Of a stretch of 64,000 bases of DNA, positions 1 through 64,000 are shown one piece after another; the first letter of the stretch is position 1, and every line of letters starts with the position of its first letter. The notes under the pieces are model-generated. The model was not told the DNA's origin. It saw nothing but the letters and a program-made list of their open reading frames with translations, and ran no database searches. Source of the stretch: Treponema sp. (GTDB lineage Bacteria; Spirochaetota; Spirochaetia; Treponematales; Treponemataceae); assembly GCA_016281495.1 (NCBI GenBank), contig JAEEIU010000015.1, forward strand, positions 124,001-188,000, written 5' to 3'. The translations under genes and the position numbers were made by a program.

Positions 1-37
1 CTGAAACGAGTCCAGCATGACAATCGGACAAAATACC

Positions 38-1501
38 TTATTTGAATATCGGCACAATCAGCTTCTTTCCTATAGATAAAATCCCATTTTCGCTGATTGA
101 ATTGGCGTCACACAGGTCTTTTACGGTAACCCCGTATTTTCGTGAAATTCCCCACAGGGAATCCCCTTTTACTACGGTATGGATTATCGCGTCCTTTGCA
201 ACACCCATTTTCTTGAGTTTTTCTTCAACTCCCTCGGCCGTTCCCTTGGGAAGCCTTACCTTATAAACCTCTCCGGCGGGCGTACAGTTACGGAAAAGTG
301 CAAGATTCAGCTGTTTTATCGTGTCTTTTTTGACCCCAGAGGCCTCTGCAAGCTGTCCAAAGCTTATCATGGCACTGGTGGTGATGTAGTCGAATTCCTC
401 TACCGGCAGGTCTTTTATGAGCTCATTTGCTTCCTTGATGTCCGTGGCACCGTAATATTCGGCGTTTTCTATGATGTCGGCTATGGCAAGGAGCCTTGGG
501 ACGTATTGGGATGACTGTTGGTTCAGGATTCCGTTTTCGGCAAGGTACCAGAAGTCTTTTCCCGGATTTTCCCTTAGGATTCTGGACATTGCACCCGCGC
601 CGCAGTTATATGCCGCAAGTGCAAGCGCCCAGTCACCAAATGTCTTGTAGTTTTCCGTGAGCTTTAGGATTGCCATGTCGGTGGATTTCCAGCCGTCGCG
701 CCTGTCGTCAAACCATGTGCTCTTTTTGAGGAGCGGTTTCATGGAATTTTCCATAAATTGCCAAATTCCTGTTGCCCCAGAACGGGATACTGCCGTGGGA
801 ACGTAGTTTGACTCAACTATCGGCAGGTACTGGAGGTACAGCGGAAGCCCCTTTTCCGTAAGCTGCTGTATGATGTAAGGCCTGTATGGGACCGAGTTTT
901 TTAGCGATTCTATGAGGAGTTTTCGTCCGTGTGCGCCAAGGTACTGGTTCCGGTATTTTTCCGTAAGCTCATGGTCAACGCCCGAAAGCCCGATTTCCTT
1001 TCGTTTTATGCCGTTTTTCTCTGATTCTTCTTCCTGTGAGACAAATTCCGTTTCTGTCATGCCTTCGTTCTGTATGTTTCCGGCCGCTTCTTCAATACCT
1101 GCCGCCAATTCCTGTTCCATGGCGTATGTGTCCGTGGAGGAAGCCGCATCCGGGGAAGTTTCGTCTGTTGCGACTGTGGCAGAAGGGGTGTCATCATCAA
1201 TATCTGGAATCTGTTCTTCTATGACTGTTTCTTCTGTAGAAAGTGCCTCCTCTTCAAATGGAAGTGGGGGAGGAAGCTCTTCCTTTGTGTTCTTGCTGTC
1301 TTTTTTATTCTTTGCCGTCGTCTTGTCTGTTGACTTTGTTGTAGTCTTGTCTGTTGACTTTGTTGTAGTCTTGTCTGTTGACTTTGTTGTAGTCTTGTCT
1401 GTTGACTTTGTTGTAGTCTTGCTTGAAGTGCCTGCCGCTGATGCAAAAAAGCTTGTTCCTATTAAAAATGCACACAAAACCGTCTTGAACTTAAAACCCA
1501 T
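38..1501 (-). CDS. MltD-like lytic transglycosylase with LysM
   Basis: Probable periplasmic murein lytic transglycosylase, cleaving glycan strands to leave 1,6-anhydro-muramic acid ends. A signal peptide opens the protein, then a low-complexity linker with four KTTTKSTD octads (24-bp DNA repeats near 1319-1425), an acidic stretch, an SLT domain with the catalytic Glu in LPIVESNY followed by SGATGIWQF, and a C-terminal LysM (HTVVKGDSLWGISRKYG) for peptidoglycan binding. I start it at ATG 1501 (MGFKFKTVL) because that gives a clean signal peptide; a longer TTG reading from 1552 does not. The octad tract could vary in copy number between strains. The family call is firm; the exact paralogue (MltD versus another SLT/LysM protein) is not. 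Confidence 0.88.
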   Translation of the reverse strand: MGFKFKTVLCAFLIGTSFFASAAGTSSKTTTKSTDKTTTKSTDKTTTKSTDKTTTKSTDKTTAKNKKDSKNTKEELPPPLPFEEEALSTEETVIEEQIPDIDDDTPSATVATDETSPDAASSTDTYAMEQELAAGIEEAAGNIQNEGMTETEFVSQEEESEKNGIKRKEIGLSGVDHELTEKYRNQYLGAHGRKLLIESLKNSVPYRPYIIQQLTEKGLPLYLQYLPIVESNYVPTAVSRSGATGIWQFMENSMKPLLKKSTWFDDRRDGWKSTDMAILKLTENYKTFGDWALALAAYNCGAGAMSRILRENPGKDFWYLAENGILNQQSSQYVPRLLAIADIIENAEYYGATDIKEANELIKDLPVEEFDYITTSAMISFGQLAEASGVKKDTIKQLNLALFRNCTPAGEVYKVRLPKGTAEGVEEKLKKMGVAKDAIIHTVVKGDSLWGISRKYGVTVKDLCDANSISENGILSIGKKLIVPIFK

Positions 1502-1597
1502 AAAAAACCCATAGTCATGAAAAGGATGATTTAAGTATAGTTTATTATTCAATTTTATTCTATAGTTAGAAAGATGAAAGTGGAAAACTGAGGGAGT

Positions 1598-1640
1598 GTT
1601 GTCACGCGGATTCGAAAAAACTACGTTTTTTCTTTAAAAA
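1598..1640 (+). repeat. Dispersed hairpin repeat, copy 1
   Basis: The constant tag GTTGTCACGCGGATTCG runs into a perfect 8-bp stem, GAAAAAAC / GTTTTTTC, with loop TAC, then TCTTTAAA. It lies in the 160-base gap between the YgiT-type antitoxin and the transglycosylase, both on the minus strand. Related copies occur near 2400, 2470, 17440, 49380 and 50300. It could be a REP-like element or a weak terminator. Confidence 0.7.
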
Positions 1641-1715
1641 AGTGTGCAGTCTGCTCTAATGAAATACTATGGTGAAAGTTGAGGAACACACGGATTCGGG
1701 AATGAAAGGTAGGAT

Positions 1716-1946
1716 TTATGCTGCTACTGAATAGTCTATTACTGACAGTTGTTCCATGCGTTTTTTTGCTTCGGCAATAATTTCTTCCAGTCGTTTTACT
1801 ACGTCACCGGTAAAATGAATTTCATCACACATTTCACATTTGTAACAGGGAATGTTTCTGATTACAAGTACGCCGTTATCAAGTTCAATGGCTTCTGTAG
1901 TAGTGCTTGCATAAGTTTCATGTGCACATCTCATACATTTCATCAT
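1716..1946 (-). CDS. YgiT-type zinc-finger antitoxin
   Basis: Small protein of 76 residues with two CxxC pairs (KCMRCAH near the N-terminus and CYKCEMC near residue 35), the zinc-binding fold of YgiT/MqsA N-terminal domains. It lacks the C-terminal HTH of full MqsA. Its ATG overlaps the stop of the upstream DUF4258 gene by four bases (ATGA), with GGGGGCAAA as ribosome site, so the two are translationally coupled. DUF4258 proteins are commonly paired with such zinc-finger partners as toxin and antitoxin; that role is known of the pairing, not shown here. Confidence 0.82.
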   Translation of the reverse strand: MMKCMRCAHETYASTTTEAIELDNGVLVIRNIPCYKCEMCDEIHFTGDVVKRLEEIIAEAKKRMEQLSVIDYSVAA

Positions 1947-2260
1947 TTTGCCCCCTTTCGTGTTTTTAAGTCATCTTCCCATTTGTCAGTGTCGGGTATG
2001 TATGCTGTTATCAAATAAATTTTATCTTCATCCATACTGACAACTATATGAATATAGATACCTTGAATCGAAATTCCAAGAATCAGACAACTCGGAAATG
2101 GAAAATCTGAAGGGTACTGTTCAATGATTTCACCATTATCGATTGCATTCATTATATCATCGATCGTAATATTGCGTTCATTCAATCTTATCTGACCATG
2201 AAGAGAGACAATGATGTTTTCACTTTTGTTGATTTTTCTGAAATCTTCGATGGTATACAA
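1943..2260 (-). CDS. DUF4258 protein, putative toxin
   Basis: A 105-residue protein matching DUF4258: the N-terminal LHGQIRLNERNIT segment carries the family's H...R...ER pattern followed by a helix and beta strands (YIHIVVSMDEDKIYLITAY). Start is TTG at 2260 because GGAGG lies seven bases upstream and no in-frame ATG fits. It is the first gene of a two-gene unit with the YgiT-like zinc protein, overlapping by four bases. Toxin-first order is typical of this class. Target and activity are unknown. Confidence 0.78.
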   Translation of the reverse strand: MYTIEDFRKINKSENIIVSLHGQIRLNERNITIDDIMNAIDNGEIIEQYPSDFPFPSCLILGISIQGIYIHIVVSMDEDKIYLITAYIPDTDKWEDDLKTRKGAK

Positions 2261-2390
2261 AGATTCGCCTCCAGTATTTAAACTATAGCATAAAATGAAA
2301 CAAATTGGTATATGAAACTTTTTGTTTTCACTTTACCCACTCACAAGAAACAACACATACCAGCGTGAGAACCACATCAGACACCAAAAT

Positions 2391-2430
2391 TTAAAGAAAT
2401 TGCGTCGCAATTTCGAATACGTCTCTTCGG
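2391..2430 (-). repeat. Dispersed hairpin repeat, copy 2 (decayed tag)
   Basis: Read on the minus strand, a degraded tag (GACGTATTCG) leads into the perfect 8-bp stem GAAATTGC / GCAATTTC (2396-2414), then CTTTAAAT. The stem is identical to the copies at 17434 and 50285, while the tag has drifted. It lies in the roughly 295-base non-coding stretch 2261-2555, in which I see only this copy and the next one. Confidence 0.6.
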
Positions 2431-2455
2431 CCGTTTTTGTAAGGAATTTGATTTT

Positions 2456-2496
2456 ACGTTGTTGCTAAAGCAACATGCAAATCCACGTGACAACTC
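2456..2496 (-). repeat. Dispersed hairpin repeat, copy 3
   Basis: On the minus strand the tag reads GTTGTCACGTGGATTTG (one base off the common GCGG) and is followed by a different stem, TGTTGC / GCAACA with loop TTTA. The hairpin is kept although its bases differ from the other copies. It lies between the DUF4258 gene and the MNT nucleotidyltransferase. Confidence 0.55.
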
Positions 2497-2555
2497 CTCC
2501 TTATCTGATCAATTCGCAAGACATAAGTCCAAACTCAATCTTTTTCTTTAAAATT

Positions 2556-2831
2556 TCATCCAATTTTCCTAATCTCCCCTATGCTGTTCAAAAAATTAAA
2601 GAATGAGCTCTGTTCGTCAAAATCTACAAAGTCAATTTTTGAATCAATCTCAGAATCGAGCTTTGCATAAACGGAAAAAAACTTTGATGGAGCAAGACCT
2701 TTTACACCAACATCAATGTCGGAATTTTCATTTGCTCGTCCAGTAACATGAGAGCCGAACAAGAAAACTTCCGAACAGCCTTCGTTCTTGAGTATGTCAG
2801 TTATTCTGTTTAAGATATTTCCTGCTACCAT
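2556..2831 (-). CDS. MNT-type nucleotidyltransferase, lone
   Basis: A 91-residue minimal nucleotidyltransferase. The polymerase-beta-type signature FGSHVTGRANENSDIDVGV (about residues 25-43) supplies GS and two metal-binding Asp residues, and KIDFVDFDE supplies the third acid. MNT proteins usually act as antitoxins that AMPylate a HEPN toxin encoded next door; no HEPN gene is adjacent here. ATG 2831 is preceded by AAGG at suitable spacing. It may be an orphan antitoxin or may act on the distant HEPN-like Abi protein at 50340; the latter is speculation. Confidence 0.8.
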   Translation of the reverse strand: MVAGNILNRITDILKNEGCSEVFLFGSHVTGRANENSDIDVGVKGLAPSKFFSVYAKLDSEIDSKIDFVDFDEQSSFFNFLNSIGEIRKIG

Positions 2832-2930
2832 ATCAGTACCTTCAAATCATATTATATCACCATTTTACGAAAAAATCATCTGAAATGCTCTTGTATTAGC
2901 TTTCATCTTTCAGTTTTCAGTTCTCAACTT

Positions 2931-3242
2931 TCAACTTTCAAACTCGCCGTACTCGCATCCTATGTGGCCTGCCTTTATGTCGTCGATTAGGGTCAGGGTG
3001 CCGCCGTCCTTTTTATTTTGCGGGTCCTGCCCCAGAATGGCTTTGCCTTCACCTTTGGAAAGGGATGGATTACACAGAAAATATTCTATAAAGAAGGGCA
3101 CTTCCTCGCCTGTGGAATCATTGACGGCCGTAAACGAGTGCCACCACCAGTCGTATCCCCTGCGCGCGAATTTCCCCGTAAGCATGCACTCATTGCGCCT
3201 CGGATCCTTTCTGTTGAACCCCATCTTTTCCTGTTTTGCCAT
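2931..3242 (-). pseudogene. N-terminal fragment, tocopherol cyclase-like family
   Basis: A well-formed start (AGGAG eleven bases upstream of ATG 3242) opens a 103-residue product with the segment KFARRGYDWWWHSFTAVN and FFIEYFLCNP, which I recognise from the N-terminus of a bacterial tocopherol-cyclase-like family of about 350 residues. Here the reading frame stops after about 100 residues, and the tail (GHIGCEYGEF) no longer resembles the family. I therefore read it as a truncated remnant. A longer open frame running antisense through thrS (up to 3749) is a shadow. Family assignment is from memory of the WWWHSFTA segment, so moderate. Confidence 0.55.
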
Positions 3243-3305
3243 CGTATGCTCCTGATTAAATCGTGGTGTGATGAAATCATTATTGAACAGTACATGGAAA
3301 TTGTC

Positions 3306-3320
3306 AATCCGCGTGACAAC
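3306..3320 (-). repeat. Tag of the dispersed repeat, without hairpin
   Basis: The minus strand reads GTTGTCACGCGGATT, identical to the conserved tag of the hairpin repeat family, but the following bases (GACAATTTCC) do not form the usual stem. It sits in the divergent region between the fragment at 2931-3242 and thrS, so it is either a partial copy or a tag-only insertion. Confidence 0.5.
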
Positions 3321-3377
3321 TCTCCTCTTGAAAAAACACCGCAAAAAGGGTATCTTGTCTCTTTGTGAGGTATTAGT

Positions 3378-5135
3378 ATGGCTGTTGATGAAAATTTGCA
3401 GAAAATAAGGCATAGTCTTGCCCATGTCATGGCGGAGGCTGTCCTTCATCTTATTCCGGAAACGAAAATTGCGATTGGACCGGCTATCGACAATGGATTT
3501 TATTATGACTTTGACTTCCCGACCGACCGCAAGCTGACAGAAGCCGATTTCCCTGCAGTTGAAAAGGAAATGCGCAAGATTCTGGCAGGCAACTTTGACT
3601 TTGTTCAAAAGGAAGTGACACGCGAAGAAGCTTTGGAACTCTTCAAGGATCAGCCCTATAAGATTGAGCTGATTAAGGATATGCCGGAAGGAGAAAAGAT
3701 CACAACATACACCCAGGACACATTCACAGATTTGTGTCGCGGACCTCATGTTCAGAATACAAAGGAAATAAACGCACAGAGCTTTAAATTGATGAAGACC
3801 GCCGGTGCATACTGGAGGGGAGATTCAAATCGCCCGATGCTTAGCCGTGTTTATGCGGTTGCCTTCTACAAGCCCAATGACCTTAAGGATTACCTTACGA
3901 TGCTTGAAGAAGCCGACAAACGTGACCACCGCAAGATTGGCGTCCAGATGGATTTGTTCCACCTTGATCCTGAGGATCCGGGACAGGTATTCTGGCACCC
4001 CAACGGATGGAGCATGTACGTTACGCTTCAGGATTACATGAGGGAAAAGGTTCAGCGCGACGGTTATGTCGAAGTAAACACTCCCGCAATCATGCCCCGT
4101 ACTCTGTGGGAACGCAGCGGCCACTGGGGACACTATCAGAGGAACATGTTCATCACCGAAAGTGAAAAGCGCGTGTTTGCCGTAAAGCCAATGAACTGTC
4201 CTGGTGCACTTGAAATCTTTAAGAGCAAGGTCCGCTCATACAAGGATCTTCCACTTCGCATGGCTGAATTCGGTCATTGTGTTCGCAACGAGCCAAGCGG
4301 TACCCTGCACGGTATCATGCGTGTAAGGGGATTCGTTCAGGATGACGCCCACATTCTTTGTACCGAGGAACAGATAGAGGCGGAAGTCACCAAGTTCTGC
4401 AACCTGCTCAAGGACGTATACAAGGATTTTGGATTTGACAAGAATCTTCTGGTAAAGCTCAGTACAAGGCCGGAAGACCATGTCGGTGACGATGCCACAT
4501 GGGATCATGCCGAGGCCGCACTTTCTGCCGCTTGTAAGTCAGCGGGTCTTGAGTTTGAGATTCAGGAGGGCGAGGGTGCCTTCTACGGTCCAAAGCTTGA
4601 GTTTACCCTGATTGATGCCCTTGGCCGTGAATGGCAGTGCGGTACGATTCAGCTTGACTATCAGCTTCCGTCTGCAGAACGCCTTGACGCACAGTACATC
4701 GGTTCGGACAACCAGAAGCATCACCCGGTAATGCTCCACAGGGCGGTTTTGGGTTCACTTGAGCGCTTTATGGGCATTCTGGTGGAAAACTATGCCGGTG
4801 CATTCCCCGCATGGCTGCATTTTGAACAGGCCGCGGTAGTTCCTGTAAGTCCTGATTTCAACGACTATGCGCAAAAGGTGTGTGATTTCCTGCGCTGTGC
4901 AAAAATCCGTGCCAATGCATACACAAGCGATGAAAACATGAAGGGAAAGATCAAGGCGATTTCCCAGGAACATAAGACACCGTACATTCTTGTTGTCGGA
5001 GCAAAGGAGCAGGAGGAAGAGACCGTCACATGCCGCTTCCGCTTTAGCTCACAGATACCGCAGAAGACATTCAAGCTGAATGAATTCCGCGATTATGTTC
5101 TGGACAAGGTGGCCACACACTTCAACGGTATTTGA
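3378..5135 (+). CDS. thrS: Threonyl-tRNA synthetase lacking TGS domain
   Basis: Charges tRNA-Thr with threonine in the cytoplasm. The 585-residue protein opens directly with the editing (second additional) domain, showing the metal-site motif [11 protein letters not shown] (about 10-20) and the CRGPHV segment (about 119-124). The class II catalytic core follows ([58 protein letters not shown]), then a C-terminal anticodon-binding domain. The usual roughly 60-residue N-terminal TGS domain is absent; the start has a clear upstream GAGG, so this is probably genuine rather than a misplaced start. nth follows two bases after the stop. No T-box leader was seen. Confidence 0.96.
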
Positions 5136-5136
5136 T

Positions 5137-5775
5137 TTGAAGGCCAAGCTGCTGGACGAGGGGCAGATAAGGGAAGTATTCGAAAGGTTCAGGAAACAGA
5201 ATCCTGAGCCCAAGAGCGAGCTTACTGCCCCCAACGCCTACTGTTTCCTTGTGAGTGTCGTTCTCAGCGCACAGACCACGGATAAGGCCGTCAACAAGGC
5301 AACCGCAGGCTTATATAAAATCGTAAAAACCCCGTCACAAATGCTTTCCCTTGGCCGCGAAAAACTTATCTCATACATAAAATCCATAGGCCTCTACCGC
5401 ACAAAGGCAGACCACGTAATGGAATTGAGCCGGCTTCTTGTGGATGATTTTGATTCAAAGGTTCCGGACAACCGAAAGGATCTGGAGTCTCTCCCTGGTG
5501 TTGGAAGAAAAACCGCCAATGTTGTCCTGAATGTGGTTTACGGGGAGAAGACAATGCCTGTGGATACCCATTTGCTTAGGATTTGCCCCAAGATAGGCCT
5601 TGCGGAAGGTAAAACTCCAATTGAAGTCGAACAGTCACTTTTGAGCCGTGTTCCTGATGAATTCATGGACCATGCGCATCACTGGCTTATATTGCACGGA
5701 CGATATGTCTGTACTGCACGTTCCCCAAAATGCGGGGAATGTATCATAAGCGACATCTGTCTTGGAAAATCTTAA
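5137..5775 (+). CDS. nth: Endonuclease III (DNA glycosylase/AP lyase)
   Basis: Base-excision repair enzyme removing oxidised pyrimidines and cutting at AP sites. The helix-hairpin-helix LPGVGRKTANVVLN carries the catalytic Lys, PVDTHLLRI the catalytic Asp, and the C-terminus has the 4Fe-4S set C-x6-C-x2-C-x5-C (CTARSPKCGECIISDIC). I start it at TTG 5137, two bases after the thrS stop, giving 212 residues, the normal family length. The longer ATG reading from 5080 lies inside thrS and adds a non-homologous extension. Probably translated by coupling to thrS. It overlaps the convergent TraB gene by four bases. Confidence 0.93.
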   Translation: MKAKLLDEGQIREVFERFRKQNPEPKSELTAPNAYCFLVSVVLSAQTTDKAVNKATAGLYKIVKTPSQMLSLGREKLISYIKSIGLYRTKADHVMELSRLLVDDFDSKVPDNRKDLESLPGVGRKTANVVLNVVYGEKTMPVDTHLLRICPKIGLAEGKTPIEVEQSLLSRVPDEFMDHAHHWLILHGRYVCTARSPKCGECIISDICLGKS

Positions 5776-7055
5776 ACTCCGCCCTTAAAGAATGCGACAA
5801 TCTTTCCAAAGAGCCTTTTGATTGTGACCACAAAGGATGTTCCCGCAAGTATTGTTCCCACGGTGCTTCCGATTGTTGTCCAGAGGAAAATCCACAGTAT
5901 GCGGAGGATTCTGTTCTTGTAGAATCCCTTGATTGAAGATACGTCCTTCTGTATGTTTTCCATGTCTTCAACTTTAGGCTTGTTGATTGATGCCTGGACA
6001 ATGCCCGTGACCATGCCAACCCCGATGAACGGACACAGGGATGTGAATGGGGCCGTAAGGACAGCGACAAGAATTGTAATCGGGTGAGCGGCGGCGATGA
6101 TTCCACCTATTCCGGCAAAGACACCGTTATAGACGATCCAGCGCCACACAAGGTCAAATCCGGTTTTTCTTCCTCCAAAGACAAAGCCCACAACGATGAG
6201 CGCTATGACCAGTGCGGGAAGAACCCATGCGAGTATTTTTGATGCCGTGGATGCCGGTGGAACGCTTGAAATGTCCGTACAGTCTGGTTTTGCCTCTCCT
6301 GATGCGAGTTTTTTGAGCCATGATTCAACACCGGGTAAATGCCCCGCACCAAGGACCGCCAGGACATTGTTTCCCTGTGCTTCCCACATGTGGCTTGCAA
6401 GGTAGCGGTCCCTTTCGTCAATCAAAACTTCCTTTACCTTTGGCATGTAATCGGAAAGTTCCGCCATCATACTGTCCATCTCGGAGTTCTGCTTGAGTTT
6501 TTCTATCTGTTCCGGATTAACTTCTTCCTTTGAAAATGCGCTTACTGCCAGAGAAGACAGGAGCTTCATCTTGCCCCAGAATGAATTGATTGCCCATGCA
6601 CGCCTTAAGGTTACTGCAATGGGACGGTCAACCATTACCTGCGGGATGTTCAGTTCTTTTGCGGTTTCTATTGCGGCCATCATTTCGTCACCGGGCTTGA
6701 CACCGGAATTGGTGCCCATGCGCTTCTGATAGCCGGAAAGGACAAGGTTTGCAAGCATCAAAAAGCCCTGCTTGTTCTTAAGGACCTTGATGATGTCCAT
6801 TTTGCGCCATGCCTCGGGATCTTCCATGCTTTGACGGCGCTTTTCGTCCAGTTCTATGGCAACTGCATCCGGATTTTGCTCACGGATTACGTTTTTTACT
6901 TCCTCAACACTTTTGGCAGAAACGTGGGCGGTTCCCACAAGGATAAATTTTCTGCCGTTTAACTCAATGAATTTCTGGGTTGCAGGAACAGTTTCAACTT
7001 CCTGCTCCTGATTTTGCTCAATTTCAGACTGATCCGCCTGAATGTCATTTGACAT
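5772..7055 (-). CDS. TraB/PrgY family membrane protein
   Basis: A 427-residue TraB-family protein. The conserved N-terminal segment LVGTAHVSAKSVEEV is followed by VAIELDEKRRQSM and a helical region containing the family's late motif VLAVLGAGHLPGV (about 230-243). The C-terminal third has several hydrophobic segments (about 270-300, 310-345, 390-415), so it is anchored in the inner membrane. In enterococci PrgY limits peptide pheromone; the biochemical role in spirochaetes is unknown. ATG 7055 has GGAG upstream and lies inside the end of the TPR gene (11-base overlap), so the two form one operon. Confidence 0.85.
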   Translation of the reverse strand: MSNDIQADQSEIEQNQEQEVETVPATQKFIELNGRKFILVGTAHVSAKSVEEVKNVIREQNPDAVAIELDEKRRQSMEDPEAWRKMDIIKVLKNKQGFLMLANLVLSGYQKRMGTNSGVKPGDEMMAAIETAKELNIPQVMVDRPIAVTLRRAWAINSFWGKMKLLSSLAVSAFSKEEVNPEQIEKLKQNSEMDSMMAELSDYMPKVKEVLIDERDRYLASHMWEAQGNNVLAVLGAGHLPGVESWLKKLASGEAKPDCTDISSVPPASTASKILAWVLPALVIALIVVGFVFGGRKTGFDLVWRWIVYNGVFAGIGGIIAAAHPITILVAVLTAPFTSLCPFIGVGMVTGIVQASINKPKVEDMENIQKDVSSIKGFYKNRILRILWIFLWTTIGSTVGTILAGTSFVVTIKRLFGKIVAFFKGGV

Positions 7056-8454
7056 ACTTCAAATCTCCAACGCTCCATTCTGCTATTCTGTATTCAAAGA
7101 ACATGGGGCTGTTTAAATTTACGACTTCCATATAATACTTGTTGGCAGCCTCTTTTCCGCCTATCATATCATATAACAAGCCGATGTAGAAGTACATTTT
7201 GCCTTTTTGATTGCTGTTGGTCAAGGTACCTATCTTTTGGATCAGTGGGGCTTCTCCCGCAAGGTCATGGAAAACACGCAAAATCGCATAATCCATGGAG
7301 CTTCTGTCCAGCTTGCGGAGTACCGAGTCACTGAATTTCTTTGCGTTCAGGCTGTCCTTTGCCATGTAGTAGCAGTAGGTTATCATCAGTGGGTAGGAGA
7401 TGTTGGTCTTGTTGTATTCATAGCACTTTTCAAATGCCTCGCGTGCCTTTTTCCATTCTTTTTCATGGATGTAAAGGATTCCGATGCTTTCGTATGCAAA
7501 ATAATAGCTTGGATTTGTCTTGATGACCATAAGGTAATCGTTCAGGGCATTGGTATACATGTTGTACTCGTCATAAAGGCCTGCCCTGTATGCATAGGCA
7601 AGGAAATATGTCGGGTCAATTGAGATTGCGGTGGTCCATGCCTTTTCTGCGGTCTCAAAGTGGCCAAGATTCCTTTCAAACATGCCGTAATCCATTACAT
7701 AGTCGTAATTTGAGTCATCGCGTGCAACTGCTTCCTTTGCATAATTGCTTGCAATCTGGTATTCCTCGTTGGCGGCGGCTATTTTCCCAAGATATGAATA
7801 GGCTGGGGCATATTCCGGGTTGATGTCAAGAATCTTCTTGAATGTGGCGGTTGCCTTGTCGTCATCCTCAAGATAATATGAGGTCCGTCCCACGCCAAAA
7901 AGTGCATCCAGGTTCTTTGGGTCATGAACAAGGGCTTTCTGGAAATACAGGCGTGACTGCTTGTACTGCTTGCGTGTAAACTCGTTCTCGCCAAGGGAAA
8001 TGTTAGCCTCTGCGTTGTACGGGTCAATTGCGATTATTTCCTTTATATACTTGTTCCATTCGGTCTTGTTGCCCTGCGCCTTTGCAACGGTTGCGGCCAA
8101 AGCCAGTACTTCCGTGTTCCTTGAATCCTTTGTAAGCAGGGAGGTGCATATCTTTTTTGCATCATTCAGCTTGTTTGTGCTGAGCAGGAGGGATGCCTTG
8201 ATTATCTGAAGTTCTGTGTCTGACTGGTATTTTGACGGAACAGAATCGTAAAGTGACAGTGCATACTCGTATCCGTCGTTCTCCACGGCAGAAAGAAGGT
8301 CATTCATGAATGAACTCTTTGTCCATGCGGGAGCCGGGCTGTCCGGAAGCAGGGCTGTGCTTTTATCTGGGGTGGTTGCAGCAAAGATCGGGGTAGTGGC
8401 GGCAAAAAGCACCAAAACTGGTAAAACTCTGATTTTCTTTAACTGTAGTTTCAT
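7045..8454 (-). CDS. Secreted TPR-repeat protein
   Basis: About 470 residues: a signal peptide (MKLQLKKIRVLPVLVLFAATTPIFA) and then some ten tetratricopeptide repeats, recognisable by recurring A-x-x-x-L-G/Y and Y-A-P-A-Y-S-Y-L-G patterns (for example around EYAPAYSYLGKIAAANEEYQ). TPR arrays act as protein-binding scaffolds in the periplasm; the partner may be the TraB protein encoded downstream with overlap. I choose ATG 8454 with GAGGA just upstream; ATG 8472 (MQKRGN) is an alternative. Longer readings overlap the divergent gene at 8516. Confidence 0.85.
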   Translation of the reverse strand: MKLQLKKIRVLPVLVLFAATTPIFAATTPDKSTALLPDSPAPAWTKSSFMNDLLSAVENDGYEYALSLYDSVPSKYQSDTELQIIKASLLLSTNKLNDAKKICTSLLTKDSRNTEVLALAATVAKAQGNKTEWNKYIKEIIAIDPYNAEANISLGENEFTRKQYKQSRLYFQKALVHDPKNLDALFGVGRTSYYLEDDDKATATFKKILDINPEYAPAYSYLGKIAAANEEYQIASNYAKEAVARDDSNYDYVMDYGMFERNLGHFETAEKAWTTAISIDPTYFLAYAYRAGLYDEYNMYTNALNDYLMVIKTNPSYYFAYESIGILYIHEKEWKKAREAFEKCYEYNKTNISYPLMITYCYYMAKDSLNAKKFSDSVLRKLDRSSMDYAILRVFHDLAGEAPLIQKIGTLTNSNQKGKMYFYIGLLYDMIGGKEAANKYYMEVVNLNSPMFFEYRIAEWSVGDLKYVK

Positions 8455-8479
8455 ATTTCCTCTTTTTTGCATTAGTCTC

Positions 8480-8508
8480 TTGCTTTTTCTACCATGAAAA
8501 GATAAAAT
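8480..8508 (+). promoter_or_regulatory. Promoter placing the start of gene 8516 at the transcript end
   Basis: TTGCTT (8480-8485), a 17-base spacer, then TAAAAT (8503-8508). The ATG at 8516 begins seven bases after the -10 box, just where transcription should start, and there is no Shine-Dalgarno sequence, so the mRNA is probably leaderless. Confidence 0.55.
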
Positions 8509-8515
8509 AGACCAA

Positions 8516-10273
8516 ATGCGTAAACATCCTATTAGAAAGTTTTTAGGACTGACAGTCCTATACGCCGCTCTCATTGTCGGCATATTTGTATTGCAATTTA
8601 AGACCGAATCAGTCATCAACAGGGTTTTTGGTGACTTGCGGATTTCTCTTGCCCAAACCCAGGGAGACCAGAACCTTAGGAAGCTGAAGAATCAGTTCCA
8701 GGTTTCGTACCGTGGTTTGAACATCAGTGCGACAGAATCTAGTCCGGTAAAGGCGTTCAATTCTGCTTCTCCGAACTCAGTGATGAATCTTGTTCTGGAC
8801 AATTTTACCGAAACAAAGAATTCATTGCAACTGAATTTTGCAGGCGGTTCATCGCTTACGTTCTCCCTCTCTGATGAGGGCGGTGCCCTGTATGTCTATG
8901 CCTCCGTGGGTTCAGGTTTGGATACAATATCCGTTCCATACCGCAATGAGGCCACCCATACGATAGAAGAACTCAGTGCCGGCCGCGTGATACTCAATTC
9001 CAAGGAAGCGCTTCTGGCACTCACTGCACCTGAAGTTGACTCCGAGAGAATCTACTTTACCAGTGATAATCCTGTGGCAAGCTATGGCCTGTATGACCCG
9101 AGCCGTAAATTTGAATTTGTTGCGGTTGCGGGTATGCCTATGACCGATGCCCAGTCTTACAATACATCTGTTAAACAATTCAGGGATACTTTGGTTACTC
9201 GTTTCAGTCAGGTGGCTGGAGGCAATCAGGCTGAAGATCTGACGGAAAAGGATGTCGTTGCCTTTGTGGCGGAAATGGCAAGCCGCAATCAGTATAACGA
9301 AAGCCTTGATATGGTCCCCGATTCATTCAAGAGGAGCAACAGGCGCACCTATGTCTCTGCCCCATATTTTGACAACCTGGTGAACATGGACAAGACGCTT
9401 TCGCTTGAACTTGAACGCTTTAATTCCATGGTTCAGACTGCCATAACTTCCGGAAACCTGGACATCTACACTGTGGACGGAATCACTGATTTCATGCTTC
9501 GTGAGAAAAACTCAGGCACAGTTCTTTCCATTCTGGGACTTCTTGGATCTCTGGAACAAACCGAGCCTACGGTAACACAGGCAATCGGAATCCTGAGCGT
9601 CTATGGAAACATGCTTGCAAAAGATAAGGAAATATCAGCCCGACTCATGCCGGCGCTTCCATATTGTATTTCTGTTCTTGAGGATAATGCAGTTCTGGAG
9701 AATGGACTCCTTCAGATTACAGAGAACGACCTTTTCATTTCTGTAGAGCAGAATGTGATTCTTGGTACAGCCCTCATAATGATCGGATCCCAGACGGGTC
9801 ACAACGAATATGTCGAGGCAGGACGTCTTCTAGTTAACCAGCAGCTTGTCTATGTATCCTCCATGAACCTTCAGGCCCTGTCAGCGCTTTATCCGCTCCT
9901 TTTGCCGACAAATACATATTATCCGCATACTGTGGTCCTGGGCTATTACGGTTCAACTCCTGTGTGGGCATGGACTTGTGCAAACAACATCTCATGGCGC
10001 ATAGCATCAAACGGTGTCGTAAGCCTGAACATGGAATTCCCGCTTGAGAATACTCATTACATGATAATCAAGGGCGTCCCGAACTTCCATTCAACAATAG
10101 AAATCCAGCAGATGATGTTCCGCACGGACCCAAGGTTCGAGACATACAATTCATCTGGTTATGTATATTCAGAGTCCAGCAAGACACTTTTCCTGAAATC
10201 AAGACACAAATCCAAAAATGAGCTTATAAGGCTCTGGTGTGATCCTGTAAGCAATTATGTTCAGAAAAACTGA
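8516..10273 (+). CDS. Membrane-anchored protein of unknown function
   Basis: I do not recognise this 585-residue protein. It has a single N-terminal membrane segment (about residues 9-26, LGLTVLYAALIVGIFVLQF) and a large, presumably periplasmic, body rich in beta-type segments at the start (about 60-200), a helical middle (about 240-470) and a C-terminal beta-rich part with aromatic clusters (PVWAWTCANNISWRI). No catalytic motif stands out. Divergent from the TPR/TraB operon; pepT follows with its start region overlapping the stop, so they may be co-transcribed. Probably a lineage-specific envelope protein. Confidence 0.75.
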   Translation: MRKHPIRKFLGLTVLYAALIVGIFVLQFKTESVINRVFGDLRISLAQTQGDQNLRKLKNQFQVSYRGLNISATESSPVKAFNSASPNSVMNLVLDNFTETKNSLQLNFAGGSSLTFSLSDEGGALYVYASVGSGLDTISVPYRNEATHTIEELSAGRVILNSKEALLALTAPEVDSERIYFTSDNPVASYGLYDPSRKFEFVAVAGMPMTDAQSYNTSVKQFRDTLVTRFSQVAGGNQAEDLTEKDVVAFVAEMASRNQYNESLDMVPDSFKRSNRRTYVSAPYFDNLVNMDKTLSLELERFNSMVQTAITSGNLDIYTVDGITDFMLREKNSGTVLSILGLLGSLEQTEPTVTQAIGILSVYGNMLAKDKEISARLMPALPYCISVLEDNAVLENGLLQITENDLFISVEQNVILGTALIMIGSQTGHNEYVEAGRLLVNQQLVYVSSMNLQALSALYPLLLPTNTYYPHTVVLGYYGSTPVWAWTCANNISWRIASNGVVSLNMEFPLENTHYMIIKGVPNFHSTIEIQQMMFRTDPRFETYNSSGYVYSESSKTLFLKSRHKSKNELIRLWCDPVSNYVQKN

Positions 10274-10287
10274 TGGCGGAGGCTTGG

Positions 10288-11556
10288 ATGAGCGTTCAAA
10301 CAATTCTTAACTCTCCACTTGCCGCACCGCTAAAAGGGCGTTTTCTGAGCTATGTAAAAGTCTGTTCACAAAGCGATTCTGCCAAAGCTGATTCCGGAAT
10401 CCAACCGAGCACGGAATGTCAGTGGGACATGGCAAAATTTTTATGCCTGGAGTTGAAGGCCCTTGGACTCTCTGATGTTCAAACCACGGACAAATGCTAC
10501 ACTTACGGTCGTCTGCCTGCATCAAGCGGAATGGAAGGAAAAAAATCCATTTGCCTTTTGGCCCACATAGACACGGTTGAGGAAGTAAGCGGAAAGGACG
10601 TAAAGCCCATCGTTCATGAAAATTATAATGGGGCCCCAATAACTCTGCCCTATGGAAACATACTTGATCCTGCAAAAGACAAGGCCCTTGCCCAAGCCGG
10701 AAAAGAGGGAGACACAATCATCACGAGCGACGGCAACACTTTGCTTGGTGCGGATGACAAGGCCGGTGTAAGCGAGATAATGACCGCACTGGAATATTTT
10801 GTGAGCCACCCGGATGAAAAGCATGGTGAGATTGAAGTCATTTTTTCTCCAGATGAGGAGACGGGCCATGGCATGGATAATGTTCCCCTTAACCTTCTGA
10901 AATCCAAATGCGCATATACAGTGGACGGCGGACACATTGCCGAGCTTGAGACAGAATGCTTTAACGCATACAAGAGTGAGGTTGTCTTTACAGGAAAGGC
11001 CATTCACACAGGCTATGCCAGACCCGACATGATAAACGCAATCAACATGGTATCTTCTTTCGTACAGTCACTGCCACATCATCAGATGCCGGAAACAACC
11101 GACGGACGCATGGGTTTTTATGCCCCCCTTGAAATCTCCGGTGGAATGGAAAAGGCATCCGTCACCCTTTTTTTGCGTGACTTTGAGGAAGAAGGAATGA
11201 AGAAGCGGCTTTCCCTGGTGGAGGAACTTGCGGCGGCTACGGCACATTCCTATGGCGGGGAATTCAAGGTTACACATACAAAGCAGTATGTAAACATGAA
11301 GACGATTATGGACCAGCATCCAGAGGTGGTGCAGAATCTTGTGCAGGCTTACAGAAATGCCGGTCTTGAACCTGTGTTCCCTGCAATCCGCGGTGGTACT
11401 GACGGTTCCAGACTTACGGAGATGGGCATACCCACACCAAATATTTTTACAGGCGGACACAATTTCCATTCAAGGTCGGAGTGGGCAAGCTTGAGCCAGA
11501 TGATCTGTGCCGTTAATGTATTGATTCAACTGGTCATTCAATGGACAAAAAACTGA
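10288..11556 (+). CDS. pepT: Peptidase T (tripeptide aminopeptidase)
   Basis: Cytoplasmic M20-family dizinc aminopeptidase releasing the N-terminal residue of tripeptides. Metal and catalytic motifs are in place: LLAHIDTVEE (first His/Asp), GADDKAGVSEI (bridging Asp), SPDEETGHG (catalytic Glu pair), YTVDGG, and the late FTGGHNFHSRSEW segment. I start it at ATG 10288 because GCGGAGG lies just upstream; an ATG at 10273 overlaps the previous stop but has no ribosome site. About 422 residues, near the family norm of 410. Confidence 0.95.
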   Translation: MSVQTILNSPLAAPLKGRFLSYVKVCSQSDSAKADSGIQPSTECQWDMAKFLCLELKALGLSDVQTTDKCYTYGRLPASSGMEGKKSICLLAHIDTVEEVSGKDVKPIVHENYNGAPITLPYGNILDPAKDKALAQAGKEGDTIITSDGNTLLGADDKAGVSEIMTALEYFVSHPDEKHGEIEVIFSPDEETGHGMDNVPLNLLKSKCAYTVDGGHIAELETECFNAYKSEVVFTGKAIHTGYARPDMINAINMVSSFVQSLPHHQMPETTDGRMGFYAPLEISGGMEKASVTLFLRDFEEEGMKKRLSLVEELAAATAHSYGGEFKVTHTKQYVNMKTIMDQHPEVVQNLVQAYRNAGLEPVFPAIRGGTDGSRLTEMGIPTPNIFTGGHNFHSRSEWASLSQMICAVNVLIQLVIQWTKN

Positions 11557-11584
11557 TGTACAGTTACAGATAGAGGGGAAACAG

Positions 11585-12865
11585 ATGTATGAGTATCATG
11601 TAGAAGGCGGTATTCCGATCAAGGGTACCGTTCATGCCAGCGGAAATAAAAATGCGGCGCTTCCATGTATTGCGGCGGTTCTGCTTACAAAGGAAGATGT
11701 AATCCTCCGCAATATTCCGGAAATAGAAGACTGTCATGTGATGATTCAGATTCTTGAGGCTATGGGAGTCGAGGCCCAAAAGCTTGAGGATCATGTGTGG
11801 AAATTCAATTCCTCAAAACTCAAGGACTGTACGATTCCGCATGACCTGAGCAAGAAAATCAGGGCATCCATTCTGTTTGCAGGTCCCCTTGTGGCACGCT
11901 GCGGTAAGGCTGTGATGCTTCCACCGGGAGGAGACGTAATCGGACGGCGCAGGCTTGATTCTCACTTCCTTGCCCTGACAGAGATTGGTGCCCGTGTAAC
12001 TACAAACGGCAAATTTGAATTTAGTGCAAACAAGCTGGTCGGTGCGGACATATTCCTTGACGAGACATCAGTTACCGCAACAGAAAACGCAGTAATGGCA
12101 TCTGTTCTTGCGGACGGGAAAACCGAAATAACAAATGCCGCTTCTGAGCCACATGTTCAGGATTTGTGCAACATGCTCAATTCAATGGGTGCGAAAATAA
12201 GCGGTATAGGTTCAAACATACTTACAATCGAAGGCGTGAAAGAGCTGGGTGGGACAGATTTTTCAATAGGACCTGACTTCATGGAGATTGGTTCGTTCAT
12301 AGGACTTGCGGCGGCTACTCGTGGCTCAATCACGATTACCGGTGTCAATCCAAAGGACATGAGGCCTTTGCGCATATCGTTCGGCAAGCTGGGCATACGC
12401 TGGGACATTGAGGGAGATGCGCTTACAGTTTCTGCAGGACAGGAAATGCGGGTAAACAATGACCTTGGCGGAATGATCCCTAAAATTGATGACAGTCCGT
12501 GGCCTGGATTCCCGCCGGATTTGACTTCCATCATGACGGTGGTTGCAACCCAGGTTGAAGGAACCGTTTTGATTTTTGAAAAGATGTTTGAAAGCAGGAT
12601 GTTCTTTGTGGACAAGCTGATCAGCATGGGTGCGCGAATTACCCTGTGCGATCCTCATAGGGCGGTTGTTACGGGACCCAGCCTCCTGCATGGAGAGCAT
12701 CTTGTGTCTCCTGACGTACGTGCCGGAATGGCGATGGTTATTGCGGCAATGGCGGCTCATGGTGAAAGTGTCATAAGCAACGTGTACCAGATTGAACGCG
12801 GTTACGAGCATCTTGTGGAACGTCTTCAATCTCTTGGTGCAAGAATAAAGAGGGTGGAAGTCTAG
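11585..12865 (+). CDS. murA: UDP-GlcNAc 1-carboxyvinyltransferase with Asp at the fosfomycin site
   Basis: First committed step of peptidoglycan synthesis: transfers enolpyruvate from PEP to UDP-GlcNAc. NKNAALPCIAA (about 21-31), the catalytic loop PPGGDVIGRR (113-122), and the closing RGYEHLVERLQSLGA match the family; 426 residues is normal. The loop Cys (Cys115 in E. coli, alkylated by fosfomycin) is Asp117 here. The same Cys-to-Asp change is known in mycobacteria, chlamydiae and Borrelia, leaves the enzyme active and confers intrinsic fosfomycin resistance. GAGGGG lies upstream; lgt starts directly after the stop. Confidence 0.95.
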   Translation: MYEYHVEGGIPIKGTVHASGNKNAALPCIAAVLLTKEDVILRNIPEIEDCHVMIQILEAMGVEAQKLEDHVWKFNSSKLKDCTIPHDLSKKIRASILFAGPLVARCGKAVMLPPGGDVIGRRRLDSHFLALTEIGARVTTNGKFEFSANKLVGADIFLDETSVTATENAVMASVLADGKTEITNAASEPHVQDLCNMLNSMGAKISGIGSNILTIEGVKELGGTDFSIGPDFMEIGSFIGLAAATRGSITITGVNPKDMRPLRISFGKLGIRWDIEGDALTVSAGQEMRVNNDLGGMIPKIDDSPWPGFPPDLTSIMTVVATQVEGTVLIFEKMFESRMFFVDKLISMGARITLCDPHRAVVTGPSLLHGEHLVSPDVRAGMAMVIAAMAAHGESVISNVYQIERGYEHLVERLQSLGARIKRVEV

Positions 12866-13645
12866 ATGCATCCTTTCGTTCATATTCTTGGAAGAGAAAT
12901 TCCGATGTACTCAATCTGCATCGTGACGGGAATGCTGGTGGCGGGGTGCATCATTGTCTTGCTTTCTTCAAGGTTCTCCGTAAAAAGGGATGATGCGCTT
13001 TATTCATACCTTTATGCCATTTTGGTGATGATAGCCGGTGCAAAGATATTTTTCATCATTGTGAATATTCCCCATTTGCCCGAGATGATCAGGGAAGTTG
13101 GTTTTTCGGGGCTAATGAAGGGAGGCTTTGTTGTTTACGGCGGACTTTTGGGTGCCTTCCTTGGAGTTGCGATTTACGGATGGCAGTTCAAGATGGATTC
13201 AAAACCACTGTATTCACTTTTGATTGTCGGGGTTCCGCTTGCACAGGCATTTGGCAGGATAGGCTGCTTTATGGCGGGCTGCTGTTACGGTAAGATTTGC
13301 TTTGGCTCACATTGCGTTTATATCAATGGGGCGTCACGTTTCCCGGTACAGCTTTTGTCATCAGGTTTGGATCTCCTTCTCTTTTTTATCCTGCTTGCCA
13401 GCGTGTTCATCAAAAGGGCAAAGCACTATCAGTTTTCAATTTACCTGATTGGTTACGGAATAGTCAGGTTCATATGCGAGTTTTTCCGGGGCGATGAGGA
13501 GAGGGGATTTATCGGGCCGCTTTCGATTGCGCAGTGGTTCAGCATTCTCTTTGTGTGCGTTGGAATTATCTTATTTGTAGTTAGATTCAAAAAGGTGGAA
13601 GAGCCTAAGGATCTGGATATCCAAATGGAGGAAAAAAATGGATGA
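12866..13645 (+). CDS. lgt: Prolipoprotein diacylglyceryl transferase
   Basis: Inner-membrane enzyme attaching diacylglycerol to the lipobox Cys of prolipoproteins. Seven hydrophobic segments are visible across 259 residues, with GGFVVYGGLLGA, the signature GRIGCFMAGCCYGK (about 131-144) and the Arg-rich FICEFFRGDEERG near the end. The signature differs from the usual GRIGNFINGE in being Cys-rich, a variant seen in an Lgt-like branch; if another lgt exists elsewhere in the genome this copy may have a different acceptor. The ATG abuts the murA stop, so the genes form an operon. Confidence 0.85.
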   Translation: MHPFVHILGREIPMYSICIVTGMLVAGCIIVLLSSRFSVKRDDALYSYLYAILVMIAGAKIFFIIVNIPHLPEMIREVGFSGLMKGGFVVYGGLLGAFLGVAIYGWQFKMDSKPLYSLLIVGVPLAQAFGRIGCFMAGCCYGKICFGSHCVYINGASRFPVQLLSSGLDLLLFFILLASVFIKRAKHYQFSIYLIGYGIVRFICEFFRGDEERGFIGPLSIAQWFSILFVCVGIILFVVRFKKVEEPKDLDIQMEEKNG

Positions 13646-14249
13646 TCAGTTTCAGGACAATCAGTCAAATCAGGTAGATCCGTGGGATCAGGCAAATCAA
13701 AATGATCCGTGGGATCAGCCAAGTCAGCCTCAGGATCAGTCAAATCAGTATGAATCATCAAGCCAGCAGAATGACTCAAGTCAGGAAAATTCAGGCTACC
13801 AGAACCAGCAGCCAGCCGCTCAACCGCCTGTGCCACAACAGCAGATGACACAACAGCCTGTACAACAGCAGCCGGTGAACCAGTATTCATATCAGAACCA
13901 GCAGCAAGTGCCACCCAGACCTGCAACGTATCCGGGAAAGGGCCTTTCTGTAGCGTCCATGGTCTTGGGAATCATTGCCATGGTATGTCTCCTTACAGGA
14001 TGGTTTTCATTTATTGCTGTGGTAATGGGTGTCGTCGGACTCATATTGGGAATTATGGGAAAAAAGAAGACTCCAAACGGAATGGCAACAGCAGGTATCG
14101 TGCTTTCAATCATAGCGCTTGCCTTGGGTGCCCTTATTTTCGTAAGCTGTATAGTCTGCATGTCATGTATCTTTAGCTCAACTGCGGATTTCTATCCTAA
14201 TTTTCCAGACATCTTCAGTGATGCCGAAAGCTGGAATTATACCCTATAG
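13638..14249 (+). CDS. DUF4190 membrane protein with Gln/Asn-rich N-terminus
   Basis: The first 100 residues are a low-complexity Gln/Asn/Pro/Ser tail with repeated NQxDPWDQ units. Then come two membrane segments of a DUF4190 domain (GLSVASMVLGIIAM and TAGIVLSIIALALGAL), separated by a short basic loop. A GGAGG lies just before ATG 13638, eight bases before the lgt stop. Such proteins are small membrane proteins of unknown role; co-transcription with murA-lgt suggests an envelope function. Confidence 0.8.
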   Translation: MDDQFQDNQSNQVDPWDQANQNDPWDQPSQPQDQSNQYESSSQQNDSSQENSGYQNQQPAAQPPVPQQQMTQQPVQQQPVNQYSYQNQQQVPPRPATYPGKGLSVASMVLGIIAMVCLLTGWFSFIAVVMGVVGLILGIMGKKKTPNGMATAGIVLSIIALALGALIFVSCIVCMSCIFSSTADFYPNFPDIFSDAESWNYTL

Positions 14250-16169
14250 TTCAAGCTGATAGGCACCTGCATCAAGGTTTTTATAGAACTCTTCATCAGG
14301 TATGGGTTTCCCGAACAGGAAGCCCTGTATTTTCTCGCAGCCGTTGTTCTTCAGGAACTGATAGGCCTCGTCTGTTTCAACTCCTTCTGTAAGAGTGCTC
14401 ATGCCAAGTTCTTTTGCCATGATTATTATGTTCTTTAAAATGAGTTGTGCCTTCTGGTTGCCGGAGAAACCGCTCAGGAATTTCATGTCGATCTTCATCA
14501 TGTCAAAGTCATATTCCTTAAGTACGTTAAGGCCGGAATATCCCGAGCCAAAGTCATCAAGCCACAGGGCATATCCGCTGTTGTGCAGGGTCTTTAGCAT
14601 GGCTTTAAGCTTTTCGTCATTCTCGGAAAGGGTGCTTTCTGTTACTTCTATATGAATCAGCTTTTTGTCAACGCCGTATTTTTTCAGGCATCCTTCTACA
14701 TCATCCACAAGATTGGTTGAATCAAAATCTAGCTTGGAGAAATTCAGCGATACGGGTATAAGGGTAAGCCCGTGTTCTTTTGCATAAACAAAATTCCTGC
14801 ATACTTTTTCCAGGACATACAGGTCAAGCTTGTAAATCTGGTGGTATTCCTCCAGGGTCTGGATGAAATCGGAAGGAGAGAGGAATCCATACTCGCAGTC
14901 ATCCCATCGTGCAAGGGCCTCAAGTCCGCAGAGTTTTCCTGTGTTTGCATTTACCACCGGCTGATAGTAAACCTTGATGCGTTCTTTTTTAATGGCATTG
15001 TCAATGTTGTTGATTATGTACTGCTTTTTATAGAAGTTGCCCGCCATGGAGTTGTCATACTCGCAGTAATCGTTGTTGTACCTCTTCTTGATTGAATAGC
15101 AGGCATACCGGGCATGGTCGCAGGCAATAACCGGAAGACATTCCCTGTCCTTGGGCCTGTAACCTCCTACTTTAAGGCCGAGCATCACTTCATATTTTGT
15201 TCCCAGCATGTTGCGCTTTAGGGTTTGGATTTTTTCGGGTATGGCTTCGTTCTTTGTAAGCACGACAAAATTGTCATTGGAAAAATGTGCGACAATCGAA
15301 TTCTTGAAAATTTTGTTGAGCATGTCAGCAAATTCCTTTAGGAAATCGTTGCCTTCCCAAAAACCGTATTTTTCGTTTATTGTCTTAAAGTTCTCGATGT
15401 CAAGGAAAAGGAAAATAAGATCGCCTATTTCAACTGACTCATCGTGCAGAAGGTCCAGGGCCTGACTCCTGAAATAATGCATGTTTGCTATGCCAGTAAC
15501 CTCATCACTTATGGAAAGCTTAAGGAGTATGCCGTGGGCGCGGTCAAGCTTTTCGCCTTTTTCTGCTTCCTTTAGTTTCTGATGATAGGCGTTTATTGCA
15601 CTCATTAGAAGGGAGATGAAGACAATAAAAAGGTTTACCTTTGTTGCAAAGGTGGCGGGCGTAAAGCGGTTGCAGAGCCAGAAGAAAACGGCATAGGTCA
15701 GCGAAAGGAGTAAAAATGAATAAATGGGCCTCCAGACGACAAACGAAAAGACAAAGATGGTCATTGTCATCAATGTGATGAACTGCTCACCCTTCTGGTA
15801 ATCAAGATAGGAGATGTATATTCCGAAAACCAGTGCCACTATGGAAAAGAAGTATTTGAGCACTTCCCACACGCGGCGGTTGGAACCCAGCTTTTTTATA
15901 TGACGGATTGAATAGATGAAGAGTACAATGGCAGTAAGAAGCAGGACGCTAAAGCATGAGATATGGACTATGAACCATTCGTCTGTGCGCCTTGTCTCCT
16001 CAAAAAACTGCCTTATGGAAATGTTTATTATCATGAATACTTCAAGTATTATGATTACTGAGGAAACATAAACTGCGGAACGGATATTTGATTTGTCAAA
16101 ATACCCGTTGATATAGGGTGAATGTTTGTCCGCGCCTATAAACTTTTTAATTCTGCCAAGAAGTCCCAT
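14244..16169 (-). CDS. c-di-GMP phosphodiesterase: membrane, degenerate GGDEF, EAL
   Basis: Membrane signalling protein of about 641 residues that should hydrolyse c-di-GMP. Six or so hydrophobic segments fill the first 200 residues. A GGDEF-like domain follows (SISDEVTGIANMHYF, then FKTINEKYG), but the signature itself reads SNDNF, so cyclase activity is unlikely. The EAL domain keeps all key acids: GLEALARWD, LNFSKLDF, EVTESTL, LDDFGSGYSGL, KIDMKF and TEGVET. Start at ATG 16169 is favoured over 16187 by the nearby GGAGG, although that lies only one base before the ATG. It overlaps the convergent DUF4190 gene by six bases. Confidence 0.9.
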   Translation of the reverse strand: MGLLGRIKKFIGADKHSPYINGYFDKSNIRSAVYVSSVIIILEVFMIINISIRQFFEETRRTDEWFIVHISCFSVLLLTAIVLFIYSIRHIKKLGSNRRVWEVLKYFFSIVALVFGIYISYLDYQKGEQFITLMTMTIFVFSFVVWRPIYSFLLLSLTYAVFFWLCNRFTPATFATKVNLFIVFISLLMSAINAYHQKLKEAEKGEKLDRAHGILLKLSISDEVTGIANMHYFRSQALDLLHDESVEIGDLIFLFLDIENFKTINEKYGFWEGNDFLKEFADMLNKIFKNSIVAHFSNDNFVVLTKNEAIPEKIQTLKRNMLGTKYEVMLGLKVGGYRPKDRECLPVIACDHARYACYSIKKRYNNDYCEYDNSMAGNFYKKQYIINNIDNAIKKERIKVYYQPVVNANTGKLCGLEALARWDDCEYGFLSPSDFIQTLEEYHQIYKLDLYVLEKVCRNFVYAKEHGLTLIPVSLNFSKLDFDSTNLVDDVEGCLKKYGVDKKLIHIEVTESTLSENDEKLKAMLKTLHNSGYALWLDDFGSGYSGLNVLKEYDFDMMKIDMKFLSGFSGNQKAQLILKNIIIMAKELGMSTLTEGVETDEAYQFLKNNGCEKIQGFLFGKPIPDEEFYKNLDAGAYQLEL

Positions 16170-16258
16170 GCCTCCATTATAAAGCATGATTTTAAAAAAA
16201 GGAAATAAAAAAGAGGAAAAATGGAAGAAAAGGGGCCTGTGCAATTTAGCGGGGTATG

Positions 16259-16287
16259 TTGATTTTATCCGTTCTATCTGATACTAT
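16259..16287 (+). promoter_or_regulatory. Sigma-70-type promoter for the PfoR-like gene
   Basis: TTGATT (16259-16264), a 17-base spacer and TACTAT (16282-16287) lie about 30 bases before the ATG at 16318, which has its own GGGGG ribosome site. Spacing and boxes fit a housekeeping promoter. Confidence 0.6.
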
Positions 16288-16317
16288 TCGGTCTTAATAT
16301 AACCTTTTGGGGGAATT

Positions 16318-17388
16318 ATGAATAAATATGTAAAGCGCTATCTGATTGACGCCCTTGGTGGAATGGCACACGGTCTTTTTGCATCCCTTCTTGTTGGAAC
16401 AATCGTAAAGACGCTCGGTCAGCTGATTTTGAAACTGGGTGAAAACCCCGTAGGAACTTTTTTTGTTGATGCAGGAACCTTTGCCTCTGATGCGGCTGTT
16501 GTCGGTGCCGCCATGGCAATTGCAATAGGATATGCCCTCAAGGCCCCTAAGCTCGTGCTTTTTTCCCTTGCGGCTGTCGGTGCGGCATGTAACAAGCTCG
16601 GTGGTGCGGGAGGACCTCTTGCGGTTCTTGTCATTGCGATAATTGCCTCTGAACTTGGAACCCTTGTAAGCGGAAAAACCAAGGTGGACATTCTTGTAAC
16701 CCCTCTGGTAACCCTGATTTCCGGTGTCCTGCTTGCGGTTTTGTGTGCAAAGTGGATTGGTCTTGCGGCATCTTCCGTCGGTGACCTGATAATCTGGGCC
16801 ACAAACCTTCATCCGTTTGTTATGGGAATAATAGTGTCCGTAATCGTTGGTGTTGTGCTTACCCTGCCAATATCCAGTGCGGCAATCTGTCATGCCCTGG
16901 GACTTGTCGGTCTTGCGGGTGGTGCTGCTGTTGCCGGCTGTTCTGCAAACATGATAGGTTTTGCAATCATGAGCTTCCGTGAAAACAAGTGGGGAGGCCT
17001 TTTGAGTCAGGGCCTTGGAACTTCCATGCTCCAGATGCCCAACATCATTAAGAATCCCAGAATATGGCTTCCGGTAATTCTGTCTTCCGCAATAACAGGT
17101 CCAATTTCAACCTGTGTATTCAAGCTGGAGATGAACGGTGCTCCCGTTTCTTCCGGAATGGGAACCTGCGGCTTTGTAGGCCAGATCGGAATGATTACCG
17201 GCTGGTATTCCCCGGTTGAACAGGCAGTCGCAAAAGGTGCCGCAGCAATTACCCCAGGCGTAATGGAATGGCTTGGCCTTATTCTTGTAAGCTTCATCCT
17301 TCCCGGAGTCCTGACATGGCTCTTTGGCCTCTTGTTCAGAAAAATTGGCTGGATCAAAGACGGTGACCTTAAGCTGATTGAAAGTTAA
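16318..17388 (+). CDS. PTS EIIC-type membrane protein (PfoR-like)
   Basis: A 356-residue, very hydrophobic protein with about ten membrane segments, Gly/Ala-rich, resembling the PTS_EIIC_2 family typified by clostridial PfoR. Visible landmarks are AHGLFASLLVGTIVKTLGQ at the N-terminus, KLGGAGGPLAVLV (about 98-110), LPISSAAICHALGL and GMGTCGFVGQIG. No EIIA or EIIB domain is fused or adjacent, so transport by phosphotransfer is unproven; PfoR was described as a regulator. Expressed from its own promoter; a dispersed hairpin repeat follows the gene. Confidence 0.82.
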   Translation: MNKYVKRYLIDALGGMAHGLFASLLVGTIVKTLGQLILKLGENPVGTFFVDAGTFASDAAVVGAAMAIAIGYALKAPKLVLFSLAAVGAACNKLGGAGGPLAVLVIAIIASELGTLVSGKTKVDILVTPLVTLISGVLLAVLCAKWIGLAASSVGDLIIWATNLHPFVMGIIVSVIVGVVLTLPISSAAICHALGLVGLAGGAAVAGCSANMIGFAIMSFRENKWGGLLSQGLGTSMLQMPNIIKNPRIWLPVILSSAITGPISTCVFKLEMNGAPVSSGMGTCGFVGQIGMITGWYSPVEQAVAKGAAAITPGVMEWLGLILVSFILPGVLTWLFGLLFRKIGWIKDGDLKLIES

Positions 17389-17417
17389 TTAAGAATTAAG
17401 AATGCGGAATTAAAGAA

Positions 17418-17460
17418 GTTGTCACGCGGATTCGAAATTGCTAACGCAATTTCTTTAAAT
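17418..17460 (+). repeat. Dispersed hairpin repeat, copy 4
   Basis: Tag GTTGTCACGCGGATTCG followed by the perfect stem GAAATTGC / GCAATTTC (17434-17453, loop TAAC) and TTTAAAT. It lies just downstream of the PfoR-like gene in the same orientation. An A/T-rich stretch with repeated AATTAAGAATT precedes it. Confidence 0.75.
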
Positions 17461-17527
17461 GTGATGGGTAATTTTGTTGTGTGTAGATGACTGCTTAACC
17501 GTTTTAAACTATTAGGATGAGGAATGT

Positions 17528-18031
17528 ATGAAAGTTGGGATTTTAATTGCTATTGCGGTTTTGGTGGCCGTTTTGTTTTTGATTACTCGTGGCAAGTCAA
17601 GGGCTGTGGCTGCGGACATTAATGGGGTTGCGGATTCAATAAGGAAAGTGCTGGACTCAGACTATATGAAAATAGACTTTTTGACAATCAGTGGTGGCGG
17701 CAAGGATCAGTTTGTTCAGTTTTCGCGGGAAAAGGATGGACTGATGTTGTGGTGGCCTAATGTTAAGGTTCAGCAGGCAAATATCGAAAAGCTCAAGCCG
17801 GTGTTGAACGCAATCGGATATTCCGGCACGGTAAAAACTGACACTGATGTAAACGCAGAAACCCTTGCCAATCTGTCATACAAAGAATACGTCCAGTTGA
17901 GCGACGGCGTGTATGCAAATGTCGGCCATGACAGCGGTGAAATCCTGGAATTGGTAAAAAGACTGTTCACGGAAGTCTTCGGATACTACGACTTTGACAA
18001 TATGAAGGTCCAGCTTTCTGTAATCGGGTAA
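17528..18031 (+). CDS. Small membrane-anchored protein, unknown
   Basis: A 167-residue protein not recognised. One N-terminal membrane segment (GILIAIAVLVAVLFLI, about 3-20) and a soluble domain with alternating strands and helices (FLTISGGGKDQFVQFSREKDGLMLWWPN; a C-terminal helix LELVKRLFTEVFGYY). GAGGA precedes ATG. The following gene encodes a lipoprotein in the same direction, 56 bases on, after an AATTAAGAATTATGAATT stretch of the kind scattered in this genome. Confidence 0.7.
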   Translation: MKVGILIAIAVLVAVLFLITRGKSRAVAADINGVADSIRKVLDSDYMKIDFLTISGGGKDQFVQFSREKDGLMLWWPNVKVQQANIEKLKPVLNAIGYSGTVKTDTDVNAETLANLSYKEYVQLSDGVYANVGHDSGEILELVKRLFTEVFGYYDFDNMKVQLSVIG

Positions 18032-18087
18032 GAAAAGTTAATTAAGAATTATGAATTATGAATTGAAAAGTTAAAAGGAGACAAAAA

Positions 18088-18744
18088 GTGAAGAAAAACG
18101 TTTTATTAATTATTAGTGTTTTGGTTTTGTTTGCAGGATGTGTTTCTGCTCCCAAGCAAAATGTGACTCATGTGGAAAAGGCTGTTACGAATGAGGTTTT
18201 TGGATTTAAGTTTGGCGATGACTTGTATCTTGCGGTTCAGAACGGCATAAAAAACTATACCTTTAAAGTCAACACGGAAGACATATCTATCGGTGATATG
18301 GGAAACACAATGGTTTTCGTTCTGGATAAAAAAGATGTTTATGAAGTCAGTCTGGCACGTTTAAAAGATGTTCCCGGAATAAGCAAGAATGATTCAAATA
18401 AGGAAAAGCTTATGAAGTACTATGAATGGGAAAAAGAATATCAGGTGACAAATGCAGGCGTGTCTTTCCTTCAAGAACATTTTCAAAGTTTTGAAGATGC
18501 AGGCACTCAGTACATCGCTTGGGATTATAAGACAAACAGTAAGTATGAGGACGGAACTAAAATTGTAGAAACAAAGGGATTCACTTTTGTTTCCGGAGAT
18601 TATTTTGTAACAATAATGGAATGCATAGATGATGGATCAAATGTTAAGGCAAAGAACGAGGAATACAAAACCCTGTATAAGCGCATCACAATATTTGATT
18701 CCGAAATCAATGAGGATACAGTAAATCAGGTCCTGGGCAAATAG
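18088..18744 (+). CDS. Putative lipoprotein, unknown
   Basis: A lipoprotein signal peptide with lipobox LFAGC (Cys about residue 17) and a 200-residue mature part without known motifs; it contains a beta-rich first half (YTFKVNTEDISIGDMGNTMVFVLD) and a helical, charged middle (KLMKYYEWEKEYQ). ATG has AAGGAG upstream. Ends 16 bases from the convergent glycoside hydrolase gene. Likely an envelope lipoprotein. Confidence 0.75.
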   Translation: MKKNVLLIISVLVLFAGCVSAPKQNVTHVEKAVTNEVFGFKFGDDLYLAVQNGIKNYTFKVNTEDISIGDMGNTMVFVLDKKDVYEVSLARLKDVPGISKNDSNKEKLMKYYEWEKEYQVTNAGVSFLQEHFQSFEDAGTQYIAWDYKTNSKYEDGTKIVETKGFTFVSGDYFVTIMECIDDGSNVKAKNEEYKTLYKRITIFDSEINEDTVNQVLGK

Positions 18745-18760
18745 ACGACAAGTGCTGAAA

Positions 18761-20191
18761 CTACAGCTTGTCTATCAACATAGAACATTTTCCTGATGGA
18801 ATCGGGAGCGTCTTTTTCTTTTGGTCCAGAATGTTGATCGTAAAGTAGTAGAGCTTTTCGCTTTCCATCTGGATTTCCCAGCCGCGTGAACTCTTGTTGC
18901 TCAAAATCGTAATCAGGTTGCGCTTTAGGGACAGCTTTTCAATTCCCATAATCTCAAGGTTCGGAATTACCCAGTCTACCGTTTTTCTTGGCAGGCTTAT
19001 GTTAAGTCCGATGATGTTTTCTATCATTATTGCGATTGTGGATAATCCTATGAAATGCAGGAAACGCTTGCGCGGGAAGCTTGAGTCGCCACGTAACTGT
19101 GCTGGTCCTTCTTTTGTAGGAAGATATGCCTCGAACAGGTCTCCCTTTTGCTTTGAATCCAGCGGGCTCAATCCTTCCAGAATATAGTACATGTGGCGGA
19201 TTGCACATTCGCGGGCAAAATCGTAGTGCTGGTATTTTTCCAGTCCCTTAATCACCATAAAGTTGAACGGCGGGAATACGGATCCCTTGAATCCTTCTCC
19301 GGTGAGCTTAAAGTCCTGGTCATCTGCACTCAAGGTCGGGAACGGATGGTCGGTTCCGAATGTCTTGGGTGAGCTCAAGTGTGATACAAGAATCTCTGCC
19401 CTGTCGGCGTTTGGAAGCTCTGCAAGCATGGGCCAGAAACCGGCTATTGTTTTACGTGGCAGGCGCTTTTCGTCCTTGTCCAAATCGTGGTAGAAGCCAG
19501 TTTCGGAATCCCACATCAGGGAGTTGATTCTTGTCTTGAGGCTAAAGTACATTTTCTTGTACTGGAAGCTTATGTCCTTGTCGTTTAAGATGTCCCCAAG
19601 AGCAGACATGTGTGCGGCGTTTATTGCCATACAGCTGTTAAAGTCTATGGGGTAGTATGCGCCCTTTCTTGGTGAATTGAACATCGTGGAGAAAGTGTGC
19701 GGAACTGAATAAAGTCCGTTAGGCTTCTTGAAAGTGCGTTCAATCCAGCTCATATAGCTTTGGAGGATTGGCATTACTTCCTTGATTCGCCTTTTGTTGG
19801 CCGATTTGTGGTAAAGGTTGAATTCAGCCCATGCAAAAAGCGGCAGGCCCACACCTTCCGGATTGGTTTTGTCTGTGATGGGTTTGTTTGTCTTGGCATC
19901 ATACTTCCATCGTATGGCACCGTTTTCTTCCTGGCGTGCGTAAAAATAATCTATGTTCTTGCTGGCTGGAAAATTCCTGTTTGAATAGACCAGGAAAAAT
20001 GAGGAAAAGATAGCTTCGGCTTGATCCAGTATGTACTTGCCGTTCATAGGATAAATAAACAAGCCGTCCGGTGACTTTTCTCCGGTATCGGGGTCGATCC
20101 AATAATCTGAAAGCCAGTTCCAAGTCTTGTCATATATGTCCACAAAATCTTGGTCATAAAAATGAATCTTTGGAAAATCTCGTTTGTTCAC
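18761..20191 (-). CDS. Trehalase/MGH1-like (alpha/alpha)6 glycoside hydrolase
   Basis: A 476-residue cytoplasmic protein (no signal peptide) with the toroid glycoside hydrolase pattern of the GH37/GH63/MGH1 clan: aromatic-rich helices (YDKTWNWLSDYW, FAWAEFNLYHK), YYPIDFNSCMAINAAH in the middle, SETGFYHDLD, TIAGFWPMLAELPNADRAE, and FKGSVFPPFNFMVIKGLEKY. Substrate cannot be read from the sequence; alpha-glucosides or mannosylglycerate-type sugars are plausible. The upstream 180 bases are strongly A/T-rich. Stands alone. Confidence 0.75.
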   Translation of the reverse strand: MNKRDFPKIHFYDQDFVDIYDKTWNWLSDYWIDPDTGEKSPDGLFIYPMNGKYILDQAEAIFSSFFLVYSNRNFPASKNIDYFYARQEENGAIRWKYDAKTNKPITDKTNPEGVGLPLFAWAEFNLYHKSANKRRIKEVMPILQSYMSWIERTFKKPNGLYSVPHTFSTMFNSPRKGAYYPIDFNSCMAINAAHMSALGDILNDKDISFQYKKMYFSLKTRINSLMWDSETGFYHDLDKDEKRLPRKTIAGFWPMLAELPNADRAEILVSHLSSPKTFGTDHPFPTLSADDQDFKLTGEGFKGSVFPPFNFMVIKGLEKYQHYDFARECAIRHMYYILEGLSPLDSKQKGDLFEAYLPTKEGPAQLRGDSSFPRKRFLHFIGLSTIAIMIENIIGLNISLPRKTVDWVIPNLEIMGIEKLSLKRNLITILSNKSSRGWEIQMESEKLYYFTINILDQKKKTLPIPSGKCSMLIDKL

Positions 20192-20375
20192 AATTGCTCC
20201 TAAGGCTGCATATTTACAGCTGATTCGGAAGGACTTTTTTTATAAAAAAATGCTCCATCTTCAACTTTTATTATATCATATTATTTTAAAAAACGGTATA
20301 ATTTTAAAAAAATTTTTTCAGGAATTTGCCGAAAATCGTCATTTTAGGCTGAATCCTGGCAAAACTTCCCCCTTT

Positions 20376-21527
20376 TTAGTCCAAATTTACCACAAGTGCG
20401 CCTGTTTTTTTGTCTTTGGGGACCTTTTCGGTGATTGACGGTATAAAAAGACAGCTTCCAGAATACAGTTTTTTTTCGCTCAGGATAAGTAAAAGGCCTT
20501 TTTCCGAGCATGCATAATATCCTTTTTTGTTGTCCGGCAGACGGATCAAGTCGCTTGTAATCCTGACAGGCATCATTCCTTCCTTTATATCAGGCAAAAG
20601 CTTTTTGTCGTTCGTCATTGCCACAAACGAAAGAACTGCCCTTTCTTTGGGTAATCTTGCCTTTTCGGACAGTTTTTTCAGCGCATGTGGGGCCTGCTCG
20701 GTTGTGAATGCAAAATTGCACCATTTGCCGCCTTTTTTTCCGTCCATGGGACATGTAGTGCAGTGGGTGCATGGAGAAATGGGGAAATAGTCCGTCCTCA
20801 TGAAAGAATCCCTCATCAGGGAAAGCAGTCTGGAGGAGGGTGGTGTTCCTGGTTCAATTACTAGAATTCTTGTTTCCTCTTCCTTATTCACGTAATCAAG
20901 AATGCCCTGGACGTATTTTTTTGCAAGATAATCAGGGGGCATTTTGTCTCCCTCACGAATCTCGTTGAATACGTTTGCACAGCTTATGAACGAGGCCTTT
21001 TCCTTTATGGCAGTGCCAAAGTTGCCCTTTACGCGTATGATTTTCCATGGCTTTGCGTTCAATCTTGCGGAAACAGTCAAAAGCAGGTTTTCTCCAATTG
21101 AAAGCGCCTGTGATGAAATGTCCATGCAGTACCATGTAAGCTCCTTTGCCCTGAGTTCTGGACGTGCCAGCATGACTGCAATGGGAACCGTAAGTGGACC
21201 GCTACCCATGTCAAGACAGATTGAATTCTCCTTTAAGTTGAAAAGTTGGGACGGGAGGTTTGAAAAAAGCCTTGTAAGACGTACAAGATTCCACCAAAGG
21301 TAATAATGCGTGTAGGCGGAAAGTGTTGCAGGCTGATTCATGTAGCCAAGACGGCGCTCTGTCCTTTCGTCGGTTAGGGTATGGCTCAATTCCAGTATGT
21401 TTTTTGGAAGCAGTGCCCTTTGCTTTGAGTTTAGCGGATGTGTTGAAGAAATGATTTTGTCAAATTCAGCTAGAATCTTTTTTGCATCGGCCGGAATTGA
21501 AGATTCAGCAAGAAGTGAATTTTTCAT
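20376..21527 (-). CDS. Rsm22-like SAM-dependent methyltransferase family
   Basis: A 383-residue member of the Rsm22/mitochondrial-ribosomal-S22 family. SAM-binding motif CLDMGSGPLTVPIAV (about 110-124), FISCANVFNEI, and the family's Cys cluster CTHCTTCPMDGKKGGKWCNF (about 255-275) proposed to bind an Fe-S cluster. In mitochondria the relative is needed for small-subunit ribosome assembly; the bacterial role is poorly known. Four bases separate it from the MerR gene upstream, so der-merR-rsm22 probably form one unit. Confidence 0.82.
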   Translation of the reverse strand: MKNSLLAESSIPADAKKILAEFDKIISSTHPLNSKQRALLPKNILELSHTLTDERTERRLGYMNQPATLSAYTHYYLWWNLVRLTRLFSNLPSQLFNLKENSICLDMGSGPLTVPIAVMLARPELRAKELTWYCMDISSQALSIGENLLLTVSARLNAKPWKIIRVKGNFGTAIKEKASFISCANVFNEIREGDKMPPDYLAKKYVQGILDYVNKEEETRILVIEPGTPPSSRLLSLMRDSFMRTDYFPISPCTHCTTCPMDGKKGGKWCNFAFTTEQAPHALKKLSEKARLPKERAVLSFVAMTNDKKLLPDIKEGMMPVRITSDLIRLPDNKKGYYACSEKGLLLILSEKKLYSGSCLFIPSITEKVPKDKKTGALVVNLD

Positions 21528-21530
21528 CTT

Positions 21531-21887
21531 TTACTGGCTCCTTTTGTTGATGTTCCGGATTTGAAGGAATAGGCTGTCCAGTTCCGCACGGCATTTCCGT
21601 ATTGCAAAAAGGGCTTTTTCCTTTGGGTTTTCCTCAGACATTTCATGAAGCAGCTGATCCTGTGCCCCCTGAATCGTAAAATGCTTTGTGTAAATAAGGT
21701 ACTTTAACCTGCAGATGATGTCAATTTCCCTCTGGGTGTATACGCGGTGTCCTCCGGAATCTTTCTGTGGGTTGAACAGGCTTACGTTCTCTTCCCAGTA
21801 ACGCAGCACATGCGGCTTGATTCCTGTAATCGTCTCTACTTCACCAATCGTATACTGAGCCAAACTTAGCGCTCCCTGTCCTGCCAT
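21531..21887 (-). CDS. MerR-family transcriptional regulator
   Basis: A short regulator of 118 residues with a MerR winged-helix domain (YTIGEVETITGIKPHVLRYWEE, then GGHRVYTQREIDIICRLKYLIY) and a short C-terminal coiled helix, without an effector domain. The ATG at 21887 lies within der and lacks a ribosome site; a TTG at 21863 directly after the der stop has AGGGAG at good spacing and may be the true start. DNA target unknown. Transcribed with der and the Rsm22-like gene. Confidence 0.85.
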   Translation of the reverse strand: MAGQGALSLAQYTIGEVETITGIKPHVLRYWEENVSLFNPQKDSGGHRVYTQREIDIICRLKYLIYTKHFTIQGAQDQLLHEMSEENPKEKALFAIRKCRAELDSLFLQIRNINKRSQ

Positions 21888-23413
21888 TTCTGACGGCTTG
21901 CCTTCATCTCTATCTGCACCGGAATCTGGTCAAAGCCAAGATCTTCCCGCACACGGTTCTTTAAGTATGTGACATAGCTTCCTGGAACGTTTTCCGGACG
22001 TGTTGCAAAAATCAGGAAATTTACCGGGTTAACGCTTGTCTGTGTAATATATCGGACTTTAAAGTGAATGGCTTTTGTTGCAGGCGGCGGATATTTTTCC
22101 AGCCAGTCGTTTAGTGCTATGTTTAGTGTGGCAGTGTCGATTTTGCGTGTAAGCTGTTCAAACAGGGTAAGGGCCGTATTCATCAGGTTCTTGAGGCCGT
22201 CGTGGTTCTTTGCGCTAAGGGTGACAATCGGTGCCCACTGCATCTGGCCGAACATCGTGCGTATGTAGTCGAATGCCTTTTTCTGCGCCTTGGTGCTCTG
22301 GTCTTCCATGGTGTCCCATTTGTTCAGGATGAAGATGATTCCCCTTCCCCTCTCGTATGCAAGGGAGCAAATCTTCTTGTCCTGTTCTGTAAGGCCTTCC
22401 TGTGCGTCTATCATCAAAAACATTATGTCACATTCATCAAGCGTCTTTATTGCACGGTTTACGGAATAGTATTCCACGTTTTCCGTAACCTTGCTCTTTC
22501 GCCTGATTCCTGCCGTATCCAGAATCTGAATGTCCCTGCCGTTGTAGCGGAAACTTCCCTCCACGACGTCGCGGGTAGTTCCGGCATAGTCGCTTACAAT
22601 GCTGGCCTGGGTGTGGGTAAGCGCGTTGCTTAGGGTTGATTTTCCTGTGTTGGGTTTTCCGAGTATTGCGATTCGGATTGGTCGGTCTGTTTCTGAGCCT
22701 TCCGTTACCCTGCTGAAGTCAAGTCCCTTTACCATTGCCTCTTCAAGCTGGGGCAGGTTGTCTCCGTGACTTGCAGAAATGAAAAGCAGGTCGTTGAATC
22801 CGAACTTCATGTAGTTGTATGCAAGGGCTTCGTTTTTTCCACCCTCGGTCTTGTTTACGGCCGCAATCAGCTTTGACCAGTATGGCCTTAACCGCAGGAT
22901 AAGCTCCTCGTCTTCTGCAGTGATTTCTGTGGCATCAAGGAGAAGAAGTATCCTGTCGGCTCGGGTAAGCATTTCAACTGTCTTTTCAACAACAAGATCG
23001 TCCATTTCGCTTTCTCGGCTTGTAAGGTCACGGGTAAGCTTGTATCCGCCTGTGTCCATAAGGTGAACGGGTTTCCCTGCAAGAAAACATGTGCCTTCAA
23101 CCGGGTCTCGTGTCACGCCGGGAGTTGGGTCCGTGATGGCCCTTTTTGTGTGGGTCAGCGCGTTGAACAGAGTGGATTTCCCGACATTGGGGCGTCCGGC
23201 AATTACAATGAGGGGAAGGTTGAAATATATCTGGTCGGGGTAGTATTTTTGCTTTTCCGCCTTTCTCTGGCTTTTAAGCTCATCGTCCTCCGCGTCCTCC
23301 TTTTCCTGTTTGTCCTGGTTCTGGAGTGCGGATACGATTTTTACTTCTTCTTCAGTCTGTGCAATCGGCTTCGGTTTTGAAAAATCCGGTTTGGCCTTTT
23401 TCTTTTTTGCCAT
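21866..23413 (-). CDS. der: Ribosome-biogenesis GTPase Der (EngA)
   Basis: Tandem-GTPase factor for 50S subunit maturation. Two G domains are complete: AGRPNVGKSTLFNAL (about 72-86) with DTGGY and NKTE, and LGKPNTGKSTLSNAL (about 249-263) with DTAGIRRKS and NKWD, followed by a KH-like C-terminal domain (HFKVRYITQTSVNPVNFLIF). The N-terminus carries an unusual Lys-rich extension of about 65 residues (KKKKAKPDFSKPKP) before the first G1 motif. 515 residues is longer than the usual 440-490 because of it. Confidence 0.95.
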   Translation of the reverse strand: MAKKKKAKPDFSKPKPIAQTEEEVKIVSALQNQDKQEKEDAEDDELKSQRKAEKQKYYPDQIYFNLPLIVIAGRPNVGKSTLFNALTHTKRAITDPTPGVTRDPVEGTCFLAGKPVHLMDTGGYKLTRDLTSRESEMDDLVVEKTVEMLTRADRILLLLDATEITAEDEELILRLRPYWSKLIAAVNKTEGGKNEALAYNYMKFGFNDLLFISASHGDNLPQLEEAMVKGLDFSRVTEGSETDRPIRIAILGKPNTGKSTLSNALTHTQASIVSDYAGTTRDVVEGSFRYNGRDIQILDTAGIRRKSKVTENVEYYSVNRAIKTLDECDIMFLMIDAQEGLTEQDKKICSLAYERGRGIIFILNKWDTMEDQSTKAQKKAFDYIRTMFGQMQWAPIVTLSAKNHDGLKNLMNTALTLFEQLTRKIDTATLNIALNDWLEKYPPPATKAIHFKVRYITQTSVNPVNFLIFATRPENVPGSYVTYLKNRVREDLGFDQIPVQIEMKASRQKWQDRER

Positions 23414-23422
23414 GGTTCTCCA

Positions 23423-25354
23423 TTAGCTGCGGTACATTTTTGCAAGCTTGGCCTTGTACAGTTCAGCTATCTTGTATCTCATCATTTCCTGTTTGGCGCT
23501 AAGTTCAACACCTACTTCAAACGGTTTAGTAATGATATCAAATTTATTGATTTTTTCAAAGGACTTGAAACCGTTCTTTGCACTTATTAATTCGGCTACC
23601 TGGGCTTCAAGCATTTTAATTATCGGCTCGCTTTGCACAAGCTGTTCATAAGACTGATACTCAACATTGTTTTCTTTTGCGTAGGTTTCAATCTCTTCCT
23701 GACTCGGCAAAATCAATGCGGTAAGATAGCGCTGATCCTCGCCTTTTTCGTTTGTACCGAATACGATTGCAGTCTGAATGTACTGAGAGGTTGCAAGTTT
23801 TTGTTCAATCGGAATAGGCTCGATGTTTTCTCCACCCATAAGAACGATGGTATCCTTTTTGCGTCCACGCAGCTGGATTTCGTTGTCCACTGTAAGGCGT
23901 GCAAGGTCTCCCGTGTCAAACCATCCGTCCTTGTCTATTACCTTGGCAGTAAGGTCTTCCCTCTTGTAGTATCCCTTCATGACTGTCGGGCCCCTTACCT
24001 GGAGTGAGCCTTTTTGTCCGCGTGGAACAGGCTTTCCGTCATCATCAACAACACGGACTTCCACACCGCGGATTGGAGTACCAACCGTATGCATGACTGG
24101 ATCTGCAATAGGACGAACGGAAATGATTGGGGCAGTTTCTGTAAGACCGTAGCCTTCCACAACCTTGATTCCGATTGCCCAGAAGAATTTATCTATATAA
24201 CCCGGATATGCTCCACCACCGGCAATACCCGCACGGAAATTCTTTCCGACCAGTTTCTTGATTTTTCTGAACACAAGGAACTTTCCCAACAGGCGGATGG
24301 GGTAGAGGAGGAGCCACGGCAGAACAAGAACCGGCCACCAGAAACCAAGATGGTCATGTCCAAAGCGGGCTGTCTTTCTGCGGAGCTTTACGTCTATTGA
24401 ACACCAGAGGATTGACTCTCCAACAAAGAACTTGAACATTGCGAGAGTAATGCCTCCTGCCTTGCGCATTTTCCTCATGATACCGTCGTAGATTGCCTCG
24501 AATACACGTGGAACTGCCGGCAAAAGATGAGGATTCATTTTCTCCATGTCTGCAAGAAGAACGGAACCTATCGGGCGGCTGTAAACCATTGATGCACCCT
24601 GGCTCATGATGACGTATTCAACCTCGCGCTGGAAAACATGCCATACTGGAAGAACGCAAAGGCCTTTCTCTCCAGGATTAAGGAAGATTCTTTCATCAAC
24701 ATCATCAAGCTGTGCAATGAAGTTTCCGTGGGTCAGCATTACACCCTTTGGTGTTCCCGTCGTGCCGCTTGTAAAAATGATTGTGGCAAGATCGTCCCAC
24801 TGCCCCTTGTCCAGTTCCTGCTCGACTACATCCGGATGCATTTTCCTCCATTGGTGTCCGTTTTTGACAAGATCCTGGAACTGATAGAATTTTATGCCCA
24901 TCTCTTCGGCGCGCTTTATCTCATGCTCTTCAACAGGATCAAAGGCAATGATGGCTTCCATTGTGGGAACCTTGTCCTTGATGTTCAAAAGCTTTTTTAC
25001 CTGAGTCGTGTTTTCTGTGATTACGATGTGGCATTCTGCAAACGAAAGTATATATGAAAGGTCTGATTCTGTTGCATCACATCCACGCGGGGTATCCACA
25101 CAGCCCAGGGTAAGAAGGGCCATGTCCGCCTGCTGCCATTCCTTGCGGTCATCGCTTATGAGGCCGATTCTTTCTCCACGGGTAACACCGTGCTCCATGA
25201 GGCCGCCTGCAAAGTCCAGGACATTCTGGTACATGTTGTGATAGTTTGTGGGAATGAATTCTCCGGTTTTTGTTCTTGAATACTGTGCGTTTACTTCCGG
25301 GTATTTTTCTGCGATTTTACGAAGCATCTTTGGCAGTGTCTGTTCAATAACCAT
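23423..25354 (-). CDS. Long-chain acyl-CoA synthetase (AMP-forming)
   Basis: Activates fatty acids to acyl-CoA via an acyl-adenylate. The AMP-binding signature TIIFTSGTTGTPKGVMLTHG (about 192-211), YGLTETAPIIS and GWFDTGDLARL are all intact; the central part has a hydrophobic stretch (FWWPVLVLPWLLLYPI) suggesting membrane association, typical of FadD15-type enzymes. 643 residues. Located ten bases upstream of der in the same direction, so possibly co-transcribed. Substrate chain length cannot be told. Confidence 0.92.
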   Translation of the reverse strand: MVIEQTLPKMLRKIAEKYPEVNAQYSRTKTGEFIPTNYHNMYQNVLDFAGGLMEHGVTRGERIGLISDDRKEWQQADMALLTLGCVDTPRGCDATESDLSYILSFAECHIVITENTTQVKKLLNIKDKVPTMEAIIAFDPVEEHEIKRAEEMGIKFYQFQDLVKNGHQWRKMHPDVVEQELDKGQWDDLATIIFTSGTTGTPKGVMLTHGNFIAQLDDVDERIFLNPGEKGLCVLPVWHVFQREVEYVIMSQGASMVYSRPIGSVLLADMEKMNPHLLPAVPRVFEAIYDGIMRKMRKAGGITLAMFKFFVGESILWCSIDVKLRRKTARFGHDHLGFWWPVLVLPWLLLYPIRLLGKFLVFRKIKKLVGKNFRAGIAGGGAYPGYIDKFFWAIGIKVVEGYGLTETAPIISVRPIADPVMHTVGTPIRGVEVRVVDDDGKPVPRGQKGSLQVRGPTVMKGYYKREDLTAKVIDKDGWFDTGDLARLTVDNEIQLRGRKKDTIVLMGGENIEPIPIEQKLATSQYIQTAIVFGTNEKGEDQRYLTALILPSQEEIETYAKENNVEYQSYEQLVQSEPIIKMLEAQVAELISAKNGFKSFEKINKFDIITKPFEVGVELSAKQEMMRYKIAELYKAKLAKMYRS

Positions 25355-25530
25355 GGTTACCCCTTTTTGATTTTGACAAAATAATAAAAAATGTAAGACT
25401 ACCGTAATTATAGATAGTCATTTTACAAATTTCAACAAAAAATTTAGCGAAAAAAGTCAGAATTTACAAAAAAAGTCGCAATAATCCAATAATTGTTCTG
25501 AATAATCTATGTCACTTTTTTTCTTTTTCC

Positions 25531-25559
25531 TTGAGAAAATCCTTTTTTACTGGTATAAT
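25531..25559 (+). promoter_or_regulatory. Extended -10 promoter for the lipoprotein at 25628
   Basis: TTGAGA (25531-25536), a 17-base spacer, and TGG-TATAAT with the -10 at 25554-25559. The extended -10 dinucleotide TG is present. It lies in the 270-base, A/T-rich region between the acyl-CoA synthetase and the lipoprotein gene, where nothing else was seen. Confidence 0.7.
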
Positions 25560-25627
25560 CTAAGGCATAAAGATTGAATTACAGGGCGGTTTGATCCGTT
25601 CAATTTTCTGATTTATAGGAGAATCTT

Positions 25628-26101
25628 ATGAGAAAATTTTTTAATCTGGCTGTATTGGCTTTGGTAGCCTCAATATTTTTAAGCTCATGTCTTTCAATAG
25701 AAGCTTCTAATGGTACTGTCAGAACTTCTTCACCGACAAACGGTAATTCCAGCACCGTTACAATCAGGCTGAATGATAACTGCCCGAACAATGATGCTGC
25801 AAGAGCCGCTCAACTTATTTTAAAGGCCGCAAATAAAGATTACAAATCCGAGATTACATTCTCTTATCAGGGAGCTCCAAGTCTTTCTGCCATTAAGCCT
25901 GTTTCGCTTTATTATGCAAACTGTCTGGCAATCAATCAGGCCCTTAAGGATGTATACGGAAAAAGCACGCTTACATTCAATACCGCAAAGGACGGCAGCG
26001 GGGCAACTCTTGATTTTTCAAGCTCAAATGCCATCATAAACTCTTTGCTTACAATGGCACTTTACAATTATACTACGGTTTACGCAATCTATAAGTTTTA
26101 A
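25628..26101 (+). CDS. Putative lipoprotein, unknown
   Basis: Signal peptide with lipobox LSSC (Cys about 21) and a short mature domain of about 135 residues, with a Ser/Thr/Asn-rich linker (TSSPTNGNSSTVTI) and a compact remainder (AARAAQLILKAANKDY; LYYANCLAINQALKDVYG). No family recognised. GGAG precedes ATG 25628 and a strong promoter lies 70 bases upstream. Convergent with the next gene, whose stop is seven bases away. Confidence 0.72.
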   Translation: MRKFFNLAVLALVASIFLSSCLSIEASNGTVRTSSPTNGNSSTVTIRLNDNCPNNDAARAAQLILKAANKDYKSEITFSYQGAPSLSAIKPVSLYYANCLAINQALKDVYGKSTLTFNTAKDGSGATLDFSSSNAIINSLLTMALYNYTTVYAIYKF

Positions 26102-26108
26102 TTGAACT

Positions 26109-27101
26109 CTAGAACCGGACGCGGCATGTAATGGGAAGATGGTCGGAGTATCCTTTGCCTGAATAAATCATGTAGCGTTCCGGAACATGAGTACTTTCGT
26201 TGCACCAGGGACCGTCAGTCTGAACGTTAAAATCTATGACTTCAACTGCCCCTGATGCAAAGAAATGATCTATCCTTGACCATTCACCCTCAAAATAATA
26301 TGACCCCGGTTCAACCAGCGATCCCGACTGGGTATACCACAAAGATTTGACCGACACTCCTTCTTCATCAAGGCCTGGATTCAAATAAACCGTGTCATGT
26401 TCTTCGCCTTCTGAAAAATCCATAAGGTCACGGTTAAAGTCTCCGCATGCAATTACCGGCATGTTTTGGGAAACTTTTCCTGACATGCGCCTTGCCAAAA
26501 GCCCCTCCTGATATTCCCGCCACATCTCTGTTTCCTCTTTTCCTCCGCTCATGCTTTTCCAATGGTTTACAAAAAGCGTAAGCTCATGGCCTGCCTTTAG
26601 CACCGTTACCTGAAGCAGGGGCCTCATGCTCGGCATCTCTGTGTCACACCTGATGTCCATGCCATGAACCGTGGGCGATACCAGCTCGAACCGTGAAAGC
26701 ACTCCCACACCGATTGAACCTTCCTTTTCCTTTGTAAAACACGCGTAGGTATAGGCCTTTCTGGAATTCCATTCACCGGCAAGGAAATTTGCGATGTCAT
26801 GCATTACCGATTCATTTTCAATTTCCTCAAGCACTACCACGTCGGCATCAAAATCCTTGATGGCCGAAGCCAGCCGTTCAAGCCGGATACTGTAGGCCTC
26901 GTCGTTCCAGCTTTTGTTTTTGATGAACTCGGCGTATTCAGTTCCTTCGGTCACCGAATCAAAGAAAGTCTGGGTGTTCCAGCAGGCAATCTTTATTTCC
27001 TGTGCCTTTTCCGAATAGCTTTCGTGATCAGCGGACGCCATGCAAGATGACATGACCGCTACCAAAACCAAAGAAAGAATAAGATAAACAATTTTTTTCA
27101 T
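26109..27101 (-). CDS. Endonuclease/exonuclease/phosphatase-fold lipoprotein
   Basis: A 330-residue exported protein: lipobox MSSC near residue 20, then a complete EEP domain. Motifs: IACWNTQTF (metal-binding Asn), VVLEEIEN (metal Glu), NHWKS, CGDFNRDL and the closing YSDHLPITCRVRF (catalytic Asp-His). Family members cut DNA or phosphoesters; a cell-surface location suggests extracellular nuclease or phosphodiesterase. No close genetic partner. Confidence 0.85.
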   Translation of the reverse strand: MKKIVYLILSLVLVAVMSSCMASADHESYSEKAQEIKIACWNTQTFFDSVTEGTEYAEFIKNKSWNDEAYSIRLERLASAIKDFDADVVVLEEIENESVMHDIANFLAGEWNSRKAYTYACFTKEKEGSIGVGVLSRFELVSPTVHGMDIRCDTEMPSMRPLLQVTVLKAGHELTLFVNHWKSMSGGKEETEMWREYQEGLLARRMSGKVSQNMPVIACGDFNRDLMDFSEGEEHDTVYLNPGLDEEGVSVKSLWYTQSGSLVEPGSYYFEGEWSRIDHFFASGAVEVIDFNVQTDGPWCNESTHVPERYMIYSGKGYSDHLPITCRVRF

Positions 27102-27177
27102 AATAATACCTCTGATATATAAGTGGTACGTAATCTGAGGTTTTTAACAATAAAAGGACGAATTTTTTAAATTTTTT

Positions 27178-27211
27178 CAAAAAAAAGAACACGCCGGTTT
27201 TCGACGTGTCC
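27178..27211 (-). terminator. Rho-independent terminator after the PaaK-like gene
   Basis: On the minus strand the stem GGACACGTCG / CGGCGTGTTC (27187-27211, loop AAAAC) is followed by a run of T residues (27178-27186). It lies about 40 bases past the stop of the phenylacetate-CoA ligase gene. Confidence 0.8.
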
Positions 27212-27253
27212 TTTGGCATGATTTGTGCCGGAATGGTTTAGAAAGTTTCTTCC

Positions 27254-28495
27254 TTAATCAAACCTCTTGTCCTCGATTCTCTTGGTTTTCTTTTCGCTTC
27301 TGGGGAGTTCGCCTTCTCCGACGACCTTTACTTCCGGGGTCATGTTGTATTTCTGCTTGAAGTTGTATTGCATGGCAAGTGCAACCTCGGTTCTGTCTGT
27401 GCCGCCTTCAACTTCTACGAACAGGGTCATCTTGTCCTTGCCGTCAACATGTTCGATTACTGCACGGTATTCGCTTGATGTTCCAGGAACGCCCTTTATT
27501 ACGTCCTCGATGGTGCTTGGGAAGATGATGTTTCCCTTTACCTTTACCATGTCGTCGCTTCTTCCAAGGATCTGCGTGATTCTTGGGTACTTCAAACCGG
27601 ATTTGCTTGGCTCTGTTACAAAGGCAGCCAGATCGTGTGTACGGAAACGGAACAGAGGAGCTCCTTCCTTTACGAGTGTCGTGAGCGTGATTTCTCCGAT
27701 TTCTCCTTCCTTTACCGGCTTACCTGTTAGCGGATCCAGAATCTCGATGTAAACGTAGTCGTCAAAAATGTTGATTGCTTCTTCGCCCACACAGTTGATT
27801 CCGATGCCTGGACCGTAGCATTCCGTAAGGCCGTAGATGTCGTAGAGCTCGATGCCCAAAATGCCCTGAATGCGGTTCCTCATCTTTTCTCCCCAACGCT
27901 CAGAGCCGATGACACCCTTTGTCAGGCAGATTTTATCCTTGAGGCCGCGTTTTTCAACCTGTTCAGCCAAAAGAAGTGCGTATGATGAAGTTGCGCAGAT
28001 AACGGTGGACTTAAGGTCCTGCATCATCTGGAGCTGTTTTTCCGTGTTTCCTGGACCCATTGGAACGGCCATTGCACCAAGCTTTTCACATCCAGCCTGG
28101 AAACCGATGCCTGCAGTCCACAGACCATATCCTGGAGTTATCTGAATCCTGTCTTTTTTAGTGATGCCTGCAAGTTCATAGCAGCGTGCGAACATTGTTG
28201 CCCAGTCGTCAACGTCTTTCTTTGTATATGGAATTACTACCGGGGCACCTGTAGTTCCGCTGGAAGAGTGAATGCGGACAATTTCGTCTTCCGGTACGGT
28301 TGCAAGTCCAAGCGGATATGCATCCCTGAGCTGCTGCTTTGTTACAAATGGAACAAGGTTTTCAAAGTCTTCCTGAGTTTTGATGTCTGCGGGATTTACG
28401 TTCTTAAAGCGCTCGGTATAAAAAGGATTTCCAAACGCCTTTACCCTTCTAATCTGCTCCCTGACCTGTTCAAGCTGTGTTTCTGTCATCTTCAT
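27254..28495 (-). CDS. paaK: Phenylacetate-CoA ligase family
   Basis: AMP-forming ligase of about 413 residues activating aryl acids, probably phenylacetate, to the CoA thioester. P-loop-like HSSSGTTGAPVVIPYT (about 79-94), YGLTECYGPGIGINC, FRTHDLA and LGRSDDMVKVKGNIIFPS match the family. In anaerobes PaaK usually accompanies indolepyruvate oxidoreductase in aromatic amino acid metabolism; iorAB is encoded at 56-58 kb in this window. The third-codon ATG (28495) is the likely start because AGGAGA lies six bases before it. Confidence 0.92.
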   Translation of the reverse strand: MKMTETQLEQVREQIRRVKAFGNPFYTERFKNVNPADIKTQEDFENLVPFVTKQQLRDAYPLGLATVPEDEIVRIHSSSGTTGAPVVIPYTKKDVDDWATMFARCYELAGITKKDRIQITPGYGLWTAGIGFQAGCEKLGAMAVPMGPGNTEKQLQMMQDLKSTVICATSSYALLLAEQVEKRGLKDKICLTKGVIGSERWGEKMRNRIQGILGIELYDIYGLTECYGPGIGINCVGEEAINIFDDYVYIEILDPLTGKPVKEGEIGEITLTTLVKEGAPLFRFRTHDLAAFVTEPSKSGLKYPRITQILGRSDDMVKVKGNIIFPSTIEDVIKGVPGTSSEYRAVIEHVDGKDKMTLFVEVEGGTDRTEVALAMQYNFKQKYNMTPEVKVVGEGELPRSEKKTKRIEDKRFD

Positions 28496-28566
28496 AATCA
28501 TTCTCCTGAAGTTGAAAAGTTACTTTATATAGTAACAGAAAGAATCATATATGTCAAGAGATAGTG

Positions 28567-28806
28567 TGTGGAAGGCAAGTGCAAATTTTTTTAAAGAATT
28601 CGATAAATGCAGTTATTTATGAGGAAGCCCTTTCATTCCCGGCGGGAACCGTGTCAAGCCTACATGATGTGCGGTATAAGGTATCTGACTCGCTATCGCT
28701 CGCACCGCACAAATGTATGCTCGCCACGAACCCCGCCTGCATTACAGTGCTTCCTCAATTATCTGTTTTCTATTCTGTTAAACATTTATAGCACTTGCCT
28801 TCCACA
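28567..28806. mobile_element. MITE-like element with 16-bp inverted ends
   Basis: TGTGGAAGGCAAGTGC at 28567-28582 is matched by its exact reverse complement at 28791-28806, enclosing a 240-base unit. The inside has no credible gene; it contains a smaller inverted pair GTGCGGT...ACCGCAC around 28670-28711. Size and perfect termini suggest a non-autonomous transposable element. No clear target-site duplication was seen, so a large RNA hairpin is an alternative. Confidence 0.5.
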
Positions 28807-28860
28807 GTCACTTTCAAGCATAGATTAAGATTTACACATACTAGTGATAGGGAAGATATA

Positions 28861-28975
28861 TGACTTTAGAATTTTACCACCCATGACTTTAGAATTCTAC
28901 CAGTCTTAACTTTAGATTTTTACCACTCTTGACTTTAGATTTTTACCATGTTACACTTTAGATTATTACCACTCT
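28861..28975 (+). repeat. Five tandem 23-base repeats upstream of the DUF4143 ATPase
   Basis: Five consecutive units (starting 28861, 28884, 28907, 28930, 28952; 22-24 bases each) share TGACTTTAGATTTTTACCACT. The last ends 18 bases before the ATG of the ATPase gene. They may be binding sites for a regulator, or the multi-repeat terminus of a lost insertion sequence (IS21-family ends are built from such repeats). Confidence 0.75.
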
Positions 28976-28992
28976 CGTGATGGAGGTTGAAC

Positions 28993-30162
28993 ATGGATGT
29001 CTCAAGAAAAGCTAAAGACGCTCTTTTGCGGCTTGCCGGACAGTTTCCTGTAATAGGAATAACAGGTCCAAGGCAGAGTGGAAAATCAACCCTTGCAAAA
29101 ATGACTTTTCCGGATAAAAAATATGTTACCCTTGATGACAAGGATCTCAGGGCTTTTGTCTCTTCTAATCCAAAGGATTTTCTTGAGGCTTTTCCTGATG
29201 GCGTAATCATTGATGAGGCGCAGAAAGTTCCGGAGATATTTGAAGCGGTAAAACTTTTAGTGGACAGTAAAAAACATGCCCCTGGGAAATACATCCTGAC
29301 AGGATCCAATCAGTACAGGTTAAAGGAAAACATGACGGATTCCCTTGCAGGCCGCGCTACCTTTTTGAGGCTTCTGCCCTTTTCTCTTGGAGAGTTAAAA
29401 GAATCAAATCTTCTTCCACAAAATCCCTACGATTTAGTTTTCAAGGGGTTTTATCCTCCCCTGTATGACAGCGAAAAACGCTTTATACCAGAAGATTGGT
29501 TTGAAAGTTATATCGATACCTACCTCGATCTTGATGTAAAGGAGCACATAACAGCCGCAAACATCTCGACATTCAGAAAGTTTATTCAGATTTGCGCGCT
29601 TTATTCCGGACAGCTTCTTTCAATGGAAAGTATATCAAAAAATCTTGGAGTTTCCGCGCCTACGGTCAAACAGTGGCTTTCGATTCTGGAGTCTTCTTTT
29701 ATCGTACATTTTCTTGAAGCCGACACAAATAATCTTGGACGCACCATTGTAAAAACACCCAAGATGTATTTTACGGATACAGGACTTTTATGCCATCTTC
29801 TCAGGCTTGAGTCAAAGGAAGAACTGCTGTTGAGTCCGTACAAAGGAGCCGTCATAGAAACATTTGCGGTAGCTGAACTCTTAAAATCCCGCTACAACAT
29901 TGCAAAGAAACCGGAACTGACATTTTTTAGGGATGCAAAAGGCTTTGAGGTTGACACAATCGCCGACTGGAAACGTACCTATGCCATCGAAATTAAAAGC
30001 AACTCTGACACGGAGCAAAAACTTTCCGCCAACACACGCAAATATGTTTCCCTCCGTTCTGACAAAAAATGCCAGGGAGCAGTTTTTTATTTGGGGGACT
30101 TGAGCTGCACCATAAACGGCATAAAGTACGTAAGCTGGCATGACTGGGACAGCTTGATTTAG
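28993..30162 (+). CDS. ATP-binding protein, AAA_14/DUF4143
   Basis: An ATPase of about 389 residues. Walker A GITGPRQSGKSTLAK (about 22-36), Walker B DGVIIDEAQK, sensor LTGSNQY, then a winged-helix region (LLSMESISKNLGVSAPTVKQWLSILESSF) and a C-terminal DUF4143 nuclease-like domain (FFRDAKGFEVDTIADW, AIEIKSN) with a degenerate PD-(D/E)XK pattern. ATG 28993 is chosen because GGAGG ends six bases before it. These genes are abundant, mobile and of unclear function. Behind five tandem repeats and a MITE-like element, so probably acquired. Confidence 0.85.
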   Translation: MDVSRKAKDALLRLAGQFPVIGITGPRQSGKSTLAKMTFPDKKYVTLDDKDLRAFVSSNPKDFLEAFPDGVIIDEAQKVPEIFEAVKLLVDSKKHAPGKYILTGSNQYRLKENMTDSLAGRATFLRLLPFSLGELKESNLLPQNPYDLVFKGFYPPLYDSEKRFIPEDWFESYIDTYLDLDVKEHITAANISTFRKFIQICALYSGQLLSMESISKNLGVSAPTVKQWLSILESSFIVHFLEADTNNLGRTIVKTPKMYFTDTGLLCHLLRLESKEELLLSPYKGAVIETFAVAELLKSRYNIAKKPELTFFRDAKGFEVDTIADWKRTYAIEIKSNSDTEQKLSANTRKYVSLRSDKKCQGAVFYLGDLSCTINGIKYVSWHDWDSLI

Positions 30163-30163
30163 G

Positions 30164-30192
30164 TAAAAAAAGCAGCCCCAGATTGGAGCCGC
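30164..30192 (-). terminator. Rho-independent terminator after the GH5 gene
   Basis: Minus strand: GCGGCTCC / GGGGCTGC (30172-30192) followed by seven T residues (30164-30171). It lies 28 bases past the cellulase stop and just after the end of the convergent DUF4143 gene. Confidence 0.75.
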
Positions 30193-30219
30193 TTAATTTC
30201 TAGTTGGCAGAGGATTGGT

Positions 30220-32331
30220 TTACTCCATCACCTTTATTGACTTGATGAGGACGTCCTGGCCAAGAACATAGAGTTCACCGGCTGTTTCAAACTCGCAGCT
30301 TGTGGCATTGTCTATGCTTACAACAACGGTATTGTCCTTTACCTTTATCATTGCACCGTCAAGACTGCCGCCCTTAAGAAGCTTAACCTTGTTTCTTGTC
30401 ATGACTTCAGTCCAGTTTCCTTTGTAATCATTGTAGGCAAGATAGATTTCTGCTTTTGAACTGAGCTTTTCAACTTCAAATTCAAGCTTGTAGTTTTCTG
30501 GTCTTGAGCGGACAAAAAGATCGCCTTTTAGACCGGCACCACCTTCGCCATCACGAAGTTCTACAGGAGCTTTCAGAAGATTTTTACCGACAATGCTTGG
30601 AACATTTACCTCGTTCTTTTTGATGAAATCTGCACTTAAAGGGAACTCTTTTCCTTCTATGCCATAAAGAAGGGTATTAATGTATTCAGTATCAAACCAT
30701 TGCAATTTCCATTTATCATAAAAATAAAAGGTCTCCTTATTGTGTGAATCATGCAATAAAATTGCGCATGAACGTTTTGGATTTGAAACTTCTGCCATAA
30801 AATCCTTCATGCAGTTAATGGCTTCCATAATTGGCACAGCTTTATTACCATGTCCAGTTTCGGAAAAATATACAGGTATCTTCTTTGAAAAAAATGCTTT
30901 ATCCAAATCTGCAAAACAATCTGTAATATTATATTTCTTAATGGTTTCCGTATAATAAGTTCTGTGCCACGGAGGTAGACTCATAGGGTAATTATGAACT
31001 GCAGGTATAAGCCTGTTTTTTACTTTATCTTTAGGAAGCTTAAAGAGATTTGTTGTTACATTTGCACAACCGCCACCCAGACCTTCTACCATTATAAAGC
31101 GTTTTGCATTATTACCGCCTGAGGCCCGGATAGTATCAACTATCATCTGATTAAACTCATTCAAAAGAGCAAAATCTTTCTTGCAAACTGCACAATTAGT
31201 TTTTTCCTGGAAAGTATGTTCATGGAATCTGTCTGTCGGTTCATTCAGGGTTTCGAAAATTAAATGTTCATCATAAGAATTATTTAAAGCTGCCACAATC
31301 TGTTTCCATACAGCCTGAATAAATGCTTTGGATTGTTTTTTACTCTCCTGGCTGATTGTATAGCCTGCATAGTGAATGTCTTCCGCTACTTTTTTAACCC
31401 ATGCCTCATCAGACATAAAATCATTTGCAGGCCCGCAGACAATAACATACATATCTTCTTCTATGCACCAGTCAACAATTTGTTTGAGTTCCCTCATAAA
31501 CCGAGGATCTATAGTGTAATTTTTGTCCAGCATGTGCGGATTAGGATTGAATTGAACACGAAGAGTTTTGAACCCCTTTTCCTTTATAAAGTGGATTTCT
31601 TTTTTTGATGGCTTCGGACGTTCCAGTGTACAGAAGTAGTCTGTTCCAAAATCTAGAGCACAATCAGCAGAACAAATAGAATTGAACAAAACTTCATACT
31701 GCAAGCCGACTCCAAGTTTTTTTACGAAATCCCAGGCAATGAGTGAATCGTCAAAGCTTCCGTTTGCAGCTGCATCAATAATAGGAGACTCATCATTTGC
31801 ACGGACATCTGTAAGCTTTGGATTAGCGTCTTTTTCCAGTGTAATTGATTCAATGACAATTTTTCCTGAAGGTACATTCCATGCAGCCCCAATTCCAATT
31901 CCGTTAAGTTTCTTCTGGCCACTCTTAAGAGGTATAACCATCTCGTTAAGATATGATGGGCAATATGTACATTTATCTTTTTCCCAGTCCAGTGTGTCAT
32001 CGTTGTAATCTAATACTAAAATGAATCCGTAATCTTCTTCGTTGGGTACACTGTATTTTACTCTTGCAACATTGTAGTTGGAAATAATAATTCCACCGGA
32101 AGGATAAATGCCTGTACCTTTCCAATCTTGGGCATTTCCTTTGAAGGTGATGGTTTTGCTTGCTCTGTTATAGGTAACGGTCCTTTCTCCGTTAGTTGCC
32201 GGGATACTATTCAAATCAACCGTGTACGGCTTAACATTCTGTGCAAAGACAGAAACTGAAGAGATTAAGACGAGAAGGGCAGAAATCAAAAATTTCCTAT
32301 ACCCCCCCCACTTTTGTATAGTATTTTTCAT
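30220..32331 (-). CDS. Secreted GH5 cellulase/endoglucanase
   Basis: A 703-residue exported glycanase. Signal peptide ending SVFAQ; an N-terminal beta-rich module (about 35-165) resembling a carbohydrate-binding domain; a GH5 barrel from about 190 with the acid/base in FETLNEPTDR (about 358-367) and the nucleophile in PVYFSETGHGN; then a C-terminal beta domain (about 590-703). A CAVCKKDF insert just after the acid/base loop is unusual. Consistent with a fibre-degrading gut or rumen lifestyle. Substrate (cellulose, glucomannan or mixed glucan) cannot be fixed. Confidence 0.88.
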   Translation of the reverse strand: MKNTIQKWGGYRKFLISALLVLISSVSVFAQNVKPYTVDLNSIPATNGERTVTYNRASKTITFKGNAQDWKGTGIYPSGGIIISNYNVARVKYSVPNEEDYGFILVLDYNDDTLDWEKDKCTYCPSYLNEMVIPLKSGQKKLNGIGIGAAWNVPSGKIVIESITLEKDANPKLTDVRANDESPIIDAAANGSFDDSLIAWDFVKKLGVGLQYEVLFNSICSADCALDFGTDYFCTLERPKPSKKEIHFIKEKGFKTLRVQFNPNPHMLDKNYTIDPRFMRELKQIVDWCIEEDMYVIVCGPANDFMSDEAWVKKVAEDIHYAGYTISQESKKQSKAFIQAVWKQIVAALNNSYDEHLIFETLNEPTDRFHEHTFQEKTNCAVCKKDFALLNEFNQMIVDTIRASGGNNAKRFIMVEGLGGGCANVTTNLFKLPKDKVKNRLIPAVHNYPMSLPPWHRTYYTETIKKYNITDCFADLDKAFFSKKIPVYFSETGHGNKAVPIMEAINCMKDFMAEVSNPKRSCAILLHDSHNKETFYFYDKWKLQWFDTEYINTLLYGIEGKEFPLSADFIKKNEVNVPSIVGKNLLKAPVELRDGEGGAGLKGDLFVRSRPENYKLEFEVEKLSSKAEIYLAYNDYKGNWTEVMTRNKVKLLKGGSLDGAMIKVKDNTVVVSIDNATSCEFETAGELYVLGQDVLIKSIKVME

Positions 32332-32508
32332 GTGTTCTCCTTGGATGGCTCGACATTTTTATCTCTTGTGTAATGTCATGCATCCTGTTTCCATACATTA
32401 TAACATGGGTATGGGGAAAAAGAAAGAATTCCAAATTCCTATTTATTCAATTTGATTCTAGTGGGCTTCTTGAGTCTCATGCGGCGTTTTATTTTAGGGT
32501 AAGTAAAA

Positions 32509-32538
32509 TTGACAAAAGGCATGCAAAACTGGTACGAT
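32509..32538 (+). promoter_or_regulatory. Promoter of the propeller-cyclase gene
   Basis: TTGACA (32509-32514), an 18-base spacer and TACGAT (32533-32538) preceded by the extended -10 TG. The ribosome site GGAGG follows at about 32547 and the ATG at 32557. The rest of the 225-base divergent region to the GH5 gene shows nothing else. Confidence 0.65.
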
Positions 32539-32556
32539 TAGGGGGCGGAGGATAAA

Positions 32557-35500
32557 ATGCCATTTGATTTGCGGAAGAAATCTGCGGGCTTCGGTTTGCT
32601 TGCGTGTTTTTACTTGATGTGTTCAGTCATGCCTGTTTTTGCAGAGGGTTCAATAAAGGAATTTCCAGAGGACAAGACTTTTCTGGACGATTTTGTTAGC
32701 AAGAACTGGACCACGGAAGACGGCCTCCCCGGAATGACGATTACCGACATGATTCAGGATGACAAGGGCTACATTTATATCGGTACCTATGATGGCATCG
32801 TAAGGTTTGACGGTGTTGAATTTACGACCTACAGCCGTGCGGTGGATGAAAAATATGACTTTGCCACAGCCCATGCCATTTTTCAGGATTCAAACGGAAA
32901 CATCTGGATAGGCCACAATGACGAGGGAATCACGCGGATGTCTCCGGACGGTTCAATCAAAAAGTTTACGGTTGAGGACGGGCTGGTAAACAACAAGATA
33001 AACGGAATCACCGAGGACTTGAACCACAACATCTGGGTTGGAACTGCAGTCGGTCCATGCTACATTACCCCGGAAGAAAAGGTTTTGGTTCCCGAACAGG
33101 ACAAGGACATTAACGAAAAGATAGCCATAGCAGACATGTTCTGTGATACTGCAGGCCGCATTTGGATTGCCACAGGAACGGACTTGTTCGTATATGAAGA
33201 AAACATCTTGAAGAGGTTTGCAGGATTTTCATCTTTGGATAGCCGGGATGTATACAGTGTAAGGCAGGATAATGCCGGTGCCCTGTGGTTTTCGGTGGGA
33301 CCATGCTATGCGGTGTCCATCAAGAATGGCGAAGAAACGGTCTACGATGTGAGTCATCCCCACAAGAAGCCGTCATCGGTTTCCATAGTCATGCAGGATT
33401 CTTCAGGAAACTATTGGGTTTCTACTGATGCGGGCGTTACGGTAATCCATAATGGCTATTACACTTTCTATAATACACAGAGCGGTCTTCCCGATGACAA
33501 CGTTACAGTGACGATAGAAGATGATGAAGGGAACATCTGGCTGGGATTAAACCGCGGAGGACTCAGCAAGCTCAGCCGTGGAAAATTCCTTACTGTACAG
33601 ACGGATGGAAGCATCAACTCAATCTGCGAGGATACCTACAGGAATGTGATTTGGCTTGGTTCTGACAACGGCATACTCTGCTACAAGAACAACAAATTCA
33701 TCGACAGCAAGCTTGGGGACATGACAAAGGGCCTTAGGATTCGCCATGTTGGTTTGACGAGTGACAATGAGCTTCTGGTTTCAACATTTTCAACAGAGAT
33801 TCCTCAAATCTGCATGAAGCCTGACGGTACAATAAAAACATGGTCGGTGGACGATGGAATCGTAGGCAACAGGGACAGGGTTTCCATAAAGACGAGCTGG
33901 GGTGACTATTACGTTGGAACGGCACAGGGACTCACGGTAATCCACAGGAATGGCAGCCTTGATACAATTTCAAAACATCTGGAAATGGAAAACGTCTACA
34001 TCATGTGGCTGTATGAGGATGACGACAAACAGGTGTGGGTTGGAACAAACGGCGGCGGTGTCTACATATTGAAGGACGAGAAGATAGTAAAGCATTATAC
34101 TACGGATATGGGTCTTGCGGGAAACGTCATATTCAAGATATATGCTCAGGATGGCAGGATGTTCATCTGCACTGGAACAGGACTTTCAATATTGGATCAG
34201 TCTACGGATACTTTTGTCAACTTCAACTCGCTCAACGGACTTGGTACGGACAGTGTTTTCCAGACGCTCACGGACAGCACGGGAACGGTTTGGATTACGA
34301 CGAACAAGGGAATTCTTTCCACCAAGATTACCGAAATTCAGGAAGTGATTGCGGGCCATAGGAGGACGCTTGCCGTTCATAATTATGGAAAGTCAGACGG
34401 CCTTAACACCGGTGGAGTTACCTCAACATCATATTCACTCAAGGATTCCCAGGGAAGAATATGGTTTACTCTTGTTGACGGATTTGCCATTTACGATCCT
34501 ATAAAGTCAGGCAGCAACCAGCACATACCACGCACAGAGATTCAGGAATACACAATAGACAACGAGCGTCATGATTATCACGGAGAGACAATCATCGTTC
34601 CTGCAAGTGCAAAACGTTTGAGCATCAAATACACTGGACTTACTTCAACTTCTCCGGAAAGGGTTCAGTTCCGCTATATGATGGAAGGATTTGAATCCAG
34701 CTACTCTGACTGGGGAACAACAAGGGTCATATCATATACGAACATGAAGCCTGGTGATTACAAGTTTACGGTCATGGCATTGAACAACGACGGACTGGAA
34801 AGCCTTCCTTCTGATCCTGTCCTGATTACAAAACTTCCACACATCTGGCAGAGGGTGTGGTTCTGGGTTGTGATGATTCTGGCTGTTGTTCTGATTGTTT
34901 TCCTCATCGTTCAGTACAAGCTTTTCCAGATGCGCCGTTATCAGAAGCAATTGGAACAAAAGGTAGATGAACGTACTCAGGAACTCAAGCTTGCCAATGA
35001 AAAGGCGGAAAACCTGCTCCTCAACATTCTACCAAAGGACATCGCTGCAGAACTTACAGAACATCCAGACAGGGTCATTGCCCGCAGACACACAAAAGCA
35101 ACTGTCCTTTTTACGGACATTGTCGGGTTCACAAAAATGAGCAGCGTCATGAGTCCTGAAAAAATCATTACCATGCTCAACAAGCTTTTCTCAAAATTCG
35201 ATGAAAGGGCAAAGGATGAAGGAGTTGAAAAAATCAAGACCATAGGGGATGCCTACATGGCGGCGATTGGACTTAACGAATCAGAAGGATACGGTGGGGT
35301 TGAAAAGATGATTTACTTTGCCGAGGGACTTCTGGAAGATGTAAATCATTTCAACGAAATAACCGGGCTGGACATTCAAATCCGCATTGGAATAAATACC
35401 GGAGATCTTGTGGCGGGTGTCATAGGAAAAAGCAAATTCATTTATGACATTTGGGGTGATACGGTAAATGTGGCAAGCCGAATGGAAAGTACGGGAGAAC

Positions 35501-35622
35501 CGATGAAAATCCATGTGAGTGAATCAACCTATGAGCTTACAAAAGAAGAATTTGACTACAGCGAAAGTGTTTCCGTTTCCGTAAAGGGTAAGGGTGAAAT
35601 GAACACCTATTTCCTGGAATAA
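32557..35622 (+). CDS. Two-component-type propeller sensor fused to adenylate/guanylate cyclase
   Basis: A 1021-residue transmembrane receptor making a cyclic nucleotide. Signal peptide; two periplasmic seven-bladed propellers of Reg_prop repeats (recurring D-x-x-GNIWIG and NGLxxNxI, about 40-650); a Y_Y_Y domain (about 680-765, VQFRYMMEGFESSYSDWGTTR); a membrane segment (about 770-795); a coiled linker; and a class III cyclase domain (about 845-1021: VLFTDIVGFTKMSS with the metal Asp, TIGDAYMAAIG, RIGINTGDLVAGVIG, DIWGDTVNVASRM). All catalytic residues appear present. The same propeller input in Bacteroidetes senses oligosaccharides, and a cellulase is encoded divergently, so sugar sensing is a reasonable guess. 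Confidence 0.92.
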   Translation: MPFDLRKKSAGFGLLACFYLMCSVMPVFAEGSIKEFPEDKTFLDDFVSKNWTTEDGLPGMTITDMIQDDKGYIYIGTYDGIVRFDGVEFTTYSRAVDEKYDFATAHAIFQDSNGNIWIGHNDEGITRMSPDGSIKKFTVEDGLVNNKINGITEDLNHNIWVGTAVGPCYITPEEKVLVPEQDKDINEKIAIADMFCDTAGRIWIATGTDLFVYEENILKRFAGFSSLDSRDVYSVRQDNAGALWFSVGPCYAVSIKNGEETVYDVSHPHKKPSSVSIVMQDSSGNYWVSTDAGVTVIHNGYYTFYNTQSGLPDDNVTVTIEDDEGNIWLGLNRGGLSKLSRGKFLTVQTDGSINSICEDTYRNVIWLGSDNGILCYKNNKFIDSKLGDMTKGLRIRHVGLTSDNELLVSTFSTEIPQICMKPDGTIKTWSVDDGIVGNRDRVSIKTSWGDYYVGTAQGLTVIHRNGSLDTISKHLEMENVYIMWLYEDDDKQVWVGTNGGGVYILKDEKIVKHYTTDMGLAGNVIFKIYAQDGRMFICTGTGLSILDQSTDTFVNFNSLNGLGTDSVFQTLTDSTGTVWITTNKGILSTKITEIQEVIAGHRRTLAVHNYGKSDGLNTGGVTSTSYSLKDSQGRIWFTLVDGFAIYDPIKSGSNQHIPRTEIQEYTIDNERHDYHGETIIVPASAKRLSIKYTGLTSTSPERVQFRYMMEGFESSYSDWGTTRVISYTNMKPGDYKFTVMALNNDGLESLPSDPVLITKLPHIWQRVWFWVVMILAVVLIVFLIVQYKLFQMRRYQKQLEQKVDERTQELKLANEKAENLLLNILPKDIAAELTEHPDRVIARRHTKATVLFTDIVGFTKMSSVMSPEKIITMLNKLFSKFDERAKDEGVEKIKTIGDAYMAAIGLNESEGYGGVEKMIYFAEGLLEDVNHFNEITGLDIQIRIGINTGDLVAGVIGKSKFIYDIWGDTVNVASRMESTGEPMKIHVSESTYELTKEEFDYSESVSVSVKGKGEMNTYFLE

Positions 35623-35696
35623 TTCGCTTGGAAAATTCTGGTTTTTGTGTTGTATAAGGAAGAATCAATTGATCACCGTTTGTGTTGGAGGAAAAT

Positions 35697-36452
35697 ATGA
35701 AAAAGCAAGTCTTAATGGTATTGTGTTTATTGCTCGCAGCGAGTCTCTATGCTCAAGACATCAAAAGCATAAAGCTTGAAGAGTACAAGCTTGATTCCAA
35801 GATTACCTCGACACTGGTAGATAAGTCAAAAGATGAAAAACTGAACATCTATCAGCAGAACAATGAAATCTACGTGCTGGGCTGGTCAAAAGATGGAAAA
35901 ATGGCATACATCGAAAACCGTTGCATAGAAGGTCGTGGCGGCCATGATTTGCTTTTTACGATTTTGGACCTGGTTGAAGATGAAACAGTGTTCAATAAAA
36001 AAGTCTCATGGTACGATGATGACGATTACGGAGAATCTCCTGAAAAGGGGACGTCGTTTGGCGATTGCATAAAAAATAATTCCGCAGAGTTCAACAATGA
36101 ATTAAAGAAAAACGGAATCATCCTGAGCCCGTCAAAAGTCATGTCCTTCCCATTTGTCGACAGCAAAAAGAACCGCTATGACTTTGACATCACCGTAATC
36201 AGAAAAGGAATCGGTGAATATAACCTCATACACATGACCTACGAAATCATCGCAAGAAAAAACAAAAACTACAAAATCCTGAATAGGGTTGAAAACAAGA
36301 TATGCAGTTACGCCCTTCCAACCGGCTACCTTAAAAGCCCCTACGAAAACCGAATCGCCCTGATTGTAGCCTCCTCCGAATTCGTCTTTGAAGGAGATGA
36401 AGTCTTCGTAAACTTCTACGGCTGCAACCTGAATGCGGGATTTAATAAGTAG
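35697..36452 (+). CDS. Exported protein, unknown
   Basis: A 251-residue protein with a clear signal peptide (MKKQVLMVLCLLLAASLYAQ) and a mature part without known motif; many charged residues, a short beta-rich segment (NNEIYVLGWSKDGKMAYIENR) and a C-terminal strand-rich end. Start at ATG 35697, five bases after GGAGG. A possible promoter (TTGGAA near 35628, TATAAG near 35653) lies just upstream. Followed by a sharp change to A/T-rich sequence, the left edge of the island. Confidence 0.75.
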   Translation: MKKQVLMVLCLLLAASLYAQDIKSIKLEEYKLDSKITSTLVDKSKDEKLNIYQQNNEIYVLGWSKDGKMAYIENRCIEGRGGHDLLFTILDLVEDETVFNKKVSWYDDDDYGESPEKGTSFGDCIKNNSAEFNNELKKNGIILSPSKVMSFPFVDSKKNRYDFDITVIRKGIGEYNLIHMTYEIIARKNKNYKILNRVENKICSYALPTGYLKSPYENRIALIVASSEFVFEGDEVFVNFYGCNLNAGFNK

Positions 36453-36489
36453 GGGGATTACTCAAAAAAAAATAAATTTTCCTCATTGG

Positions 36490-36524
36490 TCCATCATGAT
36501 CTGATAGAGTGGGAGTGCTATAGT
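36490..36524 (+). promoter_or_regulatory. Island operator-promoter 1
   Basis: TCCATCA-TGATC-TGATAGA (36490-36508), a 10-base gap, then the -10 TATAGT (36519-36524). Same architecture as seven other sites in the island; an A/T tract precedes it. Drives the FlhA-like gene at 36552. Confidence 0.75.
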
Positions 36525-36551
36525 TGTAGCAAATAAATGATGGAGGACTTT

Positions 36552-36914
36552 ATGTTTGATTACATTCTGTTGTTTGCCAGTGTCGTGGTGACTCTTTTTG
36601 CTCCGATTCCAGTCATGGTATATGAGATAATTCTTGGCATGTTGCTGTTTGTGACAACAGGTTTCATGTGTCTTGGTCCTGGAAAATATCTGTTTGCTGC
36701 ATTGTTAAAATGTATAAGGCTGTTCTGTCTCATTTTACCTGCCGTATCCCTTGGATTGACAAAGCGGTTCTTTACCGGAAATTTGATGGATGCTTTTCCG
36801 TCAGCAATAGCGTTTCTTGCCGGCAAGGTTCACGGTAGATGGTGGGTGAAGGTTGAATGTGTCGTGCGTAATAAAAATCTTGCGGTATGTGGAATGTGTG
36901 GTATAATGGTATAA
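36552..36914 (+). CDS. Short membrane protein resembling the N-terminus of FlhA
   Basis: About 120 residues with two hydrophobic segments. By eye it follows the start of the flagellar export gate protein FlhA/FHIPEP: LFAPIPVMVYEIILGMLLFVT matches the first two membrane helices with the LPLPPFLLDLLL-type loop, and LLKCIRLFCLILPAVSLGLT followed by AFPSAIAFLAG matches the LLRLALNVASTRLIL...AFGHFLVGG region. FlhA is about 700 residues, so this is only the first sixth, ending in an unrelated basic tail. Start at ATG 36552 after GGAGG. It is driven by an island operator. The resemblance is my reading; an unrelated small membrane protein is possible. Confidence 0.5.
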   Translation: MFDYILLFASVVVTLFAPIPVMVYEIILGMLLFVTTGFMCLGPGKYLFAALLKCIRLFCLILPAVSLGLTKRFFTGNLMDAFPSAIAFLAGKVHGRWWVKVECVVRNKNLAVCGMCGIMV

Positions 36915-37043
36915 GGGAAGTTGAATCTCTGATGCTCTGCGTTAGGGAGCTTCGTTAAAATCATATAAAAAATCTGTTTTAGGAAATAAATTCCTGAATT
37001 GTCAAATTGACTAATTATTCAATGGAGGGTAAAATTATTCCTA

Positions 37044-38366
37044 ATGGATGAAATTAATCAATTATCAAATTTGCTTAATTCAATAACCACGATAGAAACT
37101 GACTCTGTAAATGCTGCTTGTGAATTGTTGTTGTGTACTAAAACAATCTATTCAGACCATAAAGATGATGTTATAAAACAATACGACTTAACCGGAGAAG
37201 CAAAATTCAACATATTCGAAACCATATCAGATCTGTATAAACGGGAAAAATTTCACAGCGACATTCTATTTACGATTTTAGATTCAAATACTCCTGAAAT
37301 CGGTCCTATCAACAATAAAGAAAATCTTGAAGAATTTGTAAAAATGGTTGATAACTCATTTGATTTCAAAGTTGATAATACTGTGAAAGTTTCAAAAGAG
37401 GAATCCAATAAAGTTTTGAATGGAGATTATGAAAAGCAGGGGTATATCGATTTGTTGATTACAAATGCCCATAATAAGGCAATCATCATTGAAAATAAAA
37501 TCAATGATGCACCAGATATGGACAATCAGCTTGTTCGATACATGAAATATGTTAAGGAACAACTGTTTAAGAATGATAAAGATTGTGACATAAGGGTTGT
37601 TTATCTAACACTAGTACCTGGGAAAATTCCAAATATTGATGAATATGATGACTCATTTGCAAAGTATAAGGAAATGTTGTCTGACGCAAAAAGTGGTAAG
37701 GATGGAAAAATCCTAAAATATCGTTCTGCAGTTGACATCTGCAAAGACAAACCTGACTTGGTTACATTCTTAAATAATTGTATAAAACTCTTTGGTACAA
37801 GAACGGACGATAAAGCTTTATTAAAAAAAATTTACTTGGAACAATATAAAACACTTTTGGGGCATTTAGGAGGAAAAGCTGCTATGCTGGAATATCAGAA
37901 GGATTTGTTGAAAGAAATTTATTCATCACCAGAAAAATTGAAGGCCGCAAGTGACTTGGTTGATGTATTTAAAGAAGAGTCTATTAAAATACAGTATATC
38001 AATGATTGCTTAAAACCGTTTCTGGAAAAAAAAGGAATAGATTTTATCCTTGAAGGTATATATTATAAAGTTTGGAACAAAGATCGTACTGTAAATCTTT
38101 ATGTAACTGGACAATGTGGATTACAAATTGGTTTTTGGGCTAACAAAAATTTTACAGAAGAGGAAAAACAAGAATATATAAAAATTTTAGAAAATGCTTT
38201 TGAAGAAGAATTTAAGTCTGTTAAAATAGAAAGAGACTATGAGGACTCTTGGGTTTGCTTGATAATTAAACCTCTTGCCGGGAAACCCAATATGGATGAA
38301 TTTTTGAAATATTATACGAACTTTATTCATCAAATCAAAAAAGAGTTTCAGAAAACGCAAGTGTAA
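37044..38366 (+). CDS. PD-(D/E)XK nuclease-superfamily protein
   Basis: A 440-residue protein with the PDDEXK_4 pattern: FNIFETISDLYKREKFHSDILFTIL (about 52-76) leading into the nuclease core GYIDLLI...AIIIENKINDAPDMDNQLVRYMKYV (about 134-170; catalytic D...ExK). The C-terminal half is helical, with a strand-rich end. Such proteins are frequent in defence islands; substrate unknown. GGAGGG lies 14 bases before ATG 37044, rather far. Low G+C. Probably transcribed with the preceding gene or from TTGCGG/TATAAT near 36881-36908. Confidence 0.8.
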   Translation: MDEINQLSNLLNSITTIETDSVNAACELLLCTKTIYSDHKDDVIKQYDLTGEAKFNIFETISDLYKREKFHSDILFTILDSNTPEIGPINNKENLEEFVKMVDNSFDFKVDNTVKVSKEESNKVLNGDYEKQGYIDLLITNAHNKAIIIENKINDAPDMDNQLVRYMKYVKEQLFKNDKDCDIRVVYLTLVPGKIPNIDEYDDSFAKYKEMLSDAKSGKDGKILKYRSAVDICKDKPDLVTFLNNCIKLFGTRTDDKALLKKIYLEQYKTLLGHLGGKAAMLEYQKDLLKEIYSSPEKLKAASDLVDVFKEESIKIQYINDCLKPFLEKKGIDFILEGIYYKVWNKDRTVNLYVTGQCGLQIGFWANKNFTEEEKQEYIKILENAFEEEFKSVKIERDYEDSWVCLIIKPLAGKPNMDEFLKYYTNFIHQIKKEFQKTQV

Positions 38367-38408
38367 ATATTGCAGATGACTTTTAGACTCTGCATTTGGA
38401 ATGATGCC

Positions 38409-39545
38409 TCATATATTCAGGTTTTTGAGCCTTGCTTCAATGTCTCCGACATAATCTGATACATATTTTTCGCGTTCAGTGTCATTCATCTTTGCAAATG
38501 TTTTGAACTCATCATTGGGTGATTTAAACTTGATAAATAAAGGTTTAAAATCAGTTACTGTTGATATCTTGTTTAACTTTTCTGTGTTTTCAGGGTCATT
38601 TTCGATTATTTGCCATATTTCATCGAGATCTGCAAATTGAAGTATAAAGGTTTTTCCGCTTTCCAAGGAAATGTTAAGATTGATCCAGGAGTTTTTTGAA
38701 GTAATATATTTCCTTGCTGCTTTTTCTGGACTATTTTCGGATATTTCAACTTTATGTTTGTTGCTTTCAAATTTTTGCTTCAATAAGGTTAAAAAACTTG
38801 TTAGTATTTGTATTTTTAATGGTTCAATTTGTTTTGATAATTCTTCTGCCAATTGAAAATAATTTCCTTCCAAAAGCAATTGCATCAGTTCTTCATTCAT
38901 GTTTTTATCAACTCCTTGGTTTGTAAGATTTTTTAAAGTCAAACTGTATTGTCGCATAATTTCTAAAACAGGTTGAGGAAGCAGGTTGTTTATCGAACTA
39001 ACAGAATCAATTATTTGGATTATATCATCCTTATACGATAGACAAATTAAATGTGTTTCATCCTCTTTTATATCTTCAATTGGTTTTTCGCCATATAGAG
39101 TCAGGTAAACAAGTTTGTAATCAGTTAGTTTTTGTTTTTTTAAATCTTCAAGATAGGCGTTCAATTGTTGGTCATGATCTGAAGTATAAATTTTGTTTTC
39201 TATAACGACTTTGTATTTTCCATCTTTTGAACAGATGTCAATATCGAGCCGACGGTTATTAGAGATAACTTCTTCTGTAAAAACTCTAGCGTCTTTTACA
39301 GGAAAATGAGTAAAACCTATTCTGTTTAGAAACTCTTTAAGAAAAAGGTCCGACATACCATGGAAACCGTTAGGATCAAGAAATGAAGCTAATAATGCAC
39401 TGTGCCGAATCTCTTTTCGTTCTATACCAATTGCTGAAAATACATTGAAATATTTTCCGCTTTTCTTCCATTCTTGTTCATGAATCTTTAATATTTCATC
39501 CGTTTCTTTGAGTAAATTTCGGTATTGTTGTACTATTTCTTCCAA
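38409..39545 (-). CDS. Second PD-(D/E)XK nuclease-superfamily protein
   Basis: About 378 residues, the same family as the neighbour at 37044 but on the opposite strand: FNVFSAIGIERKEIRHSALLASFLDPNGFHG, then RRLDIDICSKDGKYKVVIENKIYTSDHDQQLNAYLEDL with the catalytic D...ExK. The C-terminus differs completely from the neighbour, so they are not a recent duplication. TTG 39545 follows GAGG at eight bases and is preferred over a GTG at 39554. Whether it cuts DNA or has lost activity cannot be told. Confidence 0.8.
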   Translation of the reverse strand: MEEIVQQYRNLLKETDEILKIHEQEWKKSGKYFNVFSAIGIERKEIRHSALLASFLDPNGFHGMSDLFLKEFLNRIGFTHFPVKDARVFTEEVISNNRRLDIDICSKDGKYKVVIENKIYTSDHDQQLNAYLEDLKKQKLTDYKLVYLTLYGEKPIEDIKEDETHLICLSYKDDIIQIIDSVSSINNLLPQPVLEIMRQYSLTLKNLTNQGVDKNMNEELMQLLLEGNYFQLAEELSKQIEPLKIQILTSFLTLLKQKFESNKHKVEISENSPEKAARKYITSKNSWINLNISLESGKTFILQFADLDEIWQIIENDPENTEKLNKISTVTDFKPLFIKFKSPNDEFKTFAKMNDTEREKYVSDYVGDIEARLKNLNI

Positions 39546-39630
39546 GAATAACACCTCGCTTCGTATATTCTACTTTAGGAAGTTTAATAAGTCAATAAAT
39601 ATATTTTAAAAACATAAATTTCATAAATTC

Positions 39631-39665
39631 TCTATCTAGGTATGATATACCAATGATTGTATATT
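39631..39665 (+). promoter_or_regulatory. Island operator-promoter 2 (imperfect)
   Basis: TCTATCT-AGGTA-TGATATA (39631-39649), two mismatches from the consensus, then exactly 10 bases and TATATT (39660-39665). It lies 68 bases before the FtsZ-like gene. Confidence 0.6.
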
Positions 39666-39732
39666 ATCATAGTTATTGTAAAGGGGAAAGTTCCTAACAC
39701 CCAAAAAAAATACGCCACAAAAGGAGGAATAT

Positions 39733-40380
39733 ATGGCAGATTCAATTATAAAGGTTATAGGTATTGGTGGTTGTGGAATCGATATTGTCAATAGTATTGT
39801 CGACAAGGGAATAAATGGCGTTGAATGTGTTGTGATGGACACGGATAAGCTTGCGCTGGATAAGTCAAAGGCCCAGAAAAAACTTTTGATTGGAGAAAAG
39901 TCAGCAAATGGTCTTGGTGCGGGCGGACAGCCGGATGTTGGAGAGAAGTCCGCTCAGGAAGATGCCGAAGTTATAAAGGCTTTGTTCTCAGAGGGACATG
40001 ATAGCATTGCCGTCATTGTTGCAGGCATGGGTGGTGGCACAGGAACTGGTGCTGCGTCAGTAGTGGCAGAAATAGCCAAAGAAAGTGGGACATCTGTTAT
40101 CGCAATAGTCTGTAAGCCGCTTGAATTTGAAGGCGATATAAAAATGGAGTTTGCAGAGGACGGAATCAAAAAGCTGTGTAAGAACATAGACAACATCATA
40201 ACACTAAAGAACCAAGGAATTATGACAGCCATAAAAGATCCGGAGCTTTCAGGGATTTCATTCGACGAGGCAACAAAAATCATCTGTAATGTTCCGTGTA
40301 AGTTTGTTCAAATGCTTTCAGGTCTGGTTTATGATGACAATGTTAAAGGCAGCATGAAATTGATAAAGTCAATATTATGA
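39733..40380 (+). CDS. Truncated FtsZ-like GTPase domain
   Basis: A 215-residue protein that follows the N-terminal GTPase half of FtsZ almost motif for motif: IKVIGIGGCGIDIVN (residues 6-20), MDTDKLAL, GLGAGGQPDVGEKSAQ (60-75), the tubulin G-box GMGGGTGTGAA (98-108) and CKPLEFEG (127-134). It stops in what would be helix H7, before the T7 loop (NxDxxD) that completes GTP hydrolysis in the neighbouring subunit, and lacks the whole C-terminal domain. NDR of FtsZ reads KNQG here. It could bind GTP and cap an FtsZ filament but not extend one. AGGAGG precedes ATG. It is driven by island operator 2. Confidence 0.85.
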   Translation: MADSIIKVIGIGGCGIDIVNSIVDKGINGVECVVMDTDKLALDKSKAQKKLLIGEKSANGLGAGGQPDVGEKSAQEDAEVIKALFSEGHDSIAVIVAGMGGGTGTGAASVVAEIAKESGTSVIAIVCKPLEFEGDIKMEFAEDGIKKLCKNIDNIITLKNQGIMTAIKDPELSGISFDEATKIICNVPCKFVQMLSGLVYDDNVKGSMKLIKSIL

Positions 40381-40415
40381 CATCTTAATCTTTTTTTTAC
40401 AAAAATCTTTTCCAC

Positions 40416-40450
40416 TCCGTCACGTTCTGATAGACCTCCAGTGTTATAAT
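40416..40450 (+). promoter_or_regulatory. Island operator-promoter 3
   Basis: TCCGTCA-CGTTC-TGATAGA (40416-40434), 10 bases, TATAAT (40445-40450). Flanking bases (AAAAATCTTTT before, CTTAT after the -10) are nearly identical to site 4 at 41248, so one was probably copied from the other. No good -35 box apart from the operator. Confidence 0.8.
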
Positions 40451-40518
40451 GCTCTTATACAACACACGGTTGCCGGGCAAAATAAAGCCCAGTATGGAAA
40501 AACACAGGAGGCAAAAAG

Positions 40519-41181
40519 ATGGAAATGATGGAACAAAGTTTTGGGAATTATATTTACGACAATGAGAATAAATCTCTTTTTGAAAAACTTAAATCTTTGT
40601 CAAAAAACGAGCTATGTAAATACAGTCCTATAGGTTTATTTGGAGATATCGGAACTGGGAAAACTTGCTTGCTTAATGCTATTAAAGACAAGTTGCAGAG
40701 TGAACACCCTGAATTAAAAATTCTATCTATTAATGCAGAATCTTATCTTCAAGAATTTATTACGAGCGTAAAAAACGGTACAACCATAGATTTTGAAGAG
40801 AAATACAGGTCTCTTGATGCTTTATTTATTGATGATTTGGATTATTTAAAATTCAAGGAATCTACTCAGGAAGAACTATATTATACTTTAAAAGCTCTTA
40901 TTGCAAAAGGTAGTGTCATTGTATATGCATCAGTTCATTCACTTAAGCAAAAAGTTTTTTTTCAAAGGCTTGCTTCTATTCTAAAAACAGGTCTTAGCCT
41001 TAGACTTCCACAGCCATCTGAAGAAATCAAGGTAAGTAAAATCAAGCAATTTTTCCACGACAATTATATTACTTTAGAAGAATCTGATATAATCAAACTT
41101 GCATCTCAGGCAAAAAATATGTTCGAATTGGAAGGATTGTTAAAAAAGACAAAATTTCTGGAACAATGTAAAAATCGATAA
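40519..41181 (+). CDS. DnaA-like AAA+ domain protein without DNA-binding domain
   Basis: A 220-residue copy of DnaA domain III. Walker A is GDIGTGKT (42-49) and Walker B is LDALFIDDLDYL (99-110), and the stretch SYLQEFITSVKNGTTIDFEEKYR plus STQEELYYTLKAL matches DnaA closely. Domain I and the DnaA-box-binding domain IV are missing. The arginine finger region (SRF in DnaA) reads SILK, and sensor 2 (VRELEGAL) reads MFELEGLL, so both key Arg residues are lost. It may bind ATP and join a DnaA oligomer without supporting initiation. Hda/DiaA-like control is an alternative, but Hda keeps these Arg residues. AGGAGG precedes ATG; driven by operator 3. Confidence 0.82.
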   Translation: MEMMEQSFGNYIYDNENKSLFEKLKSLSKNELCKYSPIGLFGDIGTGKTCLLNAIKDKLQSEHPELKILSINAESYLQEFITSVKNGTTIDFEEKYRSLDALFIDDLDYLKFKESTQEELYYTLKALIAKGSVIVYASVHSLKQKVFFQRLASILKTGLSLRLPQPSEEIKVSKIKQFFHDNYITLEESDIIKLASQAKNMFELEGLLKKTKFLEQCKNR

Positions 41182-41205
41182 AATTGCAAGGTTGATGATC
41201 TTGAA

Positions 41206-41220
41206 GATTAGAGAAGATTC
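41206..41220 (+). repeat. Cassette-boundary repeat, copy A
   Basis: GATTAGAGAAGATTC lies between the DnaA-like gene and operator 4. The identical 15 bases occur at 41606-41620, where the TAG is the stop of the next gene. Here the preceding bases (GATGATCTTGAAGATTAG) read as a possible residual gene end, so a deleted or recombined cassette is suspected. Confidence 0.55.
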
Positions 41221-41247
41221 AAAATATATTTCAAAAATCTTTTCTCC

Positions 41248-41282
41248 ACCTTCACGCTCTGATAGACCTCTAGTGTTATAAT
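41248..41282 (+). promoter_or_regulatory. Island operator-promoter 4
   Basis: ACCTTCA-CGCTC-TGATAGA (41248-41266), 10 bases, TATAAT (41277-41282). The left arm is degenerate, the right arm perfect. It drives the gene at 41318. Confidence 0.75.
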
Positions 41283-41317
41283 GCCCTTATCCAACGCACA
41301 AATACAAGGAGAACTTT

Positions 41318-41611
41318 ATGACACTTGGAGAATTTAGAAAGCAGACTGCTGAACTGCCGGATGATGCAGAATTAATTATCGTAAATATCTTTAATGAAGA
41401 GTTTTGTGGAAAATCAGCAGGTGAGTTAACAATTATACCATCTAATTCTGCAAAGATAACAGATGGAAGTGCTAACTTTGTCTCTACTCCTGGTCTTGAT
41501 ATTGTTGGTCTTTACGACGATGGTTTCATTTTGTATAACCCCAGTGAATCTCAAAAGATGAATCTTTCAAAACCTCTTATAATTATGAGGGGATGTGATT
41601 TCTATGATTAG
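41318..41611 (+). CDS. Small island protein, unknown
   Basis: A 97-residue acidic protein with no recognised family: MTLGEFRKQTAELPDDAELIIV suggests an N-terminal helix then strand; the middle is Ser/Asn-rich, and the end (LIIMRGCDFYD) is a strand. AAGGAG precedes ATG. Its own operator-promoter and a boundary repeat (41606-41620) that includes its stop codon make it a self-contained cassette. By analogy with its neighbours it could mimic part of a larger cell protein, but I could not identify one. Confidence 0.65.
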   Translation: MTLGEFRKQTAELPDDAELIIVNIFNEEFCGKSAGELTIIPSNSAKITDGSANFVSTPGLDIVGLYDDGFILYNPSESQKMNLSKPLIIMRGCDFYD

Positions 41612-41620
41612 AGAAGATTC
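41606..41620 (+). repeat. Cassette-boundary repeat, copy B
   Basis: The same GATTAGAGAAGATTC as at 41206-41220, overlapping the stop codon of the gene at 41318. It is followed after about 35 A/T-rich bases by operator 5. The order gene, repeat, A/T tract, operator is the same at both copies. Confidence 0.55.
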
Positions 41621-41655
41621 GAAATGTTGTTTTTTTTCCAAAAATATTTTACTGC

Positions 41656-41690
41656 TCCATCATGTTCTGATAGAGTGAGTATGTTATATT
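41656..41690 (+). promoter_or_regulatory. Island operator-promoter 5
   Basis: TCCATCA-TGTTC-TGATAGA (41656-41674), 10 bases, TATATT (41685-41690). It drives a long (about 135-base) structured leader before the gene at 41832, and possibly the downstream exonuclease, DUF262 and DnaB-like genes. Confidence 0.75.
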
Positions 41691-41728
41691 CATAGACAGC
41701 AAATGCATGAAATAGGGGAAACTTGTTA

Positions 41729-41810
41729 GGATGATGGTTCGCTGAACCGCTTGTTGTTAATAAGTTAAGTCATCCGGCGGTTTTTCTCTAGACGTCATTC
41801 AGTGGATGAC
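41729..41810 (+). promoter_or_regulatory. Structured leader with competing hairpins
   Basis: GGATGA (41729-41734) can pair with TCATCC (41770-41775); GGTTC/GAACC (41736-41748) forms an inner hairpin. Alternatively AACCGC (41745-41750) pairs with GCGGTT (41777-41782), followed by a T-rich stretch like a terminator, or GTCATCC (41769-41775) pairs with GGATGAC (41804-41810). These pairings exclude one another, as in an attenuator. No known riboswitch was recognised. Confidence 0.4.
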
Positions 41811-41831
41811 AAAAATGCAGGGGGTCACAAT

Positions 41832-42140
41832 ATGGCTATTAGTGATGTTCAGTTGAAGAACAACTATTATCAGGTTATTGATGAGAACGGTAAGAAAATC
41901 AAAGATGTTTACTATTCTTCGGTTGGCGAGTTGCAGGGGATAGGGATTGATTTCATTGTTTTCCTTAAAAACCATTATTATGCAACTTATGATGAAAATC
42001 TACGGAAAATCAAGGAAGTGCATGAAAGTTCTCTTGGCACATTCAAAAATGCTGCCGGTGTAAGCATTAATTTTATAAAGAATAATTATATTGTAACATA
42101 CGACAAGAACTTTACTAAGAAAAGTGAAAAGCATGTTTGA
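41832..42140 (+). CDS. Small protein made of three tandem strand repeats
   Basis: A 102-residue protein consisting of about 2.5 units of a 37-residue repeat, each beginning N-[NH]-Y-Y-x-x-Y/I-D-E-N-x-x-K-I-K and ending in a hydrophobic strand (ISVNF/IDFIVFLK type). The repeats suggest a small propeller- or sheet-like fold. ATG 41832 has AGGGGG at suitable spacing; a GTG reading from 41802 is less likely. Family and function are not recognised. It follows a long structured leader. Confidence 0.65.
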   Translation: MAISDVQLKNNYYQVIDENGKKIKDVYYSSVGELQGIGIDFIVFLKNHYYATYDENLRKIKEVHESSLGTFKNAAGVSINFIKNNYIVTYDKNFTKKSEKHV

Positions 42141-42215
42141 TTTGGTTTTCTAAAGCTGGCACTCCTGCATTATTGGAATGAATAGTGTGGGAGTTGGCTC
42201 TTACGAGGTAAAACA

Positions 42216-42773
42216 ATGACCTATTATGCAATAGATTTTGAAACAGCGAATAATTATCAGAATAGCGCATGTTCTGTTGGTGTGGTGCGATTTGTAGACG
42301 GCGTGGAAAAAGACAGCGTTTATTCACTCATCAAACCTGCAAAGATGTATTTTCGGCCGGATTTTACGGACATTCATGGAATCAGTTATGGTGATGTCCG
42401 GCATAGTCCTGAATTCCCTGAAGTGTGGCAGACTGTTGTGGAACCGTTTCTTAAATCATCTGGAGAAGAAAAAATACATTTTGTGGCTCACAACGCTCAG
42501 TTTGACATGGGGGTTGTCCGCGCTTGCTGCGACTACTTTGGTATGCCTTTGTCAAATGCGGATTATGCCTGTACGCTTCAAATAGCACGTAAAGCATGGG
42601 CGGAATTTGATAGCCATAAGCTTACCTATTTAGCCGAAAAGTTTGGCATTATATATAAAGCTCATGACGCCCTTGATGATGCCAGGACCTGTGGAAAAAT
42701 CCTTGCAATGGCGGCCGAAAAATCAGACCGCAGCATTGATGAATTATTCTCACAGTATCAGAAAGATTTATGA
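42216..42773 (+). CDS. DEDDh 3'-5' exonuclease (DnaQ-like)
   Basis: A 185-residue exonuclease of the DNA polymerase III epsilon superfamily with all four acids: YAIDFETAN (4-12), the central VAHNAQFDMGVVR and the terminal KAHDALDDARTCG (H and D). Unlike the other core-protein relatives nearby, its active site is intact, so it is probably a real nuclease. GAGG precedes ATG. No operator of its own was seen; it is probably read from operator 5. It lacks the C-terminal tail by which epsilon binds alpha. Confidence 0.87.
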   Translation: MTYYAIDFETANNYQNSACSVGVVRFVDGVEKDSVYSLIKPAKMYFRPDFTDIHGISYGDVRHSPEFPEVWQTVVEPFLKSSGEEKIHFVAHNAQFDMGVVRACCDYFGMPLSNADYACTLQIARKAWAEFDSHKLTYLAEKFGIIYKAHDALDDARTCGKILAMAAEKSDRSIDELFSQYQKDL

Positions 42774-42803
42774 TAAAGGTGAAATACCTAATTGGAGGAA
42801 AAT

Positions 42804-43817
42804 ATGCAAGACAAAACAACAATTAAGAGGCTCTTTGATGAATCTGGCATTCAGTTCGCTGTACCTGCTTATCAGCGAGTATATTCGTGGGAAGTGGATT
42901 TGGATAAAAAGCAGGTTAGACAATTTTACCAAGACTTAATTGACCAAATTAAGTTTACAATGATTGGAGCTGACACAATATCTAGAAAAACTTATTTCCT
43001 GGGTCATTTCCTTTTTGAAAAGGATTCCCAAAATCCAAATAAATATTGGATAATCGATGGACAACAAAGGTTGACAACCGTTGTTGTTTTTATGAGCGCT
43101 TTAATTTCAGAGCTTAATTCAAGGGAAGAAAACGGAGAAAGCCTTTTCGATTTGAATGGTAAAGAAATTAAGCTTAACTTACTCCGGGAAAACTATCTTG
43201 TGAAAAATGGGCTTGTAAAATTTGAATCGGTTGCTTATGATAATTCAGATTTTTGTAAAATGATTTATGAAGATAATAAAAGAGTAATGACTCAATCAGC
43301 TTCAATTAAAAGAGTCTTTAATGCCTATGATTTTTTTTCGATGGAATTAAAAAACCAAACAACAGAAAATCTTATTAAGATGAAGGATACGTTGGATACC
43401 ACAGTTGTTACAACTTTTGTAGGTGATGATAAACTTCAAGCAACACAAATATATGCTTTTCAAAATGACAGAGGTAAAGATTTAACCTCCCTTGATATTA
43501 TAAAAGCATTTGTTATGCATAGACTTTGTTCGGTAAGTAAGGATTCTAAAATGGTTGAGTCTGATATTAAACAGATAGAAACTATTTTTTCCGATATATA
43601 CGAAATATCAGAACAGATGTCTGATTATTGTGATGAAGATACTGTATTAAAGTGTCATTGTAAGGCTAATATCAGGTCGAGCGGAACAAGTGTAGAGCGT
43701 GTAAAAACTTGGATAAGGAAGATAAAAACTGAGGGTGCAAATCAAGAAATAATAAATTTCTGCAATGCTTTGAAAAAATCATTTGTTACAATGAAAAACT
43801 GTATTGAGGGCTTGTAA
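42804..43817 (+). CDS. DUF262 (ParB/GmrS-like) protein, N-terminal domain only
   Basis: A 337-residue protein with the DUF262 signature: FAVPAYQRVYSWEVD (about 18-32) and WIIDGQQRLTTVVVF (about 75-89), then QIYAFQNDRGKDLTSLDIIK. The GmrSD family is a type IV restriction system whose full proteins are 550-700 residues with a C-terminal DUF1524 HNH nuclease; that half is absent and the frame ends at a normal stop. GGAGG precedes ATG 42804. It may act with the neighbouring exonuclease, or be another truncated relative in the array. Confidence 0.82.
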   Translation: MQDKTTIKRLFDESGIQFAVPAYQRVYSWEVDLDKKQVRQFYQDLIDQIKFTMIGADTISRKTYFLGHFLFEKDSQNPNKYWIIDGQQRLTTVVVFMSALISELNSREENGESLFDLNGKEIKLNLLRENYLVKNGLVKFESVAYDNSDFCKMIYEDNKRVMTQSASIKRVFNAYDFFSMELKNQTTENLIKMKDTLDTTVVTTFVGDDKLQATQIYAFQNDRGKDLTSLDIIKAFVMHRLCSVSKDSKMVESDIKQIETIFSDIYEISEQMSDYCDEDTVLKCHCKANIRSSGTSVERVKTWIRKIKTEGANQEIINFCNALKKSFVTMKNCIEGL

Positions 43818-43821
43818 ACCA

Positions 43822-44679
43822 ATGGCATCAGATATCGTGGATTATGAAACAGCATATAGCATTTTCTCTGGGATTATGCAGAAAATAAAGGGGTGGGAGG
43901 ATGGGTGTGATTCGGATTTCCTTGAAGTTGGGCTCAAGTGCCTTGAATTTCATAAAGGGGATCTGATAACTCTTGCATCATCACCATTGCCTTACAAAAC
44001 ATATTTCGCAATAAATATATTGCAAAAACTGTCTGTTGAAAAACACATCCCTGCGTGTTATCTGTCGGTTGGACTGGAAAAAAATAAACTTATTGGAAGC
44101 TGCTTGTTTTCATTAAACTCTAAAGTTGGGTATAGAAAAATCTATGATGGATTTTTTAGGTCTGAGGATGTTCAAAAGATAAATCAGTCTTTTCTGGAAA
44201 TTAAGGATTCTCCAATATATGTCGTAAACCTGCCAAATTGTAGGTTTGGGGAATGCTGTGATAAAATTCAAAGCCTTGTAGAGGAGAAAAAGATTGAACT
44301 GCTTTTCATTGATGATTTTTTTCTTTTTGAAGACCTTCTGGACAATGACAATCCTCCGCAGCATAGAAAAAAGCTGGGAGAAATAATGATTCAGTTAAGG
44401 CAAATGGCCCTGGATTATAAAATTCCAATAATTCTGATGATTGACATGCTGCCGGAAGATGAAAAAAAGAAACTGACTTTAAGTGATTTCAAAAAGAATA
44501 TGATTATTCCTTATTTGTCAGATATGGTAATTTTCATCAATCAAAATGAACGCTCAGATGATGCTTGTATGGAGTGGAATGAAATTCACGATGTTACAAT
44601 AAGTGTAGAAAAAAACAAGCCTGGATTATTATATGATTTGAATGTCCAGTATAACCAAGAACTGTCATTGTTTGAATGA
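43822..44679 (+). CDS. DnaB-helicase-like C-terminal domain with lost P-loop
   Basis: A 285-residue protein that tracks the RecA-like domain of replicative helicase DnaB: FHKGDLITLASSP (43-55), ACYLSVGLEKNKL (78-90), PIYVV, LLFIDDFFLFEDLL (Walker B, about 160-173), KLGEIMIQLRQMALDYKIPIILMID, YLSDMVIFINQ and VEKNKPGLLYDLNVQY. The P-loop that should read PSMGKT is PLPYKT, losing the GKT glycine; the catalytic Glu (FSLE) is Gly, and the KxRNGPTG finger is KNKPG. So it should not hydrolyse ATP. The N-terminal collar domain is missing. ATG 43822 lies four bases after the DUF262 stop. Confidence 0.75.
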   Translation: MASDIVDYETAYSIFSGIMQKIKGWEDGCDSDFLEVGLKCLEFHKGDLITLASSPLPYKTYFAINILQKLSVEKHIPACYLSVGLEKNKLIGSCLFSLNSKVGYRKIYDGFFRSEDVQKINQSFLEIKDSPIYVVNLPNCRFGECCDKIQSLVEEKKIELLFIDDFFLFEDLLDNDNPPQHRKKLGEIMIQLRQMALDYKIPIILMIDMLPEDEKKKLTLSDFKKNMIIPYLSDMVIFINQNERSDDACMEWNEIHDVTISVEKNKPGLLYDLNVQYNQELSLFE

Positions 44680-44703
44680 TAGCGTGGTTTGACAATCCCA
44701 GTT

Positions 44704-45231
44704 TTATTCAATCGGATCCGCGCAATATTCCTTTCTTCTGCATCCCTTGCAATGGGCGCCCATCCATACTTTGTCAAATTGTGTGGCGGCCTGCTTAACG
44801 AAGTCTTTGTTTTTGCTGTAGACACCGGCTTCAAAATTGCGGGTGTTTTCTCCCTTCATGCCGAGACCTGCTCCTGTTAGGTTTGCTGAGCCTACGTAGG
44901 CTGCCTTAAGGTCTAAGATGATGATTTTAAAATGAACGCGGGGGCAGAGGACTCTTTCTACTCCTTCGATTAGGGCAGGGTATTTGTCAAAATCTTCTCG
45001 GAATGCCGGACCTGGTTCCTTTGCATGAATCAGTCGGATTGCGACACCAGCTTTTGCCAGATCAGACAAGACTTCAAGAAATGGTTTTGTTCCTCTTCCG
45101 TCTTTTACGTAAAGGTCCTTTATGTCTGCCGTTCCAATCCAAAGAGTTTTTTTGCAGTCCCTTATGCGTTCAATAACTTTTTCGTAGTGGTCTTCGTTTG
45201 CTATATATTGAAATTCAGCTTCGTCAGTCAT
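44704..45231 (-). CDS. Phospholipase-D-like nuclease/phosphodiesterase
   Basis: A 175-residue protein with one HKD motif: RVHFKIIILDLKAAYVGSANLTGAGLG (H-x-K-x4-D, then GSxNxT). Single-HKD proteins work as dimers and include Nuc-type nucleases. A C-terminal Cys set CKGCRRKEYC may bind metal. The only gene of the inner island on the minus strand besides 38409. No ribosome site precedes the ATG; TTGCTT-17-TATTAT (the -10 at 45239-45244 on the minus strand) ends seven bases before it, so the transcript is probably leaderless. Confidence 0.82.
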   Translation of the reverse strand: MTDEAEFQYIANEDHYEKVIERIRDCKKTLWIGTADIKDLYVKDGRGTKPFLEVLSDLAKAGVAIRLIHAKEPGPAFREDFDKYPALIEGVERVLCPRVHFKIIILDLKAAYVGSANLTGAGLGMKGENTRNFEAGVYSKNKDFVKQAATQFDKVWMGAHCKGCRRKEYCADPIE

Positions 45232-45281
45232 TAAAAAAATAATAGCAGAAAAGAATTAAAAAAGCAAACTTTTTTTTCTGG

Positions 45282-45316
45282 TCCATCATCCACTGAAATA
45301 CCACCTGTATTATTTT
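45282..45316 (+). promoter_or_regulatory. Island operator-promoter 6 (imperfect)
   Basis: TCCATCA-TCCAC-TGAAATA (45282-45300), right arm degenerate, 10 bases, TATTTT (45311-45316). It drives the SMC-like gene at 45372 and probably the gene at 46029. Confidence 0.6.
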
Positions 45317-45371
45317 AAATTATATCATTAAATGATTCTTTTAACGTGTAAATTATTTTTGAGGTGATAAT

Positions 45372-45995
45372 ATGATATTGACAAATTCTGATTCTATTGC
45401 TGGAGACATGTATCTCAAAACAGTTTTAATTCATGGTTTTAAAACTTTTGCCGGGTCAACGCAAATGGAAATGTGCAGGGACTTCAATATTGTTTTGAGT
45501 CAGGACTTTTCATTGACTTATGATTTGCTATATGCCATCGACTGGGCATTTAGAAATGATTCAGAAGAGCAGGAGGTTTCGGAAGTCATTTCATGTGGAA
45601 GTGATGGTAAGCCGCTTGTGGATTTTGCAGAAATTGAGTTATGTTTTGGGGTAACCGGAAGTGATGCCCAGGATTATGTCTGCAAGAAAAGGATAAGCGT
45701 AGATCATGAAAACTCAGAGGGAAAAGGTAAGGTCACTTATTCAATCGACGATAAGGTTGTTTCAAGATATGAATATGCGTCAGTTAAAAAACTCATTCCA
45801 TTGGTTTTTGCAGGAATCATTATGGAAAATGCGAATATGTATGCAGAGGATATTAAACAGCAGTGTGCCAATAGGCAGACAGTGATTGCAACAACAGATA
45901 AATCAATTATTTCAGTGCTTAAACCCGCACATCTGATTGGACTTGTAAAGAAAGATGGAATCACAGAAGTTCATCTCTTGAGTAACGCAGATTAA
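45372..45995 (+). CDS. Mini-SMC: SMC head mimic without Walker A, hinge or coiled coil
   Basis: A 207-residue protein whose first part copies the SMC N-terminal head: MYLKTVLIHGFKTFAGSTQM (13-32) corresponds to the SMC start MYLKxIELxGFKSFAxxT, and PLVDFAEIELCF matches the following strand. Its last 40 residues copy the SMC C-terminus (QTVIATTDKSI... then a VKKDGITEVHLLS end, matching FIVITHNKxTM...GVTxxExGVSxVVSV). The P-loop (GPNGSGKSN) reads LSQDFSLTYD, no ABC signature or Walker B is evident, and the roughly 900 residues of coiled coil and hinge are gone. It cannot bind ATP normally but might dock on SMC or ScpA. GAGG precedes ATG. Confidence 0.75.
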   Translation: MILTNSDSIAGDMYLKTVLIHGFKTFAGSTQMEMCRDFNIVLSQDFSLTYDLLYAIDWAFRNDSEEQEVSEVISCGSDGKPLVDFAEIELCFGVTGSDAQDYVCKKRISVDHENSEGKGKVTYSIDDKVVSRYEYASVKKLIPLVFAGIIMENANMYAEDIKQQCANRQTVIATTDKSIISVLKPAHLIGLVKKDGITEVHLLSNAD

Positions 45996-46028
45996 ACAAT
46001 TGCATTATTCAACAAGAAGGAGCGTATT

Positions 46029-46415
46029 ATGCCAAATCCAAAAGTCGGGATATTCTGGTTTTATAAGGGCAAGGTTATTTTTTCTCATGCCGTTTCAGTT
46101 GACGATGGCCTTCTTTATGGGGATGCCATAACTGGAACAAGTGATCATGCTGAATATTGGGAAGAGCTAAGAAAAGACGGAAAACTGAATGTTTTGGATG
46201 AAAGTCTGCGTGAAGAATACTTTTCCATAGCTCGTGGCCGTGTTGTTTTTCACAAGGATACTGGGAAATTCTCGCTATACCATGGTAACAACATGAAAAA
46301 GCCCGATTTGCATAAAGTTGCCTTATTCTTCAATCTGCCGGAAGATAGGACTGATTTTGCACAAGATTTGCACTATTGCGACCTTACGGATTCTGAATGG
46401 AATAAAATATTTTGA
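46029..46415 (+). CDS. Conserved small protein, unknown
   Basis: A 128-residue cytoplasmic protein, MPNPKVGIFWFYKGKVI at the start, then YGDAITGTSDHAEYWEEL and IARGRVVFHKDTGKFSLYHGN. I recall similar uncharacterised proteins (YGDAI, H-x-E-Y/F-W, P/ARGRVVF patterns) in many bacteria, but no function. AGGAG precedes ATG, 33 bases after the mini-SMC stop, so it is co-transcribed with it under operator 6. Confidence 0.72.
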   Translation: MPNPKVGIFWFYKGKVIFSHAVSVDDGLLYGDAITGTSDHAEYWEELRKDGKLNVLDESLREEYFSIARGRVVFHKDTGKFSLYHGNNMKKPDLHKVALFFNLPEDRTDFAQDLHYCDLTDSEWNKIF

Positions 46416-46428
46416 AAAAATTTTAAAG

Positions 46429-46463
46429 TCTATCAACGAATGATAGAGTAAGTGTGGTATTAA
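46429..46463 (+). promoter_or_regulatory. Island operator-promoter 7, perfect palindrome at WYL regulator 1
   Basis: TCTATCA-ACGAA-TGATAGA (46429-46447) is a perfect inverted repeat, followed by 10 bases and TATTAA (46458-46463). It precedes the WYL regulator at 46517 by 70 bases, as expected for autoregulation. Confidence 0.8.
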
Positions 46464-46516
46464 TATATCATAGATAGCCAAGATAAAGACATTATGTCGG
46501 CTTACAGGAGGACATC

Positions 46517-47500
46517 ATGAGTGAAAAAACACAGAGACGGAATGGGGAACGTTTCGCAATTTTGGAAAGGCTTGCAGAGATTCACAGGAAAATAAAATCA
46601 GGATGCTATCCAAACGCAAGACAGCTTGCTTATAGTCTGGAAGTCAGTGTTCCAACCATCAATCGTGATGTTGAATTTTTAAAAGACAGGTTCTATGCAC
46701 CAATTGAATATGATGCAAAAAATCGTGGATATTATTATTCTGAAGACTATGACATGCCGTTAAACCGCATTTCACCGGCAGACATGCAGGCACTTTTTTC
46801 TGCAAAGATGCTCCTTTCAAGCTACGAGGGAACTCCTGTTTATGAGGAAGCGGAAAAGATAATCGATTTGCTTACCGATACAAAAAGCTCTGGAAATTCA
46901 AGTTTCCTTAAGAGGATAGCCGTGGCACCTTCGCCAAAAATCGTTGTGGATGAAAACTTGTGGTCCAAGATAGTCAACGCCATGCAGGAAAACCACGTGA
47001 TTGAGTTTGACTATAACGGAAGATGGAATCCAGGTTCAACCCACCGCCGTGTGCATCCGTATCAGATACTACTTGATGAGGGAGTATGCTTTGTATTTGG
47101 GTATTCCGAAGAAAGGGATGCGGAACGAATTTTTGCCCTGAACAGAATTAAAAATCTTGTCGTCACAAAGAATACGTTTGAGCTGCCAAAGGATTTTGAT
47201 TTTGCCCTGCGTTGTGGCGGAGGAAAATTCGGTGTCTTTATGACTGGCGATGTGGAAGAATTCGTAATAGATTTTTATGATGAATCTCGAAACGTTGCAA
47301 AGGACTGCATTTGGGCAAATGATCAGAAAATAACGGATTACGATGAAGAATGCCGTACGCAAATCAGCTTTACTTCAACACAAAGCCTTAAAATCATGGA
47401 ATGGGTCCTTTCTCAAGGCAAAAACGCCTGCCCCGTCTCCCCAAAGTGGTTTGTCCAGGACTGGAAAAAAGAAATTGAAGCTATGTCCAAGATGATATGA
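46517..47500 (+). CDS. WYL-domain transcriptional regulator 1
   Basis: A 327-residue regulator. The N-terminal winged helix (RFAILERLAEIHRKIKSGCYPNARQLAYSLEVSVPTINRDVEFLK) is followed by a WYL domain (about 155-215: HVIEFDYNGRW, HRRVHPYQILLDEGVCFVFGYSE, RIFALNRIKNL) and a WCX dimer/tail domain. WYL domains bind oligonucleotides or nucleotides; relatives BrxR and CapW repress phage-defence genes. A perfect operator lies directly upstream and the same palindrome precedes most genes of the island, so this protein is the best candidate for their regulator, with WYL regulator 2. GGAGG precedes ATG. Confidence 0.92.
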   Translation: MSEKTQRRNGERFAILERLAEIHRKIKSGCYPNARQLAYSLEVSVPTINRDVEFLKDRFYAPIEYDAKNRGYYYSEDYDMPLNRISPADMQALFSAKMLLSSYEGTPVYEEAEKIIDLLTDTKSSGNSSFLKRIAVAPSPKIVVDENLWSKIVNAMQENHVIEFDYNGRWNPGSTHRRVHPYQILLDEGVCFVFGYSEERDAERIFALNRIKNLVVTKNTFELPKDFDFALRCGGGKFGVFMTGDVEEFVIDFYDESRNVAKDCIWANDQKITDYDEECRTQISFTSTQSLKIMEWVLSQGKNACPVSPKWFVQDWKKEIEAMSKMI

Positions 47501-47622
47501 TGGGGTTTGGGTGATTAACTCTACGCATCCATAAACGACAAGTTTAATGAAAGCTTTTATGCCTCATGCTATATTGAACAAAGCGAATATCCGATTGTTT
47601 TTTTTGGAAAAAAGGTTTCTGC

Positions 47623-47656
47623 TTTATCATGCAATGATAGAATAAACATGTATATT
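47623..47656 (+). promoter_or_regulatory. Island operator-promoter 8
   Basis: TTTATCA-TGCAA-TGATAGA (47623-47641), 9 bases, TATATT (47651-47656). It drives the AAA ATPase gene at 47683. The 120 bases before it, downstream of the WYL gene, hold nothing recognisable. Confidence 0.7.
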
Positions 47657-47682
47657 GTTAGCTATATAATGAGGAGGAAAGT

Positions 47683-49347
47683 ATGGAAGAACAGGTTAAA
47701 GGCAAGAAAGTCCGCTGGAATGTCTCAAAGGCAATGTCATGTGTATACCATGTTTTATTAGGTTCAAAACTAAGGATAAGGAAGTTAAAGGCCTACACTA
47801 CAGCAATGAAAAATTTGATGTCGCTCTATAAGCTCAATCAAACGCAGGTATGGATTCTGTGCATGGCATGTGAGCGATATTTTGAATCTGAAGATACCAT
47901 CACCCTTAAAAATATTGCAAGCGACCTTGAAATGCCTGTGTTGTACATTGTCAGCTGGAAGAAAGAAATGGAGGCTCTTGTTGATAAAAGGTTTCTGGAG
48001 CAAAACGGAAGGAACGGTGCTTTCCAGCCATTAAATGACTTAAACGAATCAATCTGTGAAAATATAGAATATATACCACAGCCAGTCCACGAAGAAGATG
48101 ATATAGATTTCATAAATCATATGGCAGACCGTTATGAATCGCGTCGGGAAGAAAATAAGTCTGCAAGGGCGATACAGTGGGAGCTTGTCGGATACGAAAT
48201 GAAACATAGAAACCTTCCGGTAGTCCAGCGTGTGTTAAAAGAGATTGTAAACTTCGAAAACCGCTTTATCCTTTACGATATTGCTAATGATTTGTTGAAA
48301 GGCGGAGAGTCAAACCTGAATACAACACTGTCGGATTTGTATGATGGGGGAGAAAGATATCGGGTTGCCACAGCGATGATGGAAGAAAAACATGAATTGT
48401 TTAAGAATGGACTTGTTGAGTTTTCTAGAAAAGGAAATCTCTCTGATGCGACAATAACTCTTTCCGATAAAGGACGTAAGCTTCTGCTTGGTGATAAAGC
48501 TTTTCTTTTTGAAGATTCAATCAACGACAAAAACCTTATCAAGGTGGATTCAATTAAAGAAAAAAGGCTGTTTTATAGCGAGGATAATCAAAAGGAAATC
48601 AACCGTCTTAAGAATGCCCTGCAGGAAGAAAAACTCAAGGAAATACAGCAAAGGCTCAAGGATGACGGGCTTCCTGTTGGCGTGGCGGTTCTTCTTTATG
48701 GTGCTCCTGGAACTGGTAAGACTGAATCTGTAATGCAAATCGCAAAGGAAACTGGCCGCTCAATCGTTCATGTTGATATCAGCGAAGCAAAATCTGCCTG
48801 GTTTGGTGAAAGCGAAAAACGCATCAAGAAGATTTTTACCAGCTACAGAAATGCCTGCGAAATCTGCGAGAAAAAAGACGAAAAGATGCCGATCCTTTTG
48901 TTTAATGAAGCGGATGCGCTTATTTCCAAAAGGAAAAAAGACACTTCCGGAAACTGTGCACAGACAGAAAATGCAATCCAGAACATCATCCTGGAAGAGC
49001 TTGAAAGCCTTAAGGGCATCTTTATTGCAACAACCAATCTTGCTTCCAATATGGATTCTGCCTTTGAACGACGCTTTCTTTTCAAGATAAAGTTTGAAAA
49101 CCCGTCAACAGAAGCCATGACTTCAATCTGGATGAACAAGCTTTCCTGGCTCGATGAAAAGTCAGCCACAGAGTTTGCAAGAGACTACGACTTCTCCGGC
49201 GGCCAAATAGACAACATCGTCCGCAAGATTGCAATGAACGAAGTGATTACCGGCGAACGGCCAGCACTTTCTGATATTCACCATATGTGTAAGTGTGAGA
49301 AAATAGAAAATTCAGAATGTGGAAGACACATCGGATTTGGAATGTAA
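47683..49347 (+). CDS. AAA ATPase of the FtsH/CDC48-like group
   Basis: A 554-residue ATPase. The N-terminal half (about 1-300) is helical with winged-helix-like segments and no known domain. The AAA module follows: Walker A LLYGAPGTGKTESV (about 342-355), GESEKRIKKIF, Walker B PILLFNEADALI (Asp to Asn at the first acid, as I recall for this subgroup, but E and D kept), sensor IATTNL, arginine finger FERRFLFK, and the lid SGGQIDNIVRK. Presumably remodels proteins. Expressed from operator 8, next to the WYL regulator. AGGAGG precedes ATG. Confidence 0.87.
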   Translation: MEEQVKGKKVRWNVSKAMSCVYHVLLGSKLRIRKLKAYTTAMKNLMSLYKLNQTQVWILCMACERYFESEDTITLKNIASDLEMPVLYIVSWKKEMEALVDKRFLEQNGRNGAFQPLNDLNESICENIEYIPQPVHEEDDIDFINHMADRYESRREENKSARAIQWELVGYEMKHRNLPVVQRVLKEIVNFENRFILYDIANDLLKGGESNLNTTLSDLYDGGERYRVATAMMEEKHELFKNGLVEFSRKGNLSDATITLSDKGRKLLLGDKAFLFEDSINDKNLIKVDSIKEKRLFYSEDNQKEINRLKNALQEEKLKEIQQRLKDDGLPVGVAVLLYGAPGTGKTESVMQIAKETGRSIVHVDISEAKSAWFGESEKRIKKIFTSYRNACEICEKKDEKMPILLFNEADALISKRKKDTSGNCAQTENAIQNIILEELESLKGIFIATTNLASNMDSAFERRFLFKIKFENPSTEAMTSIWMNKLSWLDEKSATEFARDYDFSGGQIDNIVRKIAMNEVITGERPALSDIHHMCKCEKIENSECGRHIGFGM

Positions 49348-49363
49348 AGATGTGTGTAATTGA

Positions 49364-49400
49364 ATGTCACGCGGATTCGATTTTACTACGTAAAATCTGA
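49364..49400 (+). repeat. Dispersed hairpin repeat, copy 5
   Basis: Tag ATGTCACGCGGATTCG, then the perfect stem GATTTTAC / GTAAAATC (49379-49397) with loop TAC. Its arms differ from copies 1, 4 and 6 but pair perfectly. It sits just after the AAA ATPase stop in the same orientation. Confidence 0.75.
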
Positions 49401-49489
49401 GGAAGAAAGTATTTTGAAATTATTGGGTTTATTCAGGCTTGCTTTTTCACAATCTGTAATCTATAATTAAATCTGGAGGCAATCTATAC

Positions 49490-50185
49490 ATGTTTGAAAC
49501 TGTATCTGAATTTGATGGCATAATCAAATCTGAGTGGGGTAAGAATAATTCATTTGTAGTTCTTGATGGAATTATAGATATTGACCAATATAAAAATGCA
49601 CCTGATAAGGTTTTATGGATACTCAAAGAAGGAAATGAAAGTGGGGGAAAAGATGGAAACTGTCGGAATCATCGTGATTTTCATAAAAATGTTGCTTATT
49701 TCTATAATGGGTGGAAATCTACTTACAAAAACCTAATTAGAGCAACTTATGGTATACTTAATAATCTTTCATATAAAGATTTACCAACCTTAGATAATGA
49801 TGCAACGATAAATGGTGAAAATATCTTAGAAAAAATCGCTTTGATAAATATAAACAAAAATGGTGGTAATTCACAGGCAAACCATACGATAATAGAAGCG
49901 AATTATACAAAACATAAAGATGTTATTTTAAAACAGATAGCAGGTATTGAACCTAATATTATAATTAATTGTAGTAAAGTAAGACGATTGTTTGATGATT
50001 TAATAAAGATTTATGATTTGCAAAAGAAACAATTTGATGCACGACCTGAATTTAAATATTCAGTTGATTATGCTGAAAATTCAAAAAATTTGTTAATAAA
50101 CTATTGGCATCCTGGTGCTCATATAAAAAGTCAGGCATATCAAAAAATGATTCTTGATATTTATCAAATGTGGAGAGCAAGGTAA
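49490..50185 (+). CDS. Unknown protein, possibly uracil-DNA-glycosylase-like fold
   Basis: A 231-residue A/T-rich gene. The order VLWILKEGNES (about 38-48), INKNGGNSQANHTIIEANYTKH, a central KQIAGIEPNIIINCSKVRRLF and a late LLINYWHPGAHIKSQAY recalls an uncharacterised family with a UDG-like Rossmann arrangement (early strand with a K-E-x-N loop, late HPS-type loop). I cannot name an activity. GGAGG lies 11 bases before ATG. No island operator upstream; between two dispersed hairpin repeats (49364 and 50284). Confidence 0.6.
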   Translation: MFETVSEFDGIIKSEWGKNNSFVVLDGIIDIDQYKNAPDKVLWILKEGNESGGKDGNCRNHRDFHKNVAYFYNGWKSTYKNLIRATYGILNNLSYKDLPTLDNDATINGENILEKIALININKNGGNSQANHTIIEANYTKHKDVILKQIAGIEPNIIINCSKVRRLFDDLIKIYDLQKKQFDARPEFKYSVDYAENSKNLLINYWHPGAHIKSQAYQKMILDIYQMWRAR

Positions 50186-50283
50186 TTGCACTGATTCAAT
50201 AGATTGTAACACAATTAAAAGAATTTACATGGGGTAAAGTCCGCAAAACTTAGCCTTTTGTATTTTGGGTAATTAACTTTCCC

Positions 50284-50318
50284 AGAAATTGCGTAGCAAT
50301 TTCGAATCCGCGTGACAA
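50284..50318 (-). repeat. Dispersed hairpin repeat, copy 6
   Basis: On the minus strand: tag TTTTGTCACGCGGATTCG, stem GAAATTGC / GCAATTTC with loop TAC (50285-50303). It lies 22 bases after the Abi gene stop and in that gene's orientation. Confidence 0.75.
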
Positions 50319-50339
50319 AACAATTGTTCACTATTCTTT

Positions 50340-51284
50340 TTACTCCTTTTCCGAATAATAATCCAGGATTCTACGGGCAAAGCGGTAGGCGTTTTTGATG
50401 TCGGGCTTGTTTTCAAAGTATTGCTTGCGGTAGACCATGCGGTCATCGAAAAAGTCCTTTATTTCCTTTAGGGTCATTTCCTTGACGCGTGGGGAGGAAA
50501 CGAGCTTGGTGTAGACGGAAAGCATTACGGCAAAATCATTCAACAGCGGGACTTTCATGCAGTTGGCGATTGTTCCGTTGCCGATGCCAAGGTTGCCATT
50601 AATAAGTTCGAAATTGGTCTCAAGGTCAGTCTTGAAATTTGCTTGGGACTTGAACGATGTAAGAAGACATACGTTGTGTGCGCAGGCGTTGCGGATGCGT
50701 CGGACGGATTCAAAATGTTTTGTGTATTCGCATTCCATGTGCATGAAGTCATAGTAATATGCATAAAAGCAAATGAAGTCTGCAAATGTAATCATCTCCA
50801 CAAAATTCCAGACGGCCGGTGTATCCAAATACTTCTGGAATGAATTTCCGCCATAACCTGAAATCTTGGAAAACTGAACCAGGCTTTCTTTTGCCTTGGG
50901 ATGTCCTTCAAGGAACTTTTGTACGACCTCATAACCGTCATCTGCGGGATTGTTCTGGCAGTCGTTTACAAGTTTTACTTTAAGATAGTGCTCAAGGTCA
51001 ATAGTCATCTTTAGGAGAATTTTCCTTAAGAACATGTCTATTGTGGAAAGCTCAACCAAATGGCCAAAGTCAAGCCCGATGAATTTGCCACTCTTTGTCT
51101 GTTCCGTGCATGTGGAACAATATTGCTTTAGGCGGAAAAAGAAATTGTTTTTTTCAAGAAAGCTTTTTGCCTTTTCTTCATCCATCAAGTTGAATGTAAT
51201 GCCAAGGTTGTCCTTGCAATATTCAATTACTTCCGGGACTGTGAGTTTTTGGGGCTTTGCGGGTGTAAATTCTTTCTTGGACAT
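50340..51284 (-). CDS. Abi-family (AbiD/F-like) protein with HEPN motif
   Basis: A 314-residue Abi_2-family protein. Landmarks: LTVPEVIEYCKDNLGITF with KAKSFLEKNNFFFRLKQYC at the start (the family's F-L-x-x-x-N-Y-F-R-L-x-x-Y segment) and RRIRNACAHNVCL (about 195-207), which holds the R-x4-H of HEPN ribonucleases. Abi_2 proteins are implicated in phage abortive infection, probably through RNA cleavage. AGGAG precedes ATG. It lies 27 bases downstream of WYL regulator 2 in the same direction, so probably one operon controlled by operator 9. Confidence 0.87.
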   Translation of the reverse strand: MSKKEFTPAKPQKLTVPEVIEYCKDNLGITFNLMDEEKAKSFLEKNNFFFRLKQYCSTCTEQTKSGKFIGLDFGHLVELSTIDMFLRKILLKMTIDLEHYLKVKLVNDCQNNPADDGYEVVQKFLEGHPKAKESLVQFSKISGYGGNSFQKYLDTPAVWNFVEMITFADFICFYAYYYDFMHMECEYTKHFESVRRIRNACAHNVCLLTSFKSQANFKTDLETNFELINGNLGIGNGTIANCMKVPLLNDFAVMLSVYTKLVSSPRVKEMTLKEIKDFFDDRMVYRKQYFENKPDIKNAYRFARRILDYYSEKE

Positions 51285-51311
51285 TTGATGCTCCTATAAA
51301 ACTGTGTTCGT

Positions 51312-52355
51312 CTATTTCTGGATTTTTTCCCACAATGCGGTAATTTCCTGCTTCCAGCGTTTGACAAGAGAGCGTGGTGCAAGAGGTTCGGCTTGTGATC
51401 CCCATTTCATTATCTGTTCAAAAACCTTTTCTTCCTGCGCAGATGAGAATTCGATTGTCGTGTATTCGTCATTTTCCTTTATGACTTTCTGGTCATCTGC
51501 CCATTTGTGGTATTTGATCCAATCCTTTGCGTAATCAGTAAAGCGGATTTTGAACGTCTGCGTGTTGTCGTCCTTGAATGCACCAAGTCTTCCGCCACCG
51601 CTGTAATTCTTAAAGTCAAAGTCTTCGGGCAGCTCGAAAGTTTCCGCCGTGATGATTATATCTGCCATGAAATTCAAATCATATAAAAGAATCATGTCGG
51701 CGTATTCACTGTAAGCGGAAAGATAGACGGAACCATTGTCAAGAATCAGCTGATATGGCCATACCGTTCGCACTGCCTTATTGTTTTTGTTTGACTTGAC
51801 GTAGACAAATTTTAACTTGCGGTTCAATTTTATTGCTTCGTAAACCTTGTCCCAGTTTTTGACGTCGATGTCATATTTCATTTGCGGTGAGACAATCACA
51901 CGTCCAGAGGAAAACAAAATGTCTTCTTTAAACACTTTTGGTTCAAGGAACTGAATGAGTTTTGTAATGCGGTCGTAAAGGGGAGTGCCCTCGTATTGCA
52001 GGAGGAGTCCGCTCATGCTTGCAATAAGGTCAAGATTTCTTTGTGTTTCCTTTGTGTAAATCTGCTCTACATCTTTTTTTATCCTGTAGCTTCCACCTTT
52101 CTGCTTGTCTTCAATTAAATCCATGTCCTTGAGCTTTTTAATGTCTCGGTAAATGGTTATATTGGAGAGTTTGAAATGTTTCTGGAAATAGATTGCGTTG
52201 TATTTGATTTCGGGGTGATTTGGAGCGTCGCGCAATATGCAAAGAATTTCATAACCTCTATCGTCAAGGTTCTGGTCAATATCCATTAATGTTTTGTTCA
52301 GTTCGCGCTCTAGTTTTCGCTGACGTTTGTCATGTTCTTCAAGTTTAATGCTCAT
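51312..52355 (-). CDS. WYL-domain transcriptional regulator 2
   Basis: A 347-residue regulator with an N-terminal winged helix (YNAIYFQKHFKLSNITIYRDIKKLKDMDLIEDKQKGG, about 52-90), a WYL domain (LKFVYVKSNK, VRTVWPYQLILDNGSVYLSAYSEYADMILLYDLNFM) and a C-terminal WCX part. Distantly similar to WYL regulator 1 over its whole length. A perfect palindrome (52388-52406) overlaps its -35 box. No ribosome site; the -10 TACAAT ends seven bases before ATG, so the mRNA is probably leaderless. Likely represses or controls itself and the Abi gene. Confidence 0.9.
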   Translation of the reverse strand: MSIKLEEHDKRQRKLERELNKTLMDIDQNLDDRGYEILCILRDAPNHPEIKYNAIYFQKHFKLSNITIYRDIKKLKDMDLIEDKQKGGSYRIKKDVEQIYTKETQRNLDLIASMSGLLLQYEGTPLYDRITKLIQFLEPKVFKEDILFSSGRVIVSPQMKYDIDVKNWDKVYEAIKLNRKLKFVYVKSNKNNKAVRTVWPYQLILDNGSVYLSAYSEYADMILLYDLNFMADIIITAETFELPEDFDFKNYSGGGRLGAFKDDNTQTFKIRFTDYAKDWIKYHKWADDQKVIKENDEYTTIEFSSAQEEKVFEQIMKWGSQAEPLAPRSLVKRWKQEITALWEKIQK

Positions 52356-52362
52356 ATGTATA

Positions 52363-52406
52363 ATTGTATCATGGGATTTTTATATTGTCTATCAATTTAT
52401 GATAGA
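52363..52406 (-). promoter_or_regulatory. Operator 9 and leaderless promoter of WYL regulator 2
   Basis: Perfect inverted repeat TCTATCA-ATTTA-TGATAGA at 52388-52406. On the minus strand TAGACA (52386-52391) and TACAAT (52363-52368) are 17 bases apart, and the operator overlaps the -35. The site is also upstream of the hydrolase gene at 52503 on the plus strand, where a half site TGATAGA occurs at 52467-52473. Confidence 0.75.
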
Positions 52407-52502
52407 ATATTATTTTGTGTAAAATTCCCCCTCCGCAAGTATCTTATGGAACAAGATTAAAAGATTTGATAGAATGAAGGAAAAAGCCAAGAGAGGGAAA
52501 AC

Positions 52503-53015
52503 ATGAAGCTTTTAATTGTTGTGGACATGCAGAATGATTTTATTGATGGGGCACTCGGAACAAAAGAAGCAGTAGCAATTGTTCCAAATGTGGCGGAAAA
52601 AATCAAAAGGGCGCGTGATGCCGGTTGGGAAGTTGTTTTTACAAGGGATACTCACCAAAAGAATTATCTCCAGACCCAAGAGGGAAAGAACCTTCCTGTC
52701 GTGCATTGTATTTTGGGAAGCAAGGGCTGGCAGATTTCAGATAAACTTGATGTAGGAAAAAGCCGCATTTTTGACAAGCCTTCGTTTGGTTCATTGGATT
52801 TAGCCGATTATGTTGCGACTCTGAATGGCCTTGAAGAAATTGAACTTGTGGGCCTTTGTACTGGAATCTGTGTCATAAGCAATGCGTTCATACTCAAGGC
52901 AAAAGTTCCTGAGGTAAAGATAACGGTTGACTCTTCATGCTGTGCCTGCGTAACGCCCGAAAGTCATGCCACCGCACTTAGTGCAATGAGGCTCTGTCAG
53001 GTAAACATAATCTAA
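52503..53015 (+). CDS. Nicotinamidase/isochorismatase-type cysteine hydrolase
   Basis: A 170-residue cysteine hydrolase. Catalytic Asp in LLIVVDMQNDFIDG (3-16), metal-site-like DTHQKNYLQTQEGKNLPVVHC (about 49-69) as in nicotinamidases, and the nucleophile Cys in ELVGLCTGICVISNA. Likely converts nicotinamide to nicotinate, feeding NAD salvage; related amidase activities are possible. GAGGG precedes ATG. It shares an intergenic region, and operator 9, with WYL regulator 2, so it may be part of the regulon, which would be notable because many defence effectors deplete NAD. Confidence 0.85.
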   Translation: MKLLIVVDMQNDFIDGALGTKEAVAIVPNVAEKIKRARDAGWEVVFTRDTHQKNYLQTQEGKNLPVVHCILGSKGWQISDKLDVGKSRIFDKPSFGSLDLADYVATLNGLEEIELVGLCTGICVISNAFILKAKVPEVKITVDSSCCACVTPESHATALSAMRLCQVNII

Positions 53016-53017
53016 GT

Positions 53018-53046
53018 TTGGAGAATTCTGGATTTCGTGTTATAAT
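53018..53046 (+). promoter_or_regulatory. Promoter giving a leaderless zinc-ribbon gene transcript
   Basis: TTGGAG (53018-53023), a 17-base spacer and TATAAT (53041-53046). ATG 53054 starts seven bases after the -10 box and no Shine-Dalgarno fits, so translation probably begins at the 5' end. Confidence 0.6.
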
Positions 53047-53053
53047 GTAGGTT

Positions 53054-54172
53054 ATGAGTTCAGGCAACAATGAGAAGAGCAAGTCGGGCGTTGGAGAAGG
53101 CGTAATACAGCACAAATGCCCTGGATGTGGAGCACCGTTAAAATATTCACCTAATGCGGGAAGTGTAATCTGTGAATATTGCGGAACTAAATTCGAGGTG
53201 TCGCAGTTAAAGACTGGTGACGAAAGCAAAATCAACTTTGACTGGTCCAGATACAAGAAGTCACTTTCCGGTGAGGAACTTGAAGGTACCCTTACCTATG
53301 AATGCAAGCAGTGTGGGGCTGTCATGGAGGCCCCTAAAAATACTATAGCAACTTTCTGTCCCTACTGTGCGAACAACATCGTCTTAAAGGAAACCAGTAC
53401 GGGCGGATTAAAGCCCAATCTAGTCATTCCATTTAAATTTCCAAAGGATAAGGTTCACAGTTATTTCAAGAGTTTTACCAGGGGCAAAAAACTGCTTCCG
53501 GTCAATTACTTTAAAGGCTGCATGATTGGAGAAGTTCAGGGGGTGTACCTTCCGTTCTGGCTTTTTACCACAAAGGTTGGCGGCAAATACACGTTCACTT
53601 CATCTTCAATCGAAAAGAGTTGGAGCGACAGTTCCTATCATTACACAAAATACAACGTCTATTCCCACGTGCGCGAGGGTACCCTGGATTTTGCAAAGGT
53701 CCCGATGGATGCAAGCAAAAAGATGGAAGATGACCTTATGGATTCCATTGAGCCATACGATTATTCAGAACTGGTTGAATTCAACAACCTTTATCTGGAC
53801 GGATTCCTTGCCGAACGTTTTGACAGTCCTCCTGATTCCGAACTCTACCGTGCCGAATACCGCATTTCACAAAGCACTGAGGAACTATTTACAGGATCTG
53901 CAACTGAGCGGAAATATGACAAGGTTAACGCTAAGAGCAAGAACATCAGCTTCATCAACCCGAAGATGGAATATGCCCTGTTGCCCGTGTATCTCTTTAC
54001 GTGCAGGTACAACAACGTGGACTATCACTATGCCATAAACGGTCAGACGGGAAAAGTGGCCGGTGTGCTTCCAAGGTCAAAGAGAAGGGGCCTCCTCAGG
54101 TGTCTGGTTGCCTTTATAATTGCATTCTGTCTGTCTGCGGGTTCATGCGTTTTGCCGCAGCTGTTCTGGTAA
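53054..54172 (+). CDS. Zinc-ribbon protein with C-terminal membrane anchor
   Basis: A 372-residue protein with two zinc ribbons, CPGCGAPL...CEYCGTKF (about 23-45) and CKQCGAVM...CPYCANNI (about 85-115), a long domain without known motif (VIPFKFPKDKV, LPFWLFTTKV, YALLPVYLFTCRY) and a hydrophobic C-terminus (CLVAFIIAFCLSAGSCVL). Genes of this kind are commonly next to TPM-domain genes, as here (12 bases to the next start). Function unknown; possibly membrane protein quality control. Apparently leaderless. Confidence 0.8.
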   Translation: MSSGNNEKSKSGVGEGVIQHKCPGCGAPLKYSPNAGSVICEYCGTKFEVSQLKTGDESKINFDWSRYKKSLSGEELEGTLTYECKQCGAVMEAPKNTIATFCPYCANNIVLKETSTGGLKPNLVIPFKFPKDKVHSYFKSFTRGKKLLPVNYFKGCMIGEVQGVYLPFWLFTTKVGGKYTFTSSSIEKSWSDSSYHYTKYNVYSHVREGTLDFAKVPMDASKKMEDDLMDSIEPYDYSELVEFNNLYLDGFLAERFDSPPDSELYRAEYRISQSTEELFTGSATERKYDKVNAKSKNISFINPKMEYALLPVYLFTCRYNNVDYHYAINGQTGKVAGVLPRSKRRGLLRCLVAFIIAFCLSAGSCVLPQLFW

Positions 54173-54184
54173 GGGGAGGGTAAG

Positions 54185-55972
54185 ATGAAAAAACTTAAAT
54201 CATTCTTTTTGACTTTATTTCTTTTGTTTGCATTGGTTCCCGCTTTTTCCCAGGATGAACCGGTCAGGACAAATGTTCTTAGGATCAATGACTATACGGA
54301 CAGCATTAGCAGTGCGGAAGAAAGGTCTCTCCACAACCGTACCATGATTCTAGTCAACAAGTACGGATTTGACATGCCGGTGTGCATCAAGGAGACCTGT
54401 GACCTGTCGATTACACATTATGCCGACTGGTTCTACTCTGACAACCAGTTTGGTTACGGCCCCAATAAAAGCGGCCTTTTGCTGATGGTCATAACTGAAA
54501 ACGAACAGCTTTACCTAAAGGGCTTTGGTTCCGGTGAAGAGATTTTTACGGATGAACAGAAAAATGCCCTGATAAACCTTATCCGTACAATGAGGGAAAA
54601 CGGTTCAGGCTGGCTTGAGATTGTTAGTTCCTATGTTGATTCAGTTGCAGAAACCCTGAGTGTGAATGGGGAACTGCTTGCAAAATATGCAGACCAGGTT
54701 GTTGAAGGAAAACCAAAGAGGAATTTGCCTTCATGGTATCCGGAAGATGTAAATGCCTTTGTTGACTTTAACGATTACCGTGCGAGCCGAGTCATAGACG
54801 ATGCCTTTATTTTCAGCGAAGAACAGATTGCCGAAATGAAGCAAAAGATAAAGAAGATTCAGGATGAATATGGAATTGACCTTGTGATTTTTACGGACAA
54901 ATCCAGCTACGGTTTTGATCATGGCATCTATGCGGCGGACTTCCATCAGTTCTGCGGTTATGGTTTCGGCGATGATTTTACCGGTTCGGTCCTGATGATC
55001 TGCATGGAGGAGGGGAATCGCGGCTGGTGGACTGCTGCAACCGGAAAAGTTCAGGAAGTATATACCGAGAAAGTCATAAATGCCATAGACGACAATCTTG
55101 AACCATACATGGTGGCGGGAAATTATGGCGAAGGCGTGCTCAATTATATTGACGACATATATGAGCTGTACAAGGTCCCGGACTGGTATCCAAAAAACAA
55201 CGAAGAATTTGTTCCGTTCAAGGCGGCAAACAAAAGCCGTGTAGTCGATCAGGTTGGCGTGTTCACAAAGAAAGAGATACAAACCCTGACGGAAAGGGCC
55301 GATGAGCTTTCTAAAAAGTATGACACGGATTTTCTCATCCTTACGATGGACAAGACGATACGCGGAGGAACATTGAGCGACTATGGCCGTGATTATGCAA
55401 AGTACAACGGTTATGGGGTAGGCGACAATAACGATGCATGCATCTTCGTCATACAAAAATCCCCGGACGGTAAATTAGATTGGGGTGTAACATCAACGGT
55501 TTCAGAAGACCAAAGGAAATGTTATACGGAAAAAAACTTCTATCATCTGTATCTTAACGCACGTTCAAAGATGGAGAAGGGAAAATGCTTTAGTGCCGCA
55601 AAGAAAGTCATGAGGCTTGCCGGCGGAATGTATAAGCATGGATATGTCCTTTGGGTGTACTGGGGAATAGCGATTGGTTTTGGAATATTGGTCGGCTTGT
55701 TTTTTGCATTTGCAAAGTACTGTTTTGATGATTCATGCATGTCCAACAGTAAAAGAGCCACCGAGGCCCGAAGCTATTATGTTGAAGGAAGCCTTGTCTT
55801 TTCCCGTTCAGAAGACAGGAAGATTGACTCATACGTGAGCAAGGACAGGGTGTACAGGGAATCAAGTTCAAGGTCATACAGCAGTTCTTCTTCCAGCGGA
55901 CGTTCAACCTACCGTTCAAGCTACAAGTCATCCGGAGGCCGTAGCTATAGCGGTGGAGGAAGAAAGTTCTAG
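54185..55972 (+). CDS. TPM-domain protein with three TPM copies
   Basis: A 595-residue exported protein: signal peptide (ending PAFSQ), then three TPM domains (about 30-165, 195-325 and 345-480), each with a helix-x-YG-x-D-x-x-x-x-T/K segment and a YGxGxx(D/N) turn (FGYGPNKSGLLL, CGYGFGDDFTGSV, NGYGVGDNNDACI). A membrane helix lies at about 493-513 and the tail ends in Ser-rich SSSSSGRST and SGGRSYSGGGRKF, typical of the family. TPM domains are linked to phosphatase activity and photosystem repair elsewhere; here the role is unknown. Most relatives have one copy. Confidence 0.87.
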   Translation: MKKLKSFFLTLFLLFALVPAFSQDEPVRTNVLRINDYTDSISSAEERSLHNRTMILVNKYGFDMPVCIKETCDLSITHYADWFYSDNQFGYGPNKSGLLLMVITENEQLYLKGFGSGEEIFTDEQKNALINLIRTMRENGSGWLEIVSSYVDSVAETLSVNGELLAKYADQVVEGKPKRNLPSWYPEDVNAFVDFNDYRASRVIDDAFIFSEEQIAEMKQKIKKIQDEYGIDLVIFTDKSSYGFDHGIYAADFHQFCGYGFGDDFTGSVLMICMEEGNRGWWTAATGKVQEVYTEKVINAIDDNLEPYMVAGNYGEGVLNYIDDIYELYKVPDWYPKNNEEFVPFKAANKSRVVDQVGVFTKKEIQTLTERADELSKKYDTDFLILTMDKTIRGGTLSDYGRDYAKYNGYGVGDNNDACIFVIQKSPDGKLDWGVTSTVSEDQRKCYTEKNFYHLYLNARSKMEKGKCFSAAKKVMRLAGGMYKHGYVLWVYWGIAIGFGILVGLFFAFAKYCFDDSCMSNSKRATEARSYYVEGSLVFSRSEDRKIDSYVSKDRVYRESSSRSYSSSSSSGRSTYRSSYKSSGGRSYSGGGRKF

Positions 55973-55997
55973 GGAACTGCTTATGCCTGCCGGGATT

Positions 55998-56564
55998 TTA
56001 AAATTCGTAATGCAGGGCCCTGATGTTAAGCTCGTAAAAGTCGGGTTTAACCAGAATCCTGATGGCGTCTTCCACGCTTTTAAGGTCAACGATTCCTGTC
56101 CTGCATGCGGCGCCCAAAAGAAGGGTGTTTACAATCTTTGAGCTCTTTAGGTTTGCACATGCCTTGTCCGTGTCGATGACGCTTACGTTTGACGAATGTT
56201 TCTTTAGTTCTTCTATCATGATATCTTCGGAAAAGGTAACGCCCGTGATGCTTGCCGTCGTTGGCTGAAGTATTTTCCTGTTTACGATGACTGCCGCGTC
56301 CTTTTTAAGATAGTTCATGTTGCGGACTGCTTCTGCCGCCTCAAAGGAAATCAAAAGGTCTGCCTGACCCAATGGAATCAGAGGAGAATAACAGTCATTT
56401 CCTATTCGTACGTGGCTTACGACAGAACCTCCGCGTTGTGCCATTCCGATTGTTTCTGCTGACAGGACTTTCTGGCCCTGGTTTATCGCCGCCTGTGAAA
56501 TTATTTTTGCCGCAAGAACAGTTCCCTGTCCGCCGACACCACAAATTAAAATGTTTTTAGCCAT
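55998..56564 (-). CDS. iorB: Indolepyruvate:ferredoxin oxidoreductase, beta subunit
   Basis: The gamma-type subunit of 2-oxoacid:ferredoxin oxidoreductases: ILICGVGGQGTVLAAKII (about 4-21), ETIGMAQRGGSVVSHVRIG and FEAAEAVRNMNYL. With IorA it oxidatively decarboxylates aryl pyruvates (from Trp, Phe, Tyr) to aryl-acetyl-CoA, reducing ferredoxin. Start at ATG 56564 follows GAGG by eight bases and lies 11 bases after the iorA stop. Longer frames upstream overlap iorA. About 188 residues, normal for the family. Confidence 0.93.
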   Translation of the reverse strand: MAKNILICGVGGQGTVLAAKIISQAAINQGQKVLSAETIGMAQRGGSVVSHVRIGNDCYSPLIPLGQADLLISFEAAEAVRNMNYLKKDAAVIVNRKILQPTTASITGVTFSEDIMIEELKKHSSNVSVIDTDKACANLKSSKIVNTLLLGAACRTGIVDLKSVEDAIRILVKPDFYELNIRALHYEF

Positions 56565-56575
56565 ATTCCTTATCC

Positions 56576-58399
56576 TCAACCGATGGCAGAAACCGGACAC
56601 AATCCAGAGCATAGCTTGCATCCCGTGCACAATGACGAATCAATCTGAACCTTTTTTGATCCAGTCTGTTTAATGCTCAAGGCAGGACATCCGATTTCCC
56701 TTATGCATTTCTGACATCCGATGCATTTGTCTTCTTCGACCTTTAGCGGTACGGGTTTTTCCCATCCGAGTTTTGAAGCAACCGCAATGCATGGTGCCTT
56801 GAAGATGACCGCACTTACTCCCTGTGAGCTTACGGCCTTTTTGATTGCCTCTACCGATTCCTTTTGATTGAATGGGTTAACGGTAATCACAGGTTCAACA
56901 CCGATTGAAGTCAGGATTTTTTCTATGCTGATTTTTTCCGTGACTTCGCCCATCATCGTCCTTCCGGTTCCGGGGTGTGGCTGGTGTCCTGTCATTGCCG
57001 TAGTTGAATTGTCCAACACGCATATTGTCTGGTGCGCCTGATTGTAAACCGCATTAACAACACCAGTTATTCCTGATGCAAAGAAAGTTGAGTCGCCGAT
57101 AAAGGAAAAGCATTTGCGGTCGTTTTCGTTGTGGTAGAATCCCTGTGCCATCGTTATGTCCGCACCCATACAGAGGCATGTATCGCACATGTCCAGTGGC
57201 TTTGCGTTGCCCAGGGTATAGCAGCCGATGTCACCGCAGTAAACGGTTTTCTCTCCCTTCATGGCCTGCTTTACCGCGTAGAATGCCGCACGATGTGGAC
57301 AGCCCGCACACAAAACAGGTGGCCTGACGGGAAGTTCAACTTGAGCCGTGCATGTCGAGTCGGATTCAATCGTGATGCCATAGAGTTTTGCAACTATGTC
57401 CCTTACCGCCTCAACACTCAGTTCTCCTGCGGCAGGAACAAGACCGTCAAGTTTTCCGCTTATGGAACATTCAATATGATTTTTTCCGGCAAGGTTAAAG
57501 AGGTTTTCTTCGATTACGGGGTCAAGCTCTTCAAATACCACAATCCTTTTATTCTTTTGCATGAACTCCAGTGCAAGCTCGCCCGGGAACGGATATGGAT
57601 TTCCTACCTTTAAGATTGGAGCGTCCTTTATTCCAAGCAGGGAAAGCGCTTCCTTTAGGTAACACCAGCTGATTCCACCCGCTGCAAACGCAATATCGGA
57701 TGCACTGTTGTTTTCTATATGATTCCATTTTGAATTTGAAAATTCATGTGGAAGGATTTTTTCGTTTCGTTCAAATATCTTTTTGTGGTTGTTGTAGGAT
57801 GCCTTTGGAAAAATTACCCATCTCTGGCTGTCCTTTTCAAATTCTCCCTTTTGCCTTGCCGCACTTAACTCGGGTTCTTCCATGGATTCGTATGCGTGGT
57901 CAACCCTTGTGGTGGGACGGAGGATTACGGGTGTTCCGTATTTTTCCGACAGCTCAAACGCTTCCTGTACCATTTCGTATGCTTCTTTTGGCGTGGACGG
58001 ATCAAACACCGGAATCTTGGAAAATGAACCGAATGAACGCGTGTCCTGTTCTGTCTGGCTTGAGATTGGTCCCGGATCATCGGCGCTTACAATCACCATG
58101 CCGCCCTTTATTCCAACGTATGAAAGGCACATCACCGGGTCGCTTGCAACATTCAGGCCCACCTGCTTCATCGTAACCATGGTTCTGCTTCCCGCATAAC
58201 TTGCACCGGCCGCCACTTCTACAGCCGCCTTTTCGTTTACGGACCATTCAACATAAGTGCCTGTCTTTTCCCTGTATTTTGCAATGCATTCAATTATTTC
58301 ACTTGAAGGAGTTCCAGGATATCCAGCCACAAGATTTACACCCGCCTTGAGTGCACCCAGAGCAATCGCCTGGTTTCCCATTATCATCTGCTGTTTCAT
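56576..58399 (-). CDS. iorA: Indolepyruvate:ferredoxin oxidoreductase, alpha subunit
   Basis: 607-residue catalytic subunit. The pyrimidine-binding domain opens it (GNQAIALGALKAGVNLVAGYPGTPSSEI), the TPP-binding domain contains CAGCPHRAAFYAV and GDIGCYTLG with GDSTFFASG (about 370-450), and the C-terminus has two 4Fe-4S ferredoxin motifs, CIGCQKCIREIGCP and CTGCKLCSGLCP. It works with IorB in aromatic amino acid fermentation; the PaaK-like ligase at 27254 would interconvert the product acid and CoA ester. Confidence 0.95.
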   Translation of the reverse strand: MKQQMIMGNQAIALGALKAGVNLVAGYPGTPSSEIIECIAKYREKTGTYVEWSVNEKAAVEVAAGASYAGSRTMVTMKQVGLNVASDPVMCLSYVGIKGGMVIVSADDPGPISSQTEQDTRSFGSFSKIPVFDPSTPKEAYEMVQEAFELSEKYGTPVILRPTTRVDHAYESMEEPELSAARQKGEFEKDSQRWVIFPKASYNNHKKIFERNEKILPHEFSNSKWNHIENNSASDIAFAAGGISWCYLKEALSLLGIKDAPILKVGNPYPFPGELALEFMQKNKRIVVFEELDPVIEENLFNLAGKNHIECSISGKLDGLVPAAGELSVEAVRDIVAKLYGITIESDSTCTAQVELPVRPPVLCAGCPHRAAFYAVKQAMKGEKTVYCGDIGCYTLGNAKPLDMCDTCLCMGADITMAQGFYHNENDRKCFSFIGDSTFFASGITGVVNAVYNQAHQTICVLDNSTTAMTGHQPHPGTGRTMMGEVTEKISIEKILTSIGVEPVITVNPFNQKESVEAIKKAVSSQGVSAVIFKAPCIAVASKLGWEKPVPLKVEEDKCIGCQKCIREIGCPALSIKQTGSKKVQIDSSLCTGCKLCSGLCPVSAIG

Positions 58400-58413
58400 A
58401 AAAAATTATTTCC

Positions 58414-59244
58414 TTACCAATCTGAATCCCAGTCATAGCTGGAGTCATAATCATAACTGTCGTAAGAGTCGGACCAGCTGTAGTCATCATCAGAATCCCA
58501 ATCGTCGTACGAAGACCAGTCGCTGTCTGAATCATAGTCACTGCTGGAAGACCAGTCGTCCCTGAAACTGTACTCTGGGAATTCCTTGAAGCTTGAGTCT
58601 CCGTCACCGTAATAAGAGTTACCTATGTAGTAGTCGTCGTCTATTTCTTCGGAGGTTCTGTCCCATACACCGTTGTCCAGGGCATACCAATGGGAACCAT
58701 GCCTGTAATATACGTTGTCATTCTGCTTGTAGTATCCGGTCTTGCCTTCCATAAAGGTTCCGATGACCCACAATACTGCAAGGACTGCTATGATGAGGCC
58801 CCATTTTTTCCAGTTGATTTTTTTTGGCATTATCGGATAAGGTGTGGATGAGGTTCTTTGCTGGGTTGGAGCGGTATTGGCTCTGGCGTCAAGGATCAAG
58901 TCCTTTATCTTCATGTAGATTTCGTTTACCGCGTAGGCTTCGTCTGCACCCTCGTATCTGACTGCCCTGGTTCCGTCCGCCTTGTTCTTGTAGACGATGA
59001 AGCGGCCTGTGTTGTCATCCCTGTAAATTCCGAATGCCTTGGGAGCCTGATAGTTTTCCCCGATGTGGACATGCATTTTTTCCAATGGAAGATTTTTGCT
59101 TGCACAGAATTCCCTGAGCTGTTCAATTGTTTTGGGGGAGTCGGATGCGGTCCTTACAAAATGAGTGTTGGGGGCACCGCAGTTGGGACATTTTTCATCA
59201 GTTGATTCGATATAGGCGTCGCAATATTCACATACTACTTTCAA
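58414..59244 (-). CDS. Zinc-ribbon membrane protein with Asp/Ser/Tyr-rich tail
   Basis: About 276 residues. An N-terminal zinc ribbon (CEYCDAYIESTDEKCPNC), a soluble domain (to about 130), one membrane helix (WGLIIAVLAVLWVIGTF), and a long low-complexity C-terminus of Asp, Ser, Tyr and Trp (repeated SSDYDSDSDW-type units). I start it at TTG 59244 because GAGG lies seven bases upstream and the Cys motif begins at once; the longer ATG frame to 59361 adds implausible residues. Function unknown. The acidic tail suggests cation or protein binding outside the membrane. Confidence 0.7.
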   Translation of the reverse strand: MKVVCEYCDAYIESTDEKCPNCGAPNTHFVRTASDSPKTIEQLREFCASKNLPLEKMHVHIGENYQAPKAFGIYRDDNTGRFIVYKNKADGTRAVRYEGADEAYAVNEIYMKIKDLILDARANTAPTQQRTSSTPYPIMPKKINWKKWGLIIAVLAVLWVIGTFMEGKTGYYKQNDNVYYRHGSHWYALDNGVWDRTSEEIDDDYYIGNSYYGDGDSSFKEFPEYSFRDDWSSSSDYDSDSDWSSYDDWDSDDDYSWSDSYDSYDYDSSYDWDSDW

Positions 59245-59405
59245 GATTCTACCTCGTAAACAAAGAATAGCAAATTGAATTGTACAAGTCAAGATTTGAT
59301 ATTGCCTTCCACAGATCAATTCAAAAAGGGGTTGATAAGTTATAAGAAGGATAATTGACATTTAAAGATTGATGGTTGATAATTAGGGTAATAAAGGAAG
59401 GAAGA

Positions 59406-61055
59406 ATGAAGGTACTTTTGATTAATGGCAGCCCGAAAGGGAAGAACAGTAATACTATTAAGCTGGCTAATAAATTTGTTGAAGGACTTGTGGAAGAAAG
59501 ACAGGGGGCGGGGGAGGACGTTGTTGTGGACGTACTTGATGTTTCCTCGCTGAACATCGGGGCATGTCGGGGGTGTTTCTGCTGCTGGAAGTCTACGCCT
59601 GGGAAATGCGTGATTCGTGATGACATGCCGTCTGTACTGCAAAAGCAAAAGGATGCGGATGTAATTGTCTGGAGTTTCCCTCTTTATTATTTTAATGTTC
59701 CGGGAAGCCTTAAGAACCTGATTGACCGTCAGCTTCCGATGAGCCTTCCGTTTATGTCGGACGATTCAAATTCAACTGGAAGCGGCAGCCATCCCACCCG
59801 CTATGACATGGGCGGAAAAAGATATGTCCTGGTTTCAACATGCGGCTTTTATTCTGCCAGCAAAAATTACGACAGCGTAACCGAAATGTTCGGACACTTT
59901 TTGGGAAAGGGTAATTTTGAAACGATATTCTGCGGTCAGGGTGAACTGTTCAGGGTAAAGGAACTTTCAGGACGCACGGACCAGTATCTTGAGGTTGTGA
60001 AAAAGGCGGGACGTGAATTTGCCGGTGGAACGATAAGCGGTGAAACTCATGCCCAACTGGAAGAACTCCTGTATCCACGCGAGCAGTTTGAAAAGATGGC
60101 TGATGCAAGCTGGGGAGTGGACAGGGAAACTGGAGGAAAGGAAAGTGAGGATTTGATTTTTACCCGGCAGATGGCAACCCTTTACAACAAAAATGCCTGG
60201 GACGGAAAAGACCGTGTCCTGGAGATGAACTACACTGACTTGGGAAAAAGCTATCAGATTTTATTGAACAGGGACGGAAGCAAAGTTGTGACGGACGGAA
60301 GCCTTGAGCCAACGACAACAATTTCAACTCCCTTTGACGTGTGGGTTTCAATATCACAGGGTAAAATCGGTGGGGCAGAAGCACTGGGAAAAAAGCTCTA
60401 TACGGTAAACGGTGACTTTTCGCTGATGATGAACTGGAACAAGTTTTTTGGACAGTCGGAGGAAAGCCGTACAAAGCAGGGTGATTCAAGCGGTCAGAAC
60501 TCTGGTGCAAGGGAAAAAAAGCCTTCCATGACAACCCTGCTCATTCCGTGGATTACGTTCTGGGTGGCGGTTTCTATCAATCCGGGTGTCGGTTCGGTAA
60601 TCACAATGTCAGTCTGTGCCCTGGTGCCGCTTTTGATGTGGTCTTGCAAGCTTGTAATCTGGGACGTGCTTTCGATTGCTCTGGTTTCGGTTATGGCGGG
60701 TGCGGTAAAGTTGTGGGGGCATGCAGAACTTGTTACGAATGCGGGCTATCTTGTGTTCGGGCTTTTGTGGCTTTTTTCGTGCCTTACAAAGGAACCCCTG
60801 TGCGCATCATACATCAAGCATAATTACGGTGGCGAAGCGGCTCATAAGAACCTCCTGTTCATGAAGACGAATTACATCCTTGCCTTTGCGTGGGGAATCC
60901 TGTATGTCCTTACTGCGGTGTGGACTTTCTTTTTGAACAGGGCAGGCATGGGGAAAAGTCTGGTCGTCGTGAACAATGTGATACCGCTTGCGATGGGTGC
61001 CTTTACCGCATGGTTTTCCAAATGGTATCCGGCACACATGGCAAGTGGAAAATAA
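59406..61055 (+). CDS. Flavodoxin-like NAD(P)H oxidoreductase fused to a membrane domain
   Basis: A 549-residue fusion. Residues 1-200: FMN-reductase fold (VLLINGSPKGKNSNTIKLA, CRGCFCCWKSTPGKCVIRDDM, VWSFPLYYFNVPGSLKNLIDR). About 250-365: a segment resembling SCP2 sterol-binding domains (YQILLNRDGSKVVTDGS, VWVSISQGKIGGAEALGKKLYTVNGD). From about 390: five membrane helices (WITFWVAVSINPGVGSV, LVFGLLWLFSCL, LAFAWGILYVLTAVWTFF). ATG 59406 follows GGAAGG. Perhaps a membrane-bound flavin electron-transfer protein; the combination is uncommon and the substrate unknown. Confidence 0.85.
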   Translation: MKVLLINGSPKGKNSNTIKLANKFVEGLVEERQGAGEDVVVDVLDVSSLNIGACRGCFCCWKSTPGKCVIRDDMPSVLQKQKDADVIVWSFPLYYFNVPGSLKNLIDRQLPMSLPFMSDDSNSTGSGSHPTRYDMGGKRYVLVSTCGFYSASKNYDSVTEMFGHFLGKGNFETIFCGQGELFRVKELSGRTDQYLEVVKKAGREFAGGTISGETHAQLEELLYPREQFEKMADASWGVDRETGGKESEDLIFTRQMATLYNKNAWDGKDRVLEMNYTDLGKSYQILLNRDGSKVVTDGSLEPTTTISTPFDVWVSISQGKIGGAEALGKKLYTVNGDFSLMMNWNKFFGQSEESRTKQGDSSGQNSGAREKKPSMTTLLIPWITFWVAVSINPGVGSVITMSVCALVPLLMWSCKLVIWDVLSIALVSVMAGAVKLWGHAELVTNAGYLVFGLLWLFSCLTKEPLCASYIKHNYGGEAAHKNLLFMKTNYILAFAWGILYVLTAVWTFFLNRAGMGKSLVVVNNVIPLAMGAFTAWFSKWYPAHMASGK

Positions 61056-61062
61056 GGTTATT

Positions 61063-62274
61063 TCATTTCCCAAAAGTTAGATAGGTGACAAGACGGGACT
61101 TGAAGGCCTCTTCTTCTTCGGCTGATGTAAAGCATTCCTTGTTGATTGTGGAGACTAATCCTCCGAATGAACTTGCGGCGTAGAATCTTCCGTCGTCGGT
61201 GTAGATGTCGTAGCATCCGGCCTGGGAGGAAACGGGGATGAGCATGGTGCTTTCTGAAAGCCTTTCCTGTACTGTGGAAGAAACCAGTGCCTTTATAAGG
61301 TCCTGTTTTTTGTCCGCCTTTTTGTTTATGAACATGACCACAGTGGGGGCTACAAGTGCGTGTTCAACTGATTCGTTTGCAATAGGAAACCGGATGGGCC
61401 TGTAGTTTGCCGCCGTGCGCATGGGTATGGTCCGGTAATGGTCCAGGGGCATGGAGATTGAATAGATTTCGTCCTCGCTCATCAAAAGCATCTCGTCGCT
61501 GGTTGAGTATGAATGCCATTGTCCTGAAAGGCATTTGGCGTCCTGCAGGTAGCGGATGTGTTCCAGCACCGTCCTGAACGTAATCTTTTCCCCATTAAAG
61601 TCTGCCAGAGCTTCGTCCAGATATTCTTCAAGTTCCTTGCCGCTTTCTATCAGGCCACAGAGTTTCCTGTATCCCGCAGAGCCGCAGATGGATTCCGTGA
61701 TGCATGAGATGAGGCCGTAGAAATGGTCAATGCTTTTTCCTGATGCATAAAGTGAAAATGCGTATTCACCCACAGCCTTCTGTTCCATTTCGTCAAATGA
61801 ACCAAAGTCTGCTATTTCGTCAAATCCACGGTTCAACGAAGACTTGCTGTAAAACAGGGGGTAATAGTCGTATAATAATGGAACGAAAATCTTCTTGTCA
61901 TCGGAGAGGCCTGCCTTTTGAACGGAAGTTGGCATGCCACCGTAGATTTTTGCCGGTATTTCATCTGCTTTTTGTGCCAGAATCCGCGCCTCCCTGCCGC
62001 TCCATGTGATGACAGCATCGTAATTGCCTGATTTTTCAACAGAAAATCCATCTTCCTCGGACAGGACCGTAAATTCAACTTCCTTGGGCCATGCCTTTTT
62101 GATTTCTTCGCTAAGATTCTTTACAATCTTTTCTTCAATGCCGTAGAACGCCACCTTGAGCTTTTTCGGGGCATTCAGCACGACCGCAAGGATAATCACG
62201 ATGCACAATACAAGGACAATCCCTGCCGCCAAAAAGAGCCACCATCTTTTCTTCAACAATTCAGCCAGTTTCAT
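61063..62274 (-). CDS. Membrane-anchored extracellular solute-binding-like protein
   Basis: About 403 residues: an N-terminal membrane anchor (WWLFLAAGIVLVLCIVIILAVVL) and a periplasmic domain with the pattern of ABC sugar-binding proteins (LKVAFYGIEEKIVKNLSEEIKKAWP; YDAVITWSGREA; IFVPLLYDYYPLFYSKSSL; APTVVMFINKKADKKQ). No permease gene is adjacent, so it may be an orphan binding protein or a sensor partner. ATG 62274 is favoured; a TTG at 62292 is possible. No good ribosome site was seen for either. Convergent with the flavodoxin fusion, eight bases apart. Confidence 0.72.
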   Translation of the reverse strand: MKLAELLKKRWWLFLAAGIVLVLCIVIILAVVLNAPKKLKVAFYGIEEKIVKNLSEEIKKAWPKEVEFTVLSEEDGFSVEKSGNYDAVITWSGREARILAQKADEIPAKIYGGMPTSVQKAGLSDDKKIFVPLLYDYYPLFYSKSSLNRGFDEIADFGSFDEMEQKAVGEYAFSLYASGKSIDHFYGLISCITESICGSAGYRKLCGLIESGKELEEYLDEALADFNGEKITFRTVLEHIRYLQDAKCLSGQWHSYSTSDEMLLMSEDEIYSISMPLDHYRTIPMRTAANYRPIRFPIANESVEHALVAPTVVMFINKKADKKQDLIKALVSSTVQERLSESTMLIPVSSQAGCYDIYTDDGRFYAASSFGGLVSTINKECFTSAEEEEAFKSRLVTYLTFGK

Positions 62275-62470
62275 AAAGACAGTATATCCCAAAGGTTGAT
62301 TAAATACAATATTGGTGAGGTAAATAGGACGTTAAAAGGCTGGTGAAATAAAGCGGCATCTTAGAACGTAAATCCGGCAACTTATGCAAAAGAGGGTTTT
62401 CTTCCAAAGCAAGTGGCATTATATTCGTTTTAGGCTTACAAAAACTAAGTGGAGCCTAACGGAGGAAACA

Positions 62471-63331
62471 ATGGAAAAAACAAAAAAGGCTTTATCATTT
62501 GTGCTTTATGTCACTTTTGCACACTGTATCACCTATTTTATCTGCGGTATGATTTTTTCTCAGTTGATGGGCTACAGCGAGTGGTGGAAGCAGCCGGTTG
62601 TCTGTGATTACTTTAGGACATTCGACGGCAGTGCAAGTGCGGCGGGACCTTTCATCCAGATAATCAGAGGCCTGCTGTTCGGGCTTGTTCTAATTCCGCT
62701 GGTTGATTTTATAAGGCAGAAATCGGGTTGGTTAAAACTTTGGATTTTGTTTTTAGGGATTGGAATTATCGGTGCACCGGCTGCGGCTCCAAGTTCAATT
62801 GAAGGAGTAGTTTATTCAAAATTACCCTTTGCCTTTCATTTTGTGGGCCTGCCTGAAATCTGCGGTCAGACACTTTTATTCAGTGTGCTTGTGCATCGTC
62901 AATTAACTTTATCAGGGAAAAAATCTGAAAAATCAATAAAGCTGCTCCGTGCATTTTATTCGGCTATCATCGTCTTTATGGGGTATGCACTTGTTTCGAT
63001 TGTCTTTGCCCTGGTACAGAATGTACCGATTGAATCTGGAAGTGCGGACATTCGTGTTCTTGCACAATTCTTCCCGCCTGTCATTTTCGCCTTTGTGCTG
63101 TGGCTTATAAAAAGATTTAATTGGGCGGTGAAAGTGATGGTCTTGTATATTCTCTCTGCAATTTCCTTTTTGATTTATCAGGGATGGGTTATAAATGACT
63201 TGAATTTATTTTATGTTTTCGTCGCGCCAATTATCCCCACGGCCATTTACTTTCTGTTCATTAAAATATGCGAAAGGAAGGATGAGAAAAAATTGAAGGA
63301 TTCTGAAAAAAGTGATATAATTGAAGAATGA
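62471..63331 (+). CDS. Multi-pass membrane protein, unknown
   Basis: A 286-residue membrane protein with about seven hydrophobic segments (for example VLYVTFAHCITYFICGMIF, LWILFLGIGIIGAPA, AIIVFMGYALVSIVFALV, VMVLYILSAISFLIY) and a charged tail (KICERKDEKKLKDSEKSD). GGAGG lies before ATG 62471; a longer reading from 62384 is unlikely. Its stop overlaps the start of the LytTR gene by four bases (ATGA), so it belongs to that operon and may be its membrane partner or target. Confidence 0.78.
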   Translation: MEKTKKALSFVLYVTFAHCITYFICGMIFSQLMGYSEWWKQPVVCDYFRTFDGSASAAGPFIQIIRGLLFGLVLIPLVDFIRQKSGWLKLWILFLGIGIIGAPAAAPSSIEGVVYSKLPFAFHFVGLPEICGQTLLFSVLVHRQLTLSGKKSEKSIKLLRAFYSAIIVFMGYALVSIVFALVQNVPIESGSADIRVLAQFFPPVIFAFVLWLIKRFNWAVKVMVLYILSAISFLIYQGWVINDLNLFYVFVAPIIPTAIYFLFIKICERKDEKKLKDSEKSDIIEE

Positions 63332-63795
63332 AGATTGTAATTCAGACAGACAGTTCGGTTCAGGAGACTACACTGAATATAACATGTCGGGAAATCACTC
63401 CTGAGCTTGAACGTCTTATAAGCGTCTTTCGTCTTTCTGATAAAAAAATATCCGCAAAGAAAAACGGTGAGCTTCATCTTATAGATTTGAAAACCATTTT
63501 ATATGTAGAATCTCTTGAGCGGAACACCTTTATCTATACCGATGGCGAAGTATACGAAAGCACCTACCGCCTTTATGAGCTTGAATCCATGCTTGGCGAA
63601 TGTAATTTCATCCGTGTGAATAAATCAACCCTCCTTAACCTGAATAAAATCAAGAGCATAAAATCCGACCTGGACAGGCGCATTCGTGTTACACTTGAAA
63701 ACGGATACCAGCTTATAATTTCACGTTCGTATGCAGAAGAGTTTAAGGCAAAAATCTATAAACTTGGAGTTTCAAATGCAAAAACGATTGATTAG
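63328..63795 (+). CDS. LytTR-type DNA-binding regulator
   Basis: A 155-residue stand-alone LytTR protein. The N-terminal 50 residues are a short domain (IVIQTDSSVQETTLNITCREITPELERLISVF), followed by the LytTR DNA-binding fold (about 60-150: LIDLKTILYVESLERNTFIYT, LYELESMLGECNFIRVNKSTLLNLNKIKSIKS, ITLENGYQLIISRSYAEEFKAKI). There is no receiver domain. Such LytTR proteins are usually encoded with a DUF3021 membrane protein that holds them inactive, and one follows here with a 20-base overlap. Confidence 0.92.
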   Translation: MKIVIQTDSSVQETTLNITCREITPELERLISVFRLSDKKISAKKNGELHLIDLKTILYVESLERNTFIYTDGEVYESTYRLYELESMLGECNFIRVNKSTLLNLNKIKSIKSDLDRRIRVTLENGYQLIISRSYAEEFKAKIYKLGVSNAKTID

Positions 63796-64000
63796 TTTTC
63801 TAAAGGACTTTCTGGAAATCTCAGCCTCTATAGTCTTGATATTTACACTTCTTACTCTTGCGCTGGGAGAAGGGGCAGGTTCAGTTTCAAGCCTTTTCAG
63901 ACTTGGTAGTGCCGGTATTGCAGTTGAATCTTTGCTCCAGCTCTTTTTGTTGTCTTTTACATTCAGTCTTTTAAAGCTGATATTTTTGACGGACGCAATC
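63776..64000 (+). CDS. DUF3021-like membrane protein (partial, runs off the window)
   Basis: Start ATG 63776 within the end of the LytTR gene, preceded by GGAG. Seventy-five residues are visible with two hydrophobic segments (SASIVLIFTLLTLALG and LLQLFLLSFTFSLLKLIF). Position and topology match the DUF3021 partners of LytTR regulators, four-helix proteins of 130-150 residues. The 3' end lies outside the window. Confidence 0.7.
   Translation, partial: MQKRLISFLKDFLEISASIVLIFTLLTLALGEGAGSVSSLFRLGSAGIAVESLLQLFLLSFTFSLLKLIFLTDAI

What the first reader, a model, noticed from the sequence alone, without database searches (positions are those of the whole stretch)
45372..45995. Mini-SMC joining N- and C-terminal head pieces without Walker A, hinge or arms
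The start reproduces MYLKxxxxxGFKTFA of SMC and the end reproduces the VITH-like strand and the GITEVHLLS terminus, but the P-loop is replaced and about 900 residues between are gone. The simplest reading is an internal deletion of an smc copy that was then kept as a head-shaped protein. SMC/MukB/Wadjet-type complexes are central to chromosome folding and plasmid defence, so a head mimic could block kleisin binding or trap inhibitors.
Basis: partly seen in the sequence, partly recalled or inferred. Interest (0 to 1): 0.8.

Follow-up and report, generated by a model that had tools for sequence, protein, structure and literature searches.

The report
Truncated SMC head in a WYL-linked island
In gut-type Treponema bacteria, a small armless copy of the chromosome-folding protein SMC sits beside a WYL-type regulator gene together with similarly cut-down copies of the division protein FtsZ, the replication proteins DnaA, DnaB and DnaE and the flagellar exporter FlhA, which looks like an undescribed switchable set of dead subunits able to jam (or stand in as bait for) the cell's own core machines.

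Summary
The protein at 45372-45995 is a diverged, armless SMC head. Its N-lobe match is significant; its C-lobe is supported only through relatives; Walker A, Walker B, signature motif, arms and hinge are gone. The host has an intact Smc elsewhere. It is not a lone pseudogene: it has a 95% orthologue (dN/dS 0.22) and divergent armless relatives in other Treponema, some with intact Walker A. All six mini-SMCs found by an unbiased genus scan lie within about 3 kb of one WYL-regulator orthologue. The same WYL islands carry equally truncated extra copies of FtsZ, DnaA, DnaB, DnaE and FlhA, with intact full-length FtsZ, DnaA, DnaB and FlhA elsewhere. Many of these genes, and the WYL gene itself, follow a palindrome, TCTATCA-N5-TGATAGA, strongly enriched in the islands. 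The NTPase minis usually keep the nucleotide-binding side but lack the trans-acting element (FtsZ T7 loop, DnaA and DnaB arginine fingers, SMC signature). Best reading: a WYL-controlled set of poison subunits that arrests replication, segregation, division and motility, probably on phage attack or DNA damage; rival: decoys for phage inhibitors. Anatomy and association are shown; regulation, targets and trigger are inferred. Nothing comparable was found in the papers searched.

The parts
45372..45995 (+). mini-SMC (207 aa): SMC N-lobe with replaced P-loop joined to a C-lobe remnant; no arms, hinge, signature motif or Walker B
45282..45317 (+). operator/promoter-like element upstream of mini-SMC (degenerate: TCCATCATCCACTGAAATACC...TATTAT; 3 mismatches to the palindrome)
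   Evidence: same element in the UBA3649/G005 orthologue (L050)
46517..47500 (+). WYL-domain transcription regulator (327 aa), the marker gene of the islands
   Evidence: PF13280 1.7e-13; orthologues in 57 of 196 genus genomes
46429..46447 (+). perfect operator-like palindrome TCTATCA-ACGAA-TGATAGA upstream of the WYL gene
39733..40380 (+). mini-FtsZ (215 aa): GTPase domain only, tubulin signature kept, T7 loop and C-domain gone
   Evidence: TIGR00065 9.5e-54, positions 18-197 of 353; intact FtsZ elsewhere; alignment
39631..39666 (+). operator-like element upstream of mini-FtsZ (2 mismatches; also faces the divergent gene 38409-39554)
40519..41181 (+). mini-DnaA (220 aa): AAA+ domain only, Walker A/B kept, box VII arginine finger and sensor II arginine lost, no domain I/II/IV
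   Evidence: TIGR00362 7.4e-40, positions 109-323 of 437; intact DnaA elsewhere; alignment
40416..40451 (+). operator/promoter-like element upstream of mini-DnaA, with TATAAT
43804..44679 (+). mini-DnaB (291 aa): C-terminal helicase domain only, degenerate Walker A (SSPLPYKT), arginine finger replaced
   Evidence: TIGR00665 1.3e-23, positions 175-430 of 435; intact DnaB elsewhere
36537..36914 (+). shortened mini-FlhA-like membrane protein (125 aa); 85% identical over about 104 aa to a 252-aa FlhA-like protein in G226
36490..36525 (+). operator/promoter-like element upstream of 36537
46029..46415 (+). 128-aa protein of unknown family that recurs at WYL loci, downstream of mini-SMC
   Evidence: homologues in L084, L050, L086, L085, L094, L092, L088, L122, L090
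47683..49347 (+). AAA ATPase (IetA-like match) with operator-like element upstream
   Evidence: PF00004 2.9e-23; IetA 1.5e-24
47623..47641 (+). operator-like palindrome (1 mismatch) upstream of the AAA gene
41248..41283 (+). operator/promoter-like element between mini-DnaA and a short uncharacterised ORF
41656..41691 (+). operator/promoter-like element upstream of 41802-42140 (112 aa, unknown)
42216..42773 (+). DnaQ-type exonuclease (185 aa); relatives in other WYL loci have the palindrome upstream
   Evidence: PF00929 5e-19
44704..45231 (-). small PLD-domain protein (DrmC-like match), divergent from mini-SMC
49490..50185 (+). 231-aa protein of unknown family that recurs at WYL loci
   Evidence: no Pfam match; relatives in about 10 loci

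Best explanation
The mini-SMC is one cassette of a WYL-regulated island made of truncated paralogues of core cell machines (SMC, FtsZ, DnaA, DnaB, DnaE, FlhA). The WYL protein binds TCTATCA-N5-TGATAGA palindromes in the promoters of its own gene and of many island genes; a signal (phage infection or DNA damage, likely nucleic acid bound by the WYL domain) switches the island on. The truncated proteins then join or contact the matching host machine as dead, one-sided subunits: most NTPase minis keep the nucleotide-binding side and all lack the element a subunit must supply to its neighbour. The mini-SMC, which in this genome has also lost its own nucleotide site, would act as an inert head, for example by occupying ScpA or a Smc head. 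Together they would halt replication, segregation, division and flagellar assembly, a multi-target brake. Shown: homology, truncation, intact host copies for SMC, FtsZ, DnaA, DnaB and FlhA, association with WYL, the enriched palindrome, purifying selection in most testable pairs, loss of trans elements. Inferred: that WYL binds the palindrome, the direction of regulation, the trigger, physical interaction, the arrest.
For: Mini-SMC family and intact host Smc. All six mini-SMCs from a genus-wide profile scan lie about 0.5-3.1 kb from a WYL orthologue present in only 57 of 196 genomes. Recurring minis at WYL loci, with intact FtsZ, DnaA, DnaB and FlhA elsewhere. Palindrome: 22 perfect and 35 one-mismatch occurrences in 727 kb against 0 and 0-2 for six scrambled controls; five of the six distinct perfect YCNRTCA-N5-TGATAGA places in the genome lie in this island. 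dN/dS 0.22-0.39 with significant constraint for mini-SMC, FtsZ, DnaA and FlhA pairs. Arginine finger lost in 10 of 10 mini-DnaBs while Walker A Lys (9/10) and Walker B Asp (10/10) stay; DnaA finger lost 3/3; T7 loop absent 4/4; SMC signature absent in the four complete layouts. Precedents: BrxR represses from inverted repeats with a 5-bp spacer (PMC9122601); the WYL activator DriD turns on a division inhibitor after DNA damage (PMC4211646, abstract; that DriD is a WYL factor: PMC12340889).
Against: No experiment or expression data. No direct evidence that WYL binds the palindrome. The window mini-SMC has lost even its nucleotide-binding site, so it cannot engage as an ATP-bound head. Loss of trans residues could be plain decay: 15 of 133 host-invariant DnaB columns are never retained, not only the arginine finger. 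Some minis lack a good operator of their own (mini-SMC 3 mismatches, mini-FtsZ 2). The mini-DnaB pair showed no significant constraint (p 0.12). Fast evolution and cassette exchange also fit a decoy role. No structure model of usable quality.
Confidence: 0.5

Rival explanations
1. Decoys or baits: the minis present the host surfaces that phage inhibitors bind (FtsZ, DnaA, DnaB, DNA polymerase, SMC, flagellar export) and soak them up, or act as guards that signal when a phage protein binds.
For: Defence-type setting: WYL, AbiD-like, GmrSD-like, DrmC-like and IetA-like matches nearby. Minis evolve faster than neighbouring genes (0.22-0.39 against 0.07-0.12) and appear to be exchanged as cassettes (mini-FtsZ dS 0.22 where WYL dS is 1.3 between the same two loci). 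Catalytically dead copies suffice for a decoy.
Against: FtsZ and DnaA minis keep full nucleotide-binding signatures, which a passive bait would not need. SMC and FlhA are, to my knowledge, less usual phage targets. No phage counterpart was found.
Confidence: 0.25
2. New assembly: mini-SMC and its neighbour (mini-FlhA in four loci) form their own small complex, for example a membrane-anchored ATPase, and no longer touch the host machines.
For: Mini-FlhA lies directly beside mini-SMC in L049, L081, L082 and L083, with overlapping reading frames in L081, L082 and L083. Several mini-SMCs keep Walker A.
Against: In the window no intact mini-FlhA is next to the mini-SMC and its Walker A is lost; other minis (FtsZ, DnaA, DnaB, DnaE) occur without mini-SMC.
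Confidence: 0.1
3. Gene-fragment debris: recombination in a mobile island trapped pieces of host genes, which are decaying.
For: P-loop lost in the window copy; the window mini-FlhA is shortened to 125 aa against 252 aa in G226; degenerate Walker motifs in several minis.
Against: No frameshifts or indels in most orthologue pairs, significant purifying selection, equal lengths across species (FtsZ 215/215, DnaA 220/220, SMC 207/207), recurrent association with one regulator.
Confidence: 0.08

Closest known systems
Smc of the condensin Smc-ScpAB (TIGR02168, PF02463)
   Same: N-lobe sequence and order of N-lobe and C-lobe of the head; some relatives keep Walker A (GPSGCGKS, GPPKFGKS, GPNKVGKT) and one keeps Walker B
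   Different: About 200 aa in place of 1056 aa; no arms, hinge, Q-loop region or signature motif; the window copy also lacks Walker A and B
BrxR/CapW-type WYL regulators of defence islands (PMC9122601)
   Same: WYL regulator with an inverted repeat with 5-bp spacer upstream of its own gene, in a defence-like setting
   Different: The linked genes are truncated copies of core machines, not BREX or CBASS; binding not tested
DriD-DidA DNA damage checkpoint of Caulobacter (PMC4211646)
   Same: A WYL regulator controlling a cell-division inhibitor
   Different: DidA is not a truncated copy of its target (own knowledge); here many targets and a modular island (inference)
Hda, the DnaA-like inactivator
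   Same: DnaA AAA+ domain without DNA-binding domain (from own knowledge: Hda inhibits DnaA)
   Different: Mini-DnaA scores as DnaA (137 bits) far above Hda (45 bits, cut-off 194.8) and lacks the arginine finger
Known anti-phage systems in PADLOC-DB 2023
   Same: Neighbouring genes resemble IetA, DrmC, AbiD and GmrSD/HEC-06 parts
   Different: No model for the mini-SMC, mini-FtsZ or mini-DnaB; only weak matches for mini-DnaA

Membership tests
SMC | N-terminal head lobe | tested here: met
   PF02463 9.7e-8, below curated cut-off; hhalign 99.7% for the family; 0/2000 shuffles
SMC | Walker A P-loop | tested here: not met
   SQDFSLTYD in the window copy; present in G021, G098, G226, G224 relatives
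SMC | C-terminal head lobe with Walker B, D-loop and H-loop | tested here: inconclusive
   Window tail alone not significant (949/2000); relatives significant; Walker B residues absent in the window copy
SMC | Signature motif, coiled-coil arms and hinge | tested here: not met
   207 aa, none present; host Smc is 1056 aa and carries LLSGGE
SMC | Binding of kleisin ScpA and head engagement | not testable with these tools
BrxR-like WYL regulator | WYL domain | tested here: met
   PF13280 1.7e-13, above cut-off; PADLOC WYL 1.4e-33
BrxR-like WYL regulator | N-terminal winged HTH | tested here: inconclusive
   PF08279 7e-4, below cut-off
BrxR-like WYL regulator | Inverted repeat with 5-bp spacer upstream of its own gene | tested here: met
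   Perfect TCTATCA-N5-TGATAGA at 46429 and at many orthologues
BrxR-like WYL regulator | Repression of the linked genes | not testable with these tools
   Needs expression data
FtsZ (mini-FtsZ) | GTPase domain plus T7 loop and C-domain | tested here: not met
   GTPase domain yes; T7 loop and C-domain absent in 4/4
Hda (mini-DnaA) | Score over the Hda family cut-off | tested here: not met
   45.2 bits against 194.8
Phage gene | Found in phage, plasmid or viral contig collections | tested here: not met
   No mini-SMC in phages or plasmids or IMG/VR; no WYL orthologue in IMG/VR

The most novel reading that the evidence does not exclude
A new kind of bacterial brake: one WYL-type regulator controls a modular, horizontally reshuffled set of truncated copies of the cell's own core machines (FtsZ, DnaA, DnaB, DnaE, SMC, FlhA), most keeping the docking/nucleotide side and lacking the trans-acting element, so that one signal poisons replication, segregation, division and motility at once.
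Probability: 0.45. Interest if true: 0.93.

Novelty: categorically new. Interest (0 to 1): 0.86.

Why it matters
Single inhibitors of one machine (SulA, DidA, Hda, SirA) are known, but I know of no island that holds truncated copies of many core machines beside one regulator. If true, it would be a new strategy of growth arrest or phage defence, would give ready-made inhibitors of FtsZ, DnaA, DnaB, DnaE and Smc, and would show how bacteria turn their own essential genes into regulators. The palindrome gives a direct handle for finding further members whose target is not yet recognised.

Tried and rejected
Phage, plasmid or viral origin: no mini-SMC or WYL orthologue found. The palindrome gives many hits in the very large viral collection; I read these as chance given its size, not tested further. 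Wider spread: the 394-genome order scan listed armless SMC heads only in this genus (a diverged copy could be missed and not all matches were printed). G013, G026, G043 and G055 short SMC frames: contig edges or broken smc, not minis. One origin of mini-SMCs: the tree does not exclude it once a mis-labelled duplicate row (smc_L005 is mini_G021) is set aside, but long branches make it unsure. Debris/pseudogene reading: rejected on constraint and recurrence. RecF/RecN identity: rejected, SMC models score best. My working label 'UDG-like' for the 231-aa family was only an impression (no Pfam match) and is not used.

Full report
WHAT IS THERE. The ORF at 45372-45995 (+, 207 aa) begins, after a 12-residue extension, with MYLKTVLIHGFKTFA. 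Pfam SMC_N matches residues 14-137 with E 9.7e-8, 32 bits, under the curated cut-off of 40. The N-terminal 140 residues score 91 against the host Smc N-lobe, above all 2000 shuffles. The tail alone does not exceed shuffles and is recognised only through relatives. The window lies in a Treponema genome (G000); the nearest named record is Treponema sp. UBA3649, which carries a 95% identical orthologue. The host has an intact 1056-aa Smc on another contig.

A FAMILY OF ARMLESS SMC HEADS. A profile search of 200 genomes of the genus found, besides ordinary smc genes, mini-SMCs of 191-211 aa in G021, G226, G098 and G224. They join the N-lobe near FINGK plus about 20 residues to the Walker B strand of the C-lobe, deleting the signature motif, arms and hinge. 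G224 keeps GPNKVGKT and FLFDEID and matches TIGR02168 in two stretches (8e-32); G021 keeps GPSGCGKS (8e-22); G098 keeps GPPKFGKS (5e-13). The window and UBA3649 copies, and an edge copy in G226 (L288), have lost the P-loop. A further C-lobe lies at the UBA3649 contig edge. The order-wide scan of 394 genomes listed such heads only in this genus.

THE ISLAND. Within 10 kb of the mini-SMC lie: mini-FtsZ (39733-40380, TIGR00065 9.5e-54, positions 18-197 of 353), mini-DnaA (40519-41181, TIGR00362 7.4e-40, 109-323 of 437), mini-DnaB (43804-44679, TIGR00665 1.3e-23, 175-430 of 435), and a shortened FlhA-like membrane protein (36537-36914). Full-length FtsZ, DnaA, DnaB and FlhA are elsewhere in the same genome. 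Next to the mini-SMC is a WYL regulator (46517-47500). Its orthologues occur in 57 of 196 genus genomes. All six mini-SMCs found, before WYL was considered, lie about 0.5-3.1 kb from one of them. I fetched 40 WYL loci: truncated FtsZ, DnaA (4), DnaB (6), FlhA N-terminal membrane domain (about 13) and DnaE N-terminal PHP part (L114, PRK07135 8e-27) recur. Most truncated copies found afterwards by family search (mini-DnaBs, FlhA C-domain copies, mini-FtsZ) also lie beside WYL-like genes or palindromes; exceptions are on short contigs (L287) or have only palindromes (L283, L288, L289).

THE PALINDROME. TCTATCA-N5-TGATAGA lies upstream of the WYL gene and of many island genes. In 727 kb of island DNA it occurs 22 times perfectly, 35 times with one and 58 times with two mismatches; six scrambled palindromes gave 0, 0-2 and 0-12. 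The loci were chosen by WYL or mini-SMC and not by palindrome, so this is not circular, although related loci are not independent. In the whole genome five of six distinct perfect places of YCNRTCA-N5-TGATAGA lie within 16 kb of each other in this island. In several window promoters it is followed by a -10-like TATAAT. Inverted repeats with a 5-bp spacer are the known binding sites of BrxR, a WYL repressor (PMC9122601). The mini-SMC promoter has a degenerate copy (3 mismatches); mini-FtsZ has 2.

SELECTION. Orthologue pairs keep frame and, in most cases, length. dN/dS is 0.22 (mini-SMC), 0.38 (mini-FtsZ), 0.32 (mini-DnaA), 0.34-0.39 (mini-FlhA); for these the excess of synonymous change is significant (p 0.0008 or less). 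The mini-DnaB pair is not significant (p 0.12). WYL, exonuclease and PLD genes are slower (0.07-0.12). Between the window and L084, mini-FtsZ has dS 0.22 but WYL dS 1.3, which suggests exchange of cassettes. These are single-pair Nei-Gojobori estimates.

A COMMON DESIGN. Mini-FtsZs keep GGGTGTG but stop at the T7 loop (4/4). Mini-DnaAs keep Walker A and B but replace the arginine finger of box VII (SRF to SIL or KFF, 3/3 in two lineages). Mini-DnaBs keep the Walker A lysine (9/10) and Walker B aspartate (10/10) but lack the arginine finger (0/10), which sits between two of the best-kept residues, K431 (9/10) and G435 (10/10); full Walker A is kept in 6-7 of 10. Mini-SMCs lack the signature motif. 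So what is kept is usually the side that binds nucleotide and what is lost is the element given to the neighbour. That is what a chain-terminating or ring-poisoning subunit needs. The identity of these residues as trans-acting elements rests on established knowledge of the parent families. Caveat: 15 of 133 host-invariant DnaB columns are never retained, so the finger is one of several.

MECHANISM. I favour WYL-controlled poison subunits that arrest the host on infection or DNA damage (0.5). Regulation, trigger, contact and arrest are inferred. For the window mini-SMC the likely mode is an inert head that occupies ScpA or a Smc head, since it should not bind ATP. Decoys for phage inhibitors are the main rival (0.25).

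NOVELTY. PADLOC has no model for mini-SMC, mini-FtsZ or mini-DnaB. Text searches of an open-access library found no description; that library lacks most subscription papers, so absence is not proof. Single precedents exist (Hda; DriD-DidA, PMC4211646), but no multi-machine set of this kind is known to me.

Noticed in passing
L082:466-1392, 7301-8947, 14645-15499 (G098:C12): Repeated 3' parts of carB (carbamoyl-phosphate synthase large subunit, by eye) separate successive gene cassettes; also at both ends of L081 and at the end of L113. This looks like a tandem integration site using the carB 3' end.
   Followed up: no
window 50340-52406: AbiD-like gene followed by a second WYL regulator (51312-52355, minus) with its own perfect palindrome TCTATCAATTTATGATAGA at 52388.
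   Followed up: partly
window 42792-43817: GmrSD/DUF262 protein with only the N-terminal domain (341 aa), so a half-length defence protein in the same island.
   Followed up: no
L284:8786-9967, L280:5333-6457, L285:8358-9719, L286:8700-10022, L291:1260-2624, L293:7093-8907: Copies of the FlhA cytosolic C-domain (about positions 320-669 of 678) beside WYL-like genes, complementary to the N-terminal membrane-domain copies elsewhere.
   Followed up: partly
L082:4668-6081 and L083:5579-6903: Mini-FlhA and mini-SMC reading frames overlap by about 16-26 bases, which suggests coupled translation and perhaps a joint function.
   Followed up: no
L288 (G226:C425) against window 36.5-40.4 kb: Syntenic island with a mini-SMC (contig edge), full-length 252-aa mini-FlhA and mini-FtsZ; the window has no mini-SMC at that spot and only half of the mini-FlhA.
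   Followed up: partly
L115:12430-13233 and L118:12471-13250: 267/259-aa membrane proteins with palindrome upstream; the L115 protein matches an internal part of FlhA (positions 291-415 of 678), another cut of the same parent.
   Followed up: partly
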